64,000 nt of DNA from Planctomycetaceae bacterium (GTDB lineage Bacteria > Planctomycetota > Planctomycetia > Planctomycetales > Planctomycetaceae): contig PBSL01000036.1 of NCBI GenBank assembly GCA_002726205.1, positions 1-64,000 on the forward strand, in the 5' to 3' direction. The notes beneath the pieces are model-generated. The model was given only the letters and a program-made list of their open reading frames with translations. It did not search any database and was not told where the DNA came from. Positions 1-64,000 of this stretch are shown one piece after another. Numbering within the stretch: position 1 is the stretch's first letter; every line of letters starts with the position of its first letter. A program made the position numbers and the translations under genes.

Positions 1-219
1 AACGGCCTGACGAGCCTGTCTGACGCGGCGGCCGAAAGCCTCAGCAAGTACAAGGACTTTCTTGGTCTCAACGGCCTGGAATGCCTGTCGGATGCGGCTG
101 CCGAGAGTCTCAACAAGTACGACGGATCCCTCTACGTTGACTTCGACAACCTCCCCGCCTCCACCGTGGGAATCCTTCGCAAGCACCCGAGTTTCCAGGA
201 CGACGAAGACGACGAGTAG
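1..219 (+). CDS. C-terminal end of an LRR-like repeat protein (partial)
   Basis: The reading frame is open from the first base and stops at TAG 217-219, so only the last 72 residues are present. Two copies of a repeat of about 23 residues are visible, each with NGL..LSDAAAESL.KY; the DNA copies are also similar (bases 1-69 and 70-120). The tail is acidic, ending DDEDDE. Such short leucine-rich-like repeats with SDAAAESL are common in large planctomycete proteins of unknown role, probably binding surfaces. The N-terminus, localisation and length cannot be judged from this fragment. Confidence 0.75.
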   Translation, partial: NGLTSLSDAAAESLSKYKDFLGLNGLECLSDAAAESLNKYDGSLYVDFDNLPASTVGILRKHPSFQDDEDDE

Positions 220-304
220 CTGGCGATCCCTCGTTTCCTCATCGCGGCGCCCTTTATCTCCCGGTACCTGCCGAGCGACACCAGGGTGGTTTGTGCCTGG
301 CGGG

Positions 305-333
305 TTGAACGGCGGGGCTGGGGTGGGGAGACT
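305..333 (+). promoter_or_regulatory. Promoter, shared repeat family copy 1
   Basis: TTGAAC (305-310), a 17 bp GC-rich spacer, then GAGACT (328-333) followed by GG. The same -35/spacer/-10 layout occurs at 4486, 8285 and 9573, and the surrounding bases (CGGGTTGAAC.GCGGGGCTGG) are conserved too. Transcription would begin near 340, giving a leader of about 28 nt that carries a GGAGAG Shine-Dalgarno before ATG 368. Confidence 0.55.
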
Positions 334-367
334 GGGGGGGGCCTGACTCCGATCCTGGAGAGATTCG

Positions 368-2620
368 ATGAGAGTTCTTCTGCCGTTGCTGTTGGTTGCG
401 GGGATGGTTGGCTGTAGTGCCGAATCCCCGGTCTCCGACAGTGATGAAACTTCGTCGTCGCAAGGTCCTGCAGAAGCACCGGCGCCGACGTCACGGGTTT
501 CTCCGTTGAAGGTGGAAAACGATGAGAAAGATGCTCGGCCCGCCATGGATGATGACCCGGGTGGATCTAATGGAACTCTGATCGGTCGGTGGAAGGAGCG
601 GGGCCGCTCGGTCGAGGCCATTGGTAACCAAGGCATTCCTTACCATCAGATCGTGCGGTATGACGAGAAAACCGGTCGCTTTGAAGAGAGCATGACCCCC
701 GCATTCGGGAAGTCCCAGTCACGGCAAGCGACATGGGACCCGAGCAGCAAGACACTGACAACACGCCAAGGCCGTCAAGTTGGCGTGTTCAAACGAGTCG
801 ATCAGGACACGATCGAAATCACCTTTACGACCTCCGACGGCAAAGATGTGAAGGAGAAACCAGCTGTCTCCGTGCCCGGCCAACGCCTGACGCCAGAACA
901 GATCACCGAAGCCCTGGAGCTGCGGATCGGCCAATGGACATTCCACACCATGCCCACGTCGGGTCAGGCGGCATTCCTGGCAAAGCGAGTTGGGTCTGCT
1001 GATGACGCCGAGTTCGACAAGCGTTATCGGGAATTCGATCTGAACCGTCAGAAGATTGCGAAGCGGTTTGGTTCTCGAAAGCGGGCGAAAAAGAATGCTT
1101 ATCAACCCAGCCTCGTATTGAAGGGGCACAAGGGGAAGATCACGTCGGTCGCCTGGAGCCCCGACGGCAAGAAAATTGCCAGTGGCGACAGCGGGGTCTT
1201 CGACGACGAATTCAAACCGCTGCCGGCCAGCGTCAAGGTGTGGGACGCTGCCAGCGGCAAGGAACTACGGACCATCGAGAACCCCAAGATCGTCGCCTAC
1301 AGCATCGACTGGAGTCCTGACAGCACCAGGTTGGCCATCAAGGGAGGTGGTTTCGTTTCCATGGACGGTGAACAGTCTCCGGGAACGCTCAGTGTCGTTG
1401 ATGTCGTCAGTGGCAAGCAGTTGATTTCAGTCGAGGCAGCCAGCGGAAACTTGTTCGTCGGTGAGGCGGTTGCATGGAGCCCGGACGGCAAGTCGCTGGC
1501 CGCTATCAGCGGGGAAGACGTCGTGGTTTGGGCAGCCGCCACGGGCAAACGACTTCGGACGTTGAAGTACGCCGAAACCGATCGCAGCGTGTTGAGCATT
1601 TGCTGGAATCCAGACGGCAGCCGGATTGCCGTTGGTTGTGACGAGGAGTTTGTCGAGATCCGGGAAGTGTCGACCGGCAAGATCGTGAAAAAGCTGCAGG
1701 GTGAGGTCGGGCTGAAGATCGGCAACAAGACGATTCCCTACCCGGCCTTGATGCTGTTGGTGGAAAGTGTCTCCTGGAGCTCAAAGAGCAAATGGTTGGC
1801 CAGTTCGAGTTCTCAGAAGCTGAAGATCTGGGACGTGATAAAAGGAGAGGCATTGTGGACTTTTGACGATGCCGCCAAGCATCTGGCCTGGAGTCCGGAC
1901 GGAATCAAATTGACAGGAGCCACAACAACAAGCCTGGGCATGATCAAGAACGCCTCGATCAGTGTGTGGGATGCCAAGAGTGGTACTGAATGGAAGAAAT
2001 TCGAAGCCCACGAGAAGGGTGTCACAAGCCTGGCCTGGAGTCCTGACGGGACACGGTTGGCCAGCGGAGGTGAGGACCGCGGCAAGGGGTTTCTGCGGAA
2101 CCTCTCGACCGTGAAGATCTGGACACTGTCGGGGAGGACTAAGCCAACTGCCAAGAAACTGACGGCCAAGGAAGCGGCTGAGGTGATGGCCTGGGAAATC
2201 GGCAAGTGGGAGATACGGGGACAAGCGATGCCGGCAGAAGGCCAGCCACGTGCCATGGAAATGACGATGGAGGCACGCTGGAAAGTCGAAGGCAAGTCCG
2301 TCGACTACAAGTTCACTCTGGAAGAAGGTGGCAAAACGGTGAGTTATTTCGGGCACCAGGACTACAACGCCGCCAAGGGCGTTTTTGTCTATCGTTCCAA
2401 GTGGGGTGAAAATCCTGAGACGACCTCACACTCGCGTTACGACCCGGTCACGCGAACCTTACGCGGGCAAAGTGTCCCGACCGCACCGTCTGGTGGGCCA
2501 ACGACCACCACCGTCACAAAACGTGTTGGCGACGACAGGACTCAACAAAAGCTGGAAGTCCGCGAAGATGGCCGGTTGCTCTACTCTCATGAGACTGTTT
2601 CGACTCGCAAGGCACACTGA
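368..2620 (+). CDS. Lipoprotein with WD40 beta-propeller and two lipocalin-like modules
   Basis: The N-terminus MRVLLPLLLVAGMVGCSAE is a lipoprotein signal peptide with the lipobox ending at Cys16, so the protein is probably lipid-anchored. After an acidic, proline-rich linker, residues about 65-240 and 595-750 look like two related beta-rich modules. Each begins with a similar stretch (LTPEQITEALELRIGQW and LTAKEAAEVMAWEIGKW), which points to an internal duplication. Between them, about residues 245-590, are six or seven WD40-type blades with recurrent AWSPDG and VWDA motifs. WD40 propellers usually scaffold protein interactions; no catalytic residues are evident. The GGAGAG sequence 7 nt before ATG supports this start. 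Ligand and partner are unknown. Confidence 0.8.
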   Translation: MRVLLPLLLVAGMVGCSAESPVSDSDETSSSQGPAEAPAPTSRVSPLKVENDEKDARPAMDDDPGGSNGTLIGRWKERGRSVEAIGNQGIPYHQIVRYDEKTGRFEESMTPAFGKSQSRQATWDPSSKTLTTRQGRQVGVFKRVDQDTIEITFTTSDGKDVKEKPAVSVPGQRLTPEQITEALELRIGQWTFHTMPTSGQAAFLAKRVGSADDAEFDKRYREFDLNRQKIAKRFGSRKRAKKNAYQPSLVLKGHKGKITSVAWSPDGKKIASGDSGVFDDEFKPLPASVKVWDAASGKELRTIENPKIVAYSIDWSPDSTRLAIKGGGFVSMDGEQSPGTLSVVDVVSGKQLISVEAASGNLFVGEAVAWSPDGKSLAAISGEDVVVWAAATGKRLRTLKYAETDRSVLSICWNPDGSRIAVGCDEEFVEIREVSTGKIVKKLQGEVGLKIGNKTIPYPALMLLVESVSWSSKSKWLASSSSQKLKIWDVIKGEALWTFDDAAKHLAWSPDGIKLTGATTTSLGMIKNASISVWDAKSGTEWKKFEAHEKGVTSLAWSPDGTRLASGGEDRGKGFLRNLSTVKIWTLSGRTKPTAKKLTAKEAAEVMAWEIGKWEIRGQAMPAEGQPRAMEMTMEARWKVEGKSVDYKFTLEEGGKTVSYFGHQDYNAAKGVFVYRSKWGENPETTSHSRYDPVTRTLRGQSVPTAPSGGPTTTTVTKRVGDDRTQQKLEVREDGRLLYSHETVSTRKAH

Positions 2621-2798
2621 ATTGGCCTTTTACCGGGGAACTGGAACGGGTCGGCGATTTGCCCGAGTCGGATCTGGCACTCGGCGATAAGTGGTTCCGT
2701 TTACCCTCCCGTGAAACTGCACATCGACTTTGCTTTGCCCGGAGTTGACGAGAGATGGATTCGGGGCCTGCAGGTCGGCAATCTCCTCCAGGAATGAA

Positions 2799-4355
2799 AT
2801 GCAGAACATGAAATCCTTCAAGACCGGTCTCCTTGTCAGCTTGTTGTTTGCCGCACTGCCGCAAGTCTCTACCGGTGCGGAACCAACCCGGATCACCGTC
2901 ACCATTGACCGTGGTCGCGATCTTGGGCAAAGCTTTGGTTCACTGTTCGAAGCGACCAGCGACAACGCTTCGCTTGTTCTCGGGGCCGGTTTCCAGAACG
3001 GCTACAACACGCGATACCGCGCGGATCGCCATGCCGTGCAGTTTTTCATTCGACCCGCCAGCGGCAAACGCGAGCTGAAGACAGAGGAATTGCCCCGGTC
3101 CAATAACGAACTGACGGGCTCTTACCTTTTCGGACGTGACGGGCTGGTCTACTCGGCGTATGGCGGGACGAAAACGTGGGACTCAAGATCACGGGCCTGG
3201 CGCGTTTCAGGCACCGCACACGAGACCATGCGGGTCGGAAATGGCACGCTCACGTTCGTCGGCAGCAAGGTGACATTCGATGGGCGGACAATTCTCGATT
3301 CCCCTGGTGAGGGCAGTTACCAGTTGTTCTTTTACGCCCATGGGCACCTGTGCTTTTATCACGTCACCCGCCGCGGCAAACCCTACCGCCATTATGTCAG
3401 CGACGAGGATGGTTTCAGCAGGCTCTATGCGTGTCCGTGGACACCGAAGCAACCGCGGGTTGATCTCTCGGCGGCGGTGACGCTGAGGCTGCCGGTTGTC
3501 GGTGAGACGACGTTTGCCTGGGGCCAACTGGGGCGTCAGATCGTGACCGGATCGAACATTGGTGGTTTCTACGTGTTCGAAGGCGGAGCCTGGCGGACGG
3601 TGCGCGAACCGACTCTCGGTCGCAGCTACCAGCTTTATTCGACCCTTGCGTTTCACGACCGGCTGCTGATGGGACAGTATCCAACCGGACGGGTGTTCGA
3701 ATACGACGGAAAGAAAATCAGTGACCAGGACGGCTGGCCACCTGTCCTTTCGGGTGTCTCGAGAAGTGCGCGCGAGGCACAGACGACGGTGATCTATGGC
3801 GGTGATCTGTTCGTGGGCGTGTGGCCGTGGGCCGAAGTGTGGCGTTACAACCCCGACAGCCGTCGGTGGGCCTTCATGAGTCGCATGTTCAAGCATCCGG
3901 TTCTTTCGGACAAGATCACGCATCCCTACGAAGTCGAGAACAAGGATCACCCGGTGCAGAACCTGTGGGGCCAGCGAGTTACCAGCCTGGTCCCAAACGG
4001 CGCGGACCTCTTCATCTCGACGTCGTCCAAGGGAGTCGACAAGTGGTTGCCCGAGAAGTTTCCGTTTCTCGCTCCGGAAAAGTGGAAGTCTTACGGCAAA
4101 GTCTATCGGGCCACGATGCCCGGACATCTCGCTGCACCCGCGAAGTGGACCGATGGCCTCACGACGATCGAGTTCATCATTCGCGGGACCGAGATCACGA
4201 TCCAGCAGGACGGGAAACGTCTCGCCACGACCACGCTGACCGGATCCCTGGCGGATCAACTTGGCAAGGTGAAAGGACTCGGGAACGTCAAGTGGGGCGA
4301 CGGCATCTATGGTCGCTTTGGCGGAGTTTCAATCAGGGGGAAGATCCAGCGCTGA
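2799..4355 (+). CDS. Secreted kelch-like beta-propeller protein of unknown function
   Basis: A 518-residue protein. A start at ATG 2799, preceded by CCAGGA, gives a short n-region, a hydrophobic core (TGLLVSLLFAALPQ) and an A-x-A-like cleavage site near residue 26, so it is probably exported through Sec. ATG 2808 is an equally possible start. The body shows beta-strand blocks of the type GGFYVFEGGAWRTV and AEVWRYNPDSRRW, resembling kelch or galactose-oxidase-like blades. The last 70 residues (EFIIRGTEITIQQDGKRL) look like a small beta-sandwich. No catalytic motif is recognised. It lies between two lipoprotein genes and has no promoter I can defend. Confidence 0.65.
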   Translation: MQNMKSFKTGLLVSLLFAALPQVSTGAEPTRITVTIDRGRDLGQSFGSLFEATSDNASLVLGAGFQNGYNTRYRADRHAVQFFIRPASGKRELKTEELPRSNNELTGSYLFGRDGLVYSAYGGTKTWDSRSRAWRVSGTAHETMRVGNGTLTFVGSKVTFDGRTILDSPGEGSYQLFFYAHGHLCFYHVTRRGKPYRHYVSDEDGFSRLYACPWTPKQPRVDLSAAVTLRLPVVGETTFAWGQLGRQIVTGSNIGGFYVFEGGAWRTVREPTLGRSYQLYSTLAFHDRLLMGQYPTGRVFEYDGKKISDQDGWPPVLSGVSRSAREAQTTVIYGGDLFVGVWPWAEVWRYNPDSRRWAFMSRMFKHPVLSDKITHPYEVENKDHPVQNLWGQRVTSLVPNGADLFISTSSKGVDKWLPEKFPFLAPEKWKSYGKVYRATMPGHLAAPAKWTDGLTTIEFIIRGTEITIQQDGKRLATTTLTGSLADQLGKVKGLGNVKWGDGIYGRFGGVSIRGKIQR

Positions 4356-4417
4356 TGACTGCCTCGGGACAACTGCCCCGCGTTGTTTGTTTCGCGAGTT
4401 GTCGCGGTTGTGAGTTC

Positions 4418-4444
4418 CCGGAAAACCGTGTCCATTTTTTCCGG
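4418..4444 (+). terminator. Possible terminator hairpin
   Basis: CCGGAAAA (4418-4425) pairs perfectly with TTTTCCGG (4437-4444) across an 11 nt loop, 60 nt after the stop of the kelch-like gene and before the next promoter. The T-run is part of the stem rather than a tail after it, so termination is only a possibility. Confidence 0.35.
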
Positions 4445-4485
4445 CTACGGTGGATATTCTGTATTGCCGGTTCGAGGCCAGCGGG

Positions 4486-4514
4486 TTGAACACGGGGGCC
4501 GGGTTGAGAAAACT
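4486..4514 (+). promoter_or_regulatory. Promoter, shared repeat family copy 2
   Basis: TTGAAC (4486-4491), 17 bp, AAAACT (4509-4514) followed by GG. The -35 flank (GCGGGTTGAAC) and the early spacer match the copies at 305 and 9573. The sequence after the -10 (ACTGGAGTCCTGG) also recurs in front of the GH5 gene. Expected start near 4521, with a 25 nt leader to ATG 4546. Confidence 0.55.
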
Positions 4515-4545
4515 GGAGTCCTGGATCCTGGTCCTGGGAGATGCG

Positions 4546-7500
4546 ATGAGGGGGCTGTTGGTATTGCTGTTGATTGTCGGAGGGGCAGGTTGTGGCGACG
4601 GCCTCTCGCTTCGGGATGGCGATTCGGCCGGTCTTCCAACAGCAGGTCCACCACCAACCGGGGCTCCACCGATCGGCAGCCTGCGTTTGAATGAACTTGT
4701 TGCCTCGAATCGAGCGGATCGTCTCGATGACGAGGGCCAAAGCAGCGACTGGATCGAAATCCACAATTCAGGCAGCCAGCCACTGCGGCTCGGCGGGTAC
4801 CACCTGACGAATGATCTGAAGGTTCTCGACAAGTGGGCCTTTCCGAACAACCGGATCACCGCCGGCGGGTTCCAGATCGTGTGGATGTCCGGCCTGGATC
4901 GTGTGTCCGCGTCTTCGAAGACGGAGAAGACCTCGGCTGTGGCAATGCCGTTCGAGACGACACTGATTGAATCCGGCGCCGACTGGAAATATCTCGTGAG
5001 GACGCTCGACGAGAAGGCCTCGAAAACAGAACGGAAGTTGCCCGATGGCTGGGCCACCGTCGGCTTCGACGACAGCGAGTTTGCAGTCGGTCCGGCGGGT
5101 TTCGGTTTTGGCGACGAGGATGATGCGACCGAGATTCCTCGCGGAACGACCGTCGTTCTGACCCGACGCGAGTTCGTGCTGGATGAACCACTCGCATCAG
5201 AGTCACTCGTCCTGCAGGTCGATTACGACGACGGGTTCATCGCTTACCTGAACGGGACGCGTGTCGTCGCGGTGAACCCGCCGGAAACGGAGTTGGATTT
5301 TGGCAGCGTCGCGAACGGACTGCGAGAAGCAGGCCTGGCCGAGCGTTTTGATCTCTCCAGGCACTTCGGGCTTCTTCGCACTGGTAAGAACGTGCTGGCG
5401 ATCGTGGGATTGAATACGAGCCGGGGCAGTTCGGACATGTCACTTGAACCGGCGTTGGGCACTCTTCCCACCATCTGCCACGCGAACTTCCGGCTCAAGA
5501 AATCCGGTGAGACTCTCTATCTTATCGCTCCAGACGGGAACATCGCCGACCAGGTTCGATTCCCTCGTCAGATGGTCGACCAGTCACTGGGGCGGATTGC
5601 GGCGACCAAGTCAGGCTGGGGCTATTTCTTGACGCCCAGTCCCGGGAGGGCCAACGTTGGTCCGCAGCAATCAAGGCCCGTGACGTCACGGTTGTGGTTT
5701 GACCCGGAACCGGGCGCCTTTCGACCCGGGATCGAAGTGCGAATCAATCAGCAGTCCACGGTTGCTGCCGAAATTCGATTCACGAACGACGGGTCAGACC
5801 CAGACCATTCGAGCCCGTTGTTTGGCGATCCCGTCAAGATTGCCGAGACGTCGCTCTTTCGCGCTGCCGCGTTTGTTGGCAAGGAGCGGGCCAGCCAGGT
5901 TGTTTCGGCAACCTATCTCATCGGACCACGGACCACGCTTCCGGTGATGTCGATTTCGATGAAACCGGCCGATTTTCTCGACGTGCACCTTCAAAGCAGT
6001 GCCACGGGCCGAAGCAGTGAACGGCCGGCGTTTCTGGAAGTCTTCGATCCCGAGGGAAAACGAACCGTGGCGACGGGTTTCGGGCTCCGGCTCCACGGCG
6101 GCGCGGGTCGCCGCGGTGACCTGAAAACCAAGAAATCCTACCGCACGTACTTTCGCAAGGTCTACGGACAGGGGCGGGTGGACTATCCGATCATTCCAGA
6201 GGCCGGGGTCGCGGATTTCGACAAGCTGGTCCTGCGTGCAAATTCCAATGACCGTTCGCCCCACGGATCGAACATCCGCGATCAAGTCATCCGTGACGTT
6301 CACACCGACATGGGGGCGCTTGCGGCGGGTGGATCGTGGTGCGTCCTGCTCATCAATTCGGCCAGCCGTGGCGTCTACAACGTGACCGAACGCATGGACG
6401 AGGAGTTCTTCGCTTCGCACCTGGGGCCTGGCGCATTCGATGTCATGAAGACCGGTGACACCGTGCTCAGTGGCAACCGGAAAGGCTGGGACGACCTTCG
6501 ACGTTTCATTGAATCGACGGACTTTTCCGATGACGCCAACTTCAAGGAGCTTGCGCAGCGTGTCGACATCGAGGATTTCACCTCGTACATCATCGTCAAT
6601 CTCTGTCTGCAGAATTTTGACTGGCCGCACAACAACTGGTATGCCGCACGCCGTGTTCCCGACGGCAAATGGATCTTCCTGTGCTGGGACTCCGAATGGG
6701 GCCTGGGATATCGGCATCCGGGTTTGGGGGACGCACCTTACGGTGTCGACGTCGATCCGTACGCATTCATGGACAGCGGGGGCGCTTACGGTCGCGGCCT
6801 GATCAGGTCGGTGTTCCTGGCACTGATCGACAACCCCGGCTACTGCGAGTATTACCAGAAGGAGGTCCGCAGGCACTTGAAGGGCGCGCTTTCGATAAGC
6901 AACATCATGCGGCACATCCACCGCCACCGTGACGCGATCGCCTCTGGTATCGACACGGAATTCCAGGCACGGAGATACGACAAGAAGCGATGGCACAAGC
7001 AGCTCGAAGAGGTCGAGCGATTCGCACGACTCTGCCCGGGTTTCTTTCAGAAGTACACCGACGAGTACTTCTCGCACCGGGATTCGGCCAGTGGCGAAGA
7101 GCGTGTGGCGATGATCGAAGGCGTGGGGGGACGCCGCCACGTGATCTACCGCACTGCGAAAGGCCAGTTGCACGAGCTCTCGTCCTCGATCGACGGAAGC
7201 GGCTGGAGCGATGAGGCAATTCGCATTCCGGCCACCGCACCGCCGGCGACCGGGCGGCCGAGCGTTTACTCGCTGGCAGGAGGGGATCGGCATGTTCTTT
7301 ACCGGGGAACGGCGGGACATCTCCACGAATTGTTGTTGCCGGTCGATGGCGGCAAAGACGATGTTTGGCAGCACACGAACCTGACCTCGCTGCTCGAACA
7401 GCCCGTCGCCCGTTGCGATCCCTCGGTCAGCGTTGTCGACGGTGTGCCCCATATCGTCTACGTCGACAAGCTGTCCCGGCCGCGCGAGTTCTGGTTCGAC

Positions 7501-8217
7501 GGAAAGTGGCACCATCATCCGTTGCCTGCCGCGCCTCGTCCCGCCAGTGACGTTGTGATTTCAAGTACGCCTTCGGCTTTCCACGTCACCTATCGGTCGA
7601 TGTTTGGCGTTCCCTGTGAACAGGTTCTCTCTCGGAGAGCCGCTGCGGATGGTCAGCGGAACTGGTCACACCGGATTTTCCATCGTCTTCCGGCGCAGGG
7701 ACAGCCGCTCGGGTTCAATGCCGGCGGCAAACGGCGAATTGTCTACCGGGTGGCCGAGAAGTGGCCCGTGCGCGAGCCCTTCGTGTTCCGTTGGCACGCA
7801 AGACGGCAACCCGGTTTTCGCGAATATGAGGGGGGACGCAACACGCTCGTTCAGGCGTGGAACAACGGCGAGCGTTTCCACCGCCTCGAGTCGATCGGGA
7901 AGCCACTCCGGTCGGTCGCCGGAAACCCCTGCGTCGTTTATGACGCCAAGGGCGACCAGCATTACGTCGCCTACCGCGACGCCGACGGGCACATCCAGGA
8001 AGCCAATCGGAACGCGGATTCCTGGCAGTTGATCGACGCGACGACACTGGCCGGCGCACCTCCCGCGGCGGCGGAGCCGGCCGGGATCGTCTCTGCCCGG
8101 ACCGGGTCAAGATACTATGTCTACCTGGCACGCGACGGACACCTGCACGAGCTTTGTTTTGACGGCTCCTGGACCCATCGCGATCTCAGCGCGACGGTGC
8201 TGGCTGGCTCGAAGTGA
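4546..8217 (+). CDS. CotH-kinase lipoprotein with lamin-tail, chitobiase-C-like and lectin-like propeller domains
   Basis: ATG 4546 is chosen because it begins a lipoprotein signal (MRGLLVLLLIVGGAGC) nearly identical to those of the neighbours at 368 and 9638; the frame is open upstream but lacks a signal there. The mature protein has about 1200 residues. In order: a lamin-tail-like domain (about 45-110, LRLNELVASN...DWIEIHN); a beta-sandwich; a chitobiase C-terminal-like domain (about 385-455); a CotH kinase domain (about 470-790) with GVYNVTERMDE and WIFLCWDSEWGLG; and from about 850 a set of repeats of the form HVIYRT..G.LHEL, resembling tachylectin/PLL propeller blades. CotH proteins are atypical kinases that phosphorylate spore-coat or surface proteins. 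This looks like a surface-attached kinase with a sugar- or protein-binding tail. Confidence 0.85.
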   Translation: MRGLLVLLLIVGGAGCGDGLSLRDGDSAGLPTAGPPPTGAPPIGSLRLNELVASNRADRLDDEGQSSDWIEIHNSGSQPLRLGGYHLTNDLKVLDKWAFPNNRITAGGFQIVWMSGLDRVSASSKTEKTSAVAMPFETTLIESGADWKYLVRTLDEKASKTERKLPDGWATVGFDDSEFAVGPAGFGFGDEDDATEIPRGTTVVLTRREFVLDEPLASESLVLQVDYDDGFIAYLNGTRVVAVNPPETELDFGSVANGLREAGLAERFDLSRHFGLLRTGKNVLAIVGLNTSRGSSDMSLEPALGTLPTICHANFRLKKSGETLYLIAPDGNIADQVRFPRQMVDQSLGRIAATKSGWGYFLTPSPGRANVGPQQSRPVTSRLWFDPEPGAFRPGIEVRINQQSTVAAEIRFTNDGSDPDHSSPLFGDPVKIAETSLFRAAAFVGKERASQVVSATYLIGPRTTLPVMSISMKPADFLDVHLQSSATGRSSERPAFLEVFDPEGKRTVATGFGLRLHGGAGRRGDLKTKKSYRTYFRKVYGQGRVDYPIIPEAGVADFDKLVLRANSNDRSPHGSNIRDQVIRDVHTDMGALAAGGSWCVLLINSASRGVYNVTERMDEEFFASHLGPGAFDVMKTGDTVLSGNRKGWDDLRRFIESTDFSDDANFKELAQRVDIEDFTSYIIVNLCLQNFDWPHNNWYAARRVPDGKWIFLCWDSEWGLGYRHPGLGDAPYGVDVDPYAFMDSGGAYGRGLIRSVFLALIDNPGYCEYYQKEVRRHLKGALSISNIMRHIHRHRDAIASGIDTEFQARRYDKKRWHKQLEEVERFARLCPGFFQKYTDEYFSHRDSASGEERVAMIEGVGGRRHVIYRTAKGQLHELSSSIDGSGWSDEAIRIPATAPPATGRPSVYSLAGGDRHVLYRGTAGHLHELLLPVDGGKDDVWQHTNLTSLLEQPVARCDPSVSVVDGVPHIVYVDKLSRPREFWFDGKWHHHPLPAAPRPASDVVISSTPSAFHVTYRSMFGVPCEQVLSRRAAADGQRNWSHRIFHRLPAQGQPLGFNAGGKRRIVYRVAEKWPVREPFVFRWHARRQPGFREYEGGRNTLVQAWNNGERFHRLESIGKPLRSVAGNPCVVYDAKGDQHYVAYRDADGHIQEANRNADSWQLIDATTLAGAPPAAAEPAGIVSARTGSRYYVYLARDGHLHELCFDGSWTHRDLSATVLAGSK

Positions 8218-8284
8218 CCCCGGACCTCGTGGCGATATCGTGGCCGGGCTGTTGCCCCGTCATCCTGGAGTCTGCCGTGGCAGG

Positions 8285-8313
8285 TTGAATGTCGGGGCCG
8301 TGCTGCGGAAACT
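8285..8313 (+). promoter_or_regulatory. Promoter, shared repeat family copy 3
   Basis: TTGAAT (8285-8290), 17 bp, GAAACT (8308-8313) followed by GG. The spacer starts GTCGGGGCCG, matching the family. The next gene begins at 8410, so the leader here is about 90 nt, longer than in the three lipoprotein copies. Confidence 0.5.
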
Positions 8314-8409
8314 GGCGGTGGCGGTGCTGGCCTGCCTCTGTTGAAACGAGTCCAGGTGTTGTTTGAATCACACAACCGAGAACGTTCCACGAACATCAGG
8401 GGAGCCGAA

Positions 8410-9525
8410 ATGCACCGTAACAAGAACCTGGGCCTGATGATCTTGCTTGGCCTCACGGTGAACTTATTGTCGATCACTCAGGCCGGTCCGCCAGACGACG
8501 CCCCGCCGACCGACAACGGGGTGGCAACGAGCTTTCGTGGGCTGGCTGATTCCACTCCACCAAGTCTTGCCTGGAAAGCCGGCACGGTCGAAGAACACAA
8601 GGCATGGCACACAGCGTTTCGGGCGAAAATGCTTAAGGTGCTGGGCCGCATGCCCGGTCGCGTGCCGCTGAAGGTGAAATGGACCGAAACGCAGCGGTTC
8701 GACAAGTTCACGCGTCACAAGATCTACATTCAAACCGAGAAGACCTACTGGTGCCCGGTCTACTATCTGGTACCGCATGAGCTCAAACGACGAGTACCGG
8801 CGATTGTCTGTCTGCACGGACACGACGGTGTCGTCCCTTACCTGGGCGAGGGACGAAAGTCGGGCGCGAAGCGGCCGCTACTCTCCCGCGATTTCCCTCG
8901 CTTCTTTGCCGAGCACGGCTACGTGACGGCCGTTCCAATCGTTCGCGGATGGAACGAGACGGCTGGATACCAGGATCCGCAGGGCGGTTCCCTGAAACGC
9001 AGCTGCCAGAACGTGACCATGAACAGCGTGCTGTTGGGCATGTCGCCGGCTGGCCTGCGGTGCTGGGATGCGATGCGGGTGATTGACTTTCTTGAAACCC
9101 GGGACGAGGTCGATACGAAGCGGATTGGCCTGGCTGGCCTTTCCGGCGGCGGCACGCTGTCGCTGTATCTGCCGATTCTCGACGAACGTGTGAAGCTGGT
9201 CATGATGGCAGGCATTTTCTCGTCCTACCGCAACTCGTTTTACGCCATGAATCATTGCATCTGCAATTGCCTGCCGGGGGTGATGCAGTACGGTGAGATG
9301 TCCGACGTGGTCAGTCTCCACGCCCCCCGGCCCGTCCTGCTGATCAACGGCCGGCGAGACAAAAGTGCCCCCATTGCCGATGCTCGCCAGGGACTCGAAA
9401 AGCTGAAACGCGTCTACACCCTCCTGGGCGTGCCCGGGAGAATCGAAGCCGACTTCTTCGACGGTCCCCACGAGTGGTCGAACGCCAAAACGCTGGGATT
9501 CCTCTCGAAGCACTTCGGGAAGTAG
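8410..9525 (+). CDS. Secreted alpha/beta hydrolase, acetyl-xylan-esterase/dienelactone-hydrolase type
   Basis: ATG 8410 follows AGGGGAG and gives a Sec signal peptide (LGLMILLGLTVNLLSITQA) cut near residue 24. The 371-residue product is an alpha/beta hydrolase. The nucleophile elbow is GLSGGG, with Ser near residue 245. The acid is the Asp of NGRRDKSAP (near 317) and the base is the His of DGPHEWS (near 354). CLHGHDG marks the oxyanion strand. The length and motifs fit planctomycete acetyl-xylan-esterase-like hydrolases that remove ester groups from polysaccharides. Its position between the CotH lipoprotein and a GH5 enzyme suits carbohydrate processing outside the cytoplasm. The substrate is not determinable. 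Confidence 0.8.
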   Translation: MHRNKNLGLMILLGLTVNLLSITQAGPPDDAPPTDNGVATSFRGLADSTPPSLAWKAGTVEEHKAWHTAFRAKMLKVLGRMPGRVPLKVKWTETQRFDKFTRHKIYIQTEKTYWCPVYYLVPHELKRRVPAIVCLHGHDGVVPYLGEGRKSGAKRPLLSRDFPRFFAEHGYVTAVPIVRGWNETAGYQDPQGGSLKRSCQNVTMNSVLLGMSPAGLRCWDAMRVIDFLETRDEVDTKRIGLAGLSGGGTLSLYLPILDERVKLVMMAGIFSSYRNSFYAMNHCICNCLPGVMQYGEMSDVVSLHAPRPVLLINGRRDKSAPIADARQGLEKLKRVYTLLGVPGRIEADFFDGPHEWSNAKTLGFLSKHFGK

Positions 9526-9572
9526 AAGCTCCCTGGTCATTCGACACCGCGGCGTGGTTCGGATCGGTCGGG

Positions 9573-9601
9573 TTGAACGCCGGGGCTGGTCTGGCGAGAC
9601 T
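9573..9601 (+). promoter_or_regulatory. Promoter, shared repeat family copy 4
   Basis: TTGAAC (9573-9578), 17 bp, GAGACT (9596-9601) followed by GG. It is the copy closest to the motif consensus CGGGTTGAACGCCGGGGC. Predicted start near 9608, with a 30 nt leader to ATG 9638 that contains CTGGGGAAA. Confidence 0.55.
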
Positions 9602-9637
9602 GGAGTGGTTGGCCAAGACTGCTCCTGGGGAAATGTG

Positions 9638-11626
9638 ATGAGAGGTCTGCTGGGATTGCTGTTGATCGTGGGAGCGGGCGGGTGTGTTGACGATCAGCCG
9701 TCGCTTTCGTTCGAGCGACACGCGGGGTTTGTCAATGGCGTGGGCTTCGGGCGGGTTGTCAGCTTCAGCAATGACAGCACGGTGAAAGGGCAGGCCCGAC
9801 CCGGGACAGCAAAGCCGAAATCATCGAAGCGTGTTTCGAGCGGCGAGTGGTTGCGGGTCGTGGGCAAGCAGATCAGGACTTCGCCGAGTGCGGCGTACTA
9901 TCCCGCTGACCAGGTCTTCCTGGGAATGGGTGTCGCCCACCCGCGGACATCTCAATTGCCCTATGGAAGTGATGAACCGGTCGCCAGGTTCGCCAGGGAG
10001 CGGCATTGCAACATCCTGAGAATCACGACCCATCGGCCCGGCGAGGGAGGTCCGTCGGATGTCGACAAGTTCATCGCCTGGGGTGATGAACAGGTCCGGA
10101 TCTGCAAGAAACACAGGATCTACTCGATTCTCGACTGGTACCACCAATCCGGTTACAAGTTTCTGGTCCACGATCGGGCACGCTTCGATGCCTGGAAGGA
10201 CTTCTGGATTCGCGTCGCCCGGTATTACCGCGACGATCCCTGGGTTATCTTCGAGATTCTCAATGAACCGATCGTCGATCAAGACGAGTGGCTGCAACTT
10301 CGAGATCGAATCGCGGACTGCATCCGGGCAATCCGGGCGACCGAGGGGACCAGGAAGCACCTCGTGCTTGTCGGCGGAAATCGCTGGTGCAACTCGTCTC
10401 ACATCAGCGAATCCTGGGACGGGTTCAATCCCGACCCTGCCAGGATGACCGCAATCGTGTTCCACGACTACAGCGAGAGCACGCCGGAAAAGACGGCGAG
10501 AAACATCGACGAGTTCCAGAAGAACAACGAGATTCCCGTCTTCGGGTCTGAATGGGGGATCAAGCCGGGATTAAAGGGAGCCGGGGTGAAGGAGTGCAGG
10601 GAGCAGGAGATCGGCATGCTGGACAAGGTCTATCTTCCTCGCAAGATCTCCGAATGTTTCTGGTCTCTAAGCGGAAACGGCGGGTTTCTCGAACAGCCCG
10701 AGAACCCCTGGAAATCCCCCGGTCCCGGCACACCGCTGCATGATTGCATTCCCTTCTCAGACATCTGGATTCCTCGAACAATCGAGAATGCGTCTCGCTG
10801 CAGGATTGTCGTCCATCCCGAGATTTCCGCGAGTGCTGGGCAAATCGCAGCAGATGGAGTGGCCGGCAGCACAATCGCCCTGGAGATCAAGGACCAGGCC
10901 AACTGGCGAATCGAGTACAACGACCGGGCAAAAGACAGCGTTCTTTTCAGTACCAGCCACGGGAATCTGGAAGGGACGAACCCGGTCACCGGGTTGGCGA
11001 CGGGTACCGCGAAGGTTGTCCTGAAGTCAGGCAGGCCGGGCACAGCGGATGTCGCGGCCAGCTATTCCTGGAACGCCGCCTTGTGGCAGTACACGGCCGT
11101 TGACAGTTATGTTTCGAGGCCGAGTTTCGGGTACTGGAAGGCCGTTGATGGACGGATCTTCTCTGAATCCAGGATCGCCCGGGACAAGTACAAGGTCTCG
11201 GCATCCAAGAGCTGGCACGCGAAAGGGCCCGGGCCTCACTGGCTTGTCGTGGACCTGGGTGCGGCGTATACGGTTGGCCGGTTCGTTGTCCATCACGATG
11301 GCGCCGATGCTGCCGGGGGAAATCCCCAGCACAACACGAGTGATTTCCAGATTCAGCGAGGCAGCACCCTGGGTGGCCCCTGGAAGGACCTGGCACGGGT
11401 CAAGGGAAACACCGACAGCGTCACGACACACACGATTGCCCCGGTGAAGATGCGTTATGTCCGCCTGTACATCACCGGCGCCGGACAGACGGATGATCCC
11501 ACTGCCAGGATCTGCGAGTTTGAAGTCTATGCGACGGCGAGGGTGACAATTCAGGTGAAGGTCGGGAAATCCACCGCCCCCATCCTGCGGGCCGGTCGCG
11601 GTCGCGGAAGCAAGCCGACATCCTGA
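9638..11626 (+). CDS. GH5-family glycoside hydrolase lipoprotein with Ig-like and F5/8C domains
   Basis: ATG 9638 starts the lipoprotein signal MRGLLGLLLIVGAGGC, almost the same as that of the CotH gene. The 662-residue protein has a TIM-barrel GH5-type catalytic domain at about 75-400. FEILNEP gives the acid/base Glu (near 210), and PVFGSEWG gives the nucleophile Glu (near 305). Residues about 410-495 look like a bacterial Ig-like (BIG2) domain. About 500-650 match an F5/8 type C (discoidin) sugar-binding domain (PHWLVVDLGAAYTVGRFVVHH, MRYVRLYITGAG). It probably acts on beta-glucan or mannan at the cell surface; specificity within GH5 is not readable by eye. The promoter is the shared repeat. 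Confidence 0.85.
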   Translation: MRGLLGLLLIVGAGGCVDDQPSLSFERHAGFVNGVGFGRVVSFSNDSTVKGQARPGTAKPKSSKRVSSGEWLRVVGKQIRTSPSAAYYPADQVFLGMGVAHPRTSQLPYGSDEPVARFARERHCNILRITTHRPGEGGPSDVDKFIAWGDEQVRICKKHRIYSILDWYHQSGYKFLVHDRARFDAWKDFWIRVARYYRDDPWVIFEILNEPIVDQDEWLQLRDRIADCIRAIRATEGTRKHLVLVGGNRWCNSSHISESWDGFNPDPARMTAIVFHDYSESTPEKTARNIDEFQKNNEIPVFGSEWGIKPGLKGAGVKECREQEIGMLDKVYLPRKISECFWSLSGNGGFLEQPENPWKSPGPGTPLHDCIPFSDIWIPRTIENASRCRIVVHPEISASAGQIAADGVAGSTIALEIKDQANWRIEYNDRAKDSVLFSTSHGNLEGTNPVTGLATGTAKVVLKSGRPGTADVAASYSWNAALWQYTAVDSYVSRPSFGYWKAVDGRIFSESRIARDKYKVSASKSWHAKGPGPHWLVVDLGAAYTVGRFVVHHDGADAAGGNPQHNTSDFQIQRGSTLGGPWKDLARVKGNTDSVTTHTIAPVKMRYVRLYITGAGQTDDPTARICEFEVYATARVTIQVKVGKSTAPILRAGRGRGSKPTS

Positions 11627-11666
11627 TGCCCGGGCCGAATCCGGTGTATCATCAATAAGCACTCCG

Positions 11667-11685
11667 GTTGGCACCAATCGCCAAC
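11667..11685. other. Inverted repeat upstream of DUF1549 gene
   Basis: GTTGGC (11667-11672) and GCCAAC (11680-11685) form a perfect 6 bp inverted repeat with a 7 nt centre, about 50 nt before ATG 11733. It may be an operator or a leader hairpin; nothing in the sequence decides between them. Confidence 0.3.
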
Positions 11686-11732
11686 GCCACACCCTGCCGC
11701 ATCCTGAAGAAGACAACCGCGGAGCCTGGACA

Positions 11733-14174
11733 ATGAACCGAATACGGACTCTTGCGTTGATCCTGACCACCCTGTCGGTCGTGCGAACGACCCAGGTCCT
11801 TGCGGACGAGTTTGCGCCAACCGCCAAAGAGGTTTCTTTCAACCGGGACGTCTTTCCGATTCTTTCCGATCGATGCTTCGCATGCCATGGCCCGGATTCA
11901 AAGGTTCGCAAGGCGACTCTGCGGCTGGATCGGGCCGGCGGTGTGGATGGAGCGTATCGGACCCACGATGGCTCAACGGCGATCAAGCCACGTTCGCTCG
12001 AGGAAAGCGAACTCTGGCAGCGCGTCACCAGCGGTGACGTTGATCAGGTGATGCCTCCTCCGCACGCACGCAAGAAGCCGCTTTCCAGAGAGGAACAAGC
12101 GATCATCAGGAATTGGATCAAGGCGGGCGCTCCTTATGAGCGATTCTGGGCTTTTGTGCCTGCCAGGAATCCGGACATTCCCAGGGTGCAGAACCGCAAG
12201 TGGAGCCGGCAACCGATCGATCTCCACGTCCTGGCCAAGCTGGAATCCCTTGGCCTGCAACCTTCCAGGGAAGCCGACAGCCGTACGTTGATACGGAGGC
12301 TCAGCTTCGACCTGACGGGGTTGCCGCCGACCCTTGACGAAATCAAGGTGTTCCTGGCCGACGATCGTCCAAAGGCTTACGAAGCCCTCGTCGATCGCTT
12401 GTTGGCCAAGAAACAGTTTGGCGAGCATGTTGCCCGCTACTGGTTGGACCTGGTTCGCTTTGCCGACACCAACGGCATGCACAAGGATTTTTACCGGAAC
12501 TTCATTGCTTACCGCGACTGGGTGATCAGGGCGTTCAACGACAACCTGGGATACGACGATTTCGTCCGCTACCAACTGGCAGGTGACTTGTTTCCCAATG
12601 CGACCAACGACCAACTCGTCGCTACGGGGTTCAGCCGGTTGCACCTCATCATTGATCGCGGCACCGCGCTGCCCGAGGAGAGTTTCTTCAAGAACGTGGT
12701 TGACCGGGTCACCGCGGTTGGCACCAGTTTCATGGGGATGACCGTCCATTGCGCGACCTGCCACGAACACAAATACGACCCACTCAGCCAGAAAGATTTC
12801 TACTCGCTGTTCGCGTTTTTCAACAACATCGATGCGGCGCCTGAAACCAACGGTCGTCCAAGGAACGGTCTTCAGCCTCCTTTCCTGGCGTTAGGAACAC
12901 CCGGACAGAACAGGAAGCTGCAGCAGTTGGACAAGCAGGTTGCTGAGAGTCTCAAGACCTTGAAGGCTTTGAAGGCGAAAGTGGCCGCAGAAAAAGATCC
13001 GCGGAAAAAGAAGGCGTTCGCCGAGGAACTCAAGGCAAGCACCGCCAAGCACGAGGGGCTGAAAGGAACGCGTGATCGGCTTGACCGGCAGATCCTGCGG
13101 GCAATGGTGATGAGAGAGCGCAAGGAAGTTCGTCCGACCCACATCAGGATCCGAGGGCAATACGATGCTCCTGGAGAACTGGTCGAGCGTAACACGCCCG
13201 GGTTCTTGCCCCCCCTGAAGAAAACCGGGAAGACTGCGACACGAATGGATCTCGCGGAATGGTTCGTCGACCCCGGCAATCCTCTCACCGCTCGGGTCGC
13301 GGTCAATCGCTTCTGGCAGCAGTTCTTTGGGACCGGGCTGGTGAAGACCTCCGAGGATATCGGGGCCCAGGGCGAAGTTCCCAGTCATCCCGAACTGCTC
13401 GATCATCTCACGGTGTCCTTTACCGCATCAGGATGGAACGTCAAGGCCCTGGTCAAACAGATCGTGACCTCCAGGACCTATCGCCAGTCATCTGTTTCCA
13501 CCGCGAGACAATTTGCCTCGGATCCTGAAAACCGGCTGCTGGCTCGAGGATCTCGTTTCAGGATGGACGCCGAGATGATCCGGGACCAGATTCTTGCCAC
13601 CAGCGGCCTGCTCGTGAACACGATGTACGGCAAGAGTGTCAAGCCACCTCAACCGGATGGTCTCTGGAAGTCAGTCACCATGATTGGCGAGCGATTCAAG
13701 GCCGACACGGGCGATGCAATCCATCGTCGCAGCCTCTACACCTACTGGAAACGCGGTATGCCGCCGCCCCAGATGACTATTCTCAATGCCCCGAACAGAG
13801 ACGCGTGCGTCGCCCGTCGCGAACGCACCAACACGCCCTCCCAGGCCTTGCTGCTGTTGAACGAGAGCGAATATCTGAAGGCGGCGCGTGAACTTGCCCG
13901 GAAGGTCCTGGGCATTGAAGGGGCAAGAGCATCGCAGCGTTTGGCTTTTGCCTACGAGACAGTCACTTCCAAGCTGCCGGACCAGCAGGAGCGGCAGATC
14001 CTGTCCGATCTCCTGCGGACTCTCCAGAAGAGCTATCTCGAAAGTCCTGCATTGGCGGCCGAGATTTGCGACGGATTGAACCTGGGCACCGCCGGGGAAA
14101 AGGCACAGCTCGCCGCATGGACTGTCCTGGTCAATGCTCTCTACAACCTCGATGTCACCAAAACCCGAGAGTAG
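11733..14174 (+). CDS. PSCyt1/DUF1549/DUF1553 planctomycete cytochrome protein
   Basis: An 813-residue secreted protein. A signal peptide (residues 1-24) is followed by a planctomycete cytochrome c domain with heme motif CFACH (Cys48, Cys51, His52). A DUF1549 domain follows at about 160-370 (FDLTGLPPT, RYWLDLVRFADTNG), then a lysine-rich helical insert, and DUF1553 at about 500-765 (RVAVNRFWQQFFGTGLV, RRSLYTYWKR). The protein ends 1 nt before the DUF1501 start, the usual pairing in Planctomycetota. The biochemical role of these pairs is not firmly known; a periplasmic redox role in glycan breakdown is often assumed. The start is supported by the signal peptide. Confidence 0.9.
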   Translation: MNRIRTLALILTTLSVVRTTQVLADEFAPTAKEVSFNRDVFPILSDRCFACHGPDSKVRKATLRLDRAGGVDGAYRTHDGSTAIKPRSLEESELWQRVTSGDVDQVMPPPHARKKPLSREEQAIIRNWIKAGAPYERFWAFVPARNPDIPRVQNRKWSRQPIDLHVLAKLESLGLQPSREADSRTLIRRLSFDLTGLPPTLDEIKVFLADDRPKAYEALVDRLLAKKQFGEHVARYWLDLVRFADTNGMHKDFYRNFIAYRDWVIRAFNDNLGYDDFVRYQLAGDLFPNATNDQLVATGFSRLHLIIDRGTALPEESFFKNVVDRVTAVGTSFMGMTVHCATCHEHKYDPLSQKDFYSLFAFFNNIDAAPETNGRPRNGLQPPFLALGTPGQNRKLQQLDKQVAESLKTLKALKAKVAAEKDPRKKKAFAEELKASTAKHEGLKGTRDRLDRQILRAMVMRERKEVRPTHIRIRGQYDAPGELVERNTPGFLPPLKKTGKTATRMDLAEWFVDPGNPLTARVAVNRFWQQFFGTGLVKTSEDIGAQGEVPSHPELLDHLTVSFTASGWNVKALVKQIVTSRTYRQSSVSTARQFASDPENRLLARGSRFRMDAEMIRDQILATSGLLVNTMYGKSVKPPQPDGLWKSVTMIGERFKADTGDAIHRRSLYTYWKRGMPPPQMTILNAPNRDACVARRERTNTPSQALLLLNESEYLKAARELARKVLGIEGARASQRLAFAYETVTSKLPDQQERQILSDLLRTLQKSYLESPALAAEICDGLNLGTAGEKAQLAAWTVLVNALYNLDVTKTRE

Positions 14175-14175
14175 C

Positions 14176-15612
14176 ATGAAGAATCCTGTTACCGAATATG
14201 GCGATCTCCAGTCGCGGCGTTCCTTTTTGAGTGCCTCGGGCATGGGCCTCGGGGCAGCCGCCTGTGCTTCATTGATCGGCAATCAAGCCGCTGCGGCCAG
14301 TCCCGGCGTGGCCTCCCGGCCCAAGGCAAAGAGGATCATCTTCCTGTTCATGGCCGGAGCTCCAAGCCAGGTTGACCTGTTTGATTACAAACCCGACCTC
14401 CACAAGCTCTTCAAGACCGAGTTGCCCCAGTCCATCAGGAAAGGGCAGCGGGTCACGGCGATGACCCGGGGCAAGGAAAAGCTCGTCGCGCCATCGACGT
14501 TCAAGTTCGCCCGGCAGGGAAAGAGCGGGGTGTGGATGTGCGAACTTCTTCCTCACCTTTCAAAGGTGGCCGACGACCTGTGCTTGATTCATTCCTTCAA
14601 TACCAACGCCATTAATCACGACCCGGGTAAGACCTCGTTTTGCACCGGGTCGGAAATCCCCGGGAAGCCGAGCATGGGCTCCTGGCTGAGCTATGGCCTG
14701 GGATCATTGAACAAAGACCTGCCGGACTTCGTGGTGCTGCCTTCGGCCTTTTGGAGTGGCCGGGTGAACGTTCAGGCGCTCTACGCCCGGCTGTGGGGCA
14801 GCGCGTTTCTTCCCTCCAGGCACCAGGGGACTTCCTTTCAGACCGTGGGTGACCCTGTGTTGTTCCTCTCCAATCCCAGGGGGATCGACGGCAAGGTTCG
14901 TCGCAGGATGCTGGACTCGCTCTCCCAACTGAACCAAAAGCACCTTGCCGAAATCGGTGATCCCGAGATCCAGACAACCATCGCCCAGCAGGAGATGGCC
15001 TTTCGGATGCAGTCATCCGTTCCGAAGTTGACCGATATTTCCAAGGAGCCCAAGGGGGTTCTGGAGATGTATGGCCCCGAGGTCAACAAGCTCGGATCGT
15101 ACGCAAGAAATTGCCTTCTGGCGCGTCGGATGGTGGAGAGAGACGTGCGGTTTGTGCAACTCTTCCACCGCGGCTGGGATCATCATTCTCGCCTGCCCGA
15201 CAACATGCGGGGGCAGTGCCGAGACGTCGATCAACCGACCGCCGCACTGCTCAAGGATCTCAAGTCGCGTGGGCTTCTCAACGACACCCTGGTTGTTTTT
15301 GTCGGGGAATTCGGACGAACCGTGTTTGGCCAGGGCAATATCACCCGCGACAATTACGGCCGCGACCACCATCCCCGTTGTTTTTCGGGATGGCTCGCCG
15401 GTGGCGGGATCAAGGGGGGCATGCACTACGGTAAGACCGACGACTTCAGCTACAACGTGGTCGAAAACCCCGTCCACGTGCGGGATCTCCATGCGACGAT
15501 GCTCCATCTCCTTGGAGTTGACCATCGCGAGCTGATTTTCCCTTTCCAGGGTCTCGACCAAAAGCTGACCGGTGTGGAAAAGTCACGGGTGGTCAAAGAG
15601 ATCATCAGCTGA
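14176..15612 (+). CDS. DUF1501 Tat-exported protein
   Basis: ATG 14176 lies 1 nt after the stop of the DUF1549 gene, which implies translational coupling; upstream in-frame ATGs lie inside that gene. The twin-arginine signal SRRSFLSASGMGLGAA directs folded export. The 478-residue protein has the alkaline-phosphatase-like DUF1501 fold signature: IIFLFMAGAPSQVDLFDYKP near the N-terminus, then VVFVGEFGRTVFGQ and GRDHHPRCFSGWLAGGGIKGG near residues 375-415, which supply Asp/His metal ligands. The family is likely a periplasmic hydrolase or sulfatase relative, but no substrate has been established to my knowledge. It forms an operon with the preceding cytochrome gene and is followed by a good terminator. 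Confidence 0.9.
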   Translation: MKNPVTEYGDLQSRRSFLSASGMGLGAAACASLIGNQAAAASPGVASRPKAKRIIFLFMAGAPSQVDLFDYKPDLHKLFKTELPQSIRKGQRVTAMTRGKEKLVAPSTFKFARQGKSGVWMCELLPHLSKVADDLCLIHSFNTNAINHDPGKTSFCTGSEIPGKPSMGSWLSYGLGSLNKDLPDFVVLPSAFWSGRVNVQALYARLWGSAFLPSRHQGTSFQTVGDPVLFLSNPRGIDGKVRRRMLDSLSQLNQKHLAEIGDPEIQTTIAQQEMAFRMQSSVPKLTDISKEPKGVLEMYGPEVNKLGSYARNCLLARRMVERDVRFVQLFHRGWDHHSRLPDNMRGQCRDVDQPTAALLKDLKSRGLLNDTLVVFVGEFGRTVFGQGNITRDNYGRDHHPRCFSGWLAGGGIKGGMHYGKTDDFSYNVVENPVHVRDLHATMLHLLGVDHRELIFPFQGLDQKLTGVEKSRVVKEIIS

Positions 15613-15660
15613 CCACCGTCCGATGTTTGGGGGCGCGTCGTCTGCGGAATCGACGCCGGT

Positions 15661-15698
15661 CACGTACCCGGTGATCCGGCCGGGTGCGTGAGGCTTTT
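15661..15698 (+). terminator. Rho-independent terminator after DUF1501
   Basis: CACGTACCCGG (15661-15671) pairs with CCGGGTGCGTG (15680-15690), an 11 bp stem with one G-U pair and an 8 nt loop, followed at once by AGGCTTTTG. It lies 49 nt after the DUF1501 stop and before the STAS gene promoter. Confidence 0.6.
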
Positions 15699-15750
15699 GC
15701 CCGGCTGGTCGGCCCGATCGGAAAGTGACCAGATGAGCGACACCGCTGTG

Positions 15751-15759
15751 TGCTAGACT
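15751..15759 (+). promoter_or_regulatory. Extended -10 promoter of the STAS/HATPase gene
   Basis: TGCTAGACT: a TG dinucleotide one base before TAGACT (15754-15759) makes an extended -10, which can work without a good -35; I see no convincing -35. The expected start is near 15766, with a 21 nt leader containing TGGAGCGG before ATG 15787. Confidence 0.5.
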
Positions 15760-15786
15760 GAGTCGGAACAAAACTGGAGCGGCAAC

Positions 15787-16695
15787 ATGGAAATCACGAT
15801 TCTTGAACGCGACGACGGCATCACGCACATCGTTCTCGCAGGTCGTCTCGACACCACGGCGGCCGAGGAACTCGGAGCGGATATCTCCGCCGCAGCGACA
15901 GAGCAAAATCGGCCGGCGATCATTGATGTGTCGGGGATTGAGTTCCTGGCTTCAATGGGGATTGGCACGCTGCTGGCCATCAGCAAGAGAATGACGAAAG
16001 CCGGCTACAAGCTGATCGTCCTGAATCCCCAGGGAATGGTTGACGTCGTTCTCAAGGCATCCAAGCTGAACAAGGTGATGTCGATTGTACACGACTTGGA
16101 CGAGGCGCTTGAAATCCTGCAAGCCGATCAGCAGCAGGACGACGCCTCGGACCCGCAGCGCGAGGTGTCTGCAGGCTATTCGCGCCCCCAGGAGACCCCG
16201 GTTTCAACGGCAGACCCCGCAACAGAAAACACATTGAAGCTGGCGATCAAGAACGAGATCTCTGAATTCAAGACCTTGAATGCCAGCCTGGCTCAGTTCC
16301 TTGCTGCCCACACGGTTCCTTCCAGGGCGGCTTACGCGGTGGACCTGGCGGTCGAGGAACTGGTCATGAATGTGATCCGTTATGCCTTTCTCGACGACGA
16401 CACGCATTCAATCGAGATCGAACTCGCGATCGAAGGTGATCAGATCGTCCTGCGAATCGTGGATGACGGCAGACCGTTTGATCCTCGAGAGAACCCTGTG
16501 CTCGACTTGCAGTCCGATGACCGCGAGGTTGGAGGACTGGGGCTGTACCTGGTGCTGGACATGGTGGACATGTTGAAATATGAGCGTGTCGATGAAGAGA
16601 ATCGGGTCGAAGTTCGAGTCTCGATGATCGTGGAAGACCAGGGCGAAGACCTGTCAGAGGCAGTGAGTGATTTGCCCGAGACGAGCGGCGGGTAG
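15787..16695 (+). CDS. STAS anti-sigma antagonist fused to RsbW-type HATPase
   Basis: A 302-residue cytoplasmic protein with two regulatory domains in one chain. Residues 1-115 are a STAS domain of the SpoIIAA/RsbV type; FLASMGIGTLL carries Ser56 at the position that is phosphorylated in antagonists. After a linker of about 45 residues, residues 160-300 form an HATPase_c domain: N-box EELVMNVIRYAF (about 189-200), G1 VDDGRPFDP (about 225-233) and GGLGLYLV (about 249-256). In partner-switching systems these are separate proteins, with the kinase (RsbW) phosphorylating the antagonist (RsbV). Here phosphorylation could occur within the chain or between copies. No sigma factor or phosphatase is next to it. 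It converges with the PilT-like gene. Confidence 0.85.
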   Translation: MEITILERDDGITHIVLAGRLDTTAAEELGADISAAATEQNRPAIIDVSGIEFLASMGIGTLLAISKRMTKAGYKLIVLNPQGMVDVVLKASKLNKVMSIVHDLDEALEILQADQQQDDASDPQREVSAGYSRPQETPVSTADPATENTLKLAIKNEISEFKTLNASLAQFLAAHTVPSRAAYAVDLAVEELVMNVIRYAFLDDDTHSIEIELAIEGDQIVLRIVDDGRPFDPRENPVLDLQSDDREVGGLGLYLVLDMVDMLKYERVDEENRVEVRVSMIVEDQGEDLSEAVSDLPETSGG

Positions 16696-16781
16696 TGCGC
16701 CGATGGTCGAGTGTTGCGTGACCGCCGCTGTGCGTTCGCAGAAGCGTCCCGGACGAATTCGACCGCGCCGCGCGACCGGGT

Positions 16782-17981
16782 TTACAGGATGCCTGCCGAT
16801 TTGACGTCGATCCCCTTGAGGGCCATTTTCAGCGCGTCGACGTTGGGGGCGACCGCGAATGCCGTGGCCCGATCGATCAGGTTCTCGTCCAACAACTGCT
16901 TGAGGCTCATCGTGAAATCCTGCATCCCCTCTTCGCTCCCGATGCGGATTGCATCGGACAATTTGTGGTCCTCACCTTCCAGGATCAGTTTCTTGACAAT
17001 CGGGTTAAAAAACATGATCTCGACCGTCGGCACTCGCCCGACGTCCGGCTTGATGGACTTCAGCAGCTTTTGCGCGACGATGCCTTTCGTGTTGAACGCA
17101 ATCGCACTGCGCATCGCGTCATGCATGTCCTGCGGAAACAGGTCGAGGATACGTCCGATACACGTTGCTGCGCTGGAAGCGTGGATCGTCCCGTAAACCA
17201 GGTGGCCGGTTTCCGCCGCGTGAATGGCGGTCATGAACGTTTCCTCGTCACGCATTTCGCCGACCAGCATGACATCGGGGTCTTCGCGGACGGCATGCTT
17301 CATGGCAATGCCGAAGTCCTTGACATCCTCGCCGATCTCCCGCTGGTTGATGACGGATTTATCCTCGGTAAAGAGGAACTCGATCGGATCCTCCAGCGTC
17401 AGGATGTGTTTGCGGTATTTGCGGTTGATGTAGTTGAGCATCGAGGCGATCGTCGTCGATTTTCCCGAACCCGTGACGCCGGCCAGCAACACCAATCCCT
17501 GGTCATAATTGCACAGCTTCTCCATCGATGGCGGCAGGTACAGGCCCTCGAAGTCCGGAACAAAGTCGTTGATTTTCCGGGCCACTAAACCGATGTTTCC
17601 CAACTGGGTGAGCAGGTTGACCCGGAACCGCCATGTCGTCCCATCCACATCGCAGGTGTAACTGAAGTCCGCACCGCCATTCTCGAGAAAAATCTGCCGG
17701 TTCCGCGAGTCCATCATGGGAACCAGCAACCGCACCATCTCTTCGGAGTTGATCGGGGGCAGATCCAGAGCCCTCACCTCGCCGTCGGTGCGAATCATCG
17801 GCGGGCTGCCGACTTTCATGTGCAAATCGCTACCGTCGAGCTTGACCAGCGCCCGGAATATCCTGTCGACTTCCAGTTCCTTTTCGTGAACAGCGAGACG
17901 ATCAAGCAAGAAGGCACTCAATTCTCCACCGGAACTCGGCTGTGCCGCGGTGCTGAGGTCTTCAGCTTTCGAATGGGACAT
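16782..17981 (-). CDS. PilT-type ATPase (first copy)
   Basis: A 399-residue cytoplasmic ATPase of the type II/IV secretion family, closest by eye to PilT retraction motors. Walker A is GVTGSGKST (near 170). The Asp box is HILTLEDPIEFLF, Walker B is DVMLVGEMRDEETF, and the His box is AAETGHLVYGTIHAS. The N-terminal PAS-like half contains SDLHMKVGSPPMIR, typical of PilT/PilU. About 40 extra residues precede this domain. The C-terminal sequence EEGMQDFTMSLKQLL is also PilT-like. No pilin, PilB or PilC gene is nearby, so its partner is encoded elsewhere. A second, divergent PilT-like gene lies at 29377. The start follows TGGAGAA. Confidence 0.9.
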   Translation of the reverse strand: MSHSKAEDLSTAAQPSSGGELSAFLLDRLAVHEKELEVDRIFRALVKLDGSDLHMKVGSPPMIRTDGEVRALDLPPINSEEMVRLLVPMMDSRNRQIFLENGGADFSYTCDVDGTTWRFRVNLLTQLGNIGLVARKINDFVPDFEGLYLPPSMEKLCNYDQGLVLLAGVTGSGKSTTIASMLNYINRKYRKHILTLEDPIEFLFTEDKSVINQREIGEDVKDFGIAMKHAVREDPDVMLVGEMRDEETFMTAIHAAETGHLVYGTIHASSAATCIGRILDLFPQDMHDAMRSAIAFNTKGIVAQKLLKSIKPDVGRVPTVEIMFFNPIVKKLILEGEDHKLSDAIRIGSEEGMQDFTMSLKQLLDENLIDRATAFAVAPNVDALKMALKGIDVKSAGIL

Positions 17982-18048
17982 TCGCTATTCTCCAGTAGCG
18001 GTGGCCGTCGGCGCAGCCACCGGCGGTTTCAACTGCCGGGATGACCGG

Positions 18049-18083
18049 ATTGTAGTCCACAACCGGTTCGCATTCCACAACCG
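18049..18083 (-). promoter_or_regulatory. -10 element with upstream direct repeats, PilT-like gene
   Basis: On the minus strand TACAAT (plus bases 18049-18054) is preceded by two identical 10-mers, CGGTTGTGGA (plus bases 18056-18065 and 18074-18083), spaced 18 bp from start to start. No clear TTGACA-like -35 is found. Same-side repeats directly upstream of a -10 are typical of an activator site. The ATG at 17981 is about 60 nt downstream of the predicted start. Confidence 0.4.
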
Positions 18084-18166
18084 AAGTCTAGAGCTCCGGA
18101 TTGGTCATTTTCGGCTGCGACGGCGTGCCAGTCCTTGCGGCAGTACGCTGCCTCGGATGGATCGGC

Positions 18167-18199
18167 CGGGTTGAATGCCGGGGCGGGACCCGGCGATGG
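18167..18199 (+). repeat. Orphan copy of the shared promoter repeat
   Basis: CGGGTTGAATGCCGGGGC (from 18167) matches the promoter repeats at 301, 4482, 8281 and 9569, including the TTGAAT -35. However, the bases 17 bp downstream are CGATGG, a poor -10, and no plus-strand gene follows. It is either a decayed copy or, read on the minus strand, part of a GCCGGG/CCCGGC hairpin past the end of the DUF1501 gene at 18217. Confidence 0.4.
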
Positions 18200-18216
18200 C
18201 CCTCCAGGCCGTGATC

Positions 18217-19620
18217 CTAGCTCAAGATGTCATGAACAACCTGGCCGTAAACGTCTGTCAGACGGTAGTCGCGGCCGTGGTGGGGGTAGGTCAACCGCTC
18301 GTGGTCGATGCCCAGCAGGTGCAATATCGTGGCGTGCAGGTCGTGCAGATGCACCTGCCCCTGGACCGGTCGGTAACCAAAATCATCGGTCTCGCCATAC
18401 ACGAGGCCGGCCTTTATGCCACCGCCGGCCAACAGCGTGCAAAAGCTTTCCTGCTGATGTTCGCGGCCGTGTTTTTCGATCGGATTTGTGCCGGTGAGAT
18501 CCTGGCTCCAGTAAGTGCGGCCGAACTCTCCGGAGACCATCAGCAGTGTGTCCTCCAGGAGGCCACGTCGCTTGAGATCCCGGATCAGACCGGCGATGGG
18601 TTGGTCTGCCTTGGCGCAGGAACCGGGCAGGGCGTTGCGGATGTTGCCGTGATGGTCCCAGCCGTCGATCGTCACCTGCACGAACCGGACACCCGCTTCG
18701 CTGAGCCGTCGTGCCATCAGGCAGGCGCGACCGTTTGCATCGCTGGCCCCGCCTCCGATGCCGTACATCTCCAGTGTCCGCTTTGTTTCCCGGGTAAGAT
18801 CGATCAAGCCCGGCGTTTCCGCTTGCATGCGGAACGCCAATTCAAATGACTCGATGATCCCCTCCATCTGCAGATCGGTTTTTACTCGATTCAACAGGCG
18901 TCGGTTAATCCGCTGCAGGAAGTCGAGCCGTCGGCGCTGCAGCTCGGACTTGATCTCCGGGTCGCGGAGATTGCTGATGGCGAGTTCGCCATCTTGCCGC
19001 GGCACACGCAAGGGTGTGCCCTGGTGAATGGCCGGCAGGAAACCGGCGCCGTAAGTCCGCCCGTCGCGAGGGGGATGAATCGTGATGAAACCAGGCATGT
19101 TCTGGTTCTCGGTGCCAAGGCCGTAGCTGAGCCATGAGCCCATCGACGGTCGGGCCTCGGCAATGTGCCCGGTGTGAAGCTGCAACGCCGCCGGCGCGTG
19201 GGCCTTGTTATCGGCGACCATGGCCTCGAGCAGGCAGAGTTCATCGGCCACACCCGAGAGGTTGGGCAGCAAATCGGACATCATCATTCCCGATTGCCCG
19301 CGGGGACGCACCGGTTTGACCGGAGCCATGGGCAGGAATCGAGCAACGCCCACGCGAAGCTGCCCGTCGTCGCCAACCGGCGACTTGATCGCCTGCCCAT
19401 GCTTGCTCGTGATGTATGCCTTCGGCGCAAAGAGATCGCCCTGCGAGGGGCCACCGGCCAGGAAAACAAAGATGATCCGCCTGGCCTTTGGAGGAACGTG
19501 GGAAGCGGCGGGGGCAAGCGGGTTCGCCGCAGCAGCGCTGTCGGCGAACATCCCACCCAGGGCCAGCCCGCCAAATCCACAAGCCGTTTTCCGGAGAAGC
19601 TCGCGTCGATCAAGCGTCAT
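18217..19620 (-). CDS. DUF1501 Tat-exported protein (second copy)
   Basis: A 467-residue relative of the 14176 gene. The Tat signal is DRRELLRKTACGFGGLALG, followed by IIFVFLAGGPSQGDLFAPK, VSGEFGRTYWSQDL and GREHQQESFCTLLAGGGIKAG, the same putative metal-binding blocks. ATG 19620 is chosen; GTG 19626, which directly abuts the TGA of the upstream DUF1549 gene, is an alternative. The two genes form a coupled pair on the minus strand, mirroring the plus-strand pair at 11.7-15.6 kb. Sequence differences are spread through the protein, so this is an old paralogue rather than a recent duplication. No function is established for the family. Confidence 0.9.
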   Translation of the reverse strand: MTLDRRELLRKTACGFGGLALGGMFADSAAAANPLAPAASHVPPKARRIIFVFLAGGPSQGDLFAPKAYITSKHGQAIKSPVGDDGQLRVGVARFLPMAPVKPVRPRGQSGMMMSDLLPNLSGVADELCLLEAMVADNKAHAPAALQLHTGHIAEARPSMGSWLSYGLGTENQNMPGFITIHPPRDGRTYGAGFLPAIHQGTPLRVPRQDGELAISNLRDPEIKSELQRRRLDFLQRINRRLLNRVKTDLQMEGIIESFELAFRMQAETPGLIDLTRETKRTLEMYGIGGGASDANGRACLMARRLSEAGVRFVQVTIDGWDHHGNIRNALPGSCAKADQPIAGLIRDLKRRGLLEDTLLMVSGEFGRTYWSQDLTGTNPIEKHGREHQQESFCTLLAGGGIKAGLVYGETDDFGYRPVQGQVHLHDLHATILHLLGIDHERLTYPHHGRDYRLTDVYGQVVHDILS

Positions 19621-19626
19621 GGTCAC

Positions 19627-22116
19627 TCACATTCTCATCAGGAATTCATTCGAGGCCAACAGCGCGTGGCACAGTTCGGCCCAGGCATTCTCATCGGTTT
19701 CCCTCAAGAACCCGACGGCTTCGCGTTGTTCTGTCTCGGTGATCGGACGATTCAGCAACGTCAACCAGAGAAGCCCGAGCCGTTTGGACTCGTTGTTTTC
19801 CTTGCCCATTCGCCTGGCGAGTGCGACGGCGTGCTTCTTGACCACGGGACTGTTCATCAAGAACAGTGCCTGGGTGGGGACTGCTGTGACCGGACGTTTT
19901 CCGGTCAATTGTGAAGGTTCCGCGAAATCAAACACATTGCGGAGCATTGCCGGTCCCGGCTGGGGGCCGTGCCGGATGACCGGCAGGTAGATCGTTCGCT
20001 CGAATTCCTGTTCCGGTCGCCATTTCGAGAACCGAAAATTCGGCGGGTTCACGTCTTTCGGGTCGAGGCCGCCGACGTTTTCAGGAAACTCCAGTGGCAT
20101 GGCCGGTCCGCCGGTGGATGGCTTGAGTTGGCCGGTCACCATGATCATGGCGTCACGCAGCGCCTCGGCATCGAGCCGCGAACGATTCATTCGCCATCGC
20201 AGTCGGTTGTCGGGGTCCACGGCATGAGCGCGATCGTCGTGTCGGCTGTCCAGGCCGTACGTTCGGCTGAGTACCAGCGAACGGATGAATTTCTTCTGCG
20301 ACCAGCCCTCGCGGATGAACCGCCCGGCCAGGTGGTCAAGCAACCCCGGGTGTGACGGTCTGTCGCCGGGCAAACCAAAATAGTCAACCGATCGAACGAG
20401 GCCTTCCCCGAAGAGCTTCTGCCAGATGCGATTCACCGCGACTCGCGTCGCCAGTGGATTCCCGGCCACCCAGTCCGCCAGTTGTCGCCGACCGCTTTGT
20501 TTGGCTGGGATCTCGGGCTGGCCCGCTGACGCCACCCGCAGGAAGCCCCGCGGCACCCGGTCGCCCAGGGCACGTGGATCGCCGCGAATGGTAATTCTCA
20601 TGGCTGTCGGATCCTCGACATCCCGCACACCATGGATCCTGGGCACACCGGGCGCAAAGAACTCGGCATGCAGAATCAGCTTGTTCAGTTGACCGACACG
20701 ACCGGACCGGTCGTTGCGTTCCTTGGTCAGCTTGTCACGTTCCGTTTTCGAGAGGTCCTTGTTCCCGAGCAGTTTGTCCAATTGGGCCCGACGGTCTCCT
20801 GCCTGCTTTCGTTCACTCTTCCAGCCGGCGAGTTTTTCAGCGTGCTGCTTCTGTCGGCGAGCGCGATCGGTCTGCTGGGTTTTCGTTTCGGGCAGTTCGA
20901 TGACGTTCACATCGCTCCACACGCCCCGTTCGGTCTTGAATACGGTCGACGTGCCGTGAAAGAACCCGGCCATGGCGTAATAGTCGCGTTGAGGAATCGG
21001 GTCGAACTTGTGGTCGTGACATCTTGCGCATTCGAGCGTCATGCCCAGAAATGCCTTGCCAACCTTGTTGAGTTGCTGGTCAACGATGTCTACCAGCAGC
21101 TTGGCCTTGTCGGATTCGACGATCTCGATATCGCCCAGCACCAGGAACCCGGTAGCCGTCAAACTGGCAGCGCGTTGCCGAACGTCTTTTCTGTCGGCGG
21201 CAATCAGGTCGCCAGCAATCTGTTCGCGAATGAACTCGTTGAACGGTTTGTCGTTGTTGAAGGCGTTGATGACGTAATCACGATAACGCCACGCGTGTTG
21301 GGCGAAGACACTGTTGGAAGTACCGATCTGGTCTGCGTACCCGACCAGATCCAGCCAATGTCGCGCCCACCGTTCACCGAACGCCCGCGAGTCCAACAAC
21401 CGATCGACCACTCTTTCGCGTGCCCGTGACGCCCCGTCACTCGCGAACTCGCGAACCTGTGCAACCGTTGGTGGAAGGCCCGTCAGGTCAAAGCTCACTC
21501 GACGCAGCCACGTGTAACGGTCAGCGTCCGGGACGGGTCGCAGACCGGATGTTTCCAGCCGCGCCAGGATGTAGCGGTCCAGGTCGGTTTGCGGCCACCG
21601 AGTGTTCTTGACGTCAGGCGGTGCCATCTGCTCCAGCGGCTGAAAAGCCCAGTGTCGCCGTCCCGCCTCGATGTTGATCCCTTTCTCGCGGTCGGCGGTT
21701 TTCGTTACGCGAGGATCGTAAGCCCCTTCAGCGACCCAACGCTCAAGTTGTCTGACGAGCTTGTCCGGCAGCTTTCCCTTCGGAGGCATTTCAAGGTCTT
21801 GATAACGAACAGCGCTCAGCAGCAAGCTCTTGCCGGGCTTGCCGGGCACAAGGGCGGGTCCGGATTGACCTCCTTTTGCCCAGCCGCTCCGCGAGTCGAG
21901 CACCAGGCCACCTTTCGCCTTTTTTGCCTGGTGACTGTGACACCGGTAGCAGTGCCGCTCGAGAATCGGCCGCACCGTCTCCTTGAAGAAGGCCCTGGCT
22001 GCCGGGTTTCCTCGAGACGTGTTCTCTTTTTTCTGCGCAAGGGACGGCAACGACATGGCACACAAGGTGACAACCATGAGGGCGGAGCAACGAAGTGTGG
22101 TCAGGGGAGTTGTCAT
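19627..22116 (-). CDS. PSCyt1/DUF1549/DUF1553 planctomycete cytochrome protein (second copy)
   Basis: An 829-residue secreted protein. ATG 22116 gives a signal peptide (LRCSALMVVTLCAMSLPSLAQ). The heme motif CYRCH lies near residue 54, within a PSCyt1 domain that ends SLLLSAVRYQDLEMPPKGKL. DUF1549 follows at about 170-390 (FDLTGLPPTVAQV, RHWLDLVGYADQ, ECARCHDHKFDPIPQ), and DUF1553 at about 530-790 (RVAVNRIWQKLFGEGLV). The second CARCH motif in DUF1549 could bind another heme or be structural; the paralogue at 11733 has CATCH at the equivalent site. The gene abuts the downstream DUF1501 start. An extended -10 (TGATAGAAT) lies about 80 nt upstream. Confidence 0.9.
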   Translation of the reverse strand: MTTPLTTLRCSALMVVTLCAMSLPSLAQKKENTSRGNPAARAFFKETVRPILERHCYRCHSHQAKKAKGGLVLDSRSGWAKGGQSGPALVPGKPGKSLLLSAVRYQDLEMPPKGKLPDKLVRQLERWVAEGAYDPRVTKTADREKGINIEAGRRHWAFQPLEQMAPPDVKNTRWPQTDLDRYILARLETSGLRPVPDADRYTWLRRVSFDLTGLPPTVAQVREFASDGASRARERVVDRLLDSRAFGERWARHWLDLVGYADQIGTSNSVFAQHAWRYRDYVINAFNNDKPFNEFIREQIAGDLIAADRKDVRQRAASLTATGFLVLGDIEIVESDKAKLLVDIVDQQLNKVGKAFLGMTLECARCHDHKFDPIPQRDYYAMAGFFHGTSTVFKTERGVWSDVNVIELPETKTQQTDRARRQKQHAEKLAGWKSERKQAGDRRAQLDKLLGNKDLSKTERDKLTKERNDRSGRVGQLNKLILHAEFFAPGVPRIHGVRDVEDPTAMRITIRGDPRALGDRVPRGFLRVASAGQPEIPAKQSGRRQLADWVAGNPLATRVAVNRIWQKLFGEGLVRSVDYFGLPGDRPSHPGLLDHLAGRFIREGWSQKKFIRSLVLSRTYGLDSRHDDRAHAVDPDNRLRWRMNRSRLDAEALRDAMIMVTGQLKPSTGGPAMPLEFPENVGGLDPKDVNPPNFRFSKWRPEQEFERTIYLPVIRHGPQPGPAMLRNVFDFAEPSQLTGKRPVTAVPTQALFLMNSPVVKKHAVALARRMGKENNESKRLGLLWLTLLNRPITETEQREAVGFLRETDENAWAELCHALLASNEFLMRM

Positions 22117-22194
22117 TGCCTGCAAAGTCTCAGTATCAGCTCCAGCGGGATCGCCGGGCCACTGTGACAAGGACCGGGAACAGCCAGCGGACCG

Positions 22195-22203
22195 ATTCTA
22201 TCA
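22195..22203 (-). promoter_or_regulatory. Extended -10 upstream of the DUF1549-DUF1501 pair
   Basis: On the minus strand TGATAGAAT (plus bases 22195-22203) is a TGn-extended -10 with TAGAAT. No recognisable -35 is present 17-18 bp further up. The start codon at 22116 lies about 70 nt downstream of the expected transcription start. Confidence 0.4.
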
Positions 22204-22319
22204 TGCCCGGGCGACTCCTGCTGCTATTGGAGGAAGACCGTGAAACGTACCACGATTGGATCAGTATCGTCCTCTGACGGAGGGGAAGTCGCGAGGGGCT
22301 GACGAACGGTCCTGGGCGG

Positions 22320-24791
22320 CTAATCGCCTGTCCGACGGGCCGATGCGGAGGCCTCTTTGGGTGTCCACATCCATGCCAGCAGCAGGCCGGCCCACCAGAG
22401 GGCACAGGCCCCCAGAGAAATCCACGCGCCCCGTCGCACGCTTTCCGGTTCGTAGCGGAAGACGACCTCGAAGTCCCCTTTTCGGGGAATCTCGACTGCT
22501 CGCCAGTCTCCGAAGGCTGGTTGGATCTCGACGTCGCGTGTCTTGCCTGCCTGGGTCAACCGGGCTGTCCAGCCCGGGTAATGGCGGTCCGCGAGCATCA
22601 GCACGCCCGCTGCAGTCGCCGAGCCGCTGAGCGTGACGATTTCGCCCTGGTCCTGGATCTGTACGTTCGGGTGAGCGTTTCGGAGCATGTTGCGGCGAGC
22701 CGGTGGCGGTACACGGAACAACCGTGGATCACTGCCCGGCTCGACGGGATCGTCGAGTTTGAAGAACCAGGCCCGGCTGACGGTCTTTTCGGACGGCAAC
22801 CGCCACAGCGACCAGTCGGCGTACTCCGGGATCTGCTTCAACAATCCTTCACCGGCCCGCTGTCGAGTCAGCCAGGGGTCGGAGAAATCACGCACCCGTT
22901 CGAGTGGGCCGTCCTGATCGGGTGTTTCGAAGTCGGCACCGTAGAGGATCGCCTCGATTCCGGCCAATCTCATGAACGTGACATCATCGTCGGCGATGCG
23001 CTGGGGGCTGCGTGAGAGCAACGTGACCTGGTCTCCGAAGCGGGACTGTTCGGGCAACGATGGCCAGCGGCCGGTCCACCAGTGGGCCGCCGCCTGATTT
23101 TTCGGATCCCAGTAAACACGAAAATCGGGCAGGCCGGCATCGGGAACAACCCGGCCTCCCGAGGCAAGCGGCAACAGGCCGACCGGTCCGACAAACCGGG
23201 ACTCGGGCATCTGGCCCAACGCCTCGAGAACGGGACTCTCCGGGTCCGGTGGTTCGAAGCGGACCCGGCGTATCGTCCAGGCGCAAAATGTCAGATCAAT
23301 GATCACGACACCAACCAGTCCGCCGATCAGGATCCGTCGCGATTCTGGCAGGCGGGCCGCAAACCCCACCAGCCCGATCGACAACAGGGCGCCGACGGGT
23401 GCCCACAACTCGGCGCGGAGCATTCGTTTCAGTTCGGCCGCGGGTGTCACGACTCGCGACTCGATTTCCTGCTTGGTGTAGCCGTAGTCGAGCAGTTGGC
23501 TTCGCAACGAGGCGTCCGGCCGTCTATAGAACCGTTCGCTGTCACGCGCGTCGATCAGCAACGCGGTGACGGCTGTGGCCAGCACGAACACGGCCACGCC
23601 GGTGAAGCGGACACACCAGAGTCCCAGCGATCGGGGGTCAATCCGCTCCAGTCCCCAACCGGCCAGCAGTCCCCAGAACAGCCCGGCAACCACGCTCCAT
23701 CGCGCCGGTGCCGCGAACCAGCCAATGATCGGCAGCGACAACAACTGGCGGTAGCCGGGCAGGTAACCTCCCAGTGAAAGCGCCATCGAAACCAGCAACA
23801 GGATTCCCCACAGCCGGACCAGCCGCTCTCGTCGACCGGTCAAAAAGAGTGTCGTCAGGCCCAGGCCGACCGGGAGCAGGCCGACGTAACCCAGGCTCTC
23901 GGTCCGTGAACTCTGCCAGGGAATCCAGCAGATCGGTTCCCACAACGGATGCCCCTGCAACAGACCGGGTGCGAGTTGGTGAACGAGCAGGTGCCAGGGA
24001 GGACTCGAGAAGCTCTCGAGAAACTCGATACCTCGGCCGCGGCTGTCTCCCTGGATGATCAGTTCGACCGCCGGGAGCAGTTGCACGGCTGCCAGCGAGA
24101 GGCCTCCCAGAACGGCCAGCGGGACCGCCAGGCTCCGCCAGGCCACGCTGCCTCGCGCGGCCGGTGCCAGGGGGATCGCGACGATCGCCAGCAGCAGGAT
24201 CGTCAGGATCGTGTAGGCGGCAATCTGGAAATGGCCGGCCAGCAATTGCACGCCCAGCACCAGTGACAGACCGATCAGCCAGCACCACGCGCCGTCGCGC
24301 AGCCATCGCCAGGTGGCCAGTACGGCCAGGGGCAACCAGCACGCGGTCGTGTACGACCAGCACTGGTCAACGTGGATGACAAAGAAACCCTGACCGGCAA
24401 AGACCGTCGCGGCCAGGATCGACGCGGCACGTCCCAGCCCGAAGACGCGGGCACACCAGTAGGCCAGGCCTCCGGCCAGCGCCACGTGCAGCACCAGCGA
24501 CCACGCGAAGGCTTTCTCGACGCTCAGCAGGCGGTAGAGTATCTGGTGGACCGGGTAAAACACGCCGATGCGGCCATCGGCCACGGCCGGGGAGCCGAAC
24601 CCCAGTTGTTCGTTCCACAGGGGAATCCGGCCTTCGGCCAGTTTTCCGGAGTAGAAGTGGTAAAGCGGCAGGTCGGTCGATGTGATCCCGGGTGCCGCGG
24701 GTTGTCGACCGGCGAGCAGAATCGGCCAGAACCAGGCGGCCACAACGATGGCCAGCAGGCACAGCGGTCCGGCACGGTGCGCAACTCGCAT
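22320..24791 (-). CDS. YfhO-like polytopic membrane protein
   Basis: An 823-residue integral membrane protein with about a dozen hydrophobic segments. The first is at residues 11-30, others are clustered to about residue 490, and one is near the C-terminus (GAWISLGACALWWAGLLLAW). An extracellular-type region of about 250 residues lies in between. The early STDLPLYHFYSGKLAEGRIPLWNE resembles YfhO/GT-C-type membrane glycosyltransferases, in which an early acidic loop binds the lipid-linked sugar donor. YfhO proteins glycosylate wall polymers in Firmicutes; the substrate here is unknown. The ATG overlaps the stop of the cytochrome gene (TGATG), so the two are translationally coupled. Confidence 0.75.
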   Translation of the reverse strand: MRVAHRAGPLCLLAIVVAAWFWPILLAGRQPAAPGITSTDLPLYHFYSGKLAEGRIPLWNEQLGFGSPAVADGRIGVFYPVHQILYRLLSVEKAFAWSLVLHVALAGGLAYWCARVFGLGRAASILAATVFAGQGFFVIHVDQCWSYTTACWLPLAVLATWRWLRDGAWCWLIGLSLVLGVQLLAGHFQIAAYTILTILLLAIVAIPLAPAARGSVAWRSLAVPLAVLGGLSLAAVQLLPAVELIIQGDSRGRGIEFLESFSSPPWHLLVHQLAPGLLQGHPLWEPICWIPWQSSRTESLGYVGLLPVGLGLTTLFLTGRRERLVRLWGILLLVSMALSLGGYLPGYRQLLSLPIIGWFAAPARWSVVAGLFWGLLAGWGLERIDPRSLGLWCVRFTGVAVFVLATAVTALLIDARDSERFYRRPDASLRSQLLDYGYTKQEIESRVVTPAAELKRMLRAELWAPVGALLSIGLVGFAARLPESRRILIGGLVGVVIIDLTFCAWTIRRVRFEPPDPESPVLEALGQMPESRFVGPVGLLPLASGGRVVPDAGLPDFRVYWDPKNQAAAHWWTGRWPSLPEQSRFGDQVTLLSRSPQRIADDDVTFMRLAGIEAILYGADFETPDQDGPLERVRDFSDPWLTRQRAGEGLLKQIPEYADWSLWRLPSEKTVSRAWFFKLDDPVEPGSDPRLFRVPPPARRNMLRNAHPNVQIQDQGEIVTLSGSATAAGVLMLADRHYPGWTARLTQAGKTRDVEIQPAFGDWRAVEIPRKGDFEVVFRYEPESVRRGAWISLGACALWWAGLLLAWMWTPKEASASARRTGD

Positions 24792-26062
24792 CAGCGTTGG
24801 GCGTCCCTGTCAACGGTCAGGTGTTCACTGCAGATGATTGACTTCACCGCGTCGGGTGAAAAGTGAAACTGCTCTGCCTCGGTTTCATGCATCACGTGGT
24901 ACCACAATTCCGCGTGGATCTGCAGGGGAAAACGAACCGGCGCTGCACCCGGCCGCAGCGTGTACTGGAACTGCCGGGTCTCGTCGGGTCGCAATCGAGA
25001 ATCGGTCAGCGGATTTTCTAGCGACGTGGAATCATGAGCGAAGGAGTTCGAGCGGCGACTGAACGTCTCGATCCGCGGCCACTCGCTTCCAGCAGGGCGG
25101 GACAGGATTGGCGTGTCCGGTGGTGGTTTCTCGGTCGGGCGGGCAGGCTCGCTCGTCGCCTCCTGCAACAACTGGCCCCCGGCATCAGTCAGCCAGGTAT
25201 GCAACGTCAGGCTCCGGAAAAATTCACCTCCCGGCACCTTGTGACCCACGTCGCGAGCGGTGACGCTGACCGAAACCACTGCCTGGTCCCGGTCCCAACG
25301 CGCTGCCAATTCGAGTTTCAAGGCGCGATTGAGCATCTTGTTGTCATAGCCGGGCATCACGTGGTTTCCAGCGGGCATATGGCAGTCATGACAACGGGTT
25401 TCGGAACCATCGGCGTGACGAAAGTCGAGGAACTCCTCGAGGCTGGCCTGCTGGAAGGGGCCGTGGAGATAATCCGGCAGGTTGCCGTCCTTGAAGTTGA
25501 ACTGGTGACAGCCGGCACAGAACTCGGCAGTCCCCAACTCGGGGGATCGTCGCACGGGATGAGCGGCGATGGCCTTGTCGGTCACGTTTTCGACGAGCAC
25601 CTGGCCATCACGAACGTGGCAGGTCAGGCAGCCAACGCCCTGTGTGAGCCACTGTGGGGGTTGCTCGAAGAGTCTTTCCAGGTGACGTGGTTCGTGCAGC
25701 GGCATCAACGTTGCCGCGGGGTTGGTCGGTGCGTGGCAGTTGAAGCACCACTGCTGGCGTCCTCCCCCGGCATTCAGGCACTGGGCCTGAAAATTCTCGT
25801 TCGTGCCCGCGACGAAGTGCAGGCTCGTCTTCCACTCGGCGTAGGCCTGCTTGTGGCACGTACCGCACCACTGGTTGGTCCAGTGGGGGGGTGCTCCGGT
25901 CTCGAGCCGGTGCAGTCCCTGATTGAAAATCGCCGGGGTCTCGGCAACAGCTGCCTGCAGCACTTGGTTGACCACCAGCAATGCCCAGCCGACTCCCAGC
26001 CCGCCGGAGACAACCAACACGACCAGCAAACCCTGTTGAAGTCTCCGTCTGCTGGAGACCAT
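24791..26062 (-). CDS. Membrane-anchored five-heme cytochrome c
   Basis: ATG 26062 is preferred because it begins a membrane anchor (RRRLQQGLLVVLVVSGGLG) preceded by CAAGGGG. Of the 423 residues, 70-240 hold five CxxCH motifs: CGTCH, CFNCH, CLTCH, CAGCH and CHDCH. The spacing resembles cytochrome c554/NrfB-like multiheme electron carriers. The C-terminal third is beta-rich (VSVSVTARDVGHKVPGGEFFRSLTL) with no heme site. It should be a periplasm-facing electron-transfer protein. Its stop codon overlaps the start of the YfhO-like gene, an unusual partner. The upstream region is shared with the divergent LRR lipoprotein gene; I found no clear promoter for this direction. Confidence 0.85.
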   Translation of the reverse strand: MVSSRRRLQQGLLVVLVVSGGLGVGWALLVVNQVLQAAVAETPAIFNQGLHRLETGAPPHWTNQWCGTCHKQAYAEWKTSLHFVAGTNENFQAQCLNAGGGRQQWCFNCHAPTNPAATLMPLHEPRHLERLFEQPPQWLTQGVGCLTCHVRDGQVLVENVTDKAIAAHPVRRSPELGTAEFCAGCHQFNFKDGNLPDYLHGPFQQASLEEFLDFRHADGSETRCHDCHMPAGNHVMPGYDNKMLNRALKLELAARWDRDQAVVSVSVTARDVGHKVPGGEFFRSLTLHTWLTDAGGQLLQEATSEPARPTEKPPPDTPILSRPAGSEWPRIETFSRRSNSFAHDSTSLENPLTDSRLRPDETRQFQYTLRPGAAPVRFPLQIHAELWYHVMHETEAEQFHFSPDAVKSIICSEHLTVDRDAQR

Positions 26063-26309
26063 GCGGTGCCCCTTGCTGTGTCCAGCTCGCCCCACCGTGT
26101 GCCTTACGATAGACGATCTCGTGCCAATCAACCGTGTCAGATCTCATCGTTGTTCAGGTTCCCGGCACTGTCAAGAGCCCTGTCTGCCGATCGCAGGCAC
26201 CGCTATTGGCCTGGCTGCTGGATCGTGAAGTCAACGCTGGTCTCACAAACATGACCCAGGGGAACCCGTCTTTTCCCGATGCGATCGACTTCGAGCAGTT
26301 GTGTCTGGT

Positions 26310-26315
26310 TAGACT
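26310..26315 (+). promoter_or_regulatory. -10 element of LRR lipoprotein gene
   Basis: TAGACT at 26310-26315 within GGTTAGACTGCAGTCGGAAT. The same -10 and following bases occur before the paralogous LRR gene (minus strand, 29174), and in both genes the -10 begins exactly 39 nt before the ATG. The -35 region is weak. Confidence 0.45.
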
Positions 26316-26348
26316 GCAGTCGGAATCTTTGGCTGGCGGTGTCATGTT

Positions 26349-27224
26349 ATGAGGCGGTTGTTCGCGAGTTTGCTGCTGATCGGGATTCTTGGCTGTGGTG
26401 ACGGTTCCGTCGCTGCCAGGCTGGAGGAGTCGGGAGCAAGCGTCGGCCGTAATCAACAGGGGGCGGTTTCCACCGTTGATTTCAGCGGCGTCCAGATCAC
26501 TGATGCCACGCTGGCGGACCTGGCGGAACTGACCAGCCTGAGGCAACTCTTTCTGCACGATCGCCAGGTCACCGATAAGGGGCTGGTGCATCTGGAATTG
26601 CTGAGCGGCCTGCGGATTCTCGACCTCGACGACACCCGGATTACCGACGCGGGGCTGGTTCATCTGGAAGGGTTGACCGGGCTGCAGAAACTCGACCTTG
26701 GCGGAACCCGGATCACCGACGCGGGACTGGTCCACCTGGAGAAGCTGACCAGGCTCGAGACGCTGGATCTCTCTTTCACCGGCGTCAGCGACACGGGGCT
26801 GGCACAACTGAAAGGACTGGCCAGGCTGAAGACGCTCAACCTCAGGCTCACCAAGGTCGGCGACGCGGGGATGCAGCACATCAAGGAATTGACCGGGCTG
26901 AAGACGCTCGGTCTCCGCGGTACCCGAATCACCGATGCAGGACTGGTTCACCTGAAGGGGGCGAGCAAGTTGGAGACGATCACCCGCGGATCGGATGGGG
27001 TCCGGTTCACCACCAGGGTGCATCTGGAAGGGCTGAGCACGCTGGAGACGCTGGATTTGTCCTTCACAGGGGTCAGCGATGCGGGGCTGGAACAACTCAA
27101 GGGAATGATCAGCCTGCGGCAACTCTATCTCCTGGACACCCGGATCGGTGGTCCGGGGATCCAGGAGTTGAAGAAAGTGCTGCCGGAGTGCGAGATCGTC
27201 GAAGAACCCCGGGACAGCCGGTGA
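26349..27224 (+). CDS. Leucine-rich-repeat lipoprotein
   Basis: A 291-residue protein with signal MRRLFASLLLIGILGCGDG; the lipobox Cys is at position 16. From residue 38 on there are about nine 24-residue LRRs of the bacterial ribonuclease-inhibitor-like type, consensus LxxLxxLDLxxTxITDAGLVHLxGL. LRR solenoids bind proteins; no enzyme domain is present. The paralogue at 28131 (opposite strand) has the same repeat and a related leader. A tiny ATG-TTA-TGA frame overlaps the real ATG at 26349; I regard it as chance. The 3' end converges with the DUF1080 gene, with 1 nt between the stop codons. Confidence 0.85.
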   Translation: MRRLFASLLLIGILGCGDGSVAARLEESGASVGRNQQGAVSTVDFSGVQITDATLADLAELTSLRQLFLHDRQVTDKGLVHLELLSGLRILDLDDTRITDAGLVHLEGLTGLQKLDLGGTRITDAGLVHLEKLTRLETLDLSFTGVSDTGLAQLKGLARLKTLNLRLTKVGDAGMQHIKELTGLKTLGLRGTRITDAGLVHLKGASKLETITRGSDGVRFTTRVHLEGLSTLETLDLSFTGVSDAGLEQLKGMISLRQLYLLDTRIGGPGIQELKKVLPECEIVEEPRDSR

Positions 27225-27241
27225 CCTACTTGATGTCCCGG
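27209..27241. terminator. Bidirectional terminator hairpin over two convergent stops
   Basis: CCGGGACA (27209-27216) pairs perfectly with TGTCCCGG (27234-27241) around a 17 nt loop that holds both convergent stop codons (27222-27224 and 27226-27228). The dyad sits inside the coding ends of both genes. There is no T-tract, so efficiency is uncertain. Confidence 0.4.
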
Positions 27242-27969
27242 ATGCGGACGTTCTTGAACTCCACCCACATCGGTTTGCCGGCATGAAGCTGGAAGGCCAG
27301 GATGCCATTGAGGAGAGCCGATTTGTGCCCGTCGTGGAAATCCAGGATCAGCCGGTTGTTCATGTAGTGCTGGATGTGGGTGCCCTTGGCGATGATCACG
27401 ACATCGTTCCAGTCATCAAGCTTGAACAACTTCTTGAAACCAGCCCCATCGATCAGGGTCGCGGTGACCTTCTTGCCGTCCTTGCCCCAAGTGGCCTTTT
27501 CTCCGACCAGGCAAGTGCGACCGCGCCGACCGGCAAGTCCGCCCTCGTCGTAGATGAAGCCGGAAACGCTGGGCAACTTGATCTGGTTGCGAATCTCGTG
27601 CTGGTATCCCCGCACGATCCACTTGTTTCTCGCCTTGGCGTTGGTGATGTGCTTCGAGCGGTACTGAATTCCCGAGTTGTTCGTGGCGTTGCAGCGAAAC
27701 GACAGCCGCAGTTCAAAGTCTTTCGTCGTGCCACCTTTCCAGATGATGAACGTGTTGCCGTTGGCCCGCGTCTTGGCGTTCGTTTCACCGCGAATGGCCC
27801 CGTTCTTGACTGACCAGAGTCTGGGATCGCCGTCCCATCCCTCGAGGTTCTTTCCGTTGAAGATTTTCCTCATGTCCTTGGGCTCGGCCGGAGCAAGTTG
27901 CGGGGGATCGGCAGCCAGGACATTGCAGGACAAGGCGAGCAGGGTGATCAGCGTCAGACAGCGGTCCAT
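27226..27969 (-). CDS. DUF1080 / 3-keto-disaccharide hydrolase domain protein
   Basis: A 247-residue secreted protein with signal peptide MDRCLTLITLLALSCNVLA and a single DUF1080 (3-keto-disaccharide hydrolase) jelly-roll. Family blocks are KIFNGKNLEGWDGDPRLWSVKNGAIRGET, FELRLSFRCNATNNSGIQYRS and LAFQLHAGKPMWVEFKNVRIRDIK, giving a complete domain from end to end. Members of this family are abundant in Planctomycetota. They are annotated as hydrolases of 3-keto sugars or as concanavalin-like sugar-binding proteins; this copy has no extra domain. The start follows GGAGAAATACATC. It has its own promoter at 28061-28089. Confidence 0.9.
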   Translation of the reverse strand: MDRCLTLITLLALSCNVLAADPPQLAPAEPKDMRKIFNGKNLEGWDGDPRLWSVKNGAIRGETNAKTRANGNTFIIWKGGTTKDFELRLSFRCNATNNSGIQYRSKHITNAKARNKWIVRGYQHEIRNQIKLPSVSGFIYDEGGLAGRRGRTCLVGEKATWGKDGKKVTATLIDGAGFKKLFKLDDWNDVVIIAKGTHIQHYMNNRLILDFHDGHKSALLNGILAFQLHAGKPMWVEFKNVRIRDIK

Positions 27970-28060
27970 GATGTATTTCTCCAGGGTCCAGGAAATTCGG
28001 TTGTTTCATCTCGGCAAACACTTCACAGGGCAGCTGCGGCCGGATGGGAAACCCGGCACC

Positions 28061-28089
28061 AGTCTAGCCCGTCGGCGTTGGTGAGCCAA
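28061..28089 (-). promoter_or_regulatory. Promoter of the DUF1080 gene
   Basis: Minus strand: TTGGCT (plus bases 28084-28089), 17 bp, TAGACT (plus bases 28061-28066). Predicted start near 28054, with a leader of about 85 nt to ATG 27969. Confidence 0.55.
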
Positions 28090-28130
28090 ATCAGGTGGCC
28101 AACGGCTGCCGTGATCGGATCCGAAATCGG

Positions 28131-29135
28131 TCAATGGTTGATATTGCACTTTGGCAGTTTCTTCCTCAATTCGGCCAGGCCGGTGCCGGTGACCTGTGTC
28201 CTGGCAATATCAAGGAATTGCAATCGTCTCAGTCCCTCGAGATGGTGCAGCCCCGCGTCAGTGATCCTGGAACCGGCACAACTGAGCGACTGCAGCTTGG
28301 TGAGTTGGCACAGGTGTGCCAGTCCCGCGTCGGTGATCTCGGGGACAAAGAGGTAGAGGTTCCGGAGGCTGGTCAGGCCCACCAGGTGCACCAGGCCGGC
28401 ATCGGTGATCCGGACACCGCCGACACTGAGGGTCTGCAGCCGGTCCAGGCCTTTCAGGTGCCGCAGTCCCGTGTTGGTGATCCGACGTGGCAGGGACAAG
28501 AGTTTCAAGGTGTTGAGCTGTGCAAGGTGTGCCAACCCCGCATCGGTGATCTGAGAGGGAAGCGAGAGGGTCTGCAACTCCGTCATTGTCTTCAGCTGAA
28601 CCAGACCGTTGTCAGAGATGCTGGTGCCGACGAGGTTCAGTGATCGCAGTTGCTGGAAGCCCGCCAGATGGACCAGCCCGGCATCGGTGACGCGGGTCCC
28701 GTTGAGGTTGAGTGTCTGCAGGTTCCTCAGTTCGAGAAGATGGACGAATCCAGCATCGGTGATTCGTGTCTTGCCGAGACCGAGTGACTGCAGGCTGTCC
28801 AGGTTGGCCAGGTGAACCAGGCCGGCATCGCTGACGAGGCTGCTGTAGAGATCCAGTGACTTCAGGTGAGACAGGTCCGCCAGGTGAACCATTTCCGCAT
28901 CGGTAATTTCGGTGCGCTGGAAATTGACCATGACCACCTTGCCCTCGATCCGGGTGATCGAGGCGCCCAGTCTCTCCAACGACGTGGCGGACTGGATGTC
29001 GGGTTTCTGGAGCGACGTGACGGCCTTGGGCCCGGGCCGGCGACGACGCCGAGGGCTGATCTTCCTGTCCGGTGAACTCGCATCTCCGCATCCGGCCAGG
29101 CCGGCCAACAGCAGGCAGGCGCACAGTCGCGTCAT
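28131..29135 (-). CDS. Leucine-rich-repeat lipoprotein (paralogue)
   Basis: A 334-residue lipoprotein (signal MTRLCACLLLAGLAGCGDA) followed by an arginine-rich stretch (SPRRRRRPG) and, from about residue 70, eleven or so LRRs. Consensus blocks are SDAGLVHLANLDSLQSLGL and TRITDAGFVHLLEL, the same type as the gene at 26349. The two LRR genes lie 900 bp apart in opposite orientation with the DUF1080 gene between them. Their promoters share TAGACT, the next bases, and an identical -10 to ATG distance. The basic patch after the lipidation site could contact phospholipid or lipopolysaccharide; that is inference. No catalytic domain is seen. Confidence 0.85.
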   Translation of the reverse strand: MTRLCACLLLAGLAGCGDASSPDRKISPRRRRRPGPKAVTSLQKPDIQSATSLERLGASITRIEGKVVMVNFQRTEITDAEMVHLADLSHLKSLDLYSSLVSDAGLVHLANLDSLQSLGLGKTRITDAGFVHLLELRNLQTLNLNGTRVTDAGLVHLAGFQQLRSLNLVGTSISDNGLVQLKTMTELQTLSLPSQITDAGLAHLAQLNTLKLLSLPRRITNTGLRHLKGLDRLQTLSVGGVRITDAGLVHLVGLTSLRNLYLFVPEITDAGLAHLCQLTKLQSLSCAGSRITDAGLHHLEGLRRLQFLDIARTQVTGTGLAELRKKLPKCNINH

Positions 29136-29168
29136 GGTGTTATTTCGAGGACGAGAAAATCCAGCTGT

Positions 29169-29198
29169 AGTCTAGCCACTTGGCCGCGCTGACCTGAA
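29169..29198 (-). promoter_or_regulatory. Promoter of second LRR lipoprotein gene
   Basis: Minus strand: TTCAGG (plus bases 29193-29198), 18 bp, TAGACT (plus bases 29169-29174), then ACAGCTGGA. Compare the -10 at 26310. The ATG at 29135 is 39 nt from the first base of the -10. Confidence 0.5.
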
Positions 29199-29376
29199 GC
29201 GGGTCGACCAACGACCCGGAAGCGAAACGCTGGTACCATTTTGTGGAACCCGATTGGTGGACTCAGGCGGAGTTGCGTGATCGGGCGAGAGTGCCCCGAA
29301 GATTTCCCGGTATGCGCGGACGGATCCCGGAGAGAAGAAGTAACATGCGAGAGCGATCCACCCGGACAAGGTCCCG

Positions 29377-30483
29377 ATGACAGCACGATCATTCGACAAC
29401 ACACGAGCGGAAACGTCCTGCCCACACCCGGTCGAGGAGTGGCTGGCTGCTGCTGTCGAGTCCGAGGCGTCCGACTTGCACATTGTCGGTGGTTACCCGC
29501 CGGTGCTCCGAATCCACGGTGAACTGAAACCGCTTTCCGGTGATCCACTCGACGGTGAACTGACGCGTGACCTGTTGACCCGGCTGTGTCCGCCGGCGGT
29601 CCTGGATCGGTTCCTGCTGGAGCAGAATGTTGATTTTTCGTTCGAACTGGAATTTTCCGGGCGGTCCAGGCGGTTCCGAGGCAACCTGTTTTTCAGTGGC
29701 GGAGAGGTGGGAGCCTGTTTTCGATTGATCCCGGCCGAGATCCCGGATTTCGATTGGGCCGGTTTTCCACCCGAGATTGCCGAGAAACTGGCTTACATTC
29801 GCAATGGCCTGGTCCTGGTCTCCGGGGTTGCCGGGTCGGGCAAATCGACGACGCTGGTAATGATCATCAACCTGCTCAACCAGGAGGGGGGCCGCCGGAT
29901 CATTACCGTCGAGGAACCCGTCGAGTACGTCTTTCCACGGTGTCCCGGGTCGGTGATCACCCAGCGGGAGATTGGTGTCGATGTCCAGTCGTTTGCCGAC
30001 GGTTTGAAGTACGGGTTACGACAGGACCCCGACGTGATCCTGGTCGGGGAGATTCGTGATCGCGAGACGGCGCAGATGGCACTGACGGCCGCCGAGACCG
30101 GCCACGTGGTTTATTCGACCGTCCACACGCGGGACGCCAAGGGCGCCGTGTCACGCTACACCGACCTATTTCCTCATGACATCCAGGCTGACATTCGCTC
30201 GCAACTGGCGTTGGGTCTGAGGGCGGTGATCAGCCAGCACCTGCTGCCCAGTTCCACCCCCGGTGAAAAACGGGTCCTGGCACTCGAGATCATGCTGTCG
30301 AACACGCCGATTGCCAACGCGATTCGAACCGGCAAGTTGCAGTCGATTGACAACTGCATCCTGACCGGCCGCGAGGCGGGCATGGTGTCGCTCGACGAGT
30401 CCATCCGACGGTTACTGGAGAAGGGGCAGATCACCCGCCGGGCGGCCGACAGGTTTGTCAGCGACCCATCGATCCTGGGCTGA
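29377..30483 (+). CDS. PilT-like ATPase (second copy)
   Basis: A 368-residue member of the same family as the gene at 16782. It has SDLHIVGGYPPVLR in the N-terminal half, Walker A GVAGSGKST (about 151-159), RIITVEEPVEYVF, Walker B DVILVGEIRDRETA, His box AAETGHVVYSTVHT, and EAGMVSLDESIRRLLEKG at the end. It is clearly divergent from the first copy, so it is probably specialised; PilU-like retraction or motility are options. The start is ATG 29377. A second ATG at 29345, preceded by GAGAGAAGAAG, is out of frame. No pilus genes are adjacent, and the 3' end converges with a redoxin gene. Confidence 0.85.
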   Translation: MTARSFDNTRAETSCPHPVEEWLAAAVESEASDLHIVGGYPPVLRIHGELKPLSGDPLDGELTRDLLTRLCPPAVLDRFLLEQNVDFSFELEFSGRSRRFRGNLFFSGGEVGACFRLIPAEIPDFDWAGFPPEIAEKLAYIRNGLVLVSGVAGSGKSTTLVMIINLLNQEGGRRIITVEEPVEYVFPRCPGSVITQREIGVDVQSFADGLKYGLRQDPDVILVGEIRDRETAQMALTAAETGHVVYSTVHTRDAKGAVSRYTDLFPHDIQADIRSQLALGLRAVISQHLLPSSTPGEKRVLALEIMLSNTPIANAIRTGKLQSIDNCILTGREAGMVSLDESIRRLLEKGQITRRAADRFVSDPSILG

Positions 30484-30517
30484 GATCGGGCAGAACCACG
30501 GTCCCAGCGCCGTATGC

Positions 30518-30537
30518 CGCGATCGAAACTGATCGCG
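30518..30537. terminator. Hairpin between convergent PilT-like and redoxin genes
   Basis: CGCGATC (30518-30524), a 6 nt loop, GATCGCG (30531-30537): a perfect 7 bp stem in the 69 bp gap between two convergent genes, followed on the plus strand by ATTCT. It probably serves as a terminator for the ATPase gene. Confidence 0.5.
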
Positions 30538-30552
30538 ATTCTAGAGGAGCGG

Positions 30553-31152
30553 TCACCCGAGGACGTCGCTTTGGCGGATCTTGAGCTTTGTTCCCGCGAG
30601 GACCGCCTTGACCGAATCTTCAACGTAGTGGTGCTCGACGGTGTCGGCGTCGCGGTCGTCATCAAAACCGCCGCGGAACTGCATCCGTCCCCGGGAGTCG
30701 ATGACGACAAAGGTACAGGTCTGGTCGATGCCGTAGTATTTCGCGAGCGAGGCGTCCCCGTCGCGCAGTACCGGGAAATTGAACTTTTTCTGCTTGGCGT
30801 AGGCCCGCAGCTTCGCGGGGGAGTCCATCGAGTTGCTGCTGATGATCAGCAACGAGACTTTCTTCGCCTTGAGATGTTGTGCTGCAAACTTCTTCAGGCG
30901 TGCATCGTACATCGGGCAGGTAATGCAACCCGGGCTGTACCAACCAAGAACAAGGACACGACCCTTGTAGTCGGTCATCCGCACGGTCTTGTCACTGACG
31001 ACGTCCTTGAGCTGAAAAGTCTTGACGGGCTTTCCGAATGCGGCTGACTGGTCCTTTTTTTCGCCGGAGATCGACAACCGGGTGAAGGCCGTGGCGGCCA
31101 GGATCACCAGCAACCCCCGGACAAACCCAACCGGCTTGATGCGACAATTCAT
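30553..31152 (-). CDS. Secreted thioredoxin-fold redoxin (AhpC/TSA type)
   Basis: A 199-residue protein. ATG 31152 yields an export signal (VGFVRGLLVILAATAFTRL). The rest is an AhpC/TSA-Redoxin domain: VLVLGWYSPGCITCPMYDARLKK carries the CxxC pair, followed by VSLLIISSNSMDSP, FPVLRDGDASLAKYYGI and TCTFVVIDSRGRMQFRGGFDD. Planctomycete relatives often act in periplasmic thiol chemistry linked to cytochrome or sugar systems. An extra Cys (QTCTF) lies before the cis-Pro-equivalent strand. The upstream in-frame extension to 31257 lacks a signal and overlaps the promoter, so the shorter start is preferred. Confidence 0.85.
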   Translation of the reverse strand: MNCRIKPVGFVRGLLVILAATAFTRLSISGEKKDQSAAFGKPVKTFQLKDVVSDKTVRMTDYKGRVLVLGWYSPGCITCPMYDARLKKFAAQHLKAKKVSLLIISSNSMDSPAKLRAYAKQKKFNFPVLRDGDASLAKYYGIDQTCTFVVIDSRGRMQFRGGFDDDRDADTVEHHYVEDSVKAVLAGTKLKIRQSDVLG

Positions 31153-31228
31153 GTGCTGTTCTCCCTGGGTTTTGGGCCGGTGATCTCGACACGTCTGTGC
31201 GGATTCGGTCTGCCTTCTGCTGACAGGC

Positions 31229-31257
31229 ATTCTAGAGGTCCTGCCGAAGAGGGCCAA
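31229..31257 (-). promoter_or_regulatory. Promoter of the redoxin gene
   Basis: Minus strand: TTGGCC (plus bases 31252-31257), 17 bp, TAGAAT (plus bases 31229-31234). Start expected near 31222; the leader is about 70 nt and ends with CAGGGAGAACAGC before ATG 31152. Confidence 0.6.
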
Positions 31258-31278
31258 TCGAGTCGACCGGTTTCGGGT

Positions 31279-31298
31279 AAAAGCCGGGCACCACCGGC
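31279..31298 (-). terminator. Terminator at the end of the Hsp70 operon
   Basis: On the minus strand, GCCGG (plus bases 31294-31298), a 6 nt loop, CCGGC (31283-31287), then TTTT (31279-31282). It lies a few bases past the isochorismatase stop. The stem is short but all GC with a following T-run. Confidence 0.45.
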
Positions 31299-31302
31299 AG
31301 GC

Positions 31303-31911
31303 TCAGGTCGACGGTGGCATCGATTCCGGGGGCTGGAAACCCCGTTCCACGGCCCGCTGTTGTTGTTCCAGCCATGGGGCCGGATCGTTCGTCTCCAATA
31401 ACTCGTAGAACAGCATCTTGTAGGTGCAGGGAATCGCACCGGCGGCATACATCCTCGACAGGGCTGGACTGACCTGCGGTTCGGAGCTGAACAGGCAGTC
31501 CTGCAGCAGGAAGACCTGGTAATCCAGGCTGATCAGCCCCAGGACCGACTGCAGGATGCAGACGTCGGTTTCGGCACCCGCCACGGCCAGTTGTCGTCGA
31601 CCGAGTTGCTTGATGGCCGTGGTGATCTGCGGTTCACCGGTGATCGCAAACGCCTGCTTGCTGAAGGTTAGCCCCTCGGCGGGGAAGACTCGGTCGAGCC
31701 GTTCCGGCAACCGGCCCTTGGCTTCGACGGGTTCCTCGAACGTGGCCAGCACGGGCAACTGGAACCACTCGCAGCTGATCAGCAGTTGTTCCAGTCGGTC
31801 CAGCACCGATTCGGGTTCGCCGTGCATGGTCTCGAGAAACCGCGGCTGTGCATCGACGAGGACGACGGCCAGTTCGTCGCGGCGGGCCAGGAGTGATCGG
31901 ATGTTGTCGAT
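31303..31911 (-). CDS. Isochorismatase-family hydrolase, apparently with a non-canonical start
   Basis: A cysteine-hydrolase fold of the YcaC/isochorismatase family. The catalytic set is visible: Asp in LAVVLVDAQ (plus bases 31852-31854), Lys in FSKQAF, and Cys in ETDVCILQ. The only ATG (31827), which follows LVDAQPRFLET, would remove the first beta-strand and the Asp. No GTG or TTG exists between it and the upstream TGA (31939-31941). An AGAGGGA Shine-Dalgarno stands 4 nt before an ATC at 31911, which I use as the start, as in infC; CTG 31890 is another option. With ATC the protein has 202 residues, normal for the family. It is in the same frame as the gene upstream, so readthrough fusion is a third possibility. 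Substrate unknown. Confidence 0.6.
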   Translation of the reverse strand: MDNIRSLLARRDELAVVLVDAQPRFLETMHGEPESVLDRLEQLLISCEWFQLPVLATFEEPVEAKGRLPERLDRVFPAEGLTFSKQAFAITGEPQITTAIKQLGRRQLAVAGAETDVCILQSVLGLISLDYQVFLLQDCLFSSEPQVSPALSRMYAAGAIPCTYKMLFYELLETNDPAPWLEQQQRAVERGFQPPESMPPST

Positions 31912-31938
31912 GGATTCCCTCTGCGGGCTGCTGTGAAA

Positions 31939-33084
31939 TCAGGGTGAGGACGTCTTCTTGTTCTTCTTTCTTGCCGAGGAACCCAGTTCGTTCGACAACT
32001 CCTGGTAGAGCGGTAGGTGGCGGTAGTAGACCTCGAGTGTCATCACGCACAGGCAGGTCATGTACAGCCTCCCGCCGCTTTTTCCGTGGCTGTCGGCGAC
32101 ATCCCAGCTGCCTGCCGCGTGGTCGTTCTTGCGCTGGGAACCGACCAGTTGCTTGCGCATGACACCGTTCCACTTTTTCCACTCGTCTCCGCCCCAGTGA
32201 TGCAGGACCTGGGTGGCGTAGTAGTTGTAGTACATGTTGTTTCTTGCCGGGCCGGTTGCCGACAGATAGCGGACCCCGTTTTCGAGAGCCACGTTGGTAC
32301 GATTCCATCCCATGTACATGCGGGACAACAGCCCCACGGCCGTGGTGGATGGGCGTCGCTGGGGACCGGTGTACCCGTAACCGGCTCCGTTGTCGGTCTG
32401 GACCGAATCCAGGTAGCGACTGGCTCCCTCGAGTGCCCGTGGCAGGATCTTCAACCTGGCCGTGTGGCCGCTTCTCAATGCCATGATCTGCCAGCCAAGC
32501 ACGGATGTATCGCCGCCCTTGCGAGGCTGGTATCGCCAGCCGCCGCTGCCGGGATCCTGGGCCTGCATGATGAAGTTCAAGGCTGATTGCGAGGCGGCAC
32601 GCAACCGTTTCAGGCTGGCCGTGGCCACCTTGCGGTCCACCCGTTCGTTCTTCTTGGTTTTCGTCCGTGAACGGGTCCTCTGCTTCAGGGCCATTTCACT
32701 CATGACCACCGCTTCACAAAGGGCCATCGTCGCGAGTCCCTGGATGTACATGCCGGTGTTTCCCTCGGCCGCCCCCCGCAGGTCCAGGCCGGCCGGTGAC
32801 TGCTTGGCATAGGTCAGCAGGTAATCAAATCCCTTGTACACCGGCTCGCGAAAATTGCCGATGAAATGCGTCTCTCCGGACCCCAGCATCGACAGCAGGG
32901 CCATCGCGGTGGCTCCCATCGGAGATTTCTTGAGTGAACCCGGCTGAGTGCAGGCGCCCTTGCATCCGGCGTGCATGTGATCGAAGCTCCAGCTTCCGTT
33001 GTCGGCCTGGTGGCGACTGATCCACTGCAGGCCGGCCCCAACGGCGGCCTCGCTGGCCGCATTGCCACCGTATTTCTCCACCAA
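31939..33084 (-). CDS. Prenyltransferase/squalene-cyclase-repeat protein, N-terminus split off by an in-frame stop
   Basis: About 380 residues of alpha/alpha-toroid repeats typical of a planctomycete family related by fold to squalene cyclases: GLQWISRHQADNGSWSFDH, GCKGACTQPG, GGWRYQPRKGGDTSVLGWQIMALRSGH, SVQTDNGAGYGYTGP, NNMYYNYYATQVLHHWGGDEWKKWN and GGRLYMTCLCVMTLEVYYRHLPLY. The nominal start is TTG 33084 (or GTG 33081) with no good Shine-Dalgarno. The frame is open up to TAA 33184-33186, and ITGELGGRSQAGRQ, which I recall as conserved in homologues, lies upstream of that start. In relatives a transmembrane N-terminal part is on the same chain; here it is the gene at 33184-33837. Function is unknown; it lacks the DXDD cyclase motif. 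Confidence 0.7.
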   Translation of the reverse strand: MVEKYGGNAASEAAVGAGLQWISRHQADNGSWSFDHMHAGCKGACTQPGSLKKSPMGATAMALLSMLGSGETHFIGNFREPVYKGFDYLLTYAKQSPAGLDLRGAAEGNTGMYIQGLATMALCEAVVMSEMALKQRTRSRTKTKKNERVDRKVATASLKRLRAASQSALNFIMQAQDPGSGGWRYQPRKGGDTSVLGWQIMALRSGHTARLKILPRALEGASRYLDSVQTDNGAGYGYTGPQRRPSTTAVGLLSRMYMGWNRTNVALENGVRYLSATGPARNNMYYNYYATQVLHHWGGDEWKKWNGVMRKQLVGSQRKNDHAAGSWDVADSHGKSGGRLYMTCLCVMTLEVYYRHLPLYQELSNELGSSARKKNKKTSSP

Positions 33085-33183
33085 AGCCTGCCGCCCAGCC
33101 TGGCTTCTGCCTCCAAGTTCACCGGTGATCTTTGCGGTCGGGTTCCCTGCGCCCTCCTTCTTCTCCGGGATCGTCGAGGAGAG

Positions 33184-33837
33184 TTACAGGTCGTTGATGT
33201 CGATCTCGGTCAATTCGTTTGACTCGGTGATCAGATCGGGGACAACCTGCTGCTCGGTGTCGGGCTTGATCTGGTCGGGTTGGATCTCGACGGTTTCTGC
33301 AAACGGATTGTCGTCCTGTTCGAGGGTTGGCAGTGCCGAGAGAATCTCGAATTGTTCCTGGAAATCGGATGGGATAACCATCAACAGCAGCAGCAAGGCG
33401 GCGGCGGCATGGATGGCAATGTTGACGCAGTAGATTCCGATCAAGCGGCGACGATCCGGCTCGGGCTCGGGCAGGTCTTCCCCGTCAGCCGTGAAATCAG
33501 GGAGTGGCGAGGAGTCGGTTTCGTTGGTCTGACGAGTCGCGATCGGTTGGGCGGGCCGGACCGGTTTCCGGGGCTGATCTGTTCTCGCCACCGTTGGTGG
33601 GTGGCTGGCAGCGGTTCCCCGTTCTCGTTCGCGTACCAACAGGTCGCGGAATCCGTCGCGGACGGCCTCGTCGAGGTCGGTCAGGGGAATTTCGAACAAC
33701 TCGGCGCCATCGCTGACGATTGTTCTTTGACGCTCGGCGGGCACGTAGAAACCGTCCCCGCGGGCCTCGTCGAGATCCGAGAGCGGAATCCGGAAGAACT
33801 CGGTGCCGTCCGAAACGGTAATCGTGGTTTCGCTCAT
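33184..33837 (-). CDS. Membrane-anchored protein with tandem acidic repeats (likely N-terminal half of the cyclase-like protein)
   Basis: A 217-residue protein. Residues 1-30 and 40-65 are two copies of SDGxExFxIPLxDLDEAxxDGF. A Pro/Arg-rich linker leads to one transmembrane segment (about 134-155, CVNIAIHAAAALLLLLMVI) and an acidic tail ending TEIDINDL. The TAA (33184-33186) is followed in the same frame by sequence leading into the squalene-cyclase-like repeats. This matches the order TM, acidic linker, toroid that I recall for the single-chain planctomycete family. So this may be the first half of a split gene, or a separate membrane subunit. The ATG overlaps the Hsp70 stop by 4 nt (ATGA), implying coupling. 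Confidence 0.65.
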   Translation of the reverse strand: MSETTITVSDGTEFFRIPLSDLDEARGDGFYVPAERQRTIVSDGAELFEIPLTDLDEAVRDGFRDLLVRERERGTAASHPPTVARTDQPRKPVRPAQPIATRQTNETDSSPLPDFTADGEDLPEPEPDRRRLIGIYCVNIAIHAAAALLLLLMVIPSDFQEQFEILSALPTLEQDDNPFAETVEIQPDQIKPDTEQQVVPDLITESNELTEIDINDL

Positions 33838-35531
33838 GACGAGGGTTCCTCGTCGCCGGCGATGACCCGCGTCCGCCTGGATTTCCAGTCCCCCGGCGAT
33901 GGCGTCGATGGTGCCTCGTCAGCCTCGGGCAACTGCTGGGCCTCAACGGGTGGGGTGTCCGGTGCGGAGACGATGCTGTCGTCGGGAACGGGTGTTCCGC
34001 AACCGGCCTCGATCCACGACGACCATTTCTGGATTTCCTCGGCCGAGAGGCCGTCGGATCGCTCGATGGTCAGCTCTGCCTGTATTTCGACCGAGGGAAC
34101 CCAGGCCGTCACCGCCAGTCGTCCATTCGTCTCGTAGCGGAACTTTACCTCGACCGGAGTTTGTGCCGGGAGTCCCGGTGGCAGACCCTTGACGACGCAG
34201 CGGCCGATCTGCGTCGAGTCGTTGCCACTGTCGTCACCTCCCTCGATCACGTTGACCTCGACACTGGTCTGATCGTCCTTGAGTGTCTTGAAGGCATAGG
34301 TGGACCTGGCCGGGAGTGTCGAGTTGCGGCTGATCATGATCTGTCGGCGTTTTCGGCCGGTGGATCGTTGCAGTCCGAGCACGCCCAGGTGATGAGAATT
34401 GACGTTGGTGACCGACATGCCCTGGATCCCGGTGGCATCGGTGCCCAGTAGCAGGCCGGCGTAAATGGCGGCCCCGTGTGCGATCGACTCGTCCGGCGAC
34501 AGGCAGCGATCGACGGCCATTCCCGACTCTTTTTCCAGCATTTGCTGCACCGCGGGCATCCGGCTGGAACCGCCGACCAGCAACAACCGGTCGATATTCT
34601 CCCAGCTGCAGTCCGCCTCGCGAAGAACCTGGCGAATGGTCAACAGCGTACGGTCCAGCAGGTACCCGGTCAGTTCTTCGAATTCGGCCCGCGACAATTC
34701 CGCCTGGCCCCGACGGCCTTCCCAGGCGAATCGCAGCGTGACCTGTTCGCGTGCCGAGAGGGTTCGCTTGGCATCCTCGGCCGTTTGCTGCAGCAACTGC
34801 AGAGCGGCCGGATCGTTGCGGGGATCGACACCGTGCTCGGCCACGAATCGTTCGGCTGCGAAATCGACGAGCTGCTGGTCCCAGTCAATTCCTCCAAGGA
34901 ACACGTCGCCGGCGGTCCCCCGGGCCGTGTACTGCTCGCCGTCAATCTCCAGCAGGGTGACATCGAAGGTCCCGCCACCGAGATCGTAGACGAGGATGGT
35001 TTCCTGTCGCCGGCTGCGGCCCTGCGCGTCGAGGAACTGCTGCTGGACGCCGTAGGCAATGGCCGCCGCCGTGGGTTCGTTGATGATGTCGAGGACATCG
35101 AGTCCGGCCATTCGGCCGGCATCCTGGGTTCGCCGCCGCCTGGGTTCGTTGAAGTAGGCCGGGACGGTCACGACCACCTCGTGAAAATCGCCCAGCTTCA
35201 AGGCCGCGTCATCCCTGAGCTTCTTCAGGATCAGCGACTGGATGATCTCCGGGGGAAACTGTCTGCCGATGATTTCGCGGTCGAGAAACCGGTTGCCCAT
35301 CTCTCGCTTGGCGAAACGTGCCACACGTTCGGGATCGAATTCGGCAGCCTTGACGGCTTCCTTGCCAACGATCGCCTGGCCGTCGTCGAAAAAGACGATG
35401 CTGGGTGTCGTCAGGTCCCCCTCGGAATTGGCAATCGTCCACGGTCGCCCCTGGTTGTCCAGGTGCGCCACGACCGAGAAGGTCGTGCCGAGGTCAATTC
35501 CCACCGCCGGTGCAATCGTATTCTCTGCCAT
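33834..35531 (-). CDS. Hsp70 (DnaK-like) chaperone lacking the lid domain
   Basis: A 565-residue Hsp70. The nucleotide-binding domain (about 1-375) has GIDLGTTFSVVAH (phosphate 1), VYDLGGGTFDVTLLE (phosphate 2), IINEPTAAAIAYG and LLVGGSSRMPAVQQML. The beta substrate-binding domain (about 390-500) has the expected GVLGLQRSTGRK start and ends near IERSDGLSAEEI. Only a low-complexity tail follows (APDTPPVEAQQLPEADEAPS), so the alpha-helical lid of canonical DnaK (about 640 residues) is absent. It is therefore a specialised Hsp70, unlikely to be the housekeeping DnaK. It lies 35 nt after a J-like membrane protein gene and overlaps the next gene by 4 nt, a clear operon. Confidence 0.9.
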   Translation of the reverse strand: MAENTIAPAVGIDLGTTFSVVAHLDNQGRPWTIANSEGDLTTPSIVFFDDGQAIVGKEAVKAAEFDPERVARFAKREMGNRFLDREIIGRQFPPEIIQSLILKKLRDDAALKLGDFHEVVVTVPAYFNEPRRRRTQDAGRMAGLDVLDIINEPTAAAIAYGVQQQFLDAQGRSRRQETILVYDLGGGTFDVTLLEIDGEQYTARGTAGDVFLGGIDWDQQLVDFAAERFVAEHGVDPRNDPAALQLLQQTAEDAKRTLSAREQVTLRFAWEGRRGQAELSRAEFEELTGYLLDRTLLTIRQVLREADCSWENIDRLLLVGGSSRMPAVQQMLEKESGMAVDRCLSPDESIAHGAAIYAGLLLGTDATGIQGMSVTNVNSHHLGVLGLQRSTGRKRRQIMISRNSTLPARSTYAFKTLKDDQTSVEVNVIEGGDDSGNDSTQIGRCVVKGLPPGLPAQTPVEVKFRYETNGRLAVTAWVPSVEIQAELTIERSDGLSAEEIQKWSSWIEAGCGTPVPDDSIVSAPDTPPVEAQQLPEADEAPSTPSPGDWKSRRTRVIAGDEEPSS

Positions 35532-35566
35532 GGGGGCATTCCTGGTGGCCGGTTTCCCGGGGCGAT

Positions 35567-36229
35567 CTATGGACGCCGTCGGCCCGACTTCTGCCAGTTT
35601 GGTTGAACGATGACCCGGTCTCCGGGAGCCACCAACATGCGGCGATCAATCGACTTGAAACCCTGGCGTTGGATCACGATGTGGTGCCTGTGCCTTGGTT
35701 GACGCTCGAGCGCGACCTCGAATTCCGGTTTTTCGGGCAAATCGTGGGCCTTGCCGTCGACCTGCAGGCTGGCACCGGTCCGCTCGTCCAGACCCCAACG
35801 GAAAACCAGCATTCCACCCGTGGCCGTCGCAGCGTTGTCCGTGCCACCGTTGCGGACCAGGGCGACCAACATCCCCGCCACCAGGGCCAGCGATGCGATC
35901 GAACCCACGATCAGCCAGGTGGGGCGAGTCGACGATTTGGCGGCGGCGGGCTGCCGTTGCTGGAGTTGTTCGTCGTATTCCTGTTTTTGTTCCTGGTTGA
36001 GCAGGCAGCGTCGGGCCAGGAGGATTTCGTTGCTCAACTGCTCTGCCAGTTTGACGTGTTCTCCTGACGACTTGTCTCGCAGGTAAGACGTTCGTTGATT
36101 GGCAGCGGCCTCGATCACGTCCGGGTCGGATTCGAATTGCGCGACTCCCAGCAACCGGTAATGGTCAACCGGTTGCTGGTCGGCGGGGATTCCCAGCCAC
36201 TTGTGATAGGGATCAAACAGTTCGGACAT
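35567..36229 (-). CDS. J-domain-like membrane protein
   Basis: A 220-residue protein from ATG near 36229. The N-terminal part (1-95) has DPYHKWLGIPADQQPVDHYRLLGV, FESDPDVIEAAANQRTSYLR and LSNEILLARRCLLNQEQKQEYDEQL. This matches a planctomycete family with J-domain-like helices I, II and IV but no HPD tripeptide. One transmembrane helix follows (about 111-131, LIVGSIASLALVAGMLVALV), then a small beta-rich domain of PEGA type (LQVDGKAHDLPEKPEFEVALERQPRHRHHIVIQRQGF). It probably localises the Hsp70 encoded just downstream, without the usual ATPase-stimulating HPD loop. The upstream in-frame TTG at 36331 overlaps the promoter and is not used. Confidence 0.75.
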   Translation of the reverse strand: MSELFDPYHKWLGIPADQQPVDHYRLLGVAQFESDPDVIEAAANQRTSYLRDKSSGEHVKLAEQLSNEILLARRCLLNQEQKQEYDEQLQQRQPAAAKSSTRPTWLIVGSIASLALVAGMLVALVRNGGTDNAATATGGMLVFRWGLDERTGASLQVDGKAHDLPEKPEFEVALERQPRHRHHIVIQRQGFKSIDRRMLVAPGDRVIVQPNWQKSGRRRP

Positions 36230-36561
36230 GCTGCCCCGGAACGTAGTGGGCGATTTCGGCCAGGCGATCGCCTGAGAGGACCTGTCGTAGAGCTTACCGT
36301 CCATTCTAACCAGAGAGTCACGACGAACCAATTGGTTGCCCGGAGAACCGCGCCGTCAGGCAGAGGCGGTCCCAGGAAGTCAACCGACGTGGTGTGACGG
36401 TGAAGACGTCACCTGGCGAAAACTTGCGAACATTTCTTTGGATCGATTGTAGAGCAGAACCGGGAAAAGTCTGAAAGGTTTCTGTAACCGGTCGGTAGTA
36501 CTTCTCGGAGCGGGCCATTGCTGACTCGATCAAGGTCAATCCAGGTTCTGGGGGATGTGTC
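36230..36561. other. Divergent intergenic region (about 330 bp)
   Basis: No coding sequence with support. It holds the minus-strand promoter of the Hsp70 operon (36303-36331) and a second possible minus-strand -10 (TACAAT, plus bases 36446-36451, with a weak TTCAGA 18 bp upstream). For the plus-strand giant gene I see only a purine-rich GGGGGA stretch before ATG 36562 and no convincing promoter. Confidence 0.5.
36303..36331 (-). promoter_or_regulatory. Promoter of the Hsp70 operon
   Basis: Minus strand: TTGGTT (plus bases 36326-36331), 17 bp, TAGAAT (plus bases 36303-36308). Start near 36296, about 65 nt before the J-like gene start. I see no CIRCE-type inverted repeat, so control by HrcA is not suggested. 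Confidence 0.6.
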
Positions 36562-39500
36562 ATGAAATCGCTGTTCGAATTCGTTCATCCCCCGTCGTTA
36601 CGTCGCCGCAGGAATCTTCCCCGTCGATCGTCGCCTGCCGAAGCACTCGAAGAGCGGCTGTTGCTCTCCGGAACGTCCGGTCAGATGGTTTGTCCGCCAA
36701 CCGCCGTTGGTGAACTTGCCCAGCAACCCGAACCGTCTGGCAGCGATGGCCAGGCGACCGGGTCCTGCGCGGCGCAACCGACCGGGTCCGAATTGACCTT
36801 TGTGTCCGATCCCGGCCAACGAATCAGTGACGGAGCTATTCCCGAGGTGGGCATCGATCCGGAGACGAACAGCGTCTACCTCTACTACAAGATCGGGCCT
36901 GATACCTGGAGGGCCACTTCCGAGGACGGTGGTCTGGAATTCGGTGAACCGGAACAACCCGGCGACATGTCTTTCGACCCTCGCGGCGTGCGGATGCCAC
37001 GGGCCGACGAGTCCGGGCGAACCGTCTGGCGGCGGATCCGGTGGGAGGCCAACCAGCAAGCTTTCACGAGCCTGGTCTCCTACGACGGGTCCAGCTACAC
37101 CCCCGAAGACGGGGTGAGATATGCCCCTCCTGATACCATTTTCCCGGGAGTGTTCACTGTCTTTTCGACTGCCGAGGGACGTGTCGGCCTGATGTACATC
37201 GGCGACAAGGGACTGACGACGGGCAACGTTCGGTTGGCCTACTCGGATGACAACGGACAGAGCTTCACGCTTCACGATACCAATCCCCTGGGCGATGCCG
37301 GGACCCACGACCAGGGACTCAATCAACGCGATCCGGCGGCGATCGTGCTGGATGACGGTCGGGTGCGGGTGTTCACGATGGTGCAGGGCGGGTCCGACGC
37401 GCCGCTTCCCGGAAGTCGTGCCGTCACGTCGATCCACAGCTTCACCAGTTCCGACGATGGACTGACCTTTACCGAGGATGCGGGGGTCAGGCTGTCGCCG
37501 GAAGACTTCAGCGGGTTCGATGTCTGGTCGCTCAACGATCCCTCGATCATCCCGCTTCCCGACGGTCGCTTCCGGATGTACGTGGCCGGCCTGGTCAGCG
37601 TGGAACCGGATGCGTCGGATGCCCACTGGGTGATTCTCTCGGCCACCACCAAACTGTCCGACGACGATGAGCCGGGCCTCGCGGTCCCCGTGCTGGAAGG
37701 ACCGACTGGCACGATCGCGGAAACGAATCCCGAGTTTCACTGGGGTGCTGTCGAAGCCGCTACCGGTTACGAGTTCCAGATCCTGCACGAAGCCGGGGGT
37801 GCTCCCGGCAACGGCCAGCCGGATCCTCCAGCCGAGCCCCCACCGGGTGTTCCCGGTGAGGTGACGGTGACGCGCTTCGAGGATGGGTCGGTGGAATGCC
37901 GGCCGACCGGTGATGGACCCTTCCCGGCAGTACTCTACAACCATGGCGGGCTGGGAACGGCCGTCGGCGGTGACCTGTTGGGAACCTGCACGGCATTGGC
38001 GGAAGCGGGGTTTTATTCCCGGTCCGAGCAACGTCCGCCGAGCGTTTCGCTTGACGGGCAACTCGAAGATGTCCTCGCCGGCCTGGATCAACTCCGCGCC
38101 AATCCCGACGTGGATTCCGATCGGATCGCGTTGGTTGGATTCTCTCGTGGCGGCCTGCTCGCCCTGCAGGCCGCCGTCGAGCGGCCGAACGAGATCGACT
38201 CGCTGCTGTTGTTCGCACCAGCGCCGGGGCGTGGCAGCATGGCCGAGACGCTCGAGCAAGTTCCGGCCGTTGCGGTGCCGATCCAGATCTTCATAGCCGA
38301 AAACGACAGCCTGCTTCCCCTGGCACACGAGATCGAGCAGGCCTTAGTCGACGCGGAAAAAGATGTCGGCCTGACGGTGTACGAGGCTTTCGAGGAGGAT
38401 GGTCACGATTTGTTCTTCGAGGTTCGAGAGCAGTACTGGGGCGATGTTCTCGAGTTCCTCGAGTCGACCCTCGATGATCCCGTCGTCGGGGGTGGACTGC
38501 AGGTCGAGCATCTTGCGAGCGTGGCCATGCCGCAGGGAACTCATCGGCCGGAGATCCTGTTCACCGGCACCGACGAAATGCTGGCGGTCGTCGTCGATCC
38601 GGGTGAAGACGGCCAGGGACAACGGTTCAAACACCGGGTCTACCGCTACGATGCCCGGTTCAACCAGGTTGGTGACCCGTTTCCGATCACCTGGATCACC
38701 GACGAGTACGGTGAACCGGCCGATCATCGGGCCGCCGTCGTCGATGGGGAACTGGTCGTCGTCTATCAGTCACTCGTCTACGACGACGACGTGCAACGTA
38801 CCGAGGGGCCATCCGAACAGTACGCCCTGAACCAGTCCCTGATGCTGACCCGTTACTCGCTCGACGGCCAGGAATTGTTCCGCGGTCCGATCGTGGCGCA
38901 CGCGACAGATTTTTCCGAGGACAGTTTTCCCGATCACTGTCTCGTGCCGCTGGAGGACTCGTTGCTGGTCTCGACCGGGGCCGGTCAGCAGATCAAGTTG
39001 CGAGAAGTCGGTGACAGGGGAGAAGTGCTGAACACCTACGCGTTCGACACCCGGGAACAGCGGTCGTTGTCGGTGATCGGCAACAGCCTGCTGGATCTCG
39101 GGGATCGTCTCTGGATGTTCGCCGGATCGGGGATGGGGTCGTTGGAACCCAACGGGATTTCCGTCCTCGAACTGGATGACCGGTACCAGCCGACCGAGTT
39201 GGCCTGGTTCGGTGATGATGACCTCGAGCGGACATTTCCGACAGGGGCCCTGCAGTACAACGGTTTCACCCTGGTAACCTACGACGCGCGAGAAAGTCTC
39301 GAGCAGTTCGCTCCGCCCGAGGAACATCCCTACCGTCCCCGGCTGATGGTGCTGGATGCAGACCTCGAGATGCTGGCCGACATCGAGATCGGCAACGGCG
39401 ACGGATTCGCTCATGTGCATCCGACACTCGGCGTCGATGGCGACGAACTGGTCATCGGTTGGAGCATGCAGTCTGATTCCGCCGTCGATGCCGAACGGAT

Positions 39501-41169
39501 CGCTCCGCAGGTGCAGTTGGAGCGCTATGCCCTCTCGTCGCTGTTGGGCGAGCCGTCCGAGGATTCCTCCGGCGAACTGGACGGTCGGCAGGATGCCGTG
39601 GCAGAGTCGTCTCCGGTCAATCCGATTGCCTTCCAGGTGGTGACCGAGGAAACGTCAGCCCGAGCTCCCGAACTGGAACCGGGCAGTTACCAGGCCCGGG
39701 TACGAGCTGTCAGCGAGTCGGGAGTGCCGGGTGAGTGGAGTCGGTCGTTGGTGTTTTCGGTTGACGTGGCTCAGCCCGAGAACGGTCCTGTCGATTTCCG
39801 GTTTGATGTCGATAGGGGAATGTTGGTCCTGCAATTGCGTGAGCCGGTGGAAATCAATGTCGAGGCTGTTGGCGGATCGCTGAAGATTCTTGTCGACGGG
39901 TCGCCAGTGGAAATTGACGAGCCGTTGCTGGTTGAGGCCATTCGGGAAATCGAAGTCCAGGGCAGTTCGGGTGACGACCTGGTGGACCTGGGCGCGGTGA
40001 CGATCGAGGCCTTCGTGAACCTCGAACGGGTTCGGATAGCGGGTCGGGACGGAAATGACGTGTTGCTGGGAAGTGCGTTGCCTGACCGGATCGACGGTGG
40101 AGCTGGCGACGACGTGCTCAGGGGCGGGGGCGGACCTGATCGTCTGCGGGGTGGACCGGGAGCCGATCGTCTGAACGGGCAGCGGGGTAACGACCGGCTC
40201 GACGGAGGAGACGGTGATGACACGTTGGCCGGTGGTGCCGGGGCCGACTTGCTGGCCGGTGGACTCGGCGATGACGTCCTCAATGGCCATGCGGGTATCG
40301 ATGGGCTGGTCGAGGCCGGCAACCATGACTTCGTGTTGAAATCGGATTCGTTGAGTGGCCCGGGGAACGATCGGCTGCGGAGCCTCGAACAGGCGGAACT
40401 GACCGGCGGTGATGACGACAACCGCATGGATGCATCCGGTTTCGATGGTCCGGTCAGCATGTTTGGTGCCGGTGGCGATGACATCCTGGTCGGTGGGAAT
40501 TCCGGTGACCTGCTTGCCGGTGGACCCGGCAGCGACCGGATCAACGGTCGTGGTGGCGCTGATGTTCTCGACGGAAACGAGGACGACGACCGTGTCATCG
40601 GTGGCGGTGGCAACGATCGGATGACCGGTGGTCACGGTGACGATGTCCTCAAGGGGCAGGGTGGTGTTGATGTCCTGCAGGAAATCGGGAATGTCGACTT
40701 TCAACTCTCCGATCACCGACTCGACGGTCACGGTCGCGATCGACTCGCGGGGATCGAAGCCGCACGGTTGGAAGGGGGCGAGGGCGACAATCGCATCGAC
40801 GCCAGCGGGTTTTCTGGAACGACCACCCTGCTGGGGGCTGCCGGGGATGATCAACTGCTTGGCGGTGCTGCCTACGACCGGTTGGACGGTGGCAGGGGCG
40901 ACGATCGGATCGACGGTCGCGGCGGCAACGACGTGCTGATCGGTCGAGCGGGCCGCGACGTGATGTTCGGTGGCGCCGGCGACGATCGGATCCTCGGCGG
41001 TGCCGACAACGACGTGGCCCTGGGCGGTGAAGGTCACGATCGGATCAACGGCCAGGGGGGCGGTCACGACACGGTCGCCGGAGGGGCCGGCCAGGACTGG
41101 CTGGGAGACGACGTCCACGAGATCGACGAGGTGTTTCGACTGGCGGGCGAGTGGATCGACGAGGCCTAG
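36562..41169 (+). CDS. Giant secreted RTX-repeat protein with nested alpha/beta hydrolase
   Basis: 1535 residues. The N-terminus (RRRRNLPRRSSPAEALEERLLLSG) is the planctomycete LEPR-like leader of large exported proteins. About residues 75-380 form a sialidase-like (BNR) propeller. At about 388-413 an Fn3-like domain begins (NPEFHWGAVEAATGYEFQIL). It is then interrupted by an alpha/beta hydrolase (about 430-640; nucleophile GFSRGG near 528, Asp in AENDSLLP, His in EDGHDLF) and a second propeller-like region (about 645-1010). The Fn3 appears to resume at about 1019-1072 (GSYQARVRAVSESGVPGEWSRSLVFSV). From about 1163 to 1510 there are RTX-type GGxGxDxLxG calcium-binding repeats in three blocks. 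Secretion through a type I-like or planctomycete route and surface attachment are inferred. Confidence 0.85.
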   Translation: MKSLFEFVHPPSLRRRRNLPRRSSPAEALEERLLLSGTSGQMVCPPTAVGELAQQPEPSGSDGQATGSCAAQPTGSELTFVSDPGQRISDGAIPEVGIDPETNSVYLYYKIGPDTWRATSEDGGLEFGEPEQPGDMSFDPRGVRMPRADESGRTVWRRIRWEANQQAFTSLVSYDGSSYTPEDGVRYAPPDTIFPGVFTVFSTAEGRVGLMYIGDKGLTTGNVRLAYSDDNGQSFTLHDTNPLGDAGTHDQGLNQRDPAAIVLDDGRVRVFTMVQGGSDAPLPGSRAVTSIHSFTSSDDGLTFTEDAGVRLSPEDFSGFDVWSLNDPSIIPLPDGRFRMYVAGLVSVEPDASDAHWVILSATTKLSDDDEPGLAVPVLEGPTGTIAETNPEFHWGAVEAATGYEFQILHEAGGAPGNGQPDPPAEPPPGVPGEVTVTRFEDGSVECRPTGDGPFPAVLYNHGGLGTAVGGDLLGTCTALAEAGFYSRSEQRPPSVSLDGQLEDVLAGLDQLRANPDVDSDRIALVGFSRGGLLALQAAVERPNEIDSLLLFAPAPGRGSMAETLEQVPAVAVPIQIFIAENDSLLPLAHEIEQALVDAEKDVGLTVYEAFEEDGHDLFFEVREQYWGDVLEFLESTLDDPVVGGGLQVEHLASVAMPQGTHRPEILFTGTDEMLAVVVDPGEDGQGQRFKHRVYRYDARFNQVGDPFPITWITDEYGEPADHRAAVVDGELVVVYQSLVYDDDVQRTEGPSEQYALNQSLMLTRYSLDGQELFRGPIVAHATDFSEDSFPDHCLVPLEDSLLVSTGAGQQIKLREVGDRGEVLNTYAFDTREQRSLSVIGNSLLDLGDRLWMFAGSGMGSLEPNGISVLELDDRYQPTELAWFGDDDLERTFPTGALQYNGFTLVTYDARESLEQFAPPEEHPYRPRLMVLDADLEMLADIEIGNGDGFAHVHPTLGVDGDELVIGWSMQSDSAVDAERIAPQVQLERYALSSLLGEPSEDSSGELDGRQDAVAESSPVNPIAFQVVTEETSARAPELEPGSYQARVRAVSESGVPGEWSRSLVFSVDVAQPENGPVDFRFDVDRGMLVLQLREPVEINVEAVGGSLKILVDGSPVEIDEPLLVEAIREIEVQGSSGDDLVDLGAVTIEAFVNLERVRIAGRDGNDVLLGSALPDRIDGGAGDDVLRGGGGPDRLRGGPGADRLNGQRGNDRLDGGDGDDTLAGGAGADLLAGGLGDDVLNGHAGIDGLVEAGNHDFVLKSDSLSGPGNDRLRSLEQAELTGGDDDNRMDASGFDGPVSMFGAGGDDILVGGNSGDLLAGGPGSDRINGRGGADVLDGNEDDDRVIGGGGNDRMTGGHGDDVLKGQGGVDVLQEIGNVDFQLSDHRLDGHGRDRLAGIEAARLEGGEGDNRIDASGFSGTTTLLGAAGDDQLLGGAAYDRLDGGRGDDRIDGRGGNDVLIGRAGRDVMFGGAGDDRILGGADNDVALGGEGHDRINGQGGGHDTVAGGAGQDWLGDDVHEIDEVFRLAGEWIDEA
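40042..41110 (+). repeat. RTX-type nonapeptide repeat-coding region with a duplicated linker
   Basis: DNA coding for GGAGDD.L.GG type repeats in three blocks (about 40050-40300, 40450-40660, 40850-41110). Between them lie two related linkers: DFVLKSDSLSGPGNDRLRSLE...DNRMDASGF and DFQLSDHRLDGHGRDRLAGIE...DNRIDASGF. Thus a unit of about 420 bp (block plus linker) has been duplicated in tandem. The repeats should bind calcium and fold outside the cell. Confidence 0.8.
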
Positions 41170-41200
41170 CTTCTCGCATGAGAGCAGTCGGCACCGGCGT

Positions 41201-43462
41201 CTAGGGGCTGGTCCTGGCAGCCGACTCCTTGACCAGTTCTTCCACCCGGCGGGCCACGGCAGAGCCGCGAAGATTGGCGGACCGGACAATGCCCTGGCGG
41301 TCGACCAGCAGATTCATTGGGATGCTGTGGACGCCAAAGAGCACGGCGACTTCGTTCTTCCACTTCTTCCCATCGAAGTGGTGCAGCCAGTTCATTTTCT
41401 CCCGGGCGACAACCGTCTCCATCCGCTCCCGGTCATCGTCGAGACTGATCGAGACGATCTGGAATCCCTTGTCGTGAAACCGTTCGTGGGTTGTCCGCAG
41501 GTAGGACATTTCGGCCATGCAGGGCCGGCACCAGGTGGCCCAGAAATCCAACAGCACGACCTGGCCCTTCAGCTTGCTGGAATCGATCATCCCCTCGCCG
41601 CCGTGGCGTGCCACGACAAACGTCTTCAACGGCTTCCCGACCATCCGCAACGGTGCAAACTGCATCTGCATCCGTGGCACGAACCGCTCTTTTCCGCTGG
41701 TCAGCATCAGGGATTCGACGTGGTTCATGAACTCCTCGGCCTCTTTGAGTCGTCCGAGCAGAACCAGGGCGTGCGCCCGTTCGCGGCCATACATTTCGGG
41801 CCTGTCGGGGTAATCGATCATCAGCGAGTCCAGTCGTTCCAACGCCGGCTTGGCCCGGTCGGAGAACAGCAGCGCACCGGCCTCACGGATCCGTGCCAAC
41901 CGCGTGTGGCGTCCCTTGGGGAAACTGTCGAGCAACGTCCGGTAGGCCGGGGCCGACTCGGCATAGCGTTTCAGGTTCCAGAGAGTGAGTGCTCGCAGAT
42001 ACAGGGCTTCTTCCCGCTGCTTTGACTTCGGGTAGGCCTTGAGGAAGTCGTCGAGCTTGCCCAGTCCCGCTTCGGTGGCACGGACGAAGACCAGCGAACC
42101 GCGACGGCGGACCTGCAGTGACTTTTCAATCGCCTGAAAAGCGGTTCCTTCCCCGGCGGGTGATTTGTTCGGACGGACCGGGGTCACGGTCACCGGGCGT
42201 TTTCCCGGTTTTCCCCGCACGACGGTCCATCTGGCTTTCCGGGCAATCACGAACAGTCGGGCGTGTTGTCGCAGGTCTCGTGTCAGGCCCGGTCGCAACA
42301 CGAATTCGACCTTCGTCGGTGACTTTCCGTCGCTGGTGAATTCCAGGCGGTCCTGTCCGGAACCCGACCAGCGAAAGACCAGCACGTGCTGCTTGTCCCA
42401 GTCGATTCGTTTTCCCAGGTCCTTTGCCTGTTTCTCGTCGGGAACCAGTTCTGCGAATCGCTTGGCCGAATCGACTGTCTCGGGTTTCTGCACCGCGCCC
42501 CGTGTCCCGGCGGGAACTTTCGCCAGTTTGACGGTGGGCAGTGCCTGGACGACTTCCGGACCGGGCTTGGTAACCAGTGTGCGAATCGACGAAGAGGCGA
42601 CGCAGAGTTTGAAGACCATCTGCAGGTTTTCCTGCTTCCCGTCGGTCTGGCGGTAGTACAGGGAAGAAGTTCGCGAGACGATCCCGACGACATTTCCGGC
42701 GAGGTCGAGAATCGGTCCACCGCTGGAACCGCGGCCGAAGTCAGCCGTGATCGACATCACGTCGGTCCGTCCGTCGGATCCCTGCTCGGAAAAGTAACGC
42801 GAGATGATCCCATCGCTGAAATGGAAGAAGTGATTGTTGGGATGCCCCAGTACGCGAATCGGTGATCCCGGCAGAGGGTTCTTGCCCAGGGGCAGTGCCG
42901 GCAGGTTGCCGGTATCGAGCTTGATGACGGCGACATCGTGTCGCCGACTCGACGCGAGTACTTCCCGGACCGGGATCACCCGGCCCTTGGCCGTCATCGC
43001 CACCATGGTCTCTCGTTTCTGCTCGGGGCGACCTCGCACGACGTGCTCGTTTGTCAGAACCTCGCCGGACGTGCCGACCACCACGCCGCCGGCCACGGTA
43101 GCGTGCAGGCGGGTACAACGGTTGCAGTAGTAGAGGCTGCTGATGATGACCACGCTCTGCCGGGCCCGGCGGTACAACTCGTCGGGCTTCAAGTCGCTGG
43201 TCGCCGGCGGCGCGAACTTGACCTGGCAGACGGAACGTCCCAGGCCCTTCTGCAAGTCGGCAATCGGTGTGGCCTGTTTGGTCTTCAGCAACCGTTCGCC
43301 CTCGATGACCAGGGCCTGCATGCGGGCCTTGTCGCCGAGGCGAACGCGGGAAGAGGTCTTCTTCTTTGCCGAGGGGGCGATTTCTTGTGCCAGGAGTGTT
43401 GCGTGGGTCAGTCCGACCAACAGCCCGACAACGCCCAGCCTTGCCACGAGCGACGAGTTCAT
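41201..43462 (-). CDS. Trypsin-like protease with C-terminal thioredoxin domain
   Basis: ATG 43462 follows CAGGAG and starts a Sec signal (MNSSLVARLGVVGLLVGLTHATLLAQ). The 753-residue protein has an HtrA/DegP-like serine protease domain (about 75-300): His in LTNEHVV (near 139), Asp in RHDVAVIKLD (near 177), Ser in GRGSSGGPI (near 245). A beta-rich middle and a TPR-like helical part (about 480-600, AYPKSKQREEALYLRALTLW) follow. The last 130 residues are a TlpA/ResA-like thioredoxin domain (DFWATWCRPCMAE near 644; VHSIPMNLLVDRQGIV with the cis-Pro). No PDZ domain is evident. A protease and a disulfide reductase on one exported chain suggest quality control of periplasmic proteins. Promoter at 43523-43551. 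Confidence 0.85.
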   Translation of the reverse strand: MNSSLVARLGVVGLLVGLTHATLLAQEIAPSAKKKTSSRVRLGDKARMQALVIEGERLLKTKQATPIADLQKGLGRSVCQVKFAPPATSDLKPDELYRRARQSVVIISSLYYCNRCTRLHATVAGGVVVGTSGEVLTNEHVVRGRPEQKRETMVAMTAKGRVIPVREVLASSRRHDVAVIKLDTGNLPALPLGKNPLPGSPIRVLGHPNNHFFHFSDGIISRYFSEQGSDGRTDVMSITADFGRGSSGGPILDLAGNVVGIVSRTSSLYYRQTDGKQENLQMVFKLCVASSSIRTLVTKPGPEVVQALPTVKLAKVPAGTRGAVQKPETVDSAKRFAELVPDEKQAKDLGKRIDWDKQHVLVFRWSGSGQDRLEFTSDGKSPTKVEFVLRPGLTRDLRQHARLFVIARKARWTVVRGKPGKRPVTVTPVRPNKSPAGEGTAFQAIEKSLQVRRRGSLVFVRATEAGLGKLDDFLKAYPKSKQREEALYLRALTLWNLKRYAESAPAYRTLLDSFPKGRHTRLARIREAGALLFSDRAKPALERLDSLMIDYPDRPEMYGRERAHALVLLGRLKEAEEFMNHVESLMLTSGKERFVPRMQMQFAPLRMVGKPLKTFVVARHGGEGMIDSSKLKGQVVLLDFWATWCRPCMAEMSYLRTTHERFHDKGFQIVSISLDDDRERMETVVAREKMNWLHHFDGKKWKNEVAVLFGVHSIPMNLLVDRQGIVRSANLRGSAVARRVEELVKESAARTSP

Positions 43463-43522
43463 CGTTTCATCTCCTGGACTGCGTCTGTCGGCAAGAAAAC
43501 GATCAGCGTGCCGACTGTCTCT

Positions 43523-43551
43523 GTGATACCGCTCAACCGGACCGCTGTCAA
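43523..43551 (-). promoter_or_regulatory. Promoter of the protease-thioredoxin gene
   Basis: Minus strand: perfect TTGACA (plus bases 43546-43551), 17 bp, TATCAC (plus bases 43523-43528). Start near 43516, leader about 55 nt to ATG 43462. Confidence 0.6.
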
Positions 43552-43645
43552 AACCCAAGTCTCTTTTTCATTCTCCCGGCAATCGAGAGACCGGGAGTGG
43601 CCGGGTTGCACATGTTTTGCTCTTGTTTCCCGGCCGGTTCGGCCC

Positions 43646-44968
43646 TCAATCGAGGGTCCATCCCTTGCGGTACTCGGCGTGGATGAACCGGTCGGCATCC
43701 GGGCAGTTGCGGGCCTTCATGGCCTGGCCATCCCAGTCCAGTGTCCTGCCCGTCCGCAGGGCGACGTTGCCTACCAGGAAGGACTCGGTCAAGCGTCCGG
43801 CGTACTCGAAGTTGGCCATTGTCGCTGAACCGGTCTTGGCCGCATCGATCCACTCCTGATGGTGACCGATCCGGGCGCGGGGCAGGCTGGGGGCGGGAGG
43901 CTGGTATCCGGCGAACTTCGCCTTGGGCAGCAACGTGTAGTAGGCCCCGTACATGTCCGTTTGCAGCAGTCGTCCCTTGTCGCCGATCAACAGCGAACCG
44001 TTGGCCGGCAGCGGATGTCCCAGGGCCAACTCGCGGGGGGGCTGCTTTCCACTCTCGTACCAGGTGACTTTTACCGGAGGCTGTTTGCCTCGTGCGGGAA
44101 ATTCGAACGTCATCACGGCCCACTTCGGAGCCGTTTCCGGCATCAGCCCCTCCGAACGTGTGGAAACGCGGGTCGGGTAGCCCAGTTCCAGCGACATGTA
44201 GGCGAGGTTGATGGTGTGACAGATGATGTCTCCGAGAACCCCCGTGCCGAAGTCCCACCAGCCTCGCCACGTGAACGGATGGTAGACCGGGTGATAAGGT
44301 CTGGTCGGAGCCGGACCGAGGAACAGGTCCCAGTCGAGGTGAGCGGGAACGGGTGGGGTCGGCCTGGGCCGCGGGATCGACTGCTTCCAGTACTTCGACG
44401 GTCGATCGCTCCAGGTGTGCACTTCGGTCACTCGACCGATGGCTCCGGATCGGACGATTTCGACAGCCCGTCGAAATGAGGGTTCATAGGTGCCGTGGTT
44501 ACCCATCTGGGTGGCGACTCTTGTTTCTCGTGCCACGGTCCGCATCCGTCGAACTTCACCGATCGTGCGGGCCAGGGGCTTTTCGCAGTAAACGTGCTTT
44601 CCCTGTCGCATCGCGGAAATCGCGATCGCGGCATGGCTGTGATCGGGCGTGCTGACGACAACCGCGTCGATGTCTTTTTGCCGGTCGAGCATTCGTCGAA
44701 AGTCTCGCCAGCGTCTGGCGGCGGGGTATTTTTCGAAGTTGGGCCCCGCATACTTTTCGTCGATATCGCAGATCGCCACGACATTTTCGTGGCTGATCCG
44801 CGGCAGGTTCAGCGCACCACCGACACTGCCGGTCCCGGCCCCCACGACGGCGATGTTGAGTTTCTCGTTCGGCGAACCGGCATCAACCGGAAGCGAGGCC
44901 GCTGCCAGCCCGCTTGTCGCCACGGCGCTGGCCAGAAAGTTTCGGCGTGACACGCGTGCTGGATTCAT
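43646..44968 (-). CDS. Tat-exported Gfo/Idh/MocA-type oxidoreductase
   Basis: A 440-residue protein; ATG 44968 is preferred to the TTG one codon earlier. Tat signal VSRRNFLASAVATSGLAAASL. Rossmann fold near residue 37 (LNIAVVGAGTGSVGGALNLPRI), the catalytic-lysine block VYCEKPLARTIGEV, then PTRPYHPVYHPFTWRGWWDFGTGVLGDIICHTINLAYMSLELG, typical of the planctomycete exported branch. These NAD(P)-binding oxidoreductases act on sugars or their derivatives; Tat export carries the cofactor out already bound. It is the last gene of a three-gene minus-strand cluster with a GH43-like protein and a DUF1501 protein (gap 26 nt). Confidence 0.9.
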   Translation of the reverse strand: MNPARVSRRNFLASAVATSGLAAASLPVDAGSPNEKLNIAVVGAGTGSVGGALNLPRISHENVVAICDIDEKYAGPNFEKYPAARRWRDFRRMLDRQKDIDAVVVSTPDHSHAAIAISAMRQGKHVYCEKPLARTIGEVRRMRTVARETRVATQMGNHGTYEPSFRRAVEIVRSGAIGRVTEVHTWSDRPSKYWKQSIPRPRPTPPVPAHLDWDLFLGPAPTRPYHPVYHPFTWRGWWDFGTGVLGDIICHTINLAYMSLELGYPTRVSTRSEGLMPETAPKWAVMTFEFPARGKQPPVKVTWYESGKQPPRELALGHPLPANGSLLIGDKGRLLQTDMYGAYYTLLPKAKFAGYQPPAPSLPRARIGHHQEWIDAAKTGSATMANFEYAGRLTESFLVGNVALRTGRTLDWDGQAMKARNCPDADRFIHAEYRKGWTLD

Positions 44969-44994
44969 CAATCAAACCCCGTTGCCTCTGTCGA

Positions 44995-46179
44995 TCAGGT
45001 CTTTGACCTGATCGGCAGCCGGACCTCGTGGACCGACTTGCCCGAGAAGAGGTACAGGAGTTCTCCTTCCCGCCAGGCGCTGATCGAGCCGTCGGAGCCC
45101 TTCCAGGGGACGTGACCGCGACGATCCCGCTTGATGGTCACGAAGTCGGAGGTGTAACCGAAGATCAGCCGCGGGTCACCGTCGAAGGGGTGACTTTCCT
45201 GCCAGGCAACCAGGTAGCGCGGTCGGCCGCTGGTTGGCTTGCCCAGGTAGCCGATGAAGCCGGGGCGATAGACGCCCTGGCGACCACCGCCGCCGTCGCC
45301 GGCGTGCAGGATCGGATTCTGCGGGAAATTCCGGAACCGTCGGCCGTCCCGGGATGTCGCGAACCCCAGGCGCGTGGGCCGGTCGTCGTTGGATGTGCCC
45401 CGGATGAAGGCGAGCCAGCGACCATCGGGCAGACGGTGCACCGTGTTGTACGACGATGCCGAGTTGGCCCACGACTTGCGGGTGGTCGGCAGCACCGGCA
45501 CCCAGGACGGCACCGTTGTCTGGTTCTTCCCTGTGAAGATTGTCCACTTGTGAGAGGCCAGATCGGGGGTCGTGGCCAGTGCCGTTGGCTGGTAGTTCGT
45601 CGTCGCGGTGTGCGCGTGGTTGAAGAAGTGGAAGTACATCAACCACAGTCGGCTCTTCGGGTCCCAGACGACCCACGGACTGGAATTGTGTGACGGGTCG
45701 TCCGGGTTCCGGGAGTCGGCGTGGAAACTGGGAACCACCTGGTTGTCGCTTCGTCCGGGAACCCGCACCCGCTTCGAATACGGACCGGTGATCGACGACG
45801 AGACCGCCACACCGATTCCCGAACGGGGGTCGTGGTGAGCGTAGAAGAGGTAGTACTTTTGGTCGGGCCTGGGACCGTGTGTATTGCGGACCACCGAGGG
45901 ATAGCCGACCGTGTCGCCGCCGCCGGCGGGCCACTTCGGGTTCTTCCAGGTCGAGTGTTCCCAGTCCTCTGTCTGCCGCAGGATCTGGCGGGTGCGGACC
46001 ACCTCCAGCGGCAACTCGCCGTCGAGGTCGGTGAGATCGACGACCTGGTAGTTGTTGTCGAGTCGCTTGTCGACGGCTGTCCCGTTGGCCGACACGGTCG
46101 AATGCCGGGTGGCGTAGAGACCGGCCCAGGCGGTCGTCTTGATGAAATTGCGTCGAGAGACCGGATTGTCTGTACTCAC
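44995..46179 (-). CDS. Tat-exported GH43/GH32-like beta-propeller protein
   Basis: A 394-residue protein with Tat signal VSRRNFIKTTAWAGLYATRHS. The rest is beta-rich with blocks of the type KYYLFYAHHDPRSGIGVAVSSSITGPY, SSPWVVWDPKSRLWLMYFHF, RTRLGFATSRDGRRFR-like segments and YLVAWQESHPFDGDPRLIFG. This pattern fits five-bladed propeller glycosidases of the GH43/GH32/GH62 group. Candidate acidic residues are present in each blade, but I cannot assign the catalytic triad by eye. It lies 12 nt after the DUF1501 gene and 26 nt before the oxidoreductase gene, suggesting joint handling of one glycan. Confidence 0.6.
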   Translation of the reverse strand: MSTDNPVSRRNFIKTTAWAGLYATRHSTVSANGTAVDKRLDNNYQVVDLTDLDGELPLEVVRTRQILRQTEDWEHSTWKNPKWPAGGGDTVGYPSVVRNTHGPRPDQKYYLFYAHHDPRSGIGVAVSSSITGPYSKRVRVPGRSDNQVVPSFHADSRNPDDPSHNSSPWVVWDPKSRLWLMYFHFFNHAHTATTNYQPTALATTPDLASHKWTIFTGKNQTTVPSWVPVLPTTRKSWANSASSYNTVHRLPDGRWLAFIRGTSNDDRPTRLGFATSRDGRRFRNFPQNPILHAGDGGGGRQGVYRPGFIGYLGKPTSGRPRYLVAWQESHPFDGDPRLIFGYTSDFVTIKRDRRGHVPWKGSDGSISAWREGELLYLFSGKSVHEVRLPIRSKT

Positions 46180-46191
46180 GGTCTTGGTCGC

Positions 46192-47568
46192 TCAGCCGAG
46201 TTCATCGATCGGATCCCCGAAAGGAAGGGTGGGAATCGGGCGGCCCGCGTGGTCCTGGAAGTGCCTGTGGGGGTCGATGCCCAGATGGCGGTAGACGGTA
46301 GCCAGCACGTCCTGGGGAGTCTTGGGATTGGCCAGCGGATAGGCTCCCTTGGAATCAGACGATCCGACCACGCGGCCTCCCTGGACGGGACCGCCGGCCA
46401 CCGCGGCGCTGAAGACATTGGGATAGTGGTCACGTCCGGAGGTCTTGTTCATTCGGGGCGTTCGACCGAACTCGCCCCAGGCGACCACCATCGTGGTTGC
46501 GAGCAACCCGCGTTGATCCATGTCCTCGATCAACGCCGAGAAACACTGGTCCCAGCGGGGAAGGAACCCGTTCTTCATCGAATCGACCCCCTCGACGTGG
46601 GTGTCCCACCATCGGCAATCGACGGTGACCAGCCGCACCCCGGCCTCGACCAACCGTCGCCCCAGCAGTACCCGCTGGCAGAATGCGGCGGCACTGCATC
46701 GCCGGGGGTCCATGGGATCGTAACGGGGGACGAATCCGTAGCGGTCGCGGACGCTGCGTCGTTCGGCATCAAGATCAAAGGCGTGGCGGGCCCGGTCGGA
46801 ACCCAGGATGCCGTAGGCCTGTCTCTGGAAATCGTTGATGGCGTCCATCTGGCCCGACGCGTCCACTCCACGGCGGAACCGGTCGAATTCCTGCAGCAGG
46901 GAACGCCGATCCCCGAAACGTCGCTGGCTGATGCCCTTGACCAGTGAGAAGTTCTGGAGTCGAAATGGACCGTCACTGGCCGGATCGGCCAGGGTCTCGA
47001 AAGGCTTGTGGGCGGCGCCGAGGTAGGCCGAATCGGTGCCGGGCACCTGGCGAGGAATCATCACGTAGGGGGGCAGATCGGGAGTCAGGTGTCCCAGTTG
47101 CTTGGAAACGATTGAGCCACAACTTGGGTAGATGTTGACGGTGGGGTCAGGGCCGGGTGGGTGACCGGTGAACAGGATCTGGTCGCCCGCCGAGTGTCCG
47201 GCGTTGTCGTGGTGCAGGCTGCGGATGACTGAAAATCTGTCGATGACCTTGGCACAACGCGGCAGCAGGTCGACGATTTCGATTCCCGGTACCGTCGTTT
47301 GGGTGGCGCCGAACGCCCCGCGGTACTCGACGGGAGCCTTCATCTTCGGGTCCCACGTTTCGTGTTGCGAAGGACCGCCGCGCATCCAGAGGATCAGCAC
47401 CGAGTTCTCGGTCCTCGCGGCCGGGCCGGCCTGGGCTTCGTGGGCCAGCAGGTCGGCCAGGGACAGACCGGCCACACCCAGTCCACCGGCACGAAGCAGC
47501 GACCGCCGGCTGATCGCCGTTTGCCGTCGGAAATCAGTGCAACCACCGGGCTGACGACGCCTCGACAT
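46192..47568 (-). CDS. DUF1501 Tat-exported protein (third copy)
   Basis: A 458-residue protein from ATG 47568 with Tat signal ISRRSLLRAGGLGVAGLSLADLL. It carries family blocks SVLILWMRGGPSQHETWDPK near the N-terminus, then VVAWGEFGRTPRMNK and GRDHYPNVFSAAVAGGPVQGGRVVGSSD, the putative metal-binding half. Unlike the other two copies here, it has no DUF1549 partner; its operon partners are a GH43-like protein and a Gfo/Idh oxidoreductase. That makes a role in sugar-polymer turnover more likely, although no activity has been proved for the family. Promoter at 47607-47635. Confidence 0.9.
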   Translation of the reverse strand: MSRRRQPGGCTDFRRQTAISRRSLLRAGGLGVAGLSLADLLAHEAQAGPAARTENSVLILWMRGGPSQHETWDPKMKAPVEYRGAFGATQTTVPGIEIVDLLPRCAKVIDRFSVIRSLHHDNAGHSAGDQILFTGHPPGPDPTVNIYPSCGSIVSKQLGHLTPDLPPYVMIPRQVPGTDSAYLGAAHKPFETLADPASDGPFRLQNFSLVKGISQRRFGDRRSLLQEFDRFRRGVDASGQMDAINDFQRQAYGILGSDRARHAFDLDAERRSVRDRYGFVPRYDPMDPRRCSAAAFCQRVLLGRRLVEAGVRLVTVDCRWWDTHVEGVDSMKNGFLPRWDQCFSALIEDMDQRGLLATTMVVAWGEFGRTPRMNKTSGRDHYPNVFSAAVAGGPVQGGRVVGSSDSKGAYPLANPKTPQDVLATVYRHLGIDPHRHFQDHAGRPIPTLPFGDPIDELG

Positions 47569-47606
47569 TCGGCGTTTCTCCGGGAACCGGGGGACTCGAT
47601 ACAACT

Positions 47607-47635
47607 AACCTATCGTCATCCCTGTTCCACTGCAA
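47607..47635 (-). promoter_or_regulatory. Promoter of the DUF1501-GH43-oxidoreductase cluster
   Basis: Minus strand: TTGCAG (plus bases 47630-47635), 17 bp, TAGGTT (plus bases 47607-47612). Start near 47600 and a leader of about 32 nt with CCGGAGAAA before ATG 47568. Confidence 0.45.
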
Positions 47636-47840
47636 AGAGTTCAAGTTCGAGGTCATCTGTCGCCCGGGCGAAAATCGTTGCTGTGCCAGCGGTGCCCCCT
47701 GTTTTCCAGGGCTGGGGGATCGTTGTGTTGACTCAGGCGCCCCCGACTTGAACCAGTACATGTATGGAACTGACGTTGATCGAGGGATGAAAGGAGAACC
47801 CGCTTCAAAGACCAGATCAGTCCCATTGTGGCGTCGTTGA

Positions 47841-47869
47841 TTGACAGGCGGGACACGGACGGGCAAGCT
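47841..47869 (+). promoter_or_regulatory. Possible promoter of the PhyH gene
   Basis: Perfect TTGACA (47841-47846), 17 bp, CAAGCT (47864-47869). The -10 keeps only the A at its second position and the T at its last position. The leader would be about 23 nt with GGGGAGA before ATG 47899. Confidence 0.4.
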
Positions 47870-47898
47870 TGTCGCCGGGTGCATGGGGAGAAACAGTG

Positions 47899-48717
47899 AT
47901 GGGCAACCAGCTGGGTTCCGAGCAGTTGCAGCGATACCGGAACGAGGGAGTGGTTTTTCCCGTTCCAGCGGTCGATTTTGACCGGTCCGAACTGGACCTG
48001 GGGCGGTCGCTTGAGTTCCTGGACTGCCTGGGTCCGGAGGCCCGTGCGGTCGACTCGTCGCAGCTTCACCTGTTCCTGCCCTGGGCATTTGATCTTGCCG
48101 TCGAACCGGACGTGCTGGATGCAGTCGAGAGCATCCTGGGCGAGAACCTGGTCGTCTGGGCCACGACGGTTTTCGCCAAGCCGCCCGGCACGACCGCAAA
48201 GATCACCTGGCACCAGGACGCCACCTACTGGGGCCTGGATTCCACGCAGGTTACGACCGCCTGGATTGCGCTGTCTCCCAGCCATCAGGGAAACGGTTGC
48301 ATGCGGGTGGAACCTGGGACTCAGGAATTGCCGATCCAGCCTCACCACGACACCTTCGCCACCGACAACCTGTTGTCGCGAGGCCAGGAGATCCAGGTGG
48401 AGGTCGACGAGAACGCGGTGGTCGATGTCGTGCTCGAAGCCGGCGAGATGTCGCTGCACCATGTTAATCTGGTCCACGGTTCCAATCCGAACTTCTCGGA
48501 GGGATGGCGAGTGGGTTTCGTCGTGAGGTACGTGACCCCCGAGGTGCGGCAGGTTGGACAAACTCCCCGCGGCGTGCTGGCACGTGGCCGTGACGATTTC
48601 GGCCACTTCGAGTGGGTCGATCGTCCGGACGAGCGGCCCCTGACTGAGGCGGTGGCGGCGTTGCGCGAATTCAACAGGAACTTCCTGGCGGCACTGATGC
48701 CGAGCGACGACGAGTGA
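47899..48717 (+). CDS. Phytanoyl-CoA dioxygenase (PhyH) family protein
   Basis: A 272-residue cytoplasmic Fe(II)/2-oxoglutarate-dependent oxygenase. Metal ligands are His and Asp of WHQDATYWG (about 105 and 107) and the distal His of VNLVHGS (about 193). The Arg that binds 2-oxoglutarate is probably in GWRVGFVVRYV. AWIALSPSHQGNGCMRVEPGTQ is the typical PhyH core. ATG 47899 follows GGGGAGAAACAGTG and gives normal family length. Members hydroxylate many small molecules; the substrate cannot be told. It lies just before the PAC2 gene, but that gene appears to have its own promoter. Confidence 0.85.
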   Translation: MGNQLGSEQLQRYRNEGVVFPVPAVDFDRSELDLGRSLEFLDCLGPEARAVDSSQLHLFLPWAFDLAVEPDVLDAVESILGENLVVWATTVFAKPPGTTAKITWHQDATYWGLDSTQVTTAWIALSPSHQGNGCMRVEPGTQELPIQPHHDTFATDNLLSRGQEIQVEVDENAVVDVVLEAGEMSLHHVNLVHGSNPNFSEGWRVGFVVRYVTPEVRQVGQTPRGVLARGRDDFGHFEWVDRPDERPLTEAVAALREFNRNFLAALMPSDDE

Positions 48718-48744
48718 GCTTCGGTTGCGACCGGCCGGGCGGCG

Positions 48745-48774
48745 TTGCCGGGTCCCGTCGCGGCGGGATACAAT
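48745..48774 (+). promoter_or_regulatory. Promoter giving a leaderless PAC2 mRNA
   Basis: TTGCCG (48745-48750), 18 bp, TACAAT (48769-48774). Counting 7 nt from the last base of the -10 puts the start exactly on ATG 48781, so the transcript would have no 5' leader. An in-frame GTG-type start further up would lie inside the promoter. Confidence 0.5.
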
Positions 48775-48780
48775 CAGGAC

Positions 48781-49623
48781 ATGTTGATGCCACCCGAGGA
48801 ACTGCTGACTTTTCATAAGCGACCGCAGTTGCACAAGGCCACGATGCTGCTGGCCTTTACCGGATGGATGGACGGCGGAGACGTCTCGACCGGCACGGTC
48901 CAGCGGTTGGTCGACCTGCTCGATGCCGAGTCCTTCGCCGAGATCAATCCCGACCCGTTCTACATCTACAACTTTCCGGGTTCGATGGAGACCTCGGCCC
49001 TGTTCCGGCCGGAGATCACCGTTGAGGATGGACTGGTCACCTCGGTGCAGTTGCCCTCGACGCGATTCTACGCTTCCGACGATCACAACCTGCTGATGTT
49101 CATCGGCCGCGAACCCAACCTCCGCTGGCAGACGTTCGGTGATTGTCTGTTTCACCTGGCTCACGAAACTGGTGTCGAACGTGTGTTGTTTGTCGGCTCG
49201 TTCGGTGGTGCCGTGCCTCACACCCGTGACCCACGACTGTACACCACCTGTTCGACGGCCGAGCTGTTGCCGGAAATGGAACGTTTCGGGGTCCGGAGAA
49301 CCGGGTACGAGGGACCGGGTTCGTTCATGAGCTACCTGATGACACGGGCCGAGGATGTCGGGTTGGAGATGGTGTCGCTGATCGCCGAGATCCCGCACTA
49401 CCTGACCGTGACAAATCCCTCGAGCATCGAGGCGGTCAGTCGGCGGCTGGCAAAAATCCTGCAACTGCCGTTGGATCTCGATGAACTGCGCTCGGCGAGC
49501 ACCGAGTGGGAGCTGGAGGTTTCCAGCGCGATTGACGAAAACGACGAACTCGCCGAACGGGTGAGGGAATACGAAGAAGCCTACGACGACGAACTGCTCG
49601 GCCTGGAGTCAGAGGAGTCGTGA
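48781..49623 (+). CDS. PAC2-family protein
   Basis: A 280-residue protein of the PAC2 (proteasome-assembly-chaperone-2-like) family: LLAFTGWMDGGDVSTGTVQRLVD, FYIYNFPGSMETSALFRPE, LLMFIGREPNLRWQTF, VLFVGSFGGAVPHTRDPRLYT and YEGPGSFMSYLMTRAEDVGLEMVSLIAEIPHYL are all in the expected order. The C-terminus is an acidic helix (ENDELAERVREYEEAYDDELLG). In actinobacteria and archaea such proteins are found alongside proteasome-related genes; the exact function in Planctomycetota is not known. ATG 48781 is placed directly at the predicted transcription start. Confidence 0.85.
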   Translation: MLMPPEELLTFHKRPQLHKATMLLAFTGWMDGGDVSTGTVQRLVDLLDAESFAEINPDPFYIYNFPGSMETSALFRPEITVEDGLVTSVQLPSTRFYASDDHNLLMFIGREPNLRWQTFGDCLFHLAHETGVERVLFVGSFGGAVPHTRDPRLYTTCSTAELLPEMERFGVRRTGYEGPGSFMSYLMTRAEDVGLEMVSLIAEIPHYLTVTNPSSIEAVSRRLAKILQLPLDLDELRSASTEWELEVSSAIDENDELAERVREYEEAYDDELLGLESEES

Positions 49624-49633
49624 GCGGCGCTGG

Positions 49634-51325
49634 TTAGTACTGCATCCCATCGGGAGTGCTGCGGTCGATCGGCACATCGATCAGCCGGGGCCTCGGGTCG
49701 GCCAGGGCCTGGCTCAGTACCTCTGACAGCTCGTCGGCCCCGGTGACCCGGCAGGCCTCGACGCCCAGCGACCCGGCCAGGCCGACGAGATCGACCTCGG
49801 GGTCCACAAGGTCCACACCGACGTACTCGCCCCGGGTCGCGTGGGGCAGGCCAATGCCGCGGGCACCGACCTTCAGGATCTGGTACTGCGCGTTGTTGGG
49901 GATCACGAAAGTGACCGGGATCTTGTAGCGGGCGGCAGTCCAGAGTCCCTGGATACCGTACATCGCGGCTCCCTCGCCGATCACGCCCAGGACCGGGCGG
50001 TCGGGCCAGGCCAACTGGACACCGATTGCACAGTTGAGGCCCCAGCCCAGTCCCCAGCCACGATGGCCGAAATATCCGGTCGGGTCGGCGATCGCGCCGA
50101 GCCGCTCGAGATACGTGTTGGTGGTCGTCACGGCCTCTTCGACCACGGCGACGTTTTCCGGCAACACGGCGGCGATCGAGGACATCAGGGCCAACGGTGT
50201 CAGTGGGCGGTCCGGGAGCTCGGCGGCCGCGCGGGCGACGAGCTGGTCACGGGCACTGCGATGCACGTCGGCCCGGGATTGACCGCGGTCGGCGGCAGCC
50301 TGTTGCTGGTCAGAGGTGAGTTGTTCGGAAAGCCGCGAGGCGAGTTCGGCCAGGCCGGTCTTCAGGCCACCGACCAACGCCACTTCGGTGGGAACGTTCT
50401 TGCGGAGTTCCCAGGGGTCGTGATCGAGATGTACCAGCCGGATGTGCTCGGGGACCGCGCGGGCGGGTTCGTAGTAGACGTACAGCCGCAGCATGTCGAT
50501 TCCGACGGCAAAGACAACGTCGAATTCTTCGAGCCGGGCATGAATCTCGGGAGCCCACAAGGGCAGACCCGGAGCCGAGAGCGGATGCGTGCAGGGGAAA
50601 CTCAGCCGGCCATGCGTCGTGCCCGGTTCACTGAGCACCGGGGCACCCAGGGCCTGGGCCACCGCAACCAGTTCGGCGACCGCATCACTTTCCACCACGC
50701 GGCTGCCGGCGAGGATCGCCGGATTGGTCGCGGTGGCCAACACGTCGACTGCGCGTTGAAGTTCTTCGACCGGGGGACGCATCCGGGAATCCAGCGGCCG
50801 GGGCGGTGTCAGATCGACCGCCGGTGCCTCCTCCTGTTGTACGTCGACGGGGATCGAAAGGAACACCGGACCGGTCGGCGGCATCAGTGCCGTCTGGATC
50901 GCCCGCCGCATTGCCGCCGGCACATCCTCGACCCGCTGCACCTCAGCCGCCCACTTCGTCCACGGCCGGGCCACCTCGACCATGTCGCCCCAGAGGATCG
51001 GTTCGCTGAACCGCAGCCGTCGATCCTGCTGGCCGGCCGTCACCACCAACGGCGTGCCGGCCCGGTAGGCGTTGTAGAGCATCCCCAGCCCGTTGCCCAG
51101 CCCCGGGCTGATGTGCAGGTTGACCACCCCCGGCTGGCGGGTCGCCTGGGAATACCCCTCGGCAATCCCCATCACCGGCACTTCCTGCAGACCGAGGATG
51201 TACTCGAGCCGGGTCTCCTCGACCATCGCGTCGGTCAAGGGCAACTCGGTCGAACCGGGATTGCCGAACACGTAATCGACACCGGCCGAAGCCAGCATCT
51301 CGAGCATCAATTGGGCACCGTTCAT
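49634..51325 (-). CDS. ThDP-dependent decarboxylase (benzoylformate-decarboxylase/acetolactate-synthase-like)
   Basis: A 563-residue thiamine-diphosphate enzyme. The PYR domain (1-165) begins NGAQLMLEMLASAGVDYVFGNPGSTELPL, with the catalytic Glu in LGLQEVPVMGIAEGYSQ (near 48). A central domain (about 180-340) follows. The PP domain (about 375-540) has GYFGHRGWGLGWGLNCAIGVQL and the ThDP/Mg motif GVIGEGAAMYGIQGLWTAARYKIPVTFVIPNN, in which GDG is replaced by GEG. It resembles benzoylformate decarboxylase and related 2-oxo-acid decarboxylases more than acetolactate synthase, but specificity is uncertain. It stands alone, convergent with the PAC2 gene and divergent from the MerR gene. Confidence 0.8.
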   Translation of the reverse strand: MNGAQLMLEMLASAGVDYVFGNPGSTELPLTDAMVEETRLEYILGLQEVPVMGIAEGYSQATRQPGVVNLHISPGLGNGLGMLYNAYRAGTPLVVTAGQQDRRLRFSEPILWGDMVEVARPWTKWAAEVQRVEDVPAAMRRAIQTALMPPTGPVFLSIPVDVQQEEAPAVDLTPPRPLDSRMRPPVEELQRAVDVLATATNPAILAGSRVVESDAVAELVAVAQALGAPVLSEPGTTHGRLSFPCTHPLSAPGLPLWAPEIHARLEEFDVVFAVGIDMLRLYVYYEPARAVPEHIRLVHLDHDPWELRKNVPTEVALVGGLKTGLAELASRLSEQLTSDQQQAAADRGQSRADVHRSARDQLVARAAAELPDRPLTPLALMSSIAAVLPENVAVVEEAVTTTNTYLERLGAIADPTGYFGHRGWGLGWGLNCAIGVQLAWPDRPVLGVIGEGAAMYGIQGLWTAARYKIPVTFVIPNNAQYQILKVGARGIGLPHATRGEYVGVDLVDPEVDLVGLAGSLGVEACRVTGADELSEVLSQALADPRPRLIDVPIDRSTPDGMQY

Positions 51326-51513
51326 CGTCTGTTGCCGACCCGTGTCAGTTCGGTTGTTCGACTAGCTGGGGAGTGGGATCGGAGAGAACCGCCGATTCCT
51401 CGCTGTGAGAATAGGCAATTCTCCGGCCGGATTCACGTCGGCGGGTCGAGCAGTCTGGTGGTATTCCCACAGCTTCAACTCAAGCAACCCGGTCCAAACA
51501 GTCGATCCTATGA

Positions 51514-51542
51514 TTGACACTGTAAGATAACACTGTTATATT
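51514..51542 (+). promoter_or_regulatory. Strong promoter with palindrome, leaderless MerR mRNA
   Basis: Perfect TTGACA (51514-51519), 17 bp, TATATT (51537-51542), the best promoter in the window. The predicted start is 51549-51550, one base before or at ATG 51550, so the mRNA would be leaderless. A perfect 13 bp palindrome ATAACACTGTTAT (51527-51539) covers the spacer end and -10. ACACTGT also occurs twice as a direct repeat (51518-51524, 51530-51536). It is a likely operator for the MerR protein itself. Confidence 0.65.
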
Positions 51543-51549
51543 GTCTGGC

Positions 51550-52182
51550 ATGAGTAGTTTGTACACGATTGGTCAACTGACGGAACGAGTCGGCCGGGTG
51601 CTGATGGCCACCGGAGGGGGGCATCAGGCGTCGGGTCGGATTCGAGCGGTGCCCGACACGCGGACGCTGCGTTACTACACGACGCTGGGGATGTTGGATG
51701 CCCCGGTCGAGTTGCGTGGTCGCACGGCCTACTACGGGCGTCGCCACCTGGTGCAGGCAGTGGCGATCAAGAGGTTGCAGACACGCGGAGAGTCATTGGT
51801 CGAGATCCAGCAACGACTCGTTGGTGCCGGCGACGATCAGTTGGAGGCCTGGGCGGCGATTCCCGGATCGCTGTGGGACGAGCTGGAGCAAGGGGCGTTA
51901 TCGACGAGTGAGTCGTTGGCCGCCGTGCCGGATGCCGTTTCCTCGCCAGGGGAAGAAATGGCCTTCTGGGCGGCGGCACCAACTGCCCGGGTTGATTCAT
52001 CCAACGTCGACGATCCGGTTATCCCGGGACAGGTGTCGATGCAGTGGGAAGTGATGCCGGGTGTCCGGGTCGCCTGGGATGATGCCCGGGAGGCGGGTCT
52101 TGCCGAGGATGACCTCGAGTGGAGACAGGCTCTGGCCGGCCTGGGCCGTGCGGCCGAGCGGATTCGAAGAAATCGACAGTGA
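51550..52182 (+). CDS. MerR-family transcriptional regulator, cysteine-free
   Basis: A 210-residue protein. ATG 51550 is chosen; an upstream TTG overlaps the -10. The MerR DNA-binding part is LYTIGQLTERVGRV...PDTRTLRYYTTLGMLDAPVELRGRTAYYGRRHLVQAVAIKRLQTRGESLVEIQQRLVG. About 20 residues (LMATGGGHQASGRIRAV) are inserted between the first helix and the RTLRYY helix compared with typical members. The C-terminal half (about 95-210) is not a known effector domain and contains no Cys, so Cys-based metal or redox sensing is unlikely. It is 14 nt upstream of the VIT/vWA gene, probably its regulatory target and operon partner. Tryptophan-containing acidic segments may be protein contacts. Confidence 0.8.
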   Translation: MSSLYTIGQLTERVGRVLMATGGGHQASGRIRAVPDTRTLRYYTTLGMLDAPVELRGRTAYYGRRHLVQAVAIKRLQTRGESLVEIQQRLVGAGDDQLEAWAAIPGSLWDELEQGALSTSESLAAVPDAVSSPGEEMAFWAAAPTARVDSSNVDDPVIPGQVSMQWEVMPGVRVAWDDAREAGLAEDDLEWRQALAGLGRAAERIRRNRQ

Positions 52183-52196
52183 GGAAGGACAAACCA

Positions 52197-54596
52197 ATGA
52201 TTCAATCACAACAACTCCCTGTATTGGACCTGCCGACGACAGCCGATGAAGGTGCCGGTTTTGGGGTCCTGGAGACCGAGCGAGGATGTCTGCCGCTGAC
52301 GGCGATGGACGTCCGGACGCAGGTCACTGGCCTGTGGTGCAGGACACGACTGGAGCAGACGTTCCGCAACGCGAGCGCTGAACCGATCGAGGCGACCTAC
52401 GTGTTTCCCTTGCCCGATCGGGCAGCCGTCCATCGCTGTGTGCTGCTTGTCGGCGACCGCCGGGTGGAGGGTGTGTTGAAAGAACGAGCGGCTGCCCGGG
52501 CGGCCTACGACGGGGCGATTGCCGCGGGGCATCGTGCGGCGATTGCCGAGGAGGATCGATCGGGCGTGTTCTCGTTACGAGCCGGGAACATCCCGGCCGG
52601 CGAGACGGTGCGGGTGGAATTCGAGATGGTCGGTCCACTGGAGATTGACGAGGGCGAGGCGACCTGGCGGTTTCCCCTGGTGGTGGCTCCTCGCTACGTC
52701 GCCGGTCGACCGCTCGACGGCGGCCCGGTTGGACGGGGATGGGGGATCGACACCCATCAGGTCCCCGACGCCTCGCGGGTGACGCCACCGGTCTTGCTAC
52801 CCGGCTTCCCGAACCCCGTGGCGTTGTCGCTGGAGATCACCCTTGACCCGGCCGGTCTGGAACCGTCGGCGGGTGCCTGGCGTGACGGGATGGCCTGTTC
52901 GTTGCACGGTGTCGTTTCAGAGGAGGGACCGCCGTGGACGGTCCGTCTGCAGCCAGGCGAGCGGCTCGACCGCGACTTCCTGCTCCGTTTCCCGGTCCTC
53001 GGATCGGAAATCGTCGGGGGAGCGCAGCTGGCCTGGGCCGACGATGCGGGGCCGGGGACCTTGGCCGTGACACTCGCACCCGACCTGCCAGATACCTCCG
53101 AACAGACCCTGCCACGAGACGTGGTGGTGTTGCTGGACCGGTCCGGCAGCATGGAGGGCTGGAAGATGGTGGCGGCGCGACGTGCGGCCGGACGGTTGGT
53201 CGACAGCCTGGGTGATGCGGATCGTTTTGCCGTGATCGCGTTTGATTCGGTGGTCGAGGTCGAGCAGGAAGGACTGCAGGCGGCCACCGACCGTAACCGC
53301 TTCCAGGCCATCCGCTGGCTGGGGCAGTTGGAGGCCCGGGGCGGAACCGAGATGCACGAACCGCTGGTGCAGGCGGCCGGTTGGCTGGCCGGTGGCCGCA
53401 GCGGTCAGGAGCAAAGTGAACCGATCATCGTGCTGGTGACTGACGGCCAGGTCGCCGGTGAAGATGTGCTGCTGCAGACACTGCACGGGGTTGCCGGCGA
53501 CCGCATGCCCAGGGTCTTTGCCGTCGGCATCGACCAGGCGGTCAACGCGGGGTTCCTGCGTCGACTGACAGACCTGGGCCAGGGGGCCTGCGAACTGGTC
53601 GAATCCGAAGACCGGCTCGACGAGGTGATGGACCGTATCGCCGAACGGATCAATCCCCCGCGTCTGAAAAATCTGACACTGGAAGTCGATGGGGTGGCAT
53701 GGGATCGCCAGAGCCTGGTGCCCTCGCGGTTGCCAGACCTGTTTGCCGGTCGCCCGCTGACGATCCTGGGCCGTCACTCGGGGACCGACGGGCCGGTCCG
53801 CGTGCGGGTCGAAGGACAGCGTGGCGATGGCTCGTCCTGGAAGGCTGAACTGGTCGCCACGCCCGGCGACGCCGACGTACTCCGCAGTGCCTGGGGTCGC
53901 CATCGCGTGCGGGAGTTGGAAGATCGCTTTGTGGTCGAGCAACTGGCGGGCGATCCCGAGCCGTTGCAGGCCGAGATCATCAAGGTGTCACTGGAAAGTG
54001 GTGTGTTGTCGCGATTCACTGCCTTTGTGGCCATCGACGAGACCGAGACGATCGACGCCGACGCGGCTCCCGTGCCGATCATGCAACCGGTGGAGAGGGT
54101 CGCCGGTTGGACGCACAGCATGCCTGCAATGTGCTGTGACATGGAGATGAGTTACTGCGATTTCGAAGAAAGGGACTCTTTCGTCGAGCGTTTCAGCCGT
54201 GCACCCTCCTCGCTGCTCCAAAACTTGCAGAATGTGTCGAGGGATGGCATTGGTTTCACTGTCAGCGGGTTGCTCGAGGAACTCGAGAGCCATGCTGCAG
54301 CGAAAGATCCGGCGAAGTGGCTGCGTGGTTGGCTGAAGGGTCTGAAAGGCCTGATGAAGTCTCTGCGGCAATTGCATCATCCGCTGGTCGGGCGAATCGA
54401 GAGTTTCTACGAGCAGACGCGGGTCTTCCAGAAGTGGTTGCGGCACCGCAAGGCAGCGACGGGGCCGTTCGTGTCGATGGAGGAATGGGCCGACCGGGCC
54501 CGTGAGCAACTCGGACAGTTGGACTCGTCTGACGAAGATGACGAGGAGCATGACCTGGAAACTGACGACAGGTTCTGGGCACAGCAGCTGGTGTGA
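52197..54596 (+). CDS. VIT and vWA domain protein
   Basis: A 799-residue protein with no signal peptide, so probably cytoplasmic. The start follows GGAAGGA. A VIT domain (about 15-140; LWCRTRLEQTFRNASAEPIEATYVFPLPDRA) precedes a vWA domain (about 305-480) with an intact MIDAS: DVVVLLDRSGSMEGWK, then a Thr-containing GGTEMHEPL and VTDGQVAG. This order is that of inter-alpha-trypsin-inhibitor heavy chains. Between about 490 and 640 lies another beta-rich part. The C-terminus is new to me: a Cys cluster (PAMCCDMEMSYCDF, near 645), then helices (WLRGWLKGLKGLMKSLRQL) and an acidic end. MIDAS proteins bind partners through a divalent metal. The direct MerR linkage suggests a regulated response. Confidence 0.85.
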   Translation: MIQSQQLPVLDLPTTADEGAGFGVLETERGCLPLTAMDVRTQVTGLWCRTRLEQTFRNASAEPIEATYVFPLPDRAAVHRCVLLVGDRRVEGVLKERAAARAAYDGAIAAGHRAAIAEEDRSGVFSLRAGNIPAGETVRVEFEMVGPLEIDEGEATWRFPLVVAPRYVAGRPLDGGPVGRGWGIDTHQVPDASRVTPPVLLPGFPNPVALSLEITLDPAGLEPSAGAWRDGMACSLHGVVSEEGPPWTVRLQPGERLDRDFLLRFPVLGSEIVGGAQLAWADDAGPGTLAVTLAPDLPDTSEQTLPRDVVVLLDRSGSMEGWKMVAARRAAGRLVDSLGDADRFAVIAFDSVVEVEQEGLQAATDRNRFQAIRWLGQLEARGGTEMHEPLVQAAGWLAGGRSGQEQSEPIIVLVTDGQVAGEDVLLQTLHGVAGDRMPRVFAVGIDQAVNAGFLRRLTDLGQGACELVESEDRLDEVMDRIAERINPPRLKNLTLEVDGVAWDRQSLVPSRLPDLFAGRPLTILGRHSGTDGPVRVRVEGQRGDGSSWKAELVATPGDADVLRSAWGRHRVRELEDRFVVEQLAGDPEPLQAEIIKVSLESGVLSRFTAFVAIDETETIDADAAPVPIMQPVERVAGWTHSMPAMCCDMEMSYCDFEERDSFVERFSRAPSSLLQNLQNVSRDGIGFTVSGLLEELESHAAAKDPAKWLRGWLKGLKGLMKSLRQLHHPLVGRIESFYEQTRVFQKWLRHRKAATGPFVSMEEWADRAREQLGQLDSSDEDDEEHDLETDDRFWAQQLV

Positions 54597-54639
54597 GCAT
54601 GCAGCGGGTCGGCTCTGTCAGGGGGCCGTCCCGGAGGTC

Positions 54640-55458
54640 TCACAGCGATCCCAGGTCACGACGATGCTTGAGTGCCGGCAGTGACTCGCGGATCTCGGCC
54701 TGTCGACGGCGATCCAGTTCGGCGGTGATCACGCCCTCGCCGTCGGCGGCGGTGGCCAGCACGGTGCCCCAGGGATCGATGATCACCGATCGTCCGTAGG
54801 TCGTGATGCCCGGGGCGTGGTTGCCGAACTGGTTGGCGGCGACGATGAAGACCTGGTTCTCGATCGCCCGGGCCCGCAGCAGCACCTGCCAGTGGTCGCG
54901 GCCGGTGGCCTGGGTGAAGGCCGAGGGGACCGTGATGATCTCGGCCCCGCGATCGACCAGGGCCCGGAACAACTCGGGAAACCTCAGGTCGTAGCAGGTG
55001 GCCTGGCCCAGTCGTCCGGCGGGCGTGTCGGTGACCACCACCGAGTCGCCGGGTTCGACGAATGCTGACTCCTGGAAACTGACCCGGTCGGGCAGGTCGA
55101 TGTCGAACAGGTGCAGCTTGCGGTAGGCCGCCAGTTGCCGCCCATCGGGACCAAGCAGCAGGCTGGTGTTGGAGATCCGGTCGTGACCGGGACGCCGTTC
55201 CGCCAGGCTGCCGGCCAGCAGGGTGATTTCGAGACGGGCCGCCAGTTCGCCAAGCCGGCGGCTCGCGGGGCCGGGCACTTCCTCGGCCCCGGCCACGATC
55301 ACCTCGGGCTCGCCCAGCACGGTCACCAACTCGGGCAGCACGGCCAGCGTGGCGCCCCGCTCGGCGGCCTCCTCGACCAGTCGAGACGCGGTGTCGAGGT
55401 TGTGGTCCTTGTCCGCCGTGGAGGTCATCTGGATGGCGGCGGCGATCAGGCGGGTCAT
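54640..55458 (-). CDS. Carbon-nitrogen hydrolase, Nit1/Nit2-type amidase
   Basis: A 272-residue nitrilase-superfamily enzyme from ATG 55458. The Glu-Lys-Cys triad is present: Glu43 (AVLPELV), Lys114 (YRKLHLFDID) and Cys155 (GQATCYDLRFPELFR). The second Glu is expected in the LLRARAIENQVFIVAANQFG region. The HLFDIDLPD block and overall length match Nit1/Nit2-type omega-amidases and deaminated-glutathione amidases, repair enzymes that hydrolyse side products of transamination. It is 31 nt downstream of a secreted hydrolase-like gene on the same strand, which may be co-transcribed but has no obvious functional link. Confidence 0.85.
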   Translation of the reverse strand: MTRLIAAAIQMTSTADKDHNLDTASRLVEEAAERGATLAVLPELVTVLGEPEVIVAGAEEVPGPASRRLGELAARLEITLLAGSLAERRPGHDRISNTSLLLGPDGRQLAAYRKLHLFDIDLPDRVSFQESAFVEPGDSVVVTDTPAGRLGQATCYDLRFPELFRALVDRGAEIITVPSAFTQATGRDHWQVLLRARAIENQVFIVAANQFGNHAPGITTYGRSVIIDPWGTVLATAADGEGVITAELDRRRQAEIRESLPALKHRRDLGSL

Positions 55459-55489
55459 GGGCGGGTGGCAGGCGAGCGGGGGCAGCGGT

Positions 55490-57802
55490 TCATTCAAAGT
55501 CGAGTCGTAACCAGTAGAGCTTCTCCCGATCGGCTCGCTGATGGAAGTCCGCGACCATGTCCGAAACGCTTGGCGTCAGGAACCGGTTCTTGTCGCGACG
55601 ACCGTTGACTCGGATCTGCACGCGCCGCTGGAAGTCAATCAGATCCGGCGAGAGCCAGAGCGTGGTCTCGCGGGCAGCCGAGGAAACGGTGATCGAGTTC
55701 CCCGGTGTGATCCGGGCGGCCAATCGCAGCGGCTTCATCCGCTTGCCACGGGTTTCGGTCAGCGGAAGCCCGTTCATCTTTACCCAGTGAAAGCGATTGT
55801 CACTGGATCGGAGAGTACCGACCTCGAGTTCCCGGGGATCCCTGGATCTCTTTTGCCGATCCATCCAGTCGATGATCGCAAACAGCTCCTCGGCAAACGA
55901 CTCGTATCCCCGTCCCACGTATTCGCAATAGACGATCGGGAACCGGTGCCTGAGCATGCGGTTGAGGCCCATCGCATTCTTTTCGAGTCGTGGCCGATCG
56001 AGTTTTCCGTTGACCACGTACCAGGGCAGCTTCCGGGCATTGGCCCAGTAGTAGGTGCAATAGTCGGTCATCGCGCCGGCAATCGGGATGATGCCCGCGA
56101 ACCAGTCCGGGTGCGACATCCCGATCTCAAACGTCGCGGCCGCACCCTGTCCGTGACCGGACAGGAAGATACGATCCGAATCGACGTGGAATCGCCGGCG
56201 GACGTCGACCAGTGACCGGCGTACCGCTTCGTGCAACGCCGGTCCCACCTGCAGGCTGGTCGAGTTGTTTTTTCGGGCACCGACCGGGCTGTTCGTGCTC
56301 GGCCCAGCGACTCCGGGCAACTCGGGAGCCACCAGGATGTAGCCGCGTTGCCGGGCCGGCCTTGGCTTCTGCTCGGTTCCCGCCCACCAGCCAAGGCTCG
56401 CACGCGGCGATCCGCCGGCGTCGTGGAGAATGACCAGCGCCGGGTAGCTGTGGTGAGGGTTGTATTCGGGCGGAAGCAGGATCCAGTAGCCGAAGTCGGC
56501 ATCCGGGGCGGTCAGGTGCAAGGGCACACCGGGTCGTGCCGTCGGCGTTTCGACCAGCGGCGGCAGGCCGGAAATCAGTTGCGAGACGCGTTCCGGCGAG
56601 ATGCCCTCGAGAGACTCCATGCGTGAGACGAGGCCGGATCGGTCGGCTTCATCGGCCCGGACAGCCTCGAGCAGCAGGTTACGGGCCTGCAACAGTGTCG
56701 TGGCATCTCGAGGATTGGTGATCGCGTTGCCCGCGCCCAGCAACCATCCCGAGCCCGCCAGGGCGAGTTTTTCGGCCGGCGAGAGTGTCGTGTCGTCTGC
56801 GAAACGAAGAAAGGCATCCAGTCGAACAAGTGATTCGAGGTCGAGCTTGGCGGTCATCTCGACCACCAGCGGTTTGAGTTCATCGCGCAGAGTGGCCTCG
56901 GTGATCGCGGCCAGTTCGTCGGCCAGCAGTCGCTTGGCGCTGGCCAACCGGTCCTGTTGCTTTCGGTCCTCGCGAAGCATCTCGCGAACCTGTTGCCGGA
57001 TCGCGCTGCTGAGCCGTTCGGCGGGGAACTTCTCCAGGGCGGCACGGAACAGGCGGTGTTGCCCGTTTTTTCTGCGGCGTTTCAGTTCATCGATGATCTT
57101 CTGGCCGACAAGCTCGTCGAGTTTGGCCTGCAGGCTGTCGATCTTGGCCTGCTGGTCCGGAAAATCGCGTTGGATCTTCTGCAGTTCGCTGCCGGCCTGC
57201 TTGTACATGTTGGCCTGCAGGTAGAAGCGGGCGATCGCCAGGCGATCGTCCAGCGAGCTGGCGTCGGTGACACGACGCAGCCAGCGGTCGAGTATGTCCG
57301 GCGGCAGGGCATTGGTCGCGATCCCGTGTGTCCAGCCCAGACTCCGCGCCACGACTGTCGCGTGGTGCGGTGTCAGGCGGGTGACCGACTGGTAGACATT
57401 CAGCAGCCGGTCCTTCATGCGAAAGACCAGCTTGCGACGGCCGAAGTCATCGAACGGTCCGACCTCGATCGGAACACCCAGCGATTGCACCTTTGTCGAG
57501 AAGCGGATTTTTCGGGTCGAGAGTTCGAACGTCTCGAAGCGGTCCAGGTCCGCGTCGTTGTTCAACTCGGCCACGCTCCGTGAAGGAACGAAGTAGCGTT
57601 TGAGCGAGGTCGAGGCTTCGACGATGGGGTAGGTCGTCAGTTCACCAACACTGCGCTGCGAGGCCAGCGAGAGTGATTGCAGCGGTCGAATCCTGCCCCG
57701 GAGAAGAGTGCCGTCGGAGAGGCGGATCTCGCCGGCGATCAACCCGGGGGAGATCAGCAGCCCGGTCAGCAGCAGTACGGCAGCGGCCGGCAGACGCAAC
57801 AT
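55490..57802 (-). CDS. Secreted protein with an alpha/beta-hydrolase domain lacking the catalytic Ser
   Basis: A 770-residue exported protein. ATG 57802 begins a signal peptide (MLRLPAAAVLLLTGLLISPGLIAG); GTG 57826 is a possible alternative start. Residues about 100-390 are mostly helical with heptad-like patterns (QQAKIDSLQAKLDELVGQKIIDELKRRR). About 430-670 is an alpha/beta-hydrolase of the PHB-depolymerase/peptidase type (YPALVILHDAGGSPRASLGWW, FIPIAGAMTDYCTYYW-like core). At the nucleophile elbow the sequence is FLSGHGQGAAATFE, with Gly where GHSxGG is expected, and GRGYESF stands where many relatives have GRGHE. The domain is therefore probably not a Ser hydrolase. A beta-rich C-terminus follows. 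Confidence 0.75.
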   Translation of the reverse strand: MLRLPAAAVLLLTGLLISPGLIAGEIRLSDGTLLRGRIRPLQSLSLASQRSVGELTTYPIVEASTSLKRYFVPSRSVAELNNDADLDRFETFELSTRKIRFSTKVQSLGVPIEVGPFDDFGRRKLVFRMKDRLLNVYQSVTRLTPHHATVVARSLGWTHGIATNALPPDILDRWLRRVTDASSLDDRLAIARFYLQANMYKQAGSELQKIQRDFPDQQAKIDSLQAKLDELVGQKIIDELKRRRKNGQHRLFRAALEKFPAERLSSAIRQQVREMLREDRKQQDRLASAKRLLADELAAITEATLRDELKPLVVEMTAKLDLESLVRLDAFLRFADDTTLSPAEKLALAGSGWLLGAGNAITNPRDATTLLQARNLLLEAVRADEADRSGLVSRMESLEGISPERVSQLISGLPPLVETPTARPGVPLHLTAPDADFGYWILLPPEYNPHHSYPALVILHDAGGSPRASLGWWAGTEQKPRPARQRGYILVAPELPGVAGPSTNSPVGARKNNSTSLQVGPALHEAVRRSLVDVRRRFHVDSDRIFLSGHGQGAAATFEIGMSHPDWFAGIIPIAGAMTDYCTYYWANARKLPWYVVNGKLDRPRLEKNAMGLNRMLRHRFPIVYCEYVGRGYESFAEELFAIIDWMDRQKRSRDPRELEVGTLRSSDNRFHWVKMNGLPLTETRGKRMKPLRLAARITPGNSITVSSAARETTLWLSPDLIDFQRRVQIRVNGRRDKNRFLTPSVSDMVADFHQRADREKLYWLRLDFE

Positions 57803-57905
57803 GAGGAAAGCTCGCGGGAGGGGCACCAGAAGAGGCTATCGACCAATTGCGGCGGAACCCCTCGACTGAATGTGACAACCGGTGCATTCGACAGAACCCG
57901 GCCGA

Positions 57906-59639
57906 CTATCCGGAAAGCCCAAGGAAGCTCTTCAACTTCTCGAACGAGGCCTCTGAATCCACCAGCGCCCACAGGCCCGCCGATCCGAGGATCAGGACGG
58001 CCAGTGCGACGGTCAGCCAGACCCAGCCCATGAAGCTGCGAAACAGGAAACTCAGCGACCGCCAGCGACGGCGGCTTTGGTGCTGTTTGTCGAGCTTCTG
58101 ATAGATATCCTTCAATCCGCCCCCGCGGCTGTCCGAGCGGGCCTGGGAAAGGCGTTTTTTCATTGCCGGTTCGAACTCGGCAAATTGCGCCAGTGGCTGG
58201 AAGAGCTCATTTTCGTTCTGCTTGGCGCGGGCTTTGAGATCGAGCAGTTTGCCGGCGATTGCCTGGCGGACCTTCTCAGTCGTCATCCGGCTGATGACGG
58301 TGCGTTTCTTGGCATTGGTATGTTGGACGAACCATTCGGCGTTATTGGCCACCTGGGCCCGTTGCTTGGCGGCGTCCCGGGTGGAACTGGGGGGAGGCAG
58401 GCTGACGGCCGGCAAAGACGACAGGCCCGACGTGGCCGATGCGGTGGCGGTTTTTCTGTTCGCCGCCGGCCTGCTGGCGACGCTCGATCCCGACGAGGCG
58501 GACGAGGCGCCCTCAATGAAACTCAGGGCGTCGGATGCGATGTTCAGTGATTGCAGGTCCTTGATCAGGTCGCTGCAGTTGAGATACCGGTGATTGGGGT
58601 CCTTGGCGATCATCCGGTCGATCATCAGGTCGAGCCGGTCGGGGATGTCGGAGTTGAGCTTGCGAGCTGAAGTGAACAGACCCTTCTCCTTGGCCATCAC
58701 CAGTTCCAACGCGGTGGTTCCCTTGAAGGGCAGCTCGCCGGTGAGATAGCAGTAGAGGCTGCAGCCCAGCGCGTAGATGTCGGCACGCAGATCGACGGTC
58801 TTGGCGTCTCGAGCCTGCTCGGGCGCCATGTAGAGCGGGGTGCCCAGCCCGGTGCCACTTTGGGTCATCGACACGTCGTCGTCGGCCGCCTTGGCGAGAC
58901 CGAAGTCGGCCACCTTGACGATGCCCGCCTTGGTGACCAGCACGTTGTCGGGCTTGATGTCACGGTGGATCAGGTTCATCTCGTGCGCGTGCAACAGGGC
59001 CTCGGCACACTGCAGGGTCACACGCACCGCGTCGGGAACGGTCAACCGTTCCAGTTCGTCGCTCCAGTCCTGCATGCTCTGGCCGTCGATGAACTCGATC
59101 GCGACGTAGTGACGGCCCTTGTCGGCTTCGACCGCATAGACCTTCACGACGTTGGGATGGTCGAGTTTGGCCATCGCGCGGGCTTCACGAAAGAAGCGAT
59201 CCACGAAGTCCTGTTTCTTGCCGAGCTGCTTGGAGAGGACTTTTAGGGCGACCTTGCGGTCGAGGCCCTCTTGCCGGGCCAGGTACACCTCGCCCATGCC
59301 ACCTTCACCGAGCTTCTTCAACAGCTTGAAATCGCCCAGCTGCGACGCCTTGCTCTTACGGTTGCTCCCGCTGTCGCCGCTGTCGCCGGTGTCGCCGGTG
59401 TCGCCGGTGTCGGCCGAGGATATTGCAGCGGTCGGTTCCGAGTCCTGCGGCTCGTCGGCCGACTTGGCCATATCGGCCAGGTCACCGGTACCGGTGTCAG
59501 CGTCACCGGGAACGAAGGTCTCCTGCAGGTTCTCCTCGTCGGCTACATCCTGTGCCGAACCGTCCGGTGAGCCGCCGACGGTGGCTTGCTCGTCACCGGG
59601 CAGCGGATTCTCCGGTACTGATGGATCGGGAGTATCCAT
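57906..59639 (-). CDS. Transmembrane Ser/Thr protein kinase (Hanks type)
   Basis: A 577-residue kinase. An acidic N-terminal region of about 100 residues contains a DTGDTGDTGDSGDSG run. The kinase domain (about 107-370) has GEGGMGEVYLARQ, the Lys of VALKVL, HRDIKPDNVL, DFGLAKA, GTPLYMAPEQ and DLRADIYALGCSLY, all complete, so it should be active. A Ser/Ala-rich linker and basic helical region (VISRMTTEKVRQAIAGKLLDLKARAKQNE) follow. One transmembrane helix (about 540-560, WVWLTVALAVLILGSAGLWAL) sits near the C-terminus, leaving only a short outer tail. The kinase thus faces the cytoplasm without an outer sensor domain. Promoter at 59698-59726. Confidence 0.9.
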   Translation of the reverse strand: MDTPDPSVPENPLPGDEQATVGGSPDGSAQDVADEENLQETFVPGDADTGTGDLADMAKSADEPQDSEPTAAISSADTGDTGDTGDSGDSGSNRKSKASQLGDFKLLKKLGEGGMGEVYLARQEGLDRKVALKVLSKQLGKKQDFVDRFFREARAMAKLDHPNVVKVYAVEADKGRHYVAIEFIDGQSMQDWSDELERLTVPDAVRVTLQCAEALLHAHEMNLIHRDIKPDNVLVTKAGIVKVADFGLAKAADDDVSMTQSGTGLGTPLYMAPEQARDAKTVDLRADIYALGCSLYCYLTGELPFKGTTALELVMAKEKGLFTSARKLNSDIPDRLDLMIDRMIAKDPNHRYLNCSDLIKDLQSLNIASDALSFIEGASSASSGSSVASRPAANRKTATASATSGLSSLPAVSLPPPSSTRDAAKQRAQVANNAEWFVQHTNAKKRTVISRMTTEKVRQAIAGKLLDLKARAKQNENELFQPLAQFAEFEPAMKKRLSQARSDSRGGGLKDIYQKLDKQHQSRRRWRSLSFLFRSFMGWVWLTVALAVLILGSAGLWALVDSEASFEKLKSFLGLSG

Positions 59640-59697
59640 GGCCCCCCTCCTACATCGACCTCGTTCGTTCGGCCTCGTTGCCGAACATCGCTACTCC

Positions 59698-59726
59698 ATT
59701 ATGCGGGGGCGCCGGAGTCCTTGCAA
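59698..59726 (-). promoter_or_regulatory. Promoter of the Ser/Thr kinase gene
   Basis: Minus strand: TTGCAA (plus bases 59721-59726), 17 bp, CATAAT (plus bases 59698-59703). Start near 59691; leader about 50 nt with GTAGGAGGGGGGCC before ATG 59639. Confidence 0.6.
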
Positions 59727-59739
59727 TGGGCGGTTGTGA

Positions 59740-60036
59740 CTAGGCCCAGGGAAACTCCTCGCCCACCAGCAAGTCGTAGGCGTCGATGTGTTTCTCCCGG
59801 GTCTGTGAAACGACCTCATCGGGCAGGGATCCCTTGGTCAACGCGATTCCACAGACCAATCCGTCTCGCGGGTACTCCTTCCAACCCGACCCGGAGAGAT
59901 AGCCGCGAACGACGCACTCGATCGGAACGACGTCGGTCTTGGTCACCACCATGCTGCGGCCCTCGAGGGCCGCACGGTCCACGGCTCCCGGCAGCAGGAC
60001 GTCATCAAGTTCCATGCTGATCAGGTGGTGATTGAC
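59740..60036 (-). pseudogene. purC: Remnant of purC (SAICAR synthase) with 5' truncation and internal deletion
   Basis: The minus-strand frame encodes VNHHLISMELDDVLLP, then RAALEGRSMVVTKTDVVPIECVVRGYLSGSGWKEY and GLVCGIALTKG, all matching the first half of SAICAR synthase. It continues directly with SLPDEVVSQTREKHIDAYDLLVGEEF, which matches the extreme C-terminus. About 120 middle residues, including the ATP/CAIR-binding part, are missing, and so are the first 60 or so. A full enzyme has about 240-300 residues. The frame remains open, extending upstream to GTG or ATG sites inside the next gene's promoter. It cannot be active; an intact purC should exist elsewhere. The remnant may be recent or kept for another reason. 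Confidence 0.75.
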
Positions 60037-60050
60037 CTGCCCCGTGGCAC

Positions 60051-60080
60051 TTGGACAACGGTCCGGGAGAGGGCTAGACT
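60051..60080 (+). promoter_or_regulatory. Promoter of the GH10-like gene
   Basis: TTGGAC (60051-60056), 18 bp, TAGACT (60075-60080), followed by GAGCTGG as at other TAGACT sites. It overlaps the lost 5' part of the purC remnant. Start near 60087; leader about 68 nt to ATG 60155. Confidence 0.55.
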
Positions 60081-60154
60081 GAGCTGGTGGGATCGGCACG
60101 GGCGACGGGCGGCTCGGGTACGCGGTCACCTGGACATTTCCTTTGGGGTCGGTC

Positions 60155-61660
60155 ATGGGCGTGATGCGATTCCGGGTGTGTCCGACAGGGTTCCTGGAAG
60201 GCTGGCCGGAGGCCGAGCAGGCTTACATCAGCGGGTTTGATGGCCGCGTGTTTCCGACGCGGGTCGAACGCGAGGGTGACGAGCTGGTTTGTCGCCGTCC
60301 CACCTCCGAGAGCGGGCGACTGCACGTGGCCTGGCCGGTGGCCGGGTACGGTCGGACAGTGGTGAGTACGTCGAGCCTGAGAGAGCAGGACGCCACGTAC
60401 CTGTTGCCAGTCGAGTTGGCTCGTGGCAAGATCGGCCAGCTGCGGAATCAACAGGCGGCCTGGGAGATCGCCGGGATGGTTGTCCCGGAGGGTTACGAGG
60501 AAGCCAGCCGGCAGGCACACCGGATCTTCGCCCGTGCGACGGCGCTGCAGGATGACCCGGAGGAAGCGTGTCGGTTGGCTGAGGCCGCGCTGGTTCACGC
60601 TCACAATTCCGCCCAACTGCTGACAACGGCCTATGTCGCCCAGAGACTCTCGGTGCGGTCCCGCCGGTCGACGCATTTTCCCACGTCGCTGGGGTGTGGC
60701 CTGGGAAAGCGATTTCCGCCGTCGTGGGATGCCGTACCCCCGAACGTGTTCAACTCGGTGCTGATCCCGGTCGGCTGGCGACAGGTCGAGGAGGAAGAAG
60801 GTGAGTATGCCTGGGAAGCCACCGACGCGTTGCTGGACTGGAGTCTCGAGCGCAAACTGCTCGCTCACGGTGGCCCTTTACTGGATTTTGGATCGCAGGG
60901 ACTGCCGGACTGGCTGTCGGCCTGGTCGGGTGATGTCGAGAACCTGCAGAGTTTCGTGTGTGATTTTGTCGAGACCGCGTTGAGCCGTTACGTGGGACGG
61001 ATCCGGGTCTGGGAGATCGCCTCACGGGTCAATACCGGCGGTGAACTTGCCCTGGGTGAGGAGGGGCGACTGGCATTGTTGGCGCGTAGTGTCGACATCG
61101 CCCGTCAGGTCGGGGAATTCGATCAGCTGCTGGTTCGGGTTGAACAGCCCTGGGGCGGTTACCAGGCACGTGGTGGACACCTGCTCAGTCCGTTGCAATT
61201 TGTCGACGCCCTGGTCCGCTCCGCACCAGGCCTCTCGGGGATCAGCCTGGAAATCACCTCGGGGTTTTCGCCCACCGAACCTGGACGTCGGGATCTGATG
61301 GATCTCTCGAGGCTGATCGATCTCTGGAGTACGCTGGGCCTGCCACTGCACGTGACCATCGCTGCCCCTTCCACCGGGGGACAGGATGCGGGAGGGATGT
61401 TCGTGGGGGCCGGGGCAGGCGTCAACGAGAACGGGTCGGATTCTGGAGAATGGACCGAGGAGCGGCAGGCGGCGTGGGTGAATGGCGTCTTGCCGTTGCT
61501 GTTGGCGAAACAGGGCGTGGTAGGAATCACCTGGGCGGACCTGGACGATGCCGGTTCGTGCGAGTTTGCCCGGGCTGGACTGCTGGGGTCGGACGGGAGT
61601 CCCAGGCCGGTTCTCGAGACGATCTGCCAGCACCGGTTTGCGCACTGGCCGGACGCTTGA
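60155..61660 (+). CDS. GH10-like TIM-barrel protein with missing catalytic acids
   Basis: A 501-residue protein with no signal peptide. The first 170 residues are a beta-sandwich plus helix (RFRVCPTGFLEGWPEAEQAYISGFDGRV). Residues about 185-490 follow the layout of a GH10 barrel: FNSVLIPVGWRQVEEEEGEYAWEATDALLDW (the strand-3 WRxxEpxxGxY.W block), then RIRVWEIASRVNTG where xylanases have WDVVNE, and LPLHVTIAAPS where they have ITELD. Both catalytic Glu positions therefore seem to be replaced. I recall similar planctomycete proteins annotated as endo-xylanase, but this one is probably a binding or structural protein. ATG 60155 or 60164 are both possible. Promoter at 60051-60080. Confidence 0.6.
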   Translation: MGVMRFRVCPTGFLEGWPEAEQAYISGFDGRVFPTRVEREGDELVCRRPTSESGRLHVAWPVAGYGRTVVSTSSLREQDATYLLPVELARGKIGQLRNQQAAWEIAGMVVPEGYEEASRQAHRIFARATALQDDPEEACRLAEAALVHAHNSAQLLTTAYVAQRLSVRSRRSTHFPTSLGCGLGKRFPPSWDAVPPNVFNSVLIPVGWRQVEEEEGEYAWEATDALLDWSLERKLLAHGGPLLDFGSQGLPDWLSAWSGDVENLQSFVCDFVETALSRYVGRIRVWEIASRVNTGGELALGEEGRLALLARSVDIARQVGEFDQLLVRVEQPWGGYQARGGHLLSPLQFVDALVRSAPGLSGISLEITSGFSPTEPGRRDLMDLSRLIDLWSTLGLPLHVTIAAPSTGGQDAGGMFVGAGAGVNENGSDSGEWTEERQAAWVNGVLPLLLAKQGVVGITWADLDDAGSCEFARAGLLGSDGSPRPVLETICQHRFAHWPDA

Positions 61661-61790
61661 CCCGGGACGCTGTTGCGGTGAGCGTCGGGGCGTGGCCTGG
61701 CTGGGAAATCCACCGGCGTGTGGTACCATCGACGGTTCCCTCCGTCTGATTCTCTCTACGCTCCGCGGTTGCCCGGAAGGTCTCACGATC

Positions 61791-63899
61791 ATGGCTCTGG
61801 ACTTCTACGATCCCTGCCCCTGCGGCAGTGGACGTAAACTGAAATTCTGCTGCCGGGACATTGTCCCGGACATGGAGCGGGTGCTGAAGTTCCAGGAGAA
61901 CAACCAGCCACGGATGGCCCTGAATGCCGTCGATGAGGTGGCGAAGAAGCACCCCGAAAATTCCTGGGTTCGGGCCACCCGGGGCGGGCTGTATTTTGAC
62001 CAGGGCAACGTCGAGGAAGCTCATCGCGAATTTGCCGCGCTGGTGGCCGTCAATCCCGAACATGGTTTCGCACTGGCATTGCTGGCGTTGATCCGGCTTT
62101 CGGAAGTCGGTTACGGTGATGCCTGTGAGGACATCGAACGGGCATTCCGGAAATGCGTCGTCACCCGTCCCGACCTGGTCTGCAATCTCGCGTTGGGCAT
62201 CGCGGCCTGGATGCGACTCGAAGGAGAGTTGCTGGCCTCGCGACAGCACCTGGTCCTGGCCCTGCAATTGGCCCCGACCGCCGAACAGCAACAGCAAATC
62301 TTCATGCGGCTGGTCGAATTCGACGGCACCCACGAGATTCCCTGTCTCTTCCGCAGCGGTTACACGCTGGTTGAGGAAGGGGATGAGGAAGTCCTGGCGG
62401 TGGCCGGGTGTGGCTGCTGGTCGGAAGCCGCCCGTCGCTACGAGGCGATGGCCGACGAGAGTCCCGGAAGTTGGGGGTTGCGTTACAACGAAGGGCTCTG
62501 CCGGGCATGGTCGGGGCAGGGACTGGCTGCCGTCGAGGTCCTGAAGCGGGCGGCGGATCTGGTCGAGGACACCGACGCGGCCCAGGACTGCCAGGCACTG
62601 GCCCAGTTGCTGGAACTGGGGCACCGCGAGGACGGGATTCAACTGGTCAGCCGTCGATTCGGGATCGAGAGCGCGTCGAAGTGGCTGACCGATCTGGATC
62701 AGCACGAGCGATTTGTTCGCGTCGATGGCCCCGATGAACAGCAGGAGGGAGAGCCGGTCGGGTTGTTTCACCTGGTCGACCGATCAATCGTTGCCGACAG
62801 CGACGACCCGCTGACGCTGGAGACGGTGCCCTGCGTTTCGGGGCGCCTGCTGGTCAATGCCGCGTTGGAAGAAACCGGCGCGTCGATTCAACTGGTGGGG
62901 CGCAGCGGCGAGGAGATCGCCGCTGCCGAGGCGGCATTGCGTGAAGTCGGCAGTGACCTGGTGCAATCCGAGGGAGAAGGAGACGCCGAGGAAGTTGTCG
63001 AGCTGATCCCACGCGATTTTCAGTCTCTGTACGTGACCTGGCACTTCACCCCGAAGACACCAGTCGGAGTCAAGCGGCAACTGCATCGTGATCACGTCGA
63101 GCAGTTTGTCACAACCACCTGGCCGAACACTGCCCTGGCGGCGTTGGGCGGTCGGACCCCCAGGGAAGTCGCCGGCGACCCGGAAATGATTGCTGCCCTC
63201 GGTGGGGCCGTGCGGGTGCTCGAGACGCACTGCGAACAAAATCAGTTGTCGATCGATGTCGCGGCTGTCCGCCAGGCACTGCAACTGCCCGAGTCGGCAA
63301 CGATCGTGGTCGAATCCGATGACCAATTGGCGACGATGTCGCTGCTGCAGTTGTTGAGGACCGTTCCGGCCGACCTCGACGACGAACTGCTGGCCGCATT
63401 GCTCAACCGGGTGTTGCTGGTCCGCCACAGCCGCCTGCTGTTTGACGTGTTGCACGAGTTCATCGGACGTGACGAGTTTGGGCAGGGCGAGGACTTTCAT
63501 CGTGCCGTTGTCGCCCTGGCCGAATTGTCGCAACAGCGGCACGACCGCGAGGCGGCTCTCGAGTGGCTGGCCCGGGGTCGGGACGCCGTGGCCGGACTCG
63601 AGAACGAGTTCGAACGGTCGCTGCAATACGAGATGCAGGAATTGATGTTGAGGATCGAAACACCGGATGATCCCAAGCTTCGTGACCTGATGGGCCGGTT
63701 GTGGAACGTTTACGGCAACAAGATTCCTCAACTTCGCGAACAGCTGCAGATGATGGCCGAGACCTACGCGATCGTGCCGCCGTGGGATGACGAGGGTGGC
63801 AATGTTTCCGCCTCGGGACTTTGGACCCCCGGCGAAACAACCACCGCAACCGATGGCGAAGGTGAAGAGAAGAAACTCTGGATTCCCGGGCAGGATTGA
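61791..63899 (+). CDS. SEC-C zinc-finger protein with TPR-like helices
   Basis: ATG 61791 starts 702 residues beginning ALDFYDPCPCGSGRKLKFCC, a SEC-C metal-binding motif like the SecA C-terminal tail (Cys-x-Cys...Cys-Cys). The frame is open far upstream, but only this start places SEC-C at the N-terminus. Residues about 35-330 are helical TPR-like repeats (NQPRMALNAVDEVAKKHPENSWVRATRGGLYFDQGNVEEAHREF). About 380-480 is a different beta-rich part. The segment NTALAALGGRTPREVAGDPE (near 460) resembles the LALGGKTPREAA motif found in MbcA/ParS-like and SEC-C-associated C-terminal domains. SEC-C can contact SecB or ribosomes; here the role is unknown. Confidence 0.75.
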   Translation: MALDFYDPCPCGSGRKLKFCCRDIVPDMERVLKFQENNQPRMALNAVDEVAKKHPENSWVRATRGGLYFDQGNVEEAHREFAALVAVNPEHGFALALLALIRLSEVGYGDACEDIERAFRKCVVTRPDLVCNLALGIAAWMRLEGELLASRQHLVLALQLAPTAEQQQQIFMRLVEFDGTHEIPCLFRSGYTLVEEGDEEVLAVAGCGCWSEAARRYEAMADESPGSWGLRYNEGLCRAWSGQGLAAVEVLKRAADLVEDTDAAQDCQALAQLLELGHREDGIQLVSRRFGIESASKWLTDLDQHERFVRVDGPDEQQEGEPVGLFHLVDRSIVADSDDPLTLETVPCVSGRLLVNAALEETGASIQLVGRSGEEIAAAEAALREVGSDLVQSEGEGDAEEVVELIPRDFQSLYVTWHFTPKTPVGVKRQLHRDHVEQFVTTTWPNTALAALGGRTPREVAGDPEMIAALGGAVRVLETHCEQNQLSIDVAAVRQALQLPESATIVVESDDQLATMSLLQLLRTVPADLDDELLAALLNRVLLVRHSRLLFDVLHEFIGRDEFGQGEDFHRAVVALAELSQQRHDREAALEWLARGRDAVAGLENEFERSLQYEMQELMLRIETPDDPKLRDLMGRLWNVYGNKIPQLREQLQMMAETYAIVPPWDDEGGNVSASGLWTPGETTTATDGEGEEKKLWIPGQD

Positions 63900-63927
63900 C
63901 ATCCGGCCCTGCGGCGAGACGGCATCG

Positions 63928-64000
63928 ATGCCCGAGTCATTTGAAAGCCTTGAAGCGGCGATGAGGTACGCCGCCACGCTGGCGGCGGGCGGGGAAGGTC
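63928..64000 (+). CDS. Start of a further gene, cut by the window edge
   Basis: ATG 63928 opens a frame that runs without a stop to the end of the window: MPESFESLEAAMRYAATLAAGG and on. It lies 28 nt after the SEC-C gene on the same strand and could be in its operon. Only 24 residues are visible, with no recognisable motif and only a weak Shine-Dalgarno, so this is a provisional call. Confidence 0.4.
   Translation, partial: MPESFESLEAAMRYAATLAAGGEG

Follow-up and report, generated by a model that had tools for sequence, protein, structure and literature searches.

A short promoter-like element before exported-protein genes of Planctomycetaceae, in part joined to a leader and lipoprotein signal

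Mobile promoters have been described in prokaryotes (Matus-Garcia et al. 2012; van Passel et al. 2014, both as cited in PMC8049555), and in Borrelia the erp genes and their "upstream homology box" join one promoter, leader and localization sequence to diverse outer protein parts; the mature parts of the Elp proteins are completely unrelated, and the erp genes sit at an allelic position on cp32 prophage plasmids (PMC10016077; PMC12018966). By analogy, these two are the closest concepts for an element found in a window of 64,000 nucleotides of a Planctomycetaceae bacterium (contig PBSL01000036.1, here C37), which belongs to a 4.86-Mb genome that is 96% complete. Like mobile promoters, as far as they are outlined in PMC8049555, it is a short repeat and putative promoter lying before unrelated genes in more than one genome: near-identical sequence stands upstream of non-homologous genes, and the pattern over several genomes, including presence and absence at orthologues, suggests spread. 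Unlike the mobile promoters outlined in that source, the planctomycete element is tied to exported proteins, and a subset of copies drags along a leader and signal-peptide coding sequence. With Borrelia erp it has in common a conserved putative promoter and leader peptide before unrelated mature lipoproteins, in three genes of the window, whereas the planctomycete copies are scattered over several large contigs of chromosomal appearance, with none in viral contigs, the core also travels unaccompanied by the signal peptide, and neither sequence nor phylum is related. Judged by this comparison, the planctomycete case would work like the erp upstream homology box and is not a member of it. A literature search over open-licence papers found no report of such a module in planctomycetes.

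A pattern search of the window bore out the four copies reported in the initial annotation. All lie on the + strand, at 297..337, 4478..4518, 8277..8317 and 9565..9605 (cores 303-335, 4484-4516, 8283-8315 and 9571-9603), before genes for a WD40 lipoprotein, a CotH protein, an esterase and a GH5 protein, respectively; three show no mismatch to the pattern and the remaining one a single mismatch, against a chance expectation of 0.00 from 100 dinucleotide shuffles. The constant distance claimed between TTGAAY and the -10 also holds, a layout of TTGAAY, exactly 17 nt and RARACTGG being common to 4/4 copies. In detail, the 8283 copy starts with CA where the other copies have CG, and the 4484 copy has a deviating middle, CACGGGGGCCGG. 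A partial element comprising the left half (18160..18187, + strand), antisense to the adjoining genes, is probably a relic.

The four genes, all on the + strand, encode a WD40-repeat lipoprotein of 750 aa (368..2620), a CotH and lamin-tail-domain (LTD) lipoprotein of 1223 aa (4546..8217), an abhydrolase/acetyl-xylan-esterase-like protein of 371 aa (8410..9525) and a GH5 and F5/8C-type lipoprotein of 662 aa (9638..11626), the last having no close homologue among 169 related genomes at E<=1e-60. In the WD40, CotH and GH5 genes, as the initial annotation had proposed, the element runs through a shared leader (338-367, 4519-4545 and 9606-9637) into codons 1-16 of a near-identical lipoprotein signal (368-415, MRVLLPLLLVAGMVGC; 4546-4593, MRGLLVLLLIVGGAGC; 9638-9685, MRGLLGLLLIVGAGGC), after which the proteins are unrelated; leader and signal together occupy 338..415, 4519..4593 and 9606..9685 on the + strand, and the ATG stands at +65, +62 and +67 from the element. 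In this subset the leader measures about 30 bp and holds a ribosome-binding-like GGGGAGA, followed by MRxLL...GC. Similarity between the DNA of the three genes spans about -17 to about +120 (68-71% over 136-140 bp, E 2e-10 to 2e-17) and drops to background right after the lipobox Cys, a fall-off taken from a segment-wise identity comparison that was used for this point only and in which two start codons were mis-anchored. The mature parts belong to separate families (WD40; CotH+LTD; GH5+F5/8C). The esterase shares the element alone: its leader differs and its signal-like N-terminus is its own, and further members of this element-only subset occur on contigs C38 and C58. A combined promoter-plus-secretion module would fit the WD40, CotH and GH5 genes, which carry element, leader and signal, but not the element in general, which also exists without leader and signal. 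The sequences are best read as two nested modules, the 41-bp element on the one hand and the leader with the signal peptide on the other. A gene for an exported-looking protein of about 515 aa (2809-4355), with no Pfam match and no element of its own, separates the WD40 gene from the second element.

The three window copies with a common leader and signal are neighbours on one strand, as expected if a single lipoprotein gene had been duplicated in tandem and its 3' parts replaced, the element never having moved independently. Such descent within a gene family is improbable, however, and is partly refuted by the element-only copies: the element occurs on at least seven contigs, it is conserved beyond the level of its flanks, and orthologues differ in whether they have it. 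Further element genes of the window genome include those for a sulfatase, a PSD1/PSCyt2 cytochrome protein, a PhoD-like phosphatase and a Gfo/Idh oxidoreductase, and in all of these the element is present and the shared leader absent. The element-bearing genes form more than one gene family.

The window genome was surveyed by pattern and sequence-model searches. The pattern gave 13 matches at <=3 mismatches, against 0 for the reversed pattern, and the sequence model further recovered weaker copies and left halves, which cluster on contigs C37, C40, C45 and C58. The positions are not random: the copies are intergenic and lie mostly 35-190 bp 5' of genes for exported-looking proteins. Among 51 strong copies in the fetched loci, 36 have a start codon on the same strand within 230 bp downstream, typically about 60 bp 3' of the element, and several of the other 15 reach a contig end. 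A signal-like N-terminus, called by a crude hydrophobicity rule applied equally to element genes and neighbours, was found in 35/36 element genes and in 177/348 neighbours (51%; p=5e-9). A few copies are antisense or geneless (C45 6052, C45 18370, window 18169). At locus L038 (495-6719) a gene for an ECF sigma factor of a Rhodopirellula/Verrucomicrobium family heads a run of minus-strand genes divergent from one element copy; two genes there, 1945-4689 and 495-1997, look PSD1- and DUF1501-like by sequence, with no NCBIfam hit among those tested.

Clear copies among 170 genomes of the order are found in the window genome, in three MAGs that belong to a second genus (7-9 copies each) and in one MAG of a third genus, which has a single copy; four more genomes have one match each at two to three mismatches, and these were taken as chance. 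A looser pattern searched over 84,980 species matched only MAGs of Planctomycetaceae and one contig filed as Acidimicrobiales, and the named records matching elsewhere are marine Planctomycetaceae MAGs. The exceptional contig (L071, JASMKJ010000553.1), with two copies next to repeat-rich genes, is probably a misbinned planctomycete contig. Repeat-rich genes of a similar kind adjoin several element copies of the sister genus (L045, L071, L076), the window itself opens with the end of one (1-218, LNGLTSLSDAAAESLSKHKG-type repeats), and their repeats may be the cause of contig breaks near elements. The DNA of leader and signal peptide follows the element in its restricted distribution (strong E-values). 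Viral contigs contained no element match, and carriage by viruses was rejected accordingly. Recent multiplication within the sister genus is suggested by a subfamily of copies there that have an additional GGCGGTTACCGCC block and share sequence as far as about -75.

Alignment of 45 distinct copies delimits a conserved block of about 41 bp, from -6 to +34, with the consensus CYGGCGGGTTGAACGCCGGGGCTGGGGTGGGGAGACTGGGG. TTGAAC in the -35 position is nearly invariant; the least variable parts are GTTGAAC, the GGGGCTG core and GAGACTGG, and the spacing is constant in all pattern-detectable copies. None of the three promoter classes compared, sigma-70, sigma-54 and ECF, accommodates all of these features. 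Sites resembling TTGACA/TATAAT of a sigma-70 promoter are absent at the elements, and the TGGC-N9-GC of the consensus, which recalls the sigma-54 signature GG-N10-GC, is there by chance, the GG that is near-invariant in sigma-54 promoters being variable in columns -4 and -3. ECF sigma-factor promoters have AAC in the -35, with CGT expected in the -10 (PMC8103513). The element is like them in the AAC of its TTGAAC, in its fixed spacing and in the exported-protein genes that follow, and unlike them in its conserved spacer and in its -10, where CGT is absent and GAGACTGG stands instead, with a GAGACT box unlike any known bacterial -10. The ECF sigma factor encoded beside the C38 copy, the one neighbouring ECF compared, was rejected as the common factor, since the sister genus has no close counterpart of it.

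Identities other than a promoter were considered as well. A structured RNA was rejected, with no Rfam match above gathering and no covariation; one sub-threshold match, to a snoRNA on the other strand (E=0.88), is a chance one. The element shares with REPIN/RAYT repeats its short intergenic sequence and its population within one genome (PMC8049555); a REPIN consists of two inverted palindromic REP units, however, and the search for covariation or a conserved hairpin found none in the element, which is asymmetric and strongly oriented to gene starts. The consensus stretch GGGGCTGGGGTGGGGAGACTGGGG could form a G-quadruplex, but this is not a conserved property because several copies lack the G runs. 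The element is not an intrinsic terminator of the upstream gene either: terminator-like sites occur at chance level, with 0 at elements.

At orthologous sites the element is kept while its flanks diverge. In seven orthologous pairs, changes affect 27/224 element cells (33 positions) and 63/140 flank cells, the flank counts being ungapped and hence somewhat inflated. Within the element, 7/105 box cells and 20/119 spacer cells are changed (p=0.02), a comparison in which box conservation is biased upward by the motif search being fixed in the boxes, except in the synteny-aligned pairs; in the three syntenic pairs alone the figures are 1/45 and 7/51 (p=0.06). In one of these (L062/L128) both boxes are identical and the spacer has changed, and in another (L048/L126) a 55-bp block is identical amid diverged surroundings. 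This pattern fits the footprint of a promoter or an operator. A transcription factor may bind the element as an operator or activator site, with the true promoter beside or within it, and several features speak for this: the GGGGCTG middle block is as conserved as the outer boxes, the identical L048/L126 block reaches further upstream, and the -10 box has the unusual sequence described above. Nevertheless, two boxes at a fixed 17 bp, with the start codon typically about 60 bp downstream, are promoter-like, no symmetry of inverted or direct repeats, as dimer sites typically show, stands out, and no second conserved promoter box, nor any conservation beyond +34, follows in the 45 copies. We consider an operator or activator site of this kind unlikely. 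The spacer is conserved beyond the needs of sigma recognition alone, and recent common descent may lie behind part of this conservation.

Gains and losses are seen at orthologous genes. The PSD1 gene at 11733 has no element, and its counterparts in G167 and G169 carry one; the esterase gene at 8410 carries the element, and in the sister genus the two orthologues whose upstream DNA can be read share its near leader and have no element. Genes A, B and C follow a single element at L050, and B and C have elements of their own at L055 and L060, respectively, with presence and absence recorded at these genes across L050, L051, L055 and L060. Upstream synteny is kept at 35/50 junctions without an element, at 0/9 where it precedes a single member of an orthologous pair (p=1e-4 against the junctions without an element) and at 2/6 where it precedes both; because the junctions were sampled from element-centred loci, the effect size is uncertain. 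Since upstream synteny is never kept where the element is present in only one member of such a pair, DNA rearrangement is the probable means of its spread, perhaps joined by horizontal transfer. The spread by recombination put forward earlier thus gains support from these synteny breaks, from the presence and absence at orthologues, from the GGCGGTTACCGCC subfamily and from a copy joined to a truncated unrelated gene. In this last case, in G019 (L044, contig C68, about 24130-24360), some 140 bp of element, leader and signal peptide replace the first part of the gene, out of frame, and the gene lacks its first ~65 codons relative to homologues of other genera. Neither carrier genus has a match to the adjacent 1.2 kb; the junction may be a natural fusion or an assembly chimera, a chimeric contig being possible.

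Homology between genomes often begins or stops at the element, and one-strand arrays of gene, element and gene are found in the window and on C45. Together with the synteny breaks and the fit of GTTGAAY to the attC core GTTRRRY, these might mark a boundary between cassettes or a target of site-specific recombination, resembling an integron attC or the end of another mobile element, with the position before genes a by-product. This is highly improbable, and attC identity was rejected: no integron integrase was found above cut-off in the window genome, G019 or the sister genus, the conserved block begins at -6 in the 45 copies with no upstream partner core, and there is no fold or hairpin covariation. 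The tie to exported genes is strong and viral contigs are free of the element. Moreover, where L062 (6318-11033) has 4.7 kb with two element-gene units, the otherwise syntenic L128, from another MAG, has at 11703-11765 a scar that retains a remnant of the start of the second gene, a case of gene loss leaving irregular scars and not of precise excision.

We hold it rather likely that the element belongs to a reusable expression and export module of two levels, a promoter core and an optional leader with signal, dispersed by rearrangement. Observed in favour of this reading are the sequence and its distribution, the link to exported genes, conservation at orthologous sites, the association with synteny breaks and the presence or absence of the element at orthologues; from these we infer promoter activity, one factor common to the copies, co-expression and a recombination mechanism. 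The ~41-bp core would most likely serve as a promoter, either one read by an alternative sigma factor specific to the lineage or one that overlaps an operator; its -35 would be TTGAAC and its -10 GAGACTGG, at the fixed 17-bp spacing. In a subset the core would be joined to the ~30-bp leader and the 16-codon lipoprotein signal. Ectopic recombination or gene conversion, gene loss and perhaps occasional horizontal transfer could have placed copies before differing genes, which would bring different exported-protein genes under one start signal and some of them also under one export signal. Co-expression, which had been predicted from the window, would follow only if a common factor were confirmed. 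More doubtful is a stronger version, in which the promoter-plus-signal-peptide module is still active and dispersing, captures export genes under one putative sigma factor and crosses genera, its copies being preferred joints of rearrangement and new lipoproteins being assembled by module capture.

How bacteria wire new proteins, whether acquired or made, into regulation and export has so far been mostly inferred, and dozens of copies of differing ages across related genomes, with gains and losses at orthologues, make the capture of regulation and of signal peptides directly testable. The setting is a phylum with many exported degradative enzymes and little promoter knowledge, in which the motif gives a starting point in the search for whatever factor reads the element. 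Judging from the sequences, these planctomycetes may reuse a ready-made switch plus export tag to make new exported proteins.

Follow-up and report, generated by a model that had tools for sequence, protein, structure and literature searches.

Squalene-hopene cyclases carry DxDD as the acid motif of their family. In nonsense-interrupted genes, a class of pseudogenes, the frame downstream of the stop can stay intact, and low protein expression of Salmonella pseudogenes was reportedly the subject of Feng et al. in 2022. Start codons were reportedly the subject of Hecht et al. in 2017. Translation can also begin at non-AUG codons such as AUC and AUU, and infC, with AUU, is named as an example in a passage of PMC9845219. 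A literature search on planctomycete DnaK/squalene fusions and on 'squalene oxidase repeat' found no papers.

We compared these systems with a locus in a stretch of DNA of 64,000 nucleotides from an uncultured planctomycete (the window; genome G000). Three ORFs lie here in the same minus-strand frame, and a check at the base level confirmed that they are separated only by a TAA (33184-33186) and a TGA (31939-31941). The first-pass annotation, which had drawn attention to this arrangement, was correct in its bases, yet its two junctions differ in kind.

Organization of the locus

The most upstream of the three ORFs (33187-33837, minus strand) encodes the N-terminal piece of a membrane protein, 217 amino acids with one transmembrane segment, as judged from hydropathy and alignment to relatives. 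Hydropathy reaches 2.51 at CVNIAIHAAAALLLLLMVI, with RRR before the segment and acidic residues after it, and the piece is 43-47% identical to its relatives. It overlaps by ATGA the gene for a DnaK-like (Hsp70) protein (33834-35531, minus strand; PF00012, E 5e-124), which is presumably in the same operon; in some other genera the DnaK-like protein is fused to the membrane/cyclase-like chain, and in others it is separate. The next protein upstream (35567-36331, minus strand) gave a weak DnaJ-like profile match below the cut-off (E 0.11). An Rfam search of 31200-36700 returned nothing at gathering score, and promoter and terminator scans found 1 and 2 candidates, versus 0.5 and 1.9 in shuffles.

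The second ORF (31942-33183, minus strand) corresponds to a helical domain that usually forms the C-terminal region of the membrane protein. Its AlphaFold2 model (pLDDT 84.4) suggests a squalene-hopene cyclase fold, the best-matching chain being 2sqc_A (Z 26.8, 286 residues aligned, rmsd 3.0), followed by other alpha/alpha toroids at Z 21-24. It differs from squalene-hopene cyclases in its low identity (16%), in being joined to a membrane anchor and in lying beside an Hsp70 gene, and no D.DD occurs anywhere in the cyclase-like chain. No hydrophobic segment lies within the domain, where hydropathy over 19 residues peaks at 1.24.

The third ORF holds an isochorismatase-family gene, whose conserved part and stop span 31303-31920 (minus strand) and whose orthologues are L140, L141 and L142. 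Its product belongs with the cysteine hydrolases of PF00857 (E 7.3e-15; 55.9 bits, against a Pfam cut-off of 27) and scores well below the cut-off of the YcaC equivalog (44.1 versus 310 bits).

A stop codon within the membrane-protein gene

Across the TAA site, the membrane-protein gene is one open chain in G189, G190 and G191 (genus g76), the closest three relatives available. Where the window reads CTG TAA CTC, these genomes read CTG GAG ATC or CTG GAG ATT, with a Glu codon under the stop. No part of the operon is better conserved than the sequence that follows (72-81% identity). In the 33 codons (33085-33183) that precede the first possible restart codon, a TTG at 33082-33084 and 99 nt downstream, pN is 0.15-0.17 versus a pS of 0.58-0.80, indicating constraint at the protein level. 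The first-pass annotation had described this block as conserved, and it is indeed present in all three relatives, as EISSAIPEK or EIASAIPEK followed by ITGELGGRS. Because the downstream sequence is conserved and constrained as protein while the relatives are open, the TAA is recent, erroneous or bypassed, and the nonsense mutation (or error) listed early on as one option fits this junction.

Were the TAA bypassed, readthrough would yield some full-length membrane protein, and protein conservation right from the stop is what this reading would predict. A hairpin enclosing the TAA can also be drawn (-18.3 kcal/mol, z -1.39), although 17 of 200 shuffles folded as well, longer stretches gave z scores of -0.60 and +0.93, and folding showed that the hairpin is not kept in the three relatives. 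Judged by their anticodons, none of the 35 tRNAs matching RF00005 reads TAA or TAG; this set lacks tRNA-Ile and tRNA-Cys and is thus incomplete, so an unseen suppressor is possible. More generally, comparison with the relatives revealed neither a conserved stop nor a conserved cis element at the junctions. With no stop in the close relatives, we consider readthrough of the TAA very unlikely.

We searched 170 genomes, scoring at most the best ten candidates per genome, so that copies can be missing. Apart from G000, no genome of genus g1 was found in the searches. At least 19 subfamily copies were found at E <= 1e-90, one of them cut by a contig end. Among the 18 testable copies, 16 are open; interior stops occur only in G000 and in G118, where a TAG lies in the same linker, nine codons further on, and is followed by an in-frame ATG. 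Thus the stop is conserved in 0 of the 3 closest relatives, and there is one other interior stop among the 17 other testable copies. If stops were evenly placed, the chance of a second within nine codons would be ∼1.5-3.0% (19 of 1,267 or 634 codons), and the TAG of G118 hints that the linker is a place where a split may be tolerated or used. We also fetched 16 loci, a subset of those flagged in the genome searches as having stops inside: in seven the stop follows the conserved YYRHLP end, a natural C-terminus, and in nine there is none inside the alignment.

These observations bear on functional fission, by which anchor and cyclase-like domain would now be two proteins, the second reinitiated at TTG 33084, with G118 as a possible parallel. 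The split does fall in the linker, in G118 as in the window, and the domain is intact from about YGGNAASE; moreover, genera differ in whether the Hsp70 part is fused or separate, which implies that the chain tolerates cuts. Against this, protein-level conservation of the 33 codons ahead of the TTG means that they were translated until recently, and a domain lacking a hydrophobic segment would lose its anchor. An AAGGAGG does stand 24 nt past the TAA (33153-33159), as had been pointed out, with no start codon near; in frame it reads AAG GAG G, covering two codons that specify Thr-Lys or Thr-Glu in the relatives (ACG AAA or ACA GAG), and no ATG, GTG or TTG lies at a usable distance from it. Given also that most testable copies are open, fission seems to us improbable.

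The TGA and the start of the isochorismatase gene

Alignment to relatives shows that the TGA (31939-31941), which is preceded by a variable basic tail, is the true end of the cyclase-like gene. In all three relatives the isochorismatase is a separate gene with an ATG start, found on another contig than the membrane-protein gene and directly following a thioredoxin-like gene. Since it is a separate gene with a lost start, no readthrough is needed at the TGA, and the early suggestion of a single protein with transmembrane, repeat and isochorismatase parts was rejected.

Recoding of this TGA, as selenocysteine or by readthrough, would join the isochorismatase to the cyclase-like domain. G000 probably does recode UGA, since it has tRNA-Sec and SelB (353.9 bits; cut-off, 242.25). 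However, no chain crosses the TGA in the relatives, and with the isochorismatase separate in all three, homologues offer no Cys or Sec counterpart to TGA 31939. Nor is there a hairpin after the TGA (z +0.73), in contrast to the TGA of a probable selenoprotein elsewhere in the same genome (z -4.18). Selenocysteine was rejected at this site, and we regard recoding of the TGA in either form as next to impossible.

After the TGA, the first ATG, GTG or TTG comes 111 nt on, past the VDAQ motif of the isochorismatase, which we take to hold the catalytic Asp; this much of the first-pass description is accurate. The conserved part of the isochorismatase starts near 31920 or 31911, and the preceding FHSSPQ is unmatched in the three relatives; the claim of conserved sequence before any start thus applies to the first junction and fails at the second. 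When aligned without gaps, the ATG of all three relatives falls on AGG (31918-31920), one base away from ATG, with 19-20 of the 36 bases after it identical. With a three-codon gap, it falls instead on ATC (31909-31911), with 16-17 of 27 bases identical. The 9 bases before the start include 4-7 identities in the gapped alignment versus 1-2 in the ungapped. MAFFT globalpair set the M at AGG, while localpair and auto left the M unplaced and aligned the remainder without a gap. A gapped BLAST alignment to G189 put the ATG on ATC, and an eight-base likeness, GAATCCAT, is shared with G189 alone; an exact match of ATC to the orthologous ATG, which rested on these two points, was not upheld. Under neither alignment does the window have an ATG, GTG or TTG at the orthologous start. 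Hence, whichever alignment is taken, the ATG start has been lost, with AGG or ATC in its place.

Non-AUG initiation had been put forward as an option, and a start at a codon such as ATC is possible. As in genes with AUC or AUU starts, the ATC stands at the beginning of the conserved sequence with a possible ribosome-binding site, GAGG (31918-31921, which includes the AGG), 6 nt before it. Unlike in such genes, the orthologues use ATG, and their start may correspond to the AGG, three codons further upstream; the ATC is a putative weak start.

Selection, and the possibility of error

If the genes were decaying, relaxed selection might be expected. For the cyclase-like domain, dN/dS between G000 and g76 was 0.10-0.14, compared to 0.09-0.10 within g76; for the isochorismatase, counted from 31908, the values were 0.22-0.31 and 0.12-0.18. 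The slight excess in G000 would fit a short neutral phase. However, pS is near saturation in these comparisons, and other genes show a similar excess: DnaK gave 0.11-0.17 versus 0.07-0.21 within g76, the thioredoxin-like gene 0.14-0.21 versus 0.07-0.11, and two further genes of the window 0.08-0.13 versus 0.09. The domain keeps 63 of 64 columns that are invariant in 23 chosen other homologues, the exception being G354D. Because neither gene contains a frameshift or second stop and constraint on the domain comes close to that on its neighbours, decay is not demonstrated. Like nonsense-interrupted genes, the locus has open orthologues, one stop, and frame and constraint on both sides of it; it differs in showing no clear decay beyond the two lesions and in that a stop interrupts this linker in a second genome too.

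The first-pass annotation had argued that two in one operon made chance less likely. In a scan of 447,410 bases of this genome for coding signal before any start, 16 of 326 gene segments were flagged, and the two junctions were among the top three same-frame cases, in line with that argument; in a scan of 1,242,391 bases, which flagged 36 of 1,046 segments, they ranked lower. A control of 163 kb from g76 had 5 flagged segments in 120. Ten other flagged places were inspected by eye and, apart from the probable selenoprotein and one unclear case, L218:3213-3482, were taken to be ordinary genes or shadow ORFs; for the rest, assessment was by the peptide alone. We also compared 31 orthologue-like stretches that overlap fetched contigs of relatives (14,621 aligned codons, >=55% identity), in which the TAA is the only in-gene stop. 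Start codons were comparable in 10 of the 31 (7 ATG, 1 GTG and 2 CTG); in both CTG rows, and in one at L230, the match is to a paralogue whose frame is truncated where the fetched stretch ends or whose identity is low.

These data are pertinent to the main rival of our preferred reading, namely that the genome really has a sense codon and an ATG and that one site, or both, reflects an error of assembly or consensus or else the allele of a minority strain. The window sits in a 76-contig draft genome, where the locus is present once and leaves no second allele for comparison. Both genes are otherwise intact and constrained, and on the ungapped alignment a single base separates the AGG from ATG. 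On the other hand, two substitutions within 1.3 kb would have to have produced a stop in one case and abolished a start in the other. Approximately 4.1% of random substitutions would disable these genes (counted with ATG in place of the codon at 31908), so that two lesions go with ∼48 substitutions, or ∼2% of sites, which is compatible with the two-lesion reading. Were both sites errors, this fraction would imply many more errors nearby, whereas the orthologous codons contain no other interior stop. In addition, GAG to TAA takes two base changes, a point that also counts against a nonsense mutation, and the next codon differs as well (ATC/ATT to CTC). We therefore view error as a serious but somewhat unlikely account.

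DISCUSSION

On balance, and with considerable reserve, we think it probable from these comparisons that the locus carries two separate recent lesions, with no programmed recoding: a nonsense mutation, and a start-codon loss beside a rearrangement. Conversion of a Glu codon to TAA in the linker would sever the transmembrane anchor from the C-terminal squalene-cyclase-like domain. The domain may now be unmade, or made in traces through leaky readthrough or weak restart at the TTG, and without its anchor it would remain cytoplasmic. The TGA would be a normal end, followed by an independent isochorismatase gene whose ATG is gone and which may be silent or weakly translated from a near-start codon, for example the ATC behind GAGG. 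A block of ∼9 kb lies between the isochorismatase and the gene found just before it in the relatives. With this block at the site of both genes, the region is rearranged and may be losing function.

One could also imagine a fidelity-gated chaperone operon, in which the outer-side cyclase-like domain would be made only through misreading of the TAA and the hydrolase only through a lax ATC start, so that the operon would report on translation errors. We hold this to be highly improbable; if it were true, the linker stop in the second genome would be a parallel case.

Returning to the two-lesion reading, the case is mainly cautionary: conservation does extend upstream of any start codon, yet relatives resolve the junctions into a nonsense-type stop and a lost start, and recoding need not be invoked. 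If both lesions are borne out by reads, an Hsp70-linked membrane protein would have been severed within its linker, next to a rearrangement, and the stop that G118, from a second genus, carries in this linker would be a candidate for tolerated fission of such proteins.

An in-frame stop in the membrane-protein gene

As the first-pass annotation had it, three ORFs share a single minus-strand frame (33837-31303), parted by TAA 33184-33186 and TGA 31939-31941; the first possible starts lie 99 nt past the TAA and 111 nt past the TGA. When 170 genomes from the family were searched, the closest copies of the membrane-protein gene came from one genus, g76 (G191, 80%; G189, 78%; G190, 74%), and in all three an unbroken chain runs from the transmembrane segment into the squalene-cyclase-like repeat domain. 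Each relative reads CTG GAG ATC/ATT where the window reads CTG TAA CTC. Because GAG occupies this site in the relatives, a glutamate codon appears to have turned into TAA, which needs two substitutions.

Identity to g76 is higher for the post-stop domain (72-81%) than for DnaK (64-76%) or the anchor piece (43-47%). The conservation noticed earlier ahead of the first possible start also held up, with pN of 0.15-0.17 versus pS of 0.58-0.80 over 33 codons. At the 64 columns constant across 23 other, hand-chosen homologues, the source genome (G000) deviates once (G354D), and other homologues deviate at 0-3 of theirs. Given this conservation, the TAA must be young, false or bypassed.

With the best ten candidates per genome scored, at least 19 subfamily copies were found in 15 genomes at E <= 1e-90; one, G118:C207, is truncated by a contig end and was left out. 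Frames are open in 16 of the 18 testable copies. The exceptions are G000 and G118:C234, whose in-frame TAG (L163:4448-4450; context ACC TAG GAG) falls in the same linker, nine codons past where the TAA stands in the window. In G034 a flagged TGA was rejected as an interior stop, as it sits at the natural C-terminus. Assuming an even fall, the chance of a second stop that near the first is ~1.5-3.0% (19 of 1,267 or 634 codons), or 1.3-2.7% within eight codons; only two cases, both from draft assemblies, underlie this estimate.

The isochorismatase start

Isochorismatase orthologues in G189, G191 and G190 (62-65% identity) all start with ATG, on contigs other than that of the membrane-protein gene. 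Since the relatives have this separate gene, TGA 31939-31941 is a normal gene end. The relatives' ATG lands on AGG 31918-31920 in an ungapped alignment and, with a three-codon gap, on ATC 31909-31911, where G189 and the window share GAATCCAT ahead of GAC, bar one change. Under both alignments the start codon is lost and the remaining frame whole. GAGG stands 6 nt upstream of the ATC, so weak initiation there is possible.

Just ahead of the orthologues lies a gene with a WCRPC motif, which we take to be thioredoxin-like. Its window counterpart ends at ~41219, parted from the isochorismatase by a ~9 kb block (31920-41219 region) holding a 1,535-codon gene and the J-like, DnaK and membrane genes; in the three relatives the two adjoin. 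A rearrangement thus sets this neighbourhood apart from that of the relatives: either the chaperone genes were inserted in its lineage, or the neighbours were joined in the relatives.

Recoding, error or mutation

The source, a planctomycete as follows from its named relatives, is a draft assembly (4.86 Mb, 76 contigs; the window belongs to C37). In 14,621 codons compared over 31 orthologue-like stretches that do not overlap, one stop lies inside a gene, TAA 33184-33186; a second, flagged at 51364, was rejected as interior because it precedes the ATG at 51325. Within these stretches the assembly shows no wealth of comparable lesions, and an ab initio scan agrees (ten flagged places inspected closely, others judged from the peptide).

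The scan also flagged an in-frame TGA at L184:13608, in a plus-strand gene on contig C21 (L184:13569-13916) reading MAARINWYYQRKG-TGA-TSCVKAQGF. Because the genome carries tRNA-Sec (C63) and SelB (C76) and a strong hairpin lies 3' of this TGA (z -4.18), the gene very probably encodes a selenoprotein, presumably ArsC/Spx-like. Against this positive control for UGA recoding, no hairpin follows TGA 31939-31941 (z +0.73). The hairpin at TAA 33184-33186 is weak (z -1.39, -0.60 or +0.93, depending on the stretch).

Random substitution would be expected to bring two lesions after ~48 changes across these genes, or 1.9% of their sites. A small dN/dS excess translates into a neutral fraction of the path of 1-5% in the domain; in the isochorismatase the fraction is 6-16%. 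A short neutral phase would fit these values, but weakly, since saturation is close at synonymous positions and the excess is of similar size in other genes. Sequence errors are the less probable explanation, because errors at equal density would have to stay confined to this locus; real lesions are for this reason moderately preferred.

Architecture of the membrane protein

The modelled post-stop domain (pLDDT 84.4) best matches squalene-hopene cyclases (2sqc_A, Z 26.8), followed by other alpha/alpha toroids (Z 21-24). Unlike the cyclases, the chain is missing the DxDD motif; the predicted likeness is one of fold, and we claim no cyclase activity.

The upstream gene is an Hsp70, separate in the examined copies of G000, g76, g57 and g73. 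In G117, G094 and G006 (L166, L167, L168), a single open frame of 1,231-1,375 codons comprises Hsp70, transmembrane linker and squalene-cyclase-like domain; literature searches on this fusion found no paper. L163 (G118) was also entered with these fusions. The DnaK-like gene of G191 (L162, G191:C289, about 9547-9925) aligns as two pieces, 1-151 and 170-565, perhaps owing to an insertion or frame error.

The charge around the anchor, RRR ahead and acidic behind, suggests that Hsp70 lies inside and the domain outside. If this topology is true, the TAA would deprive the domain of its route to its place.
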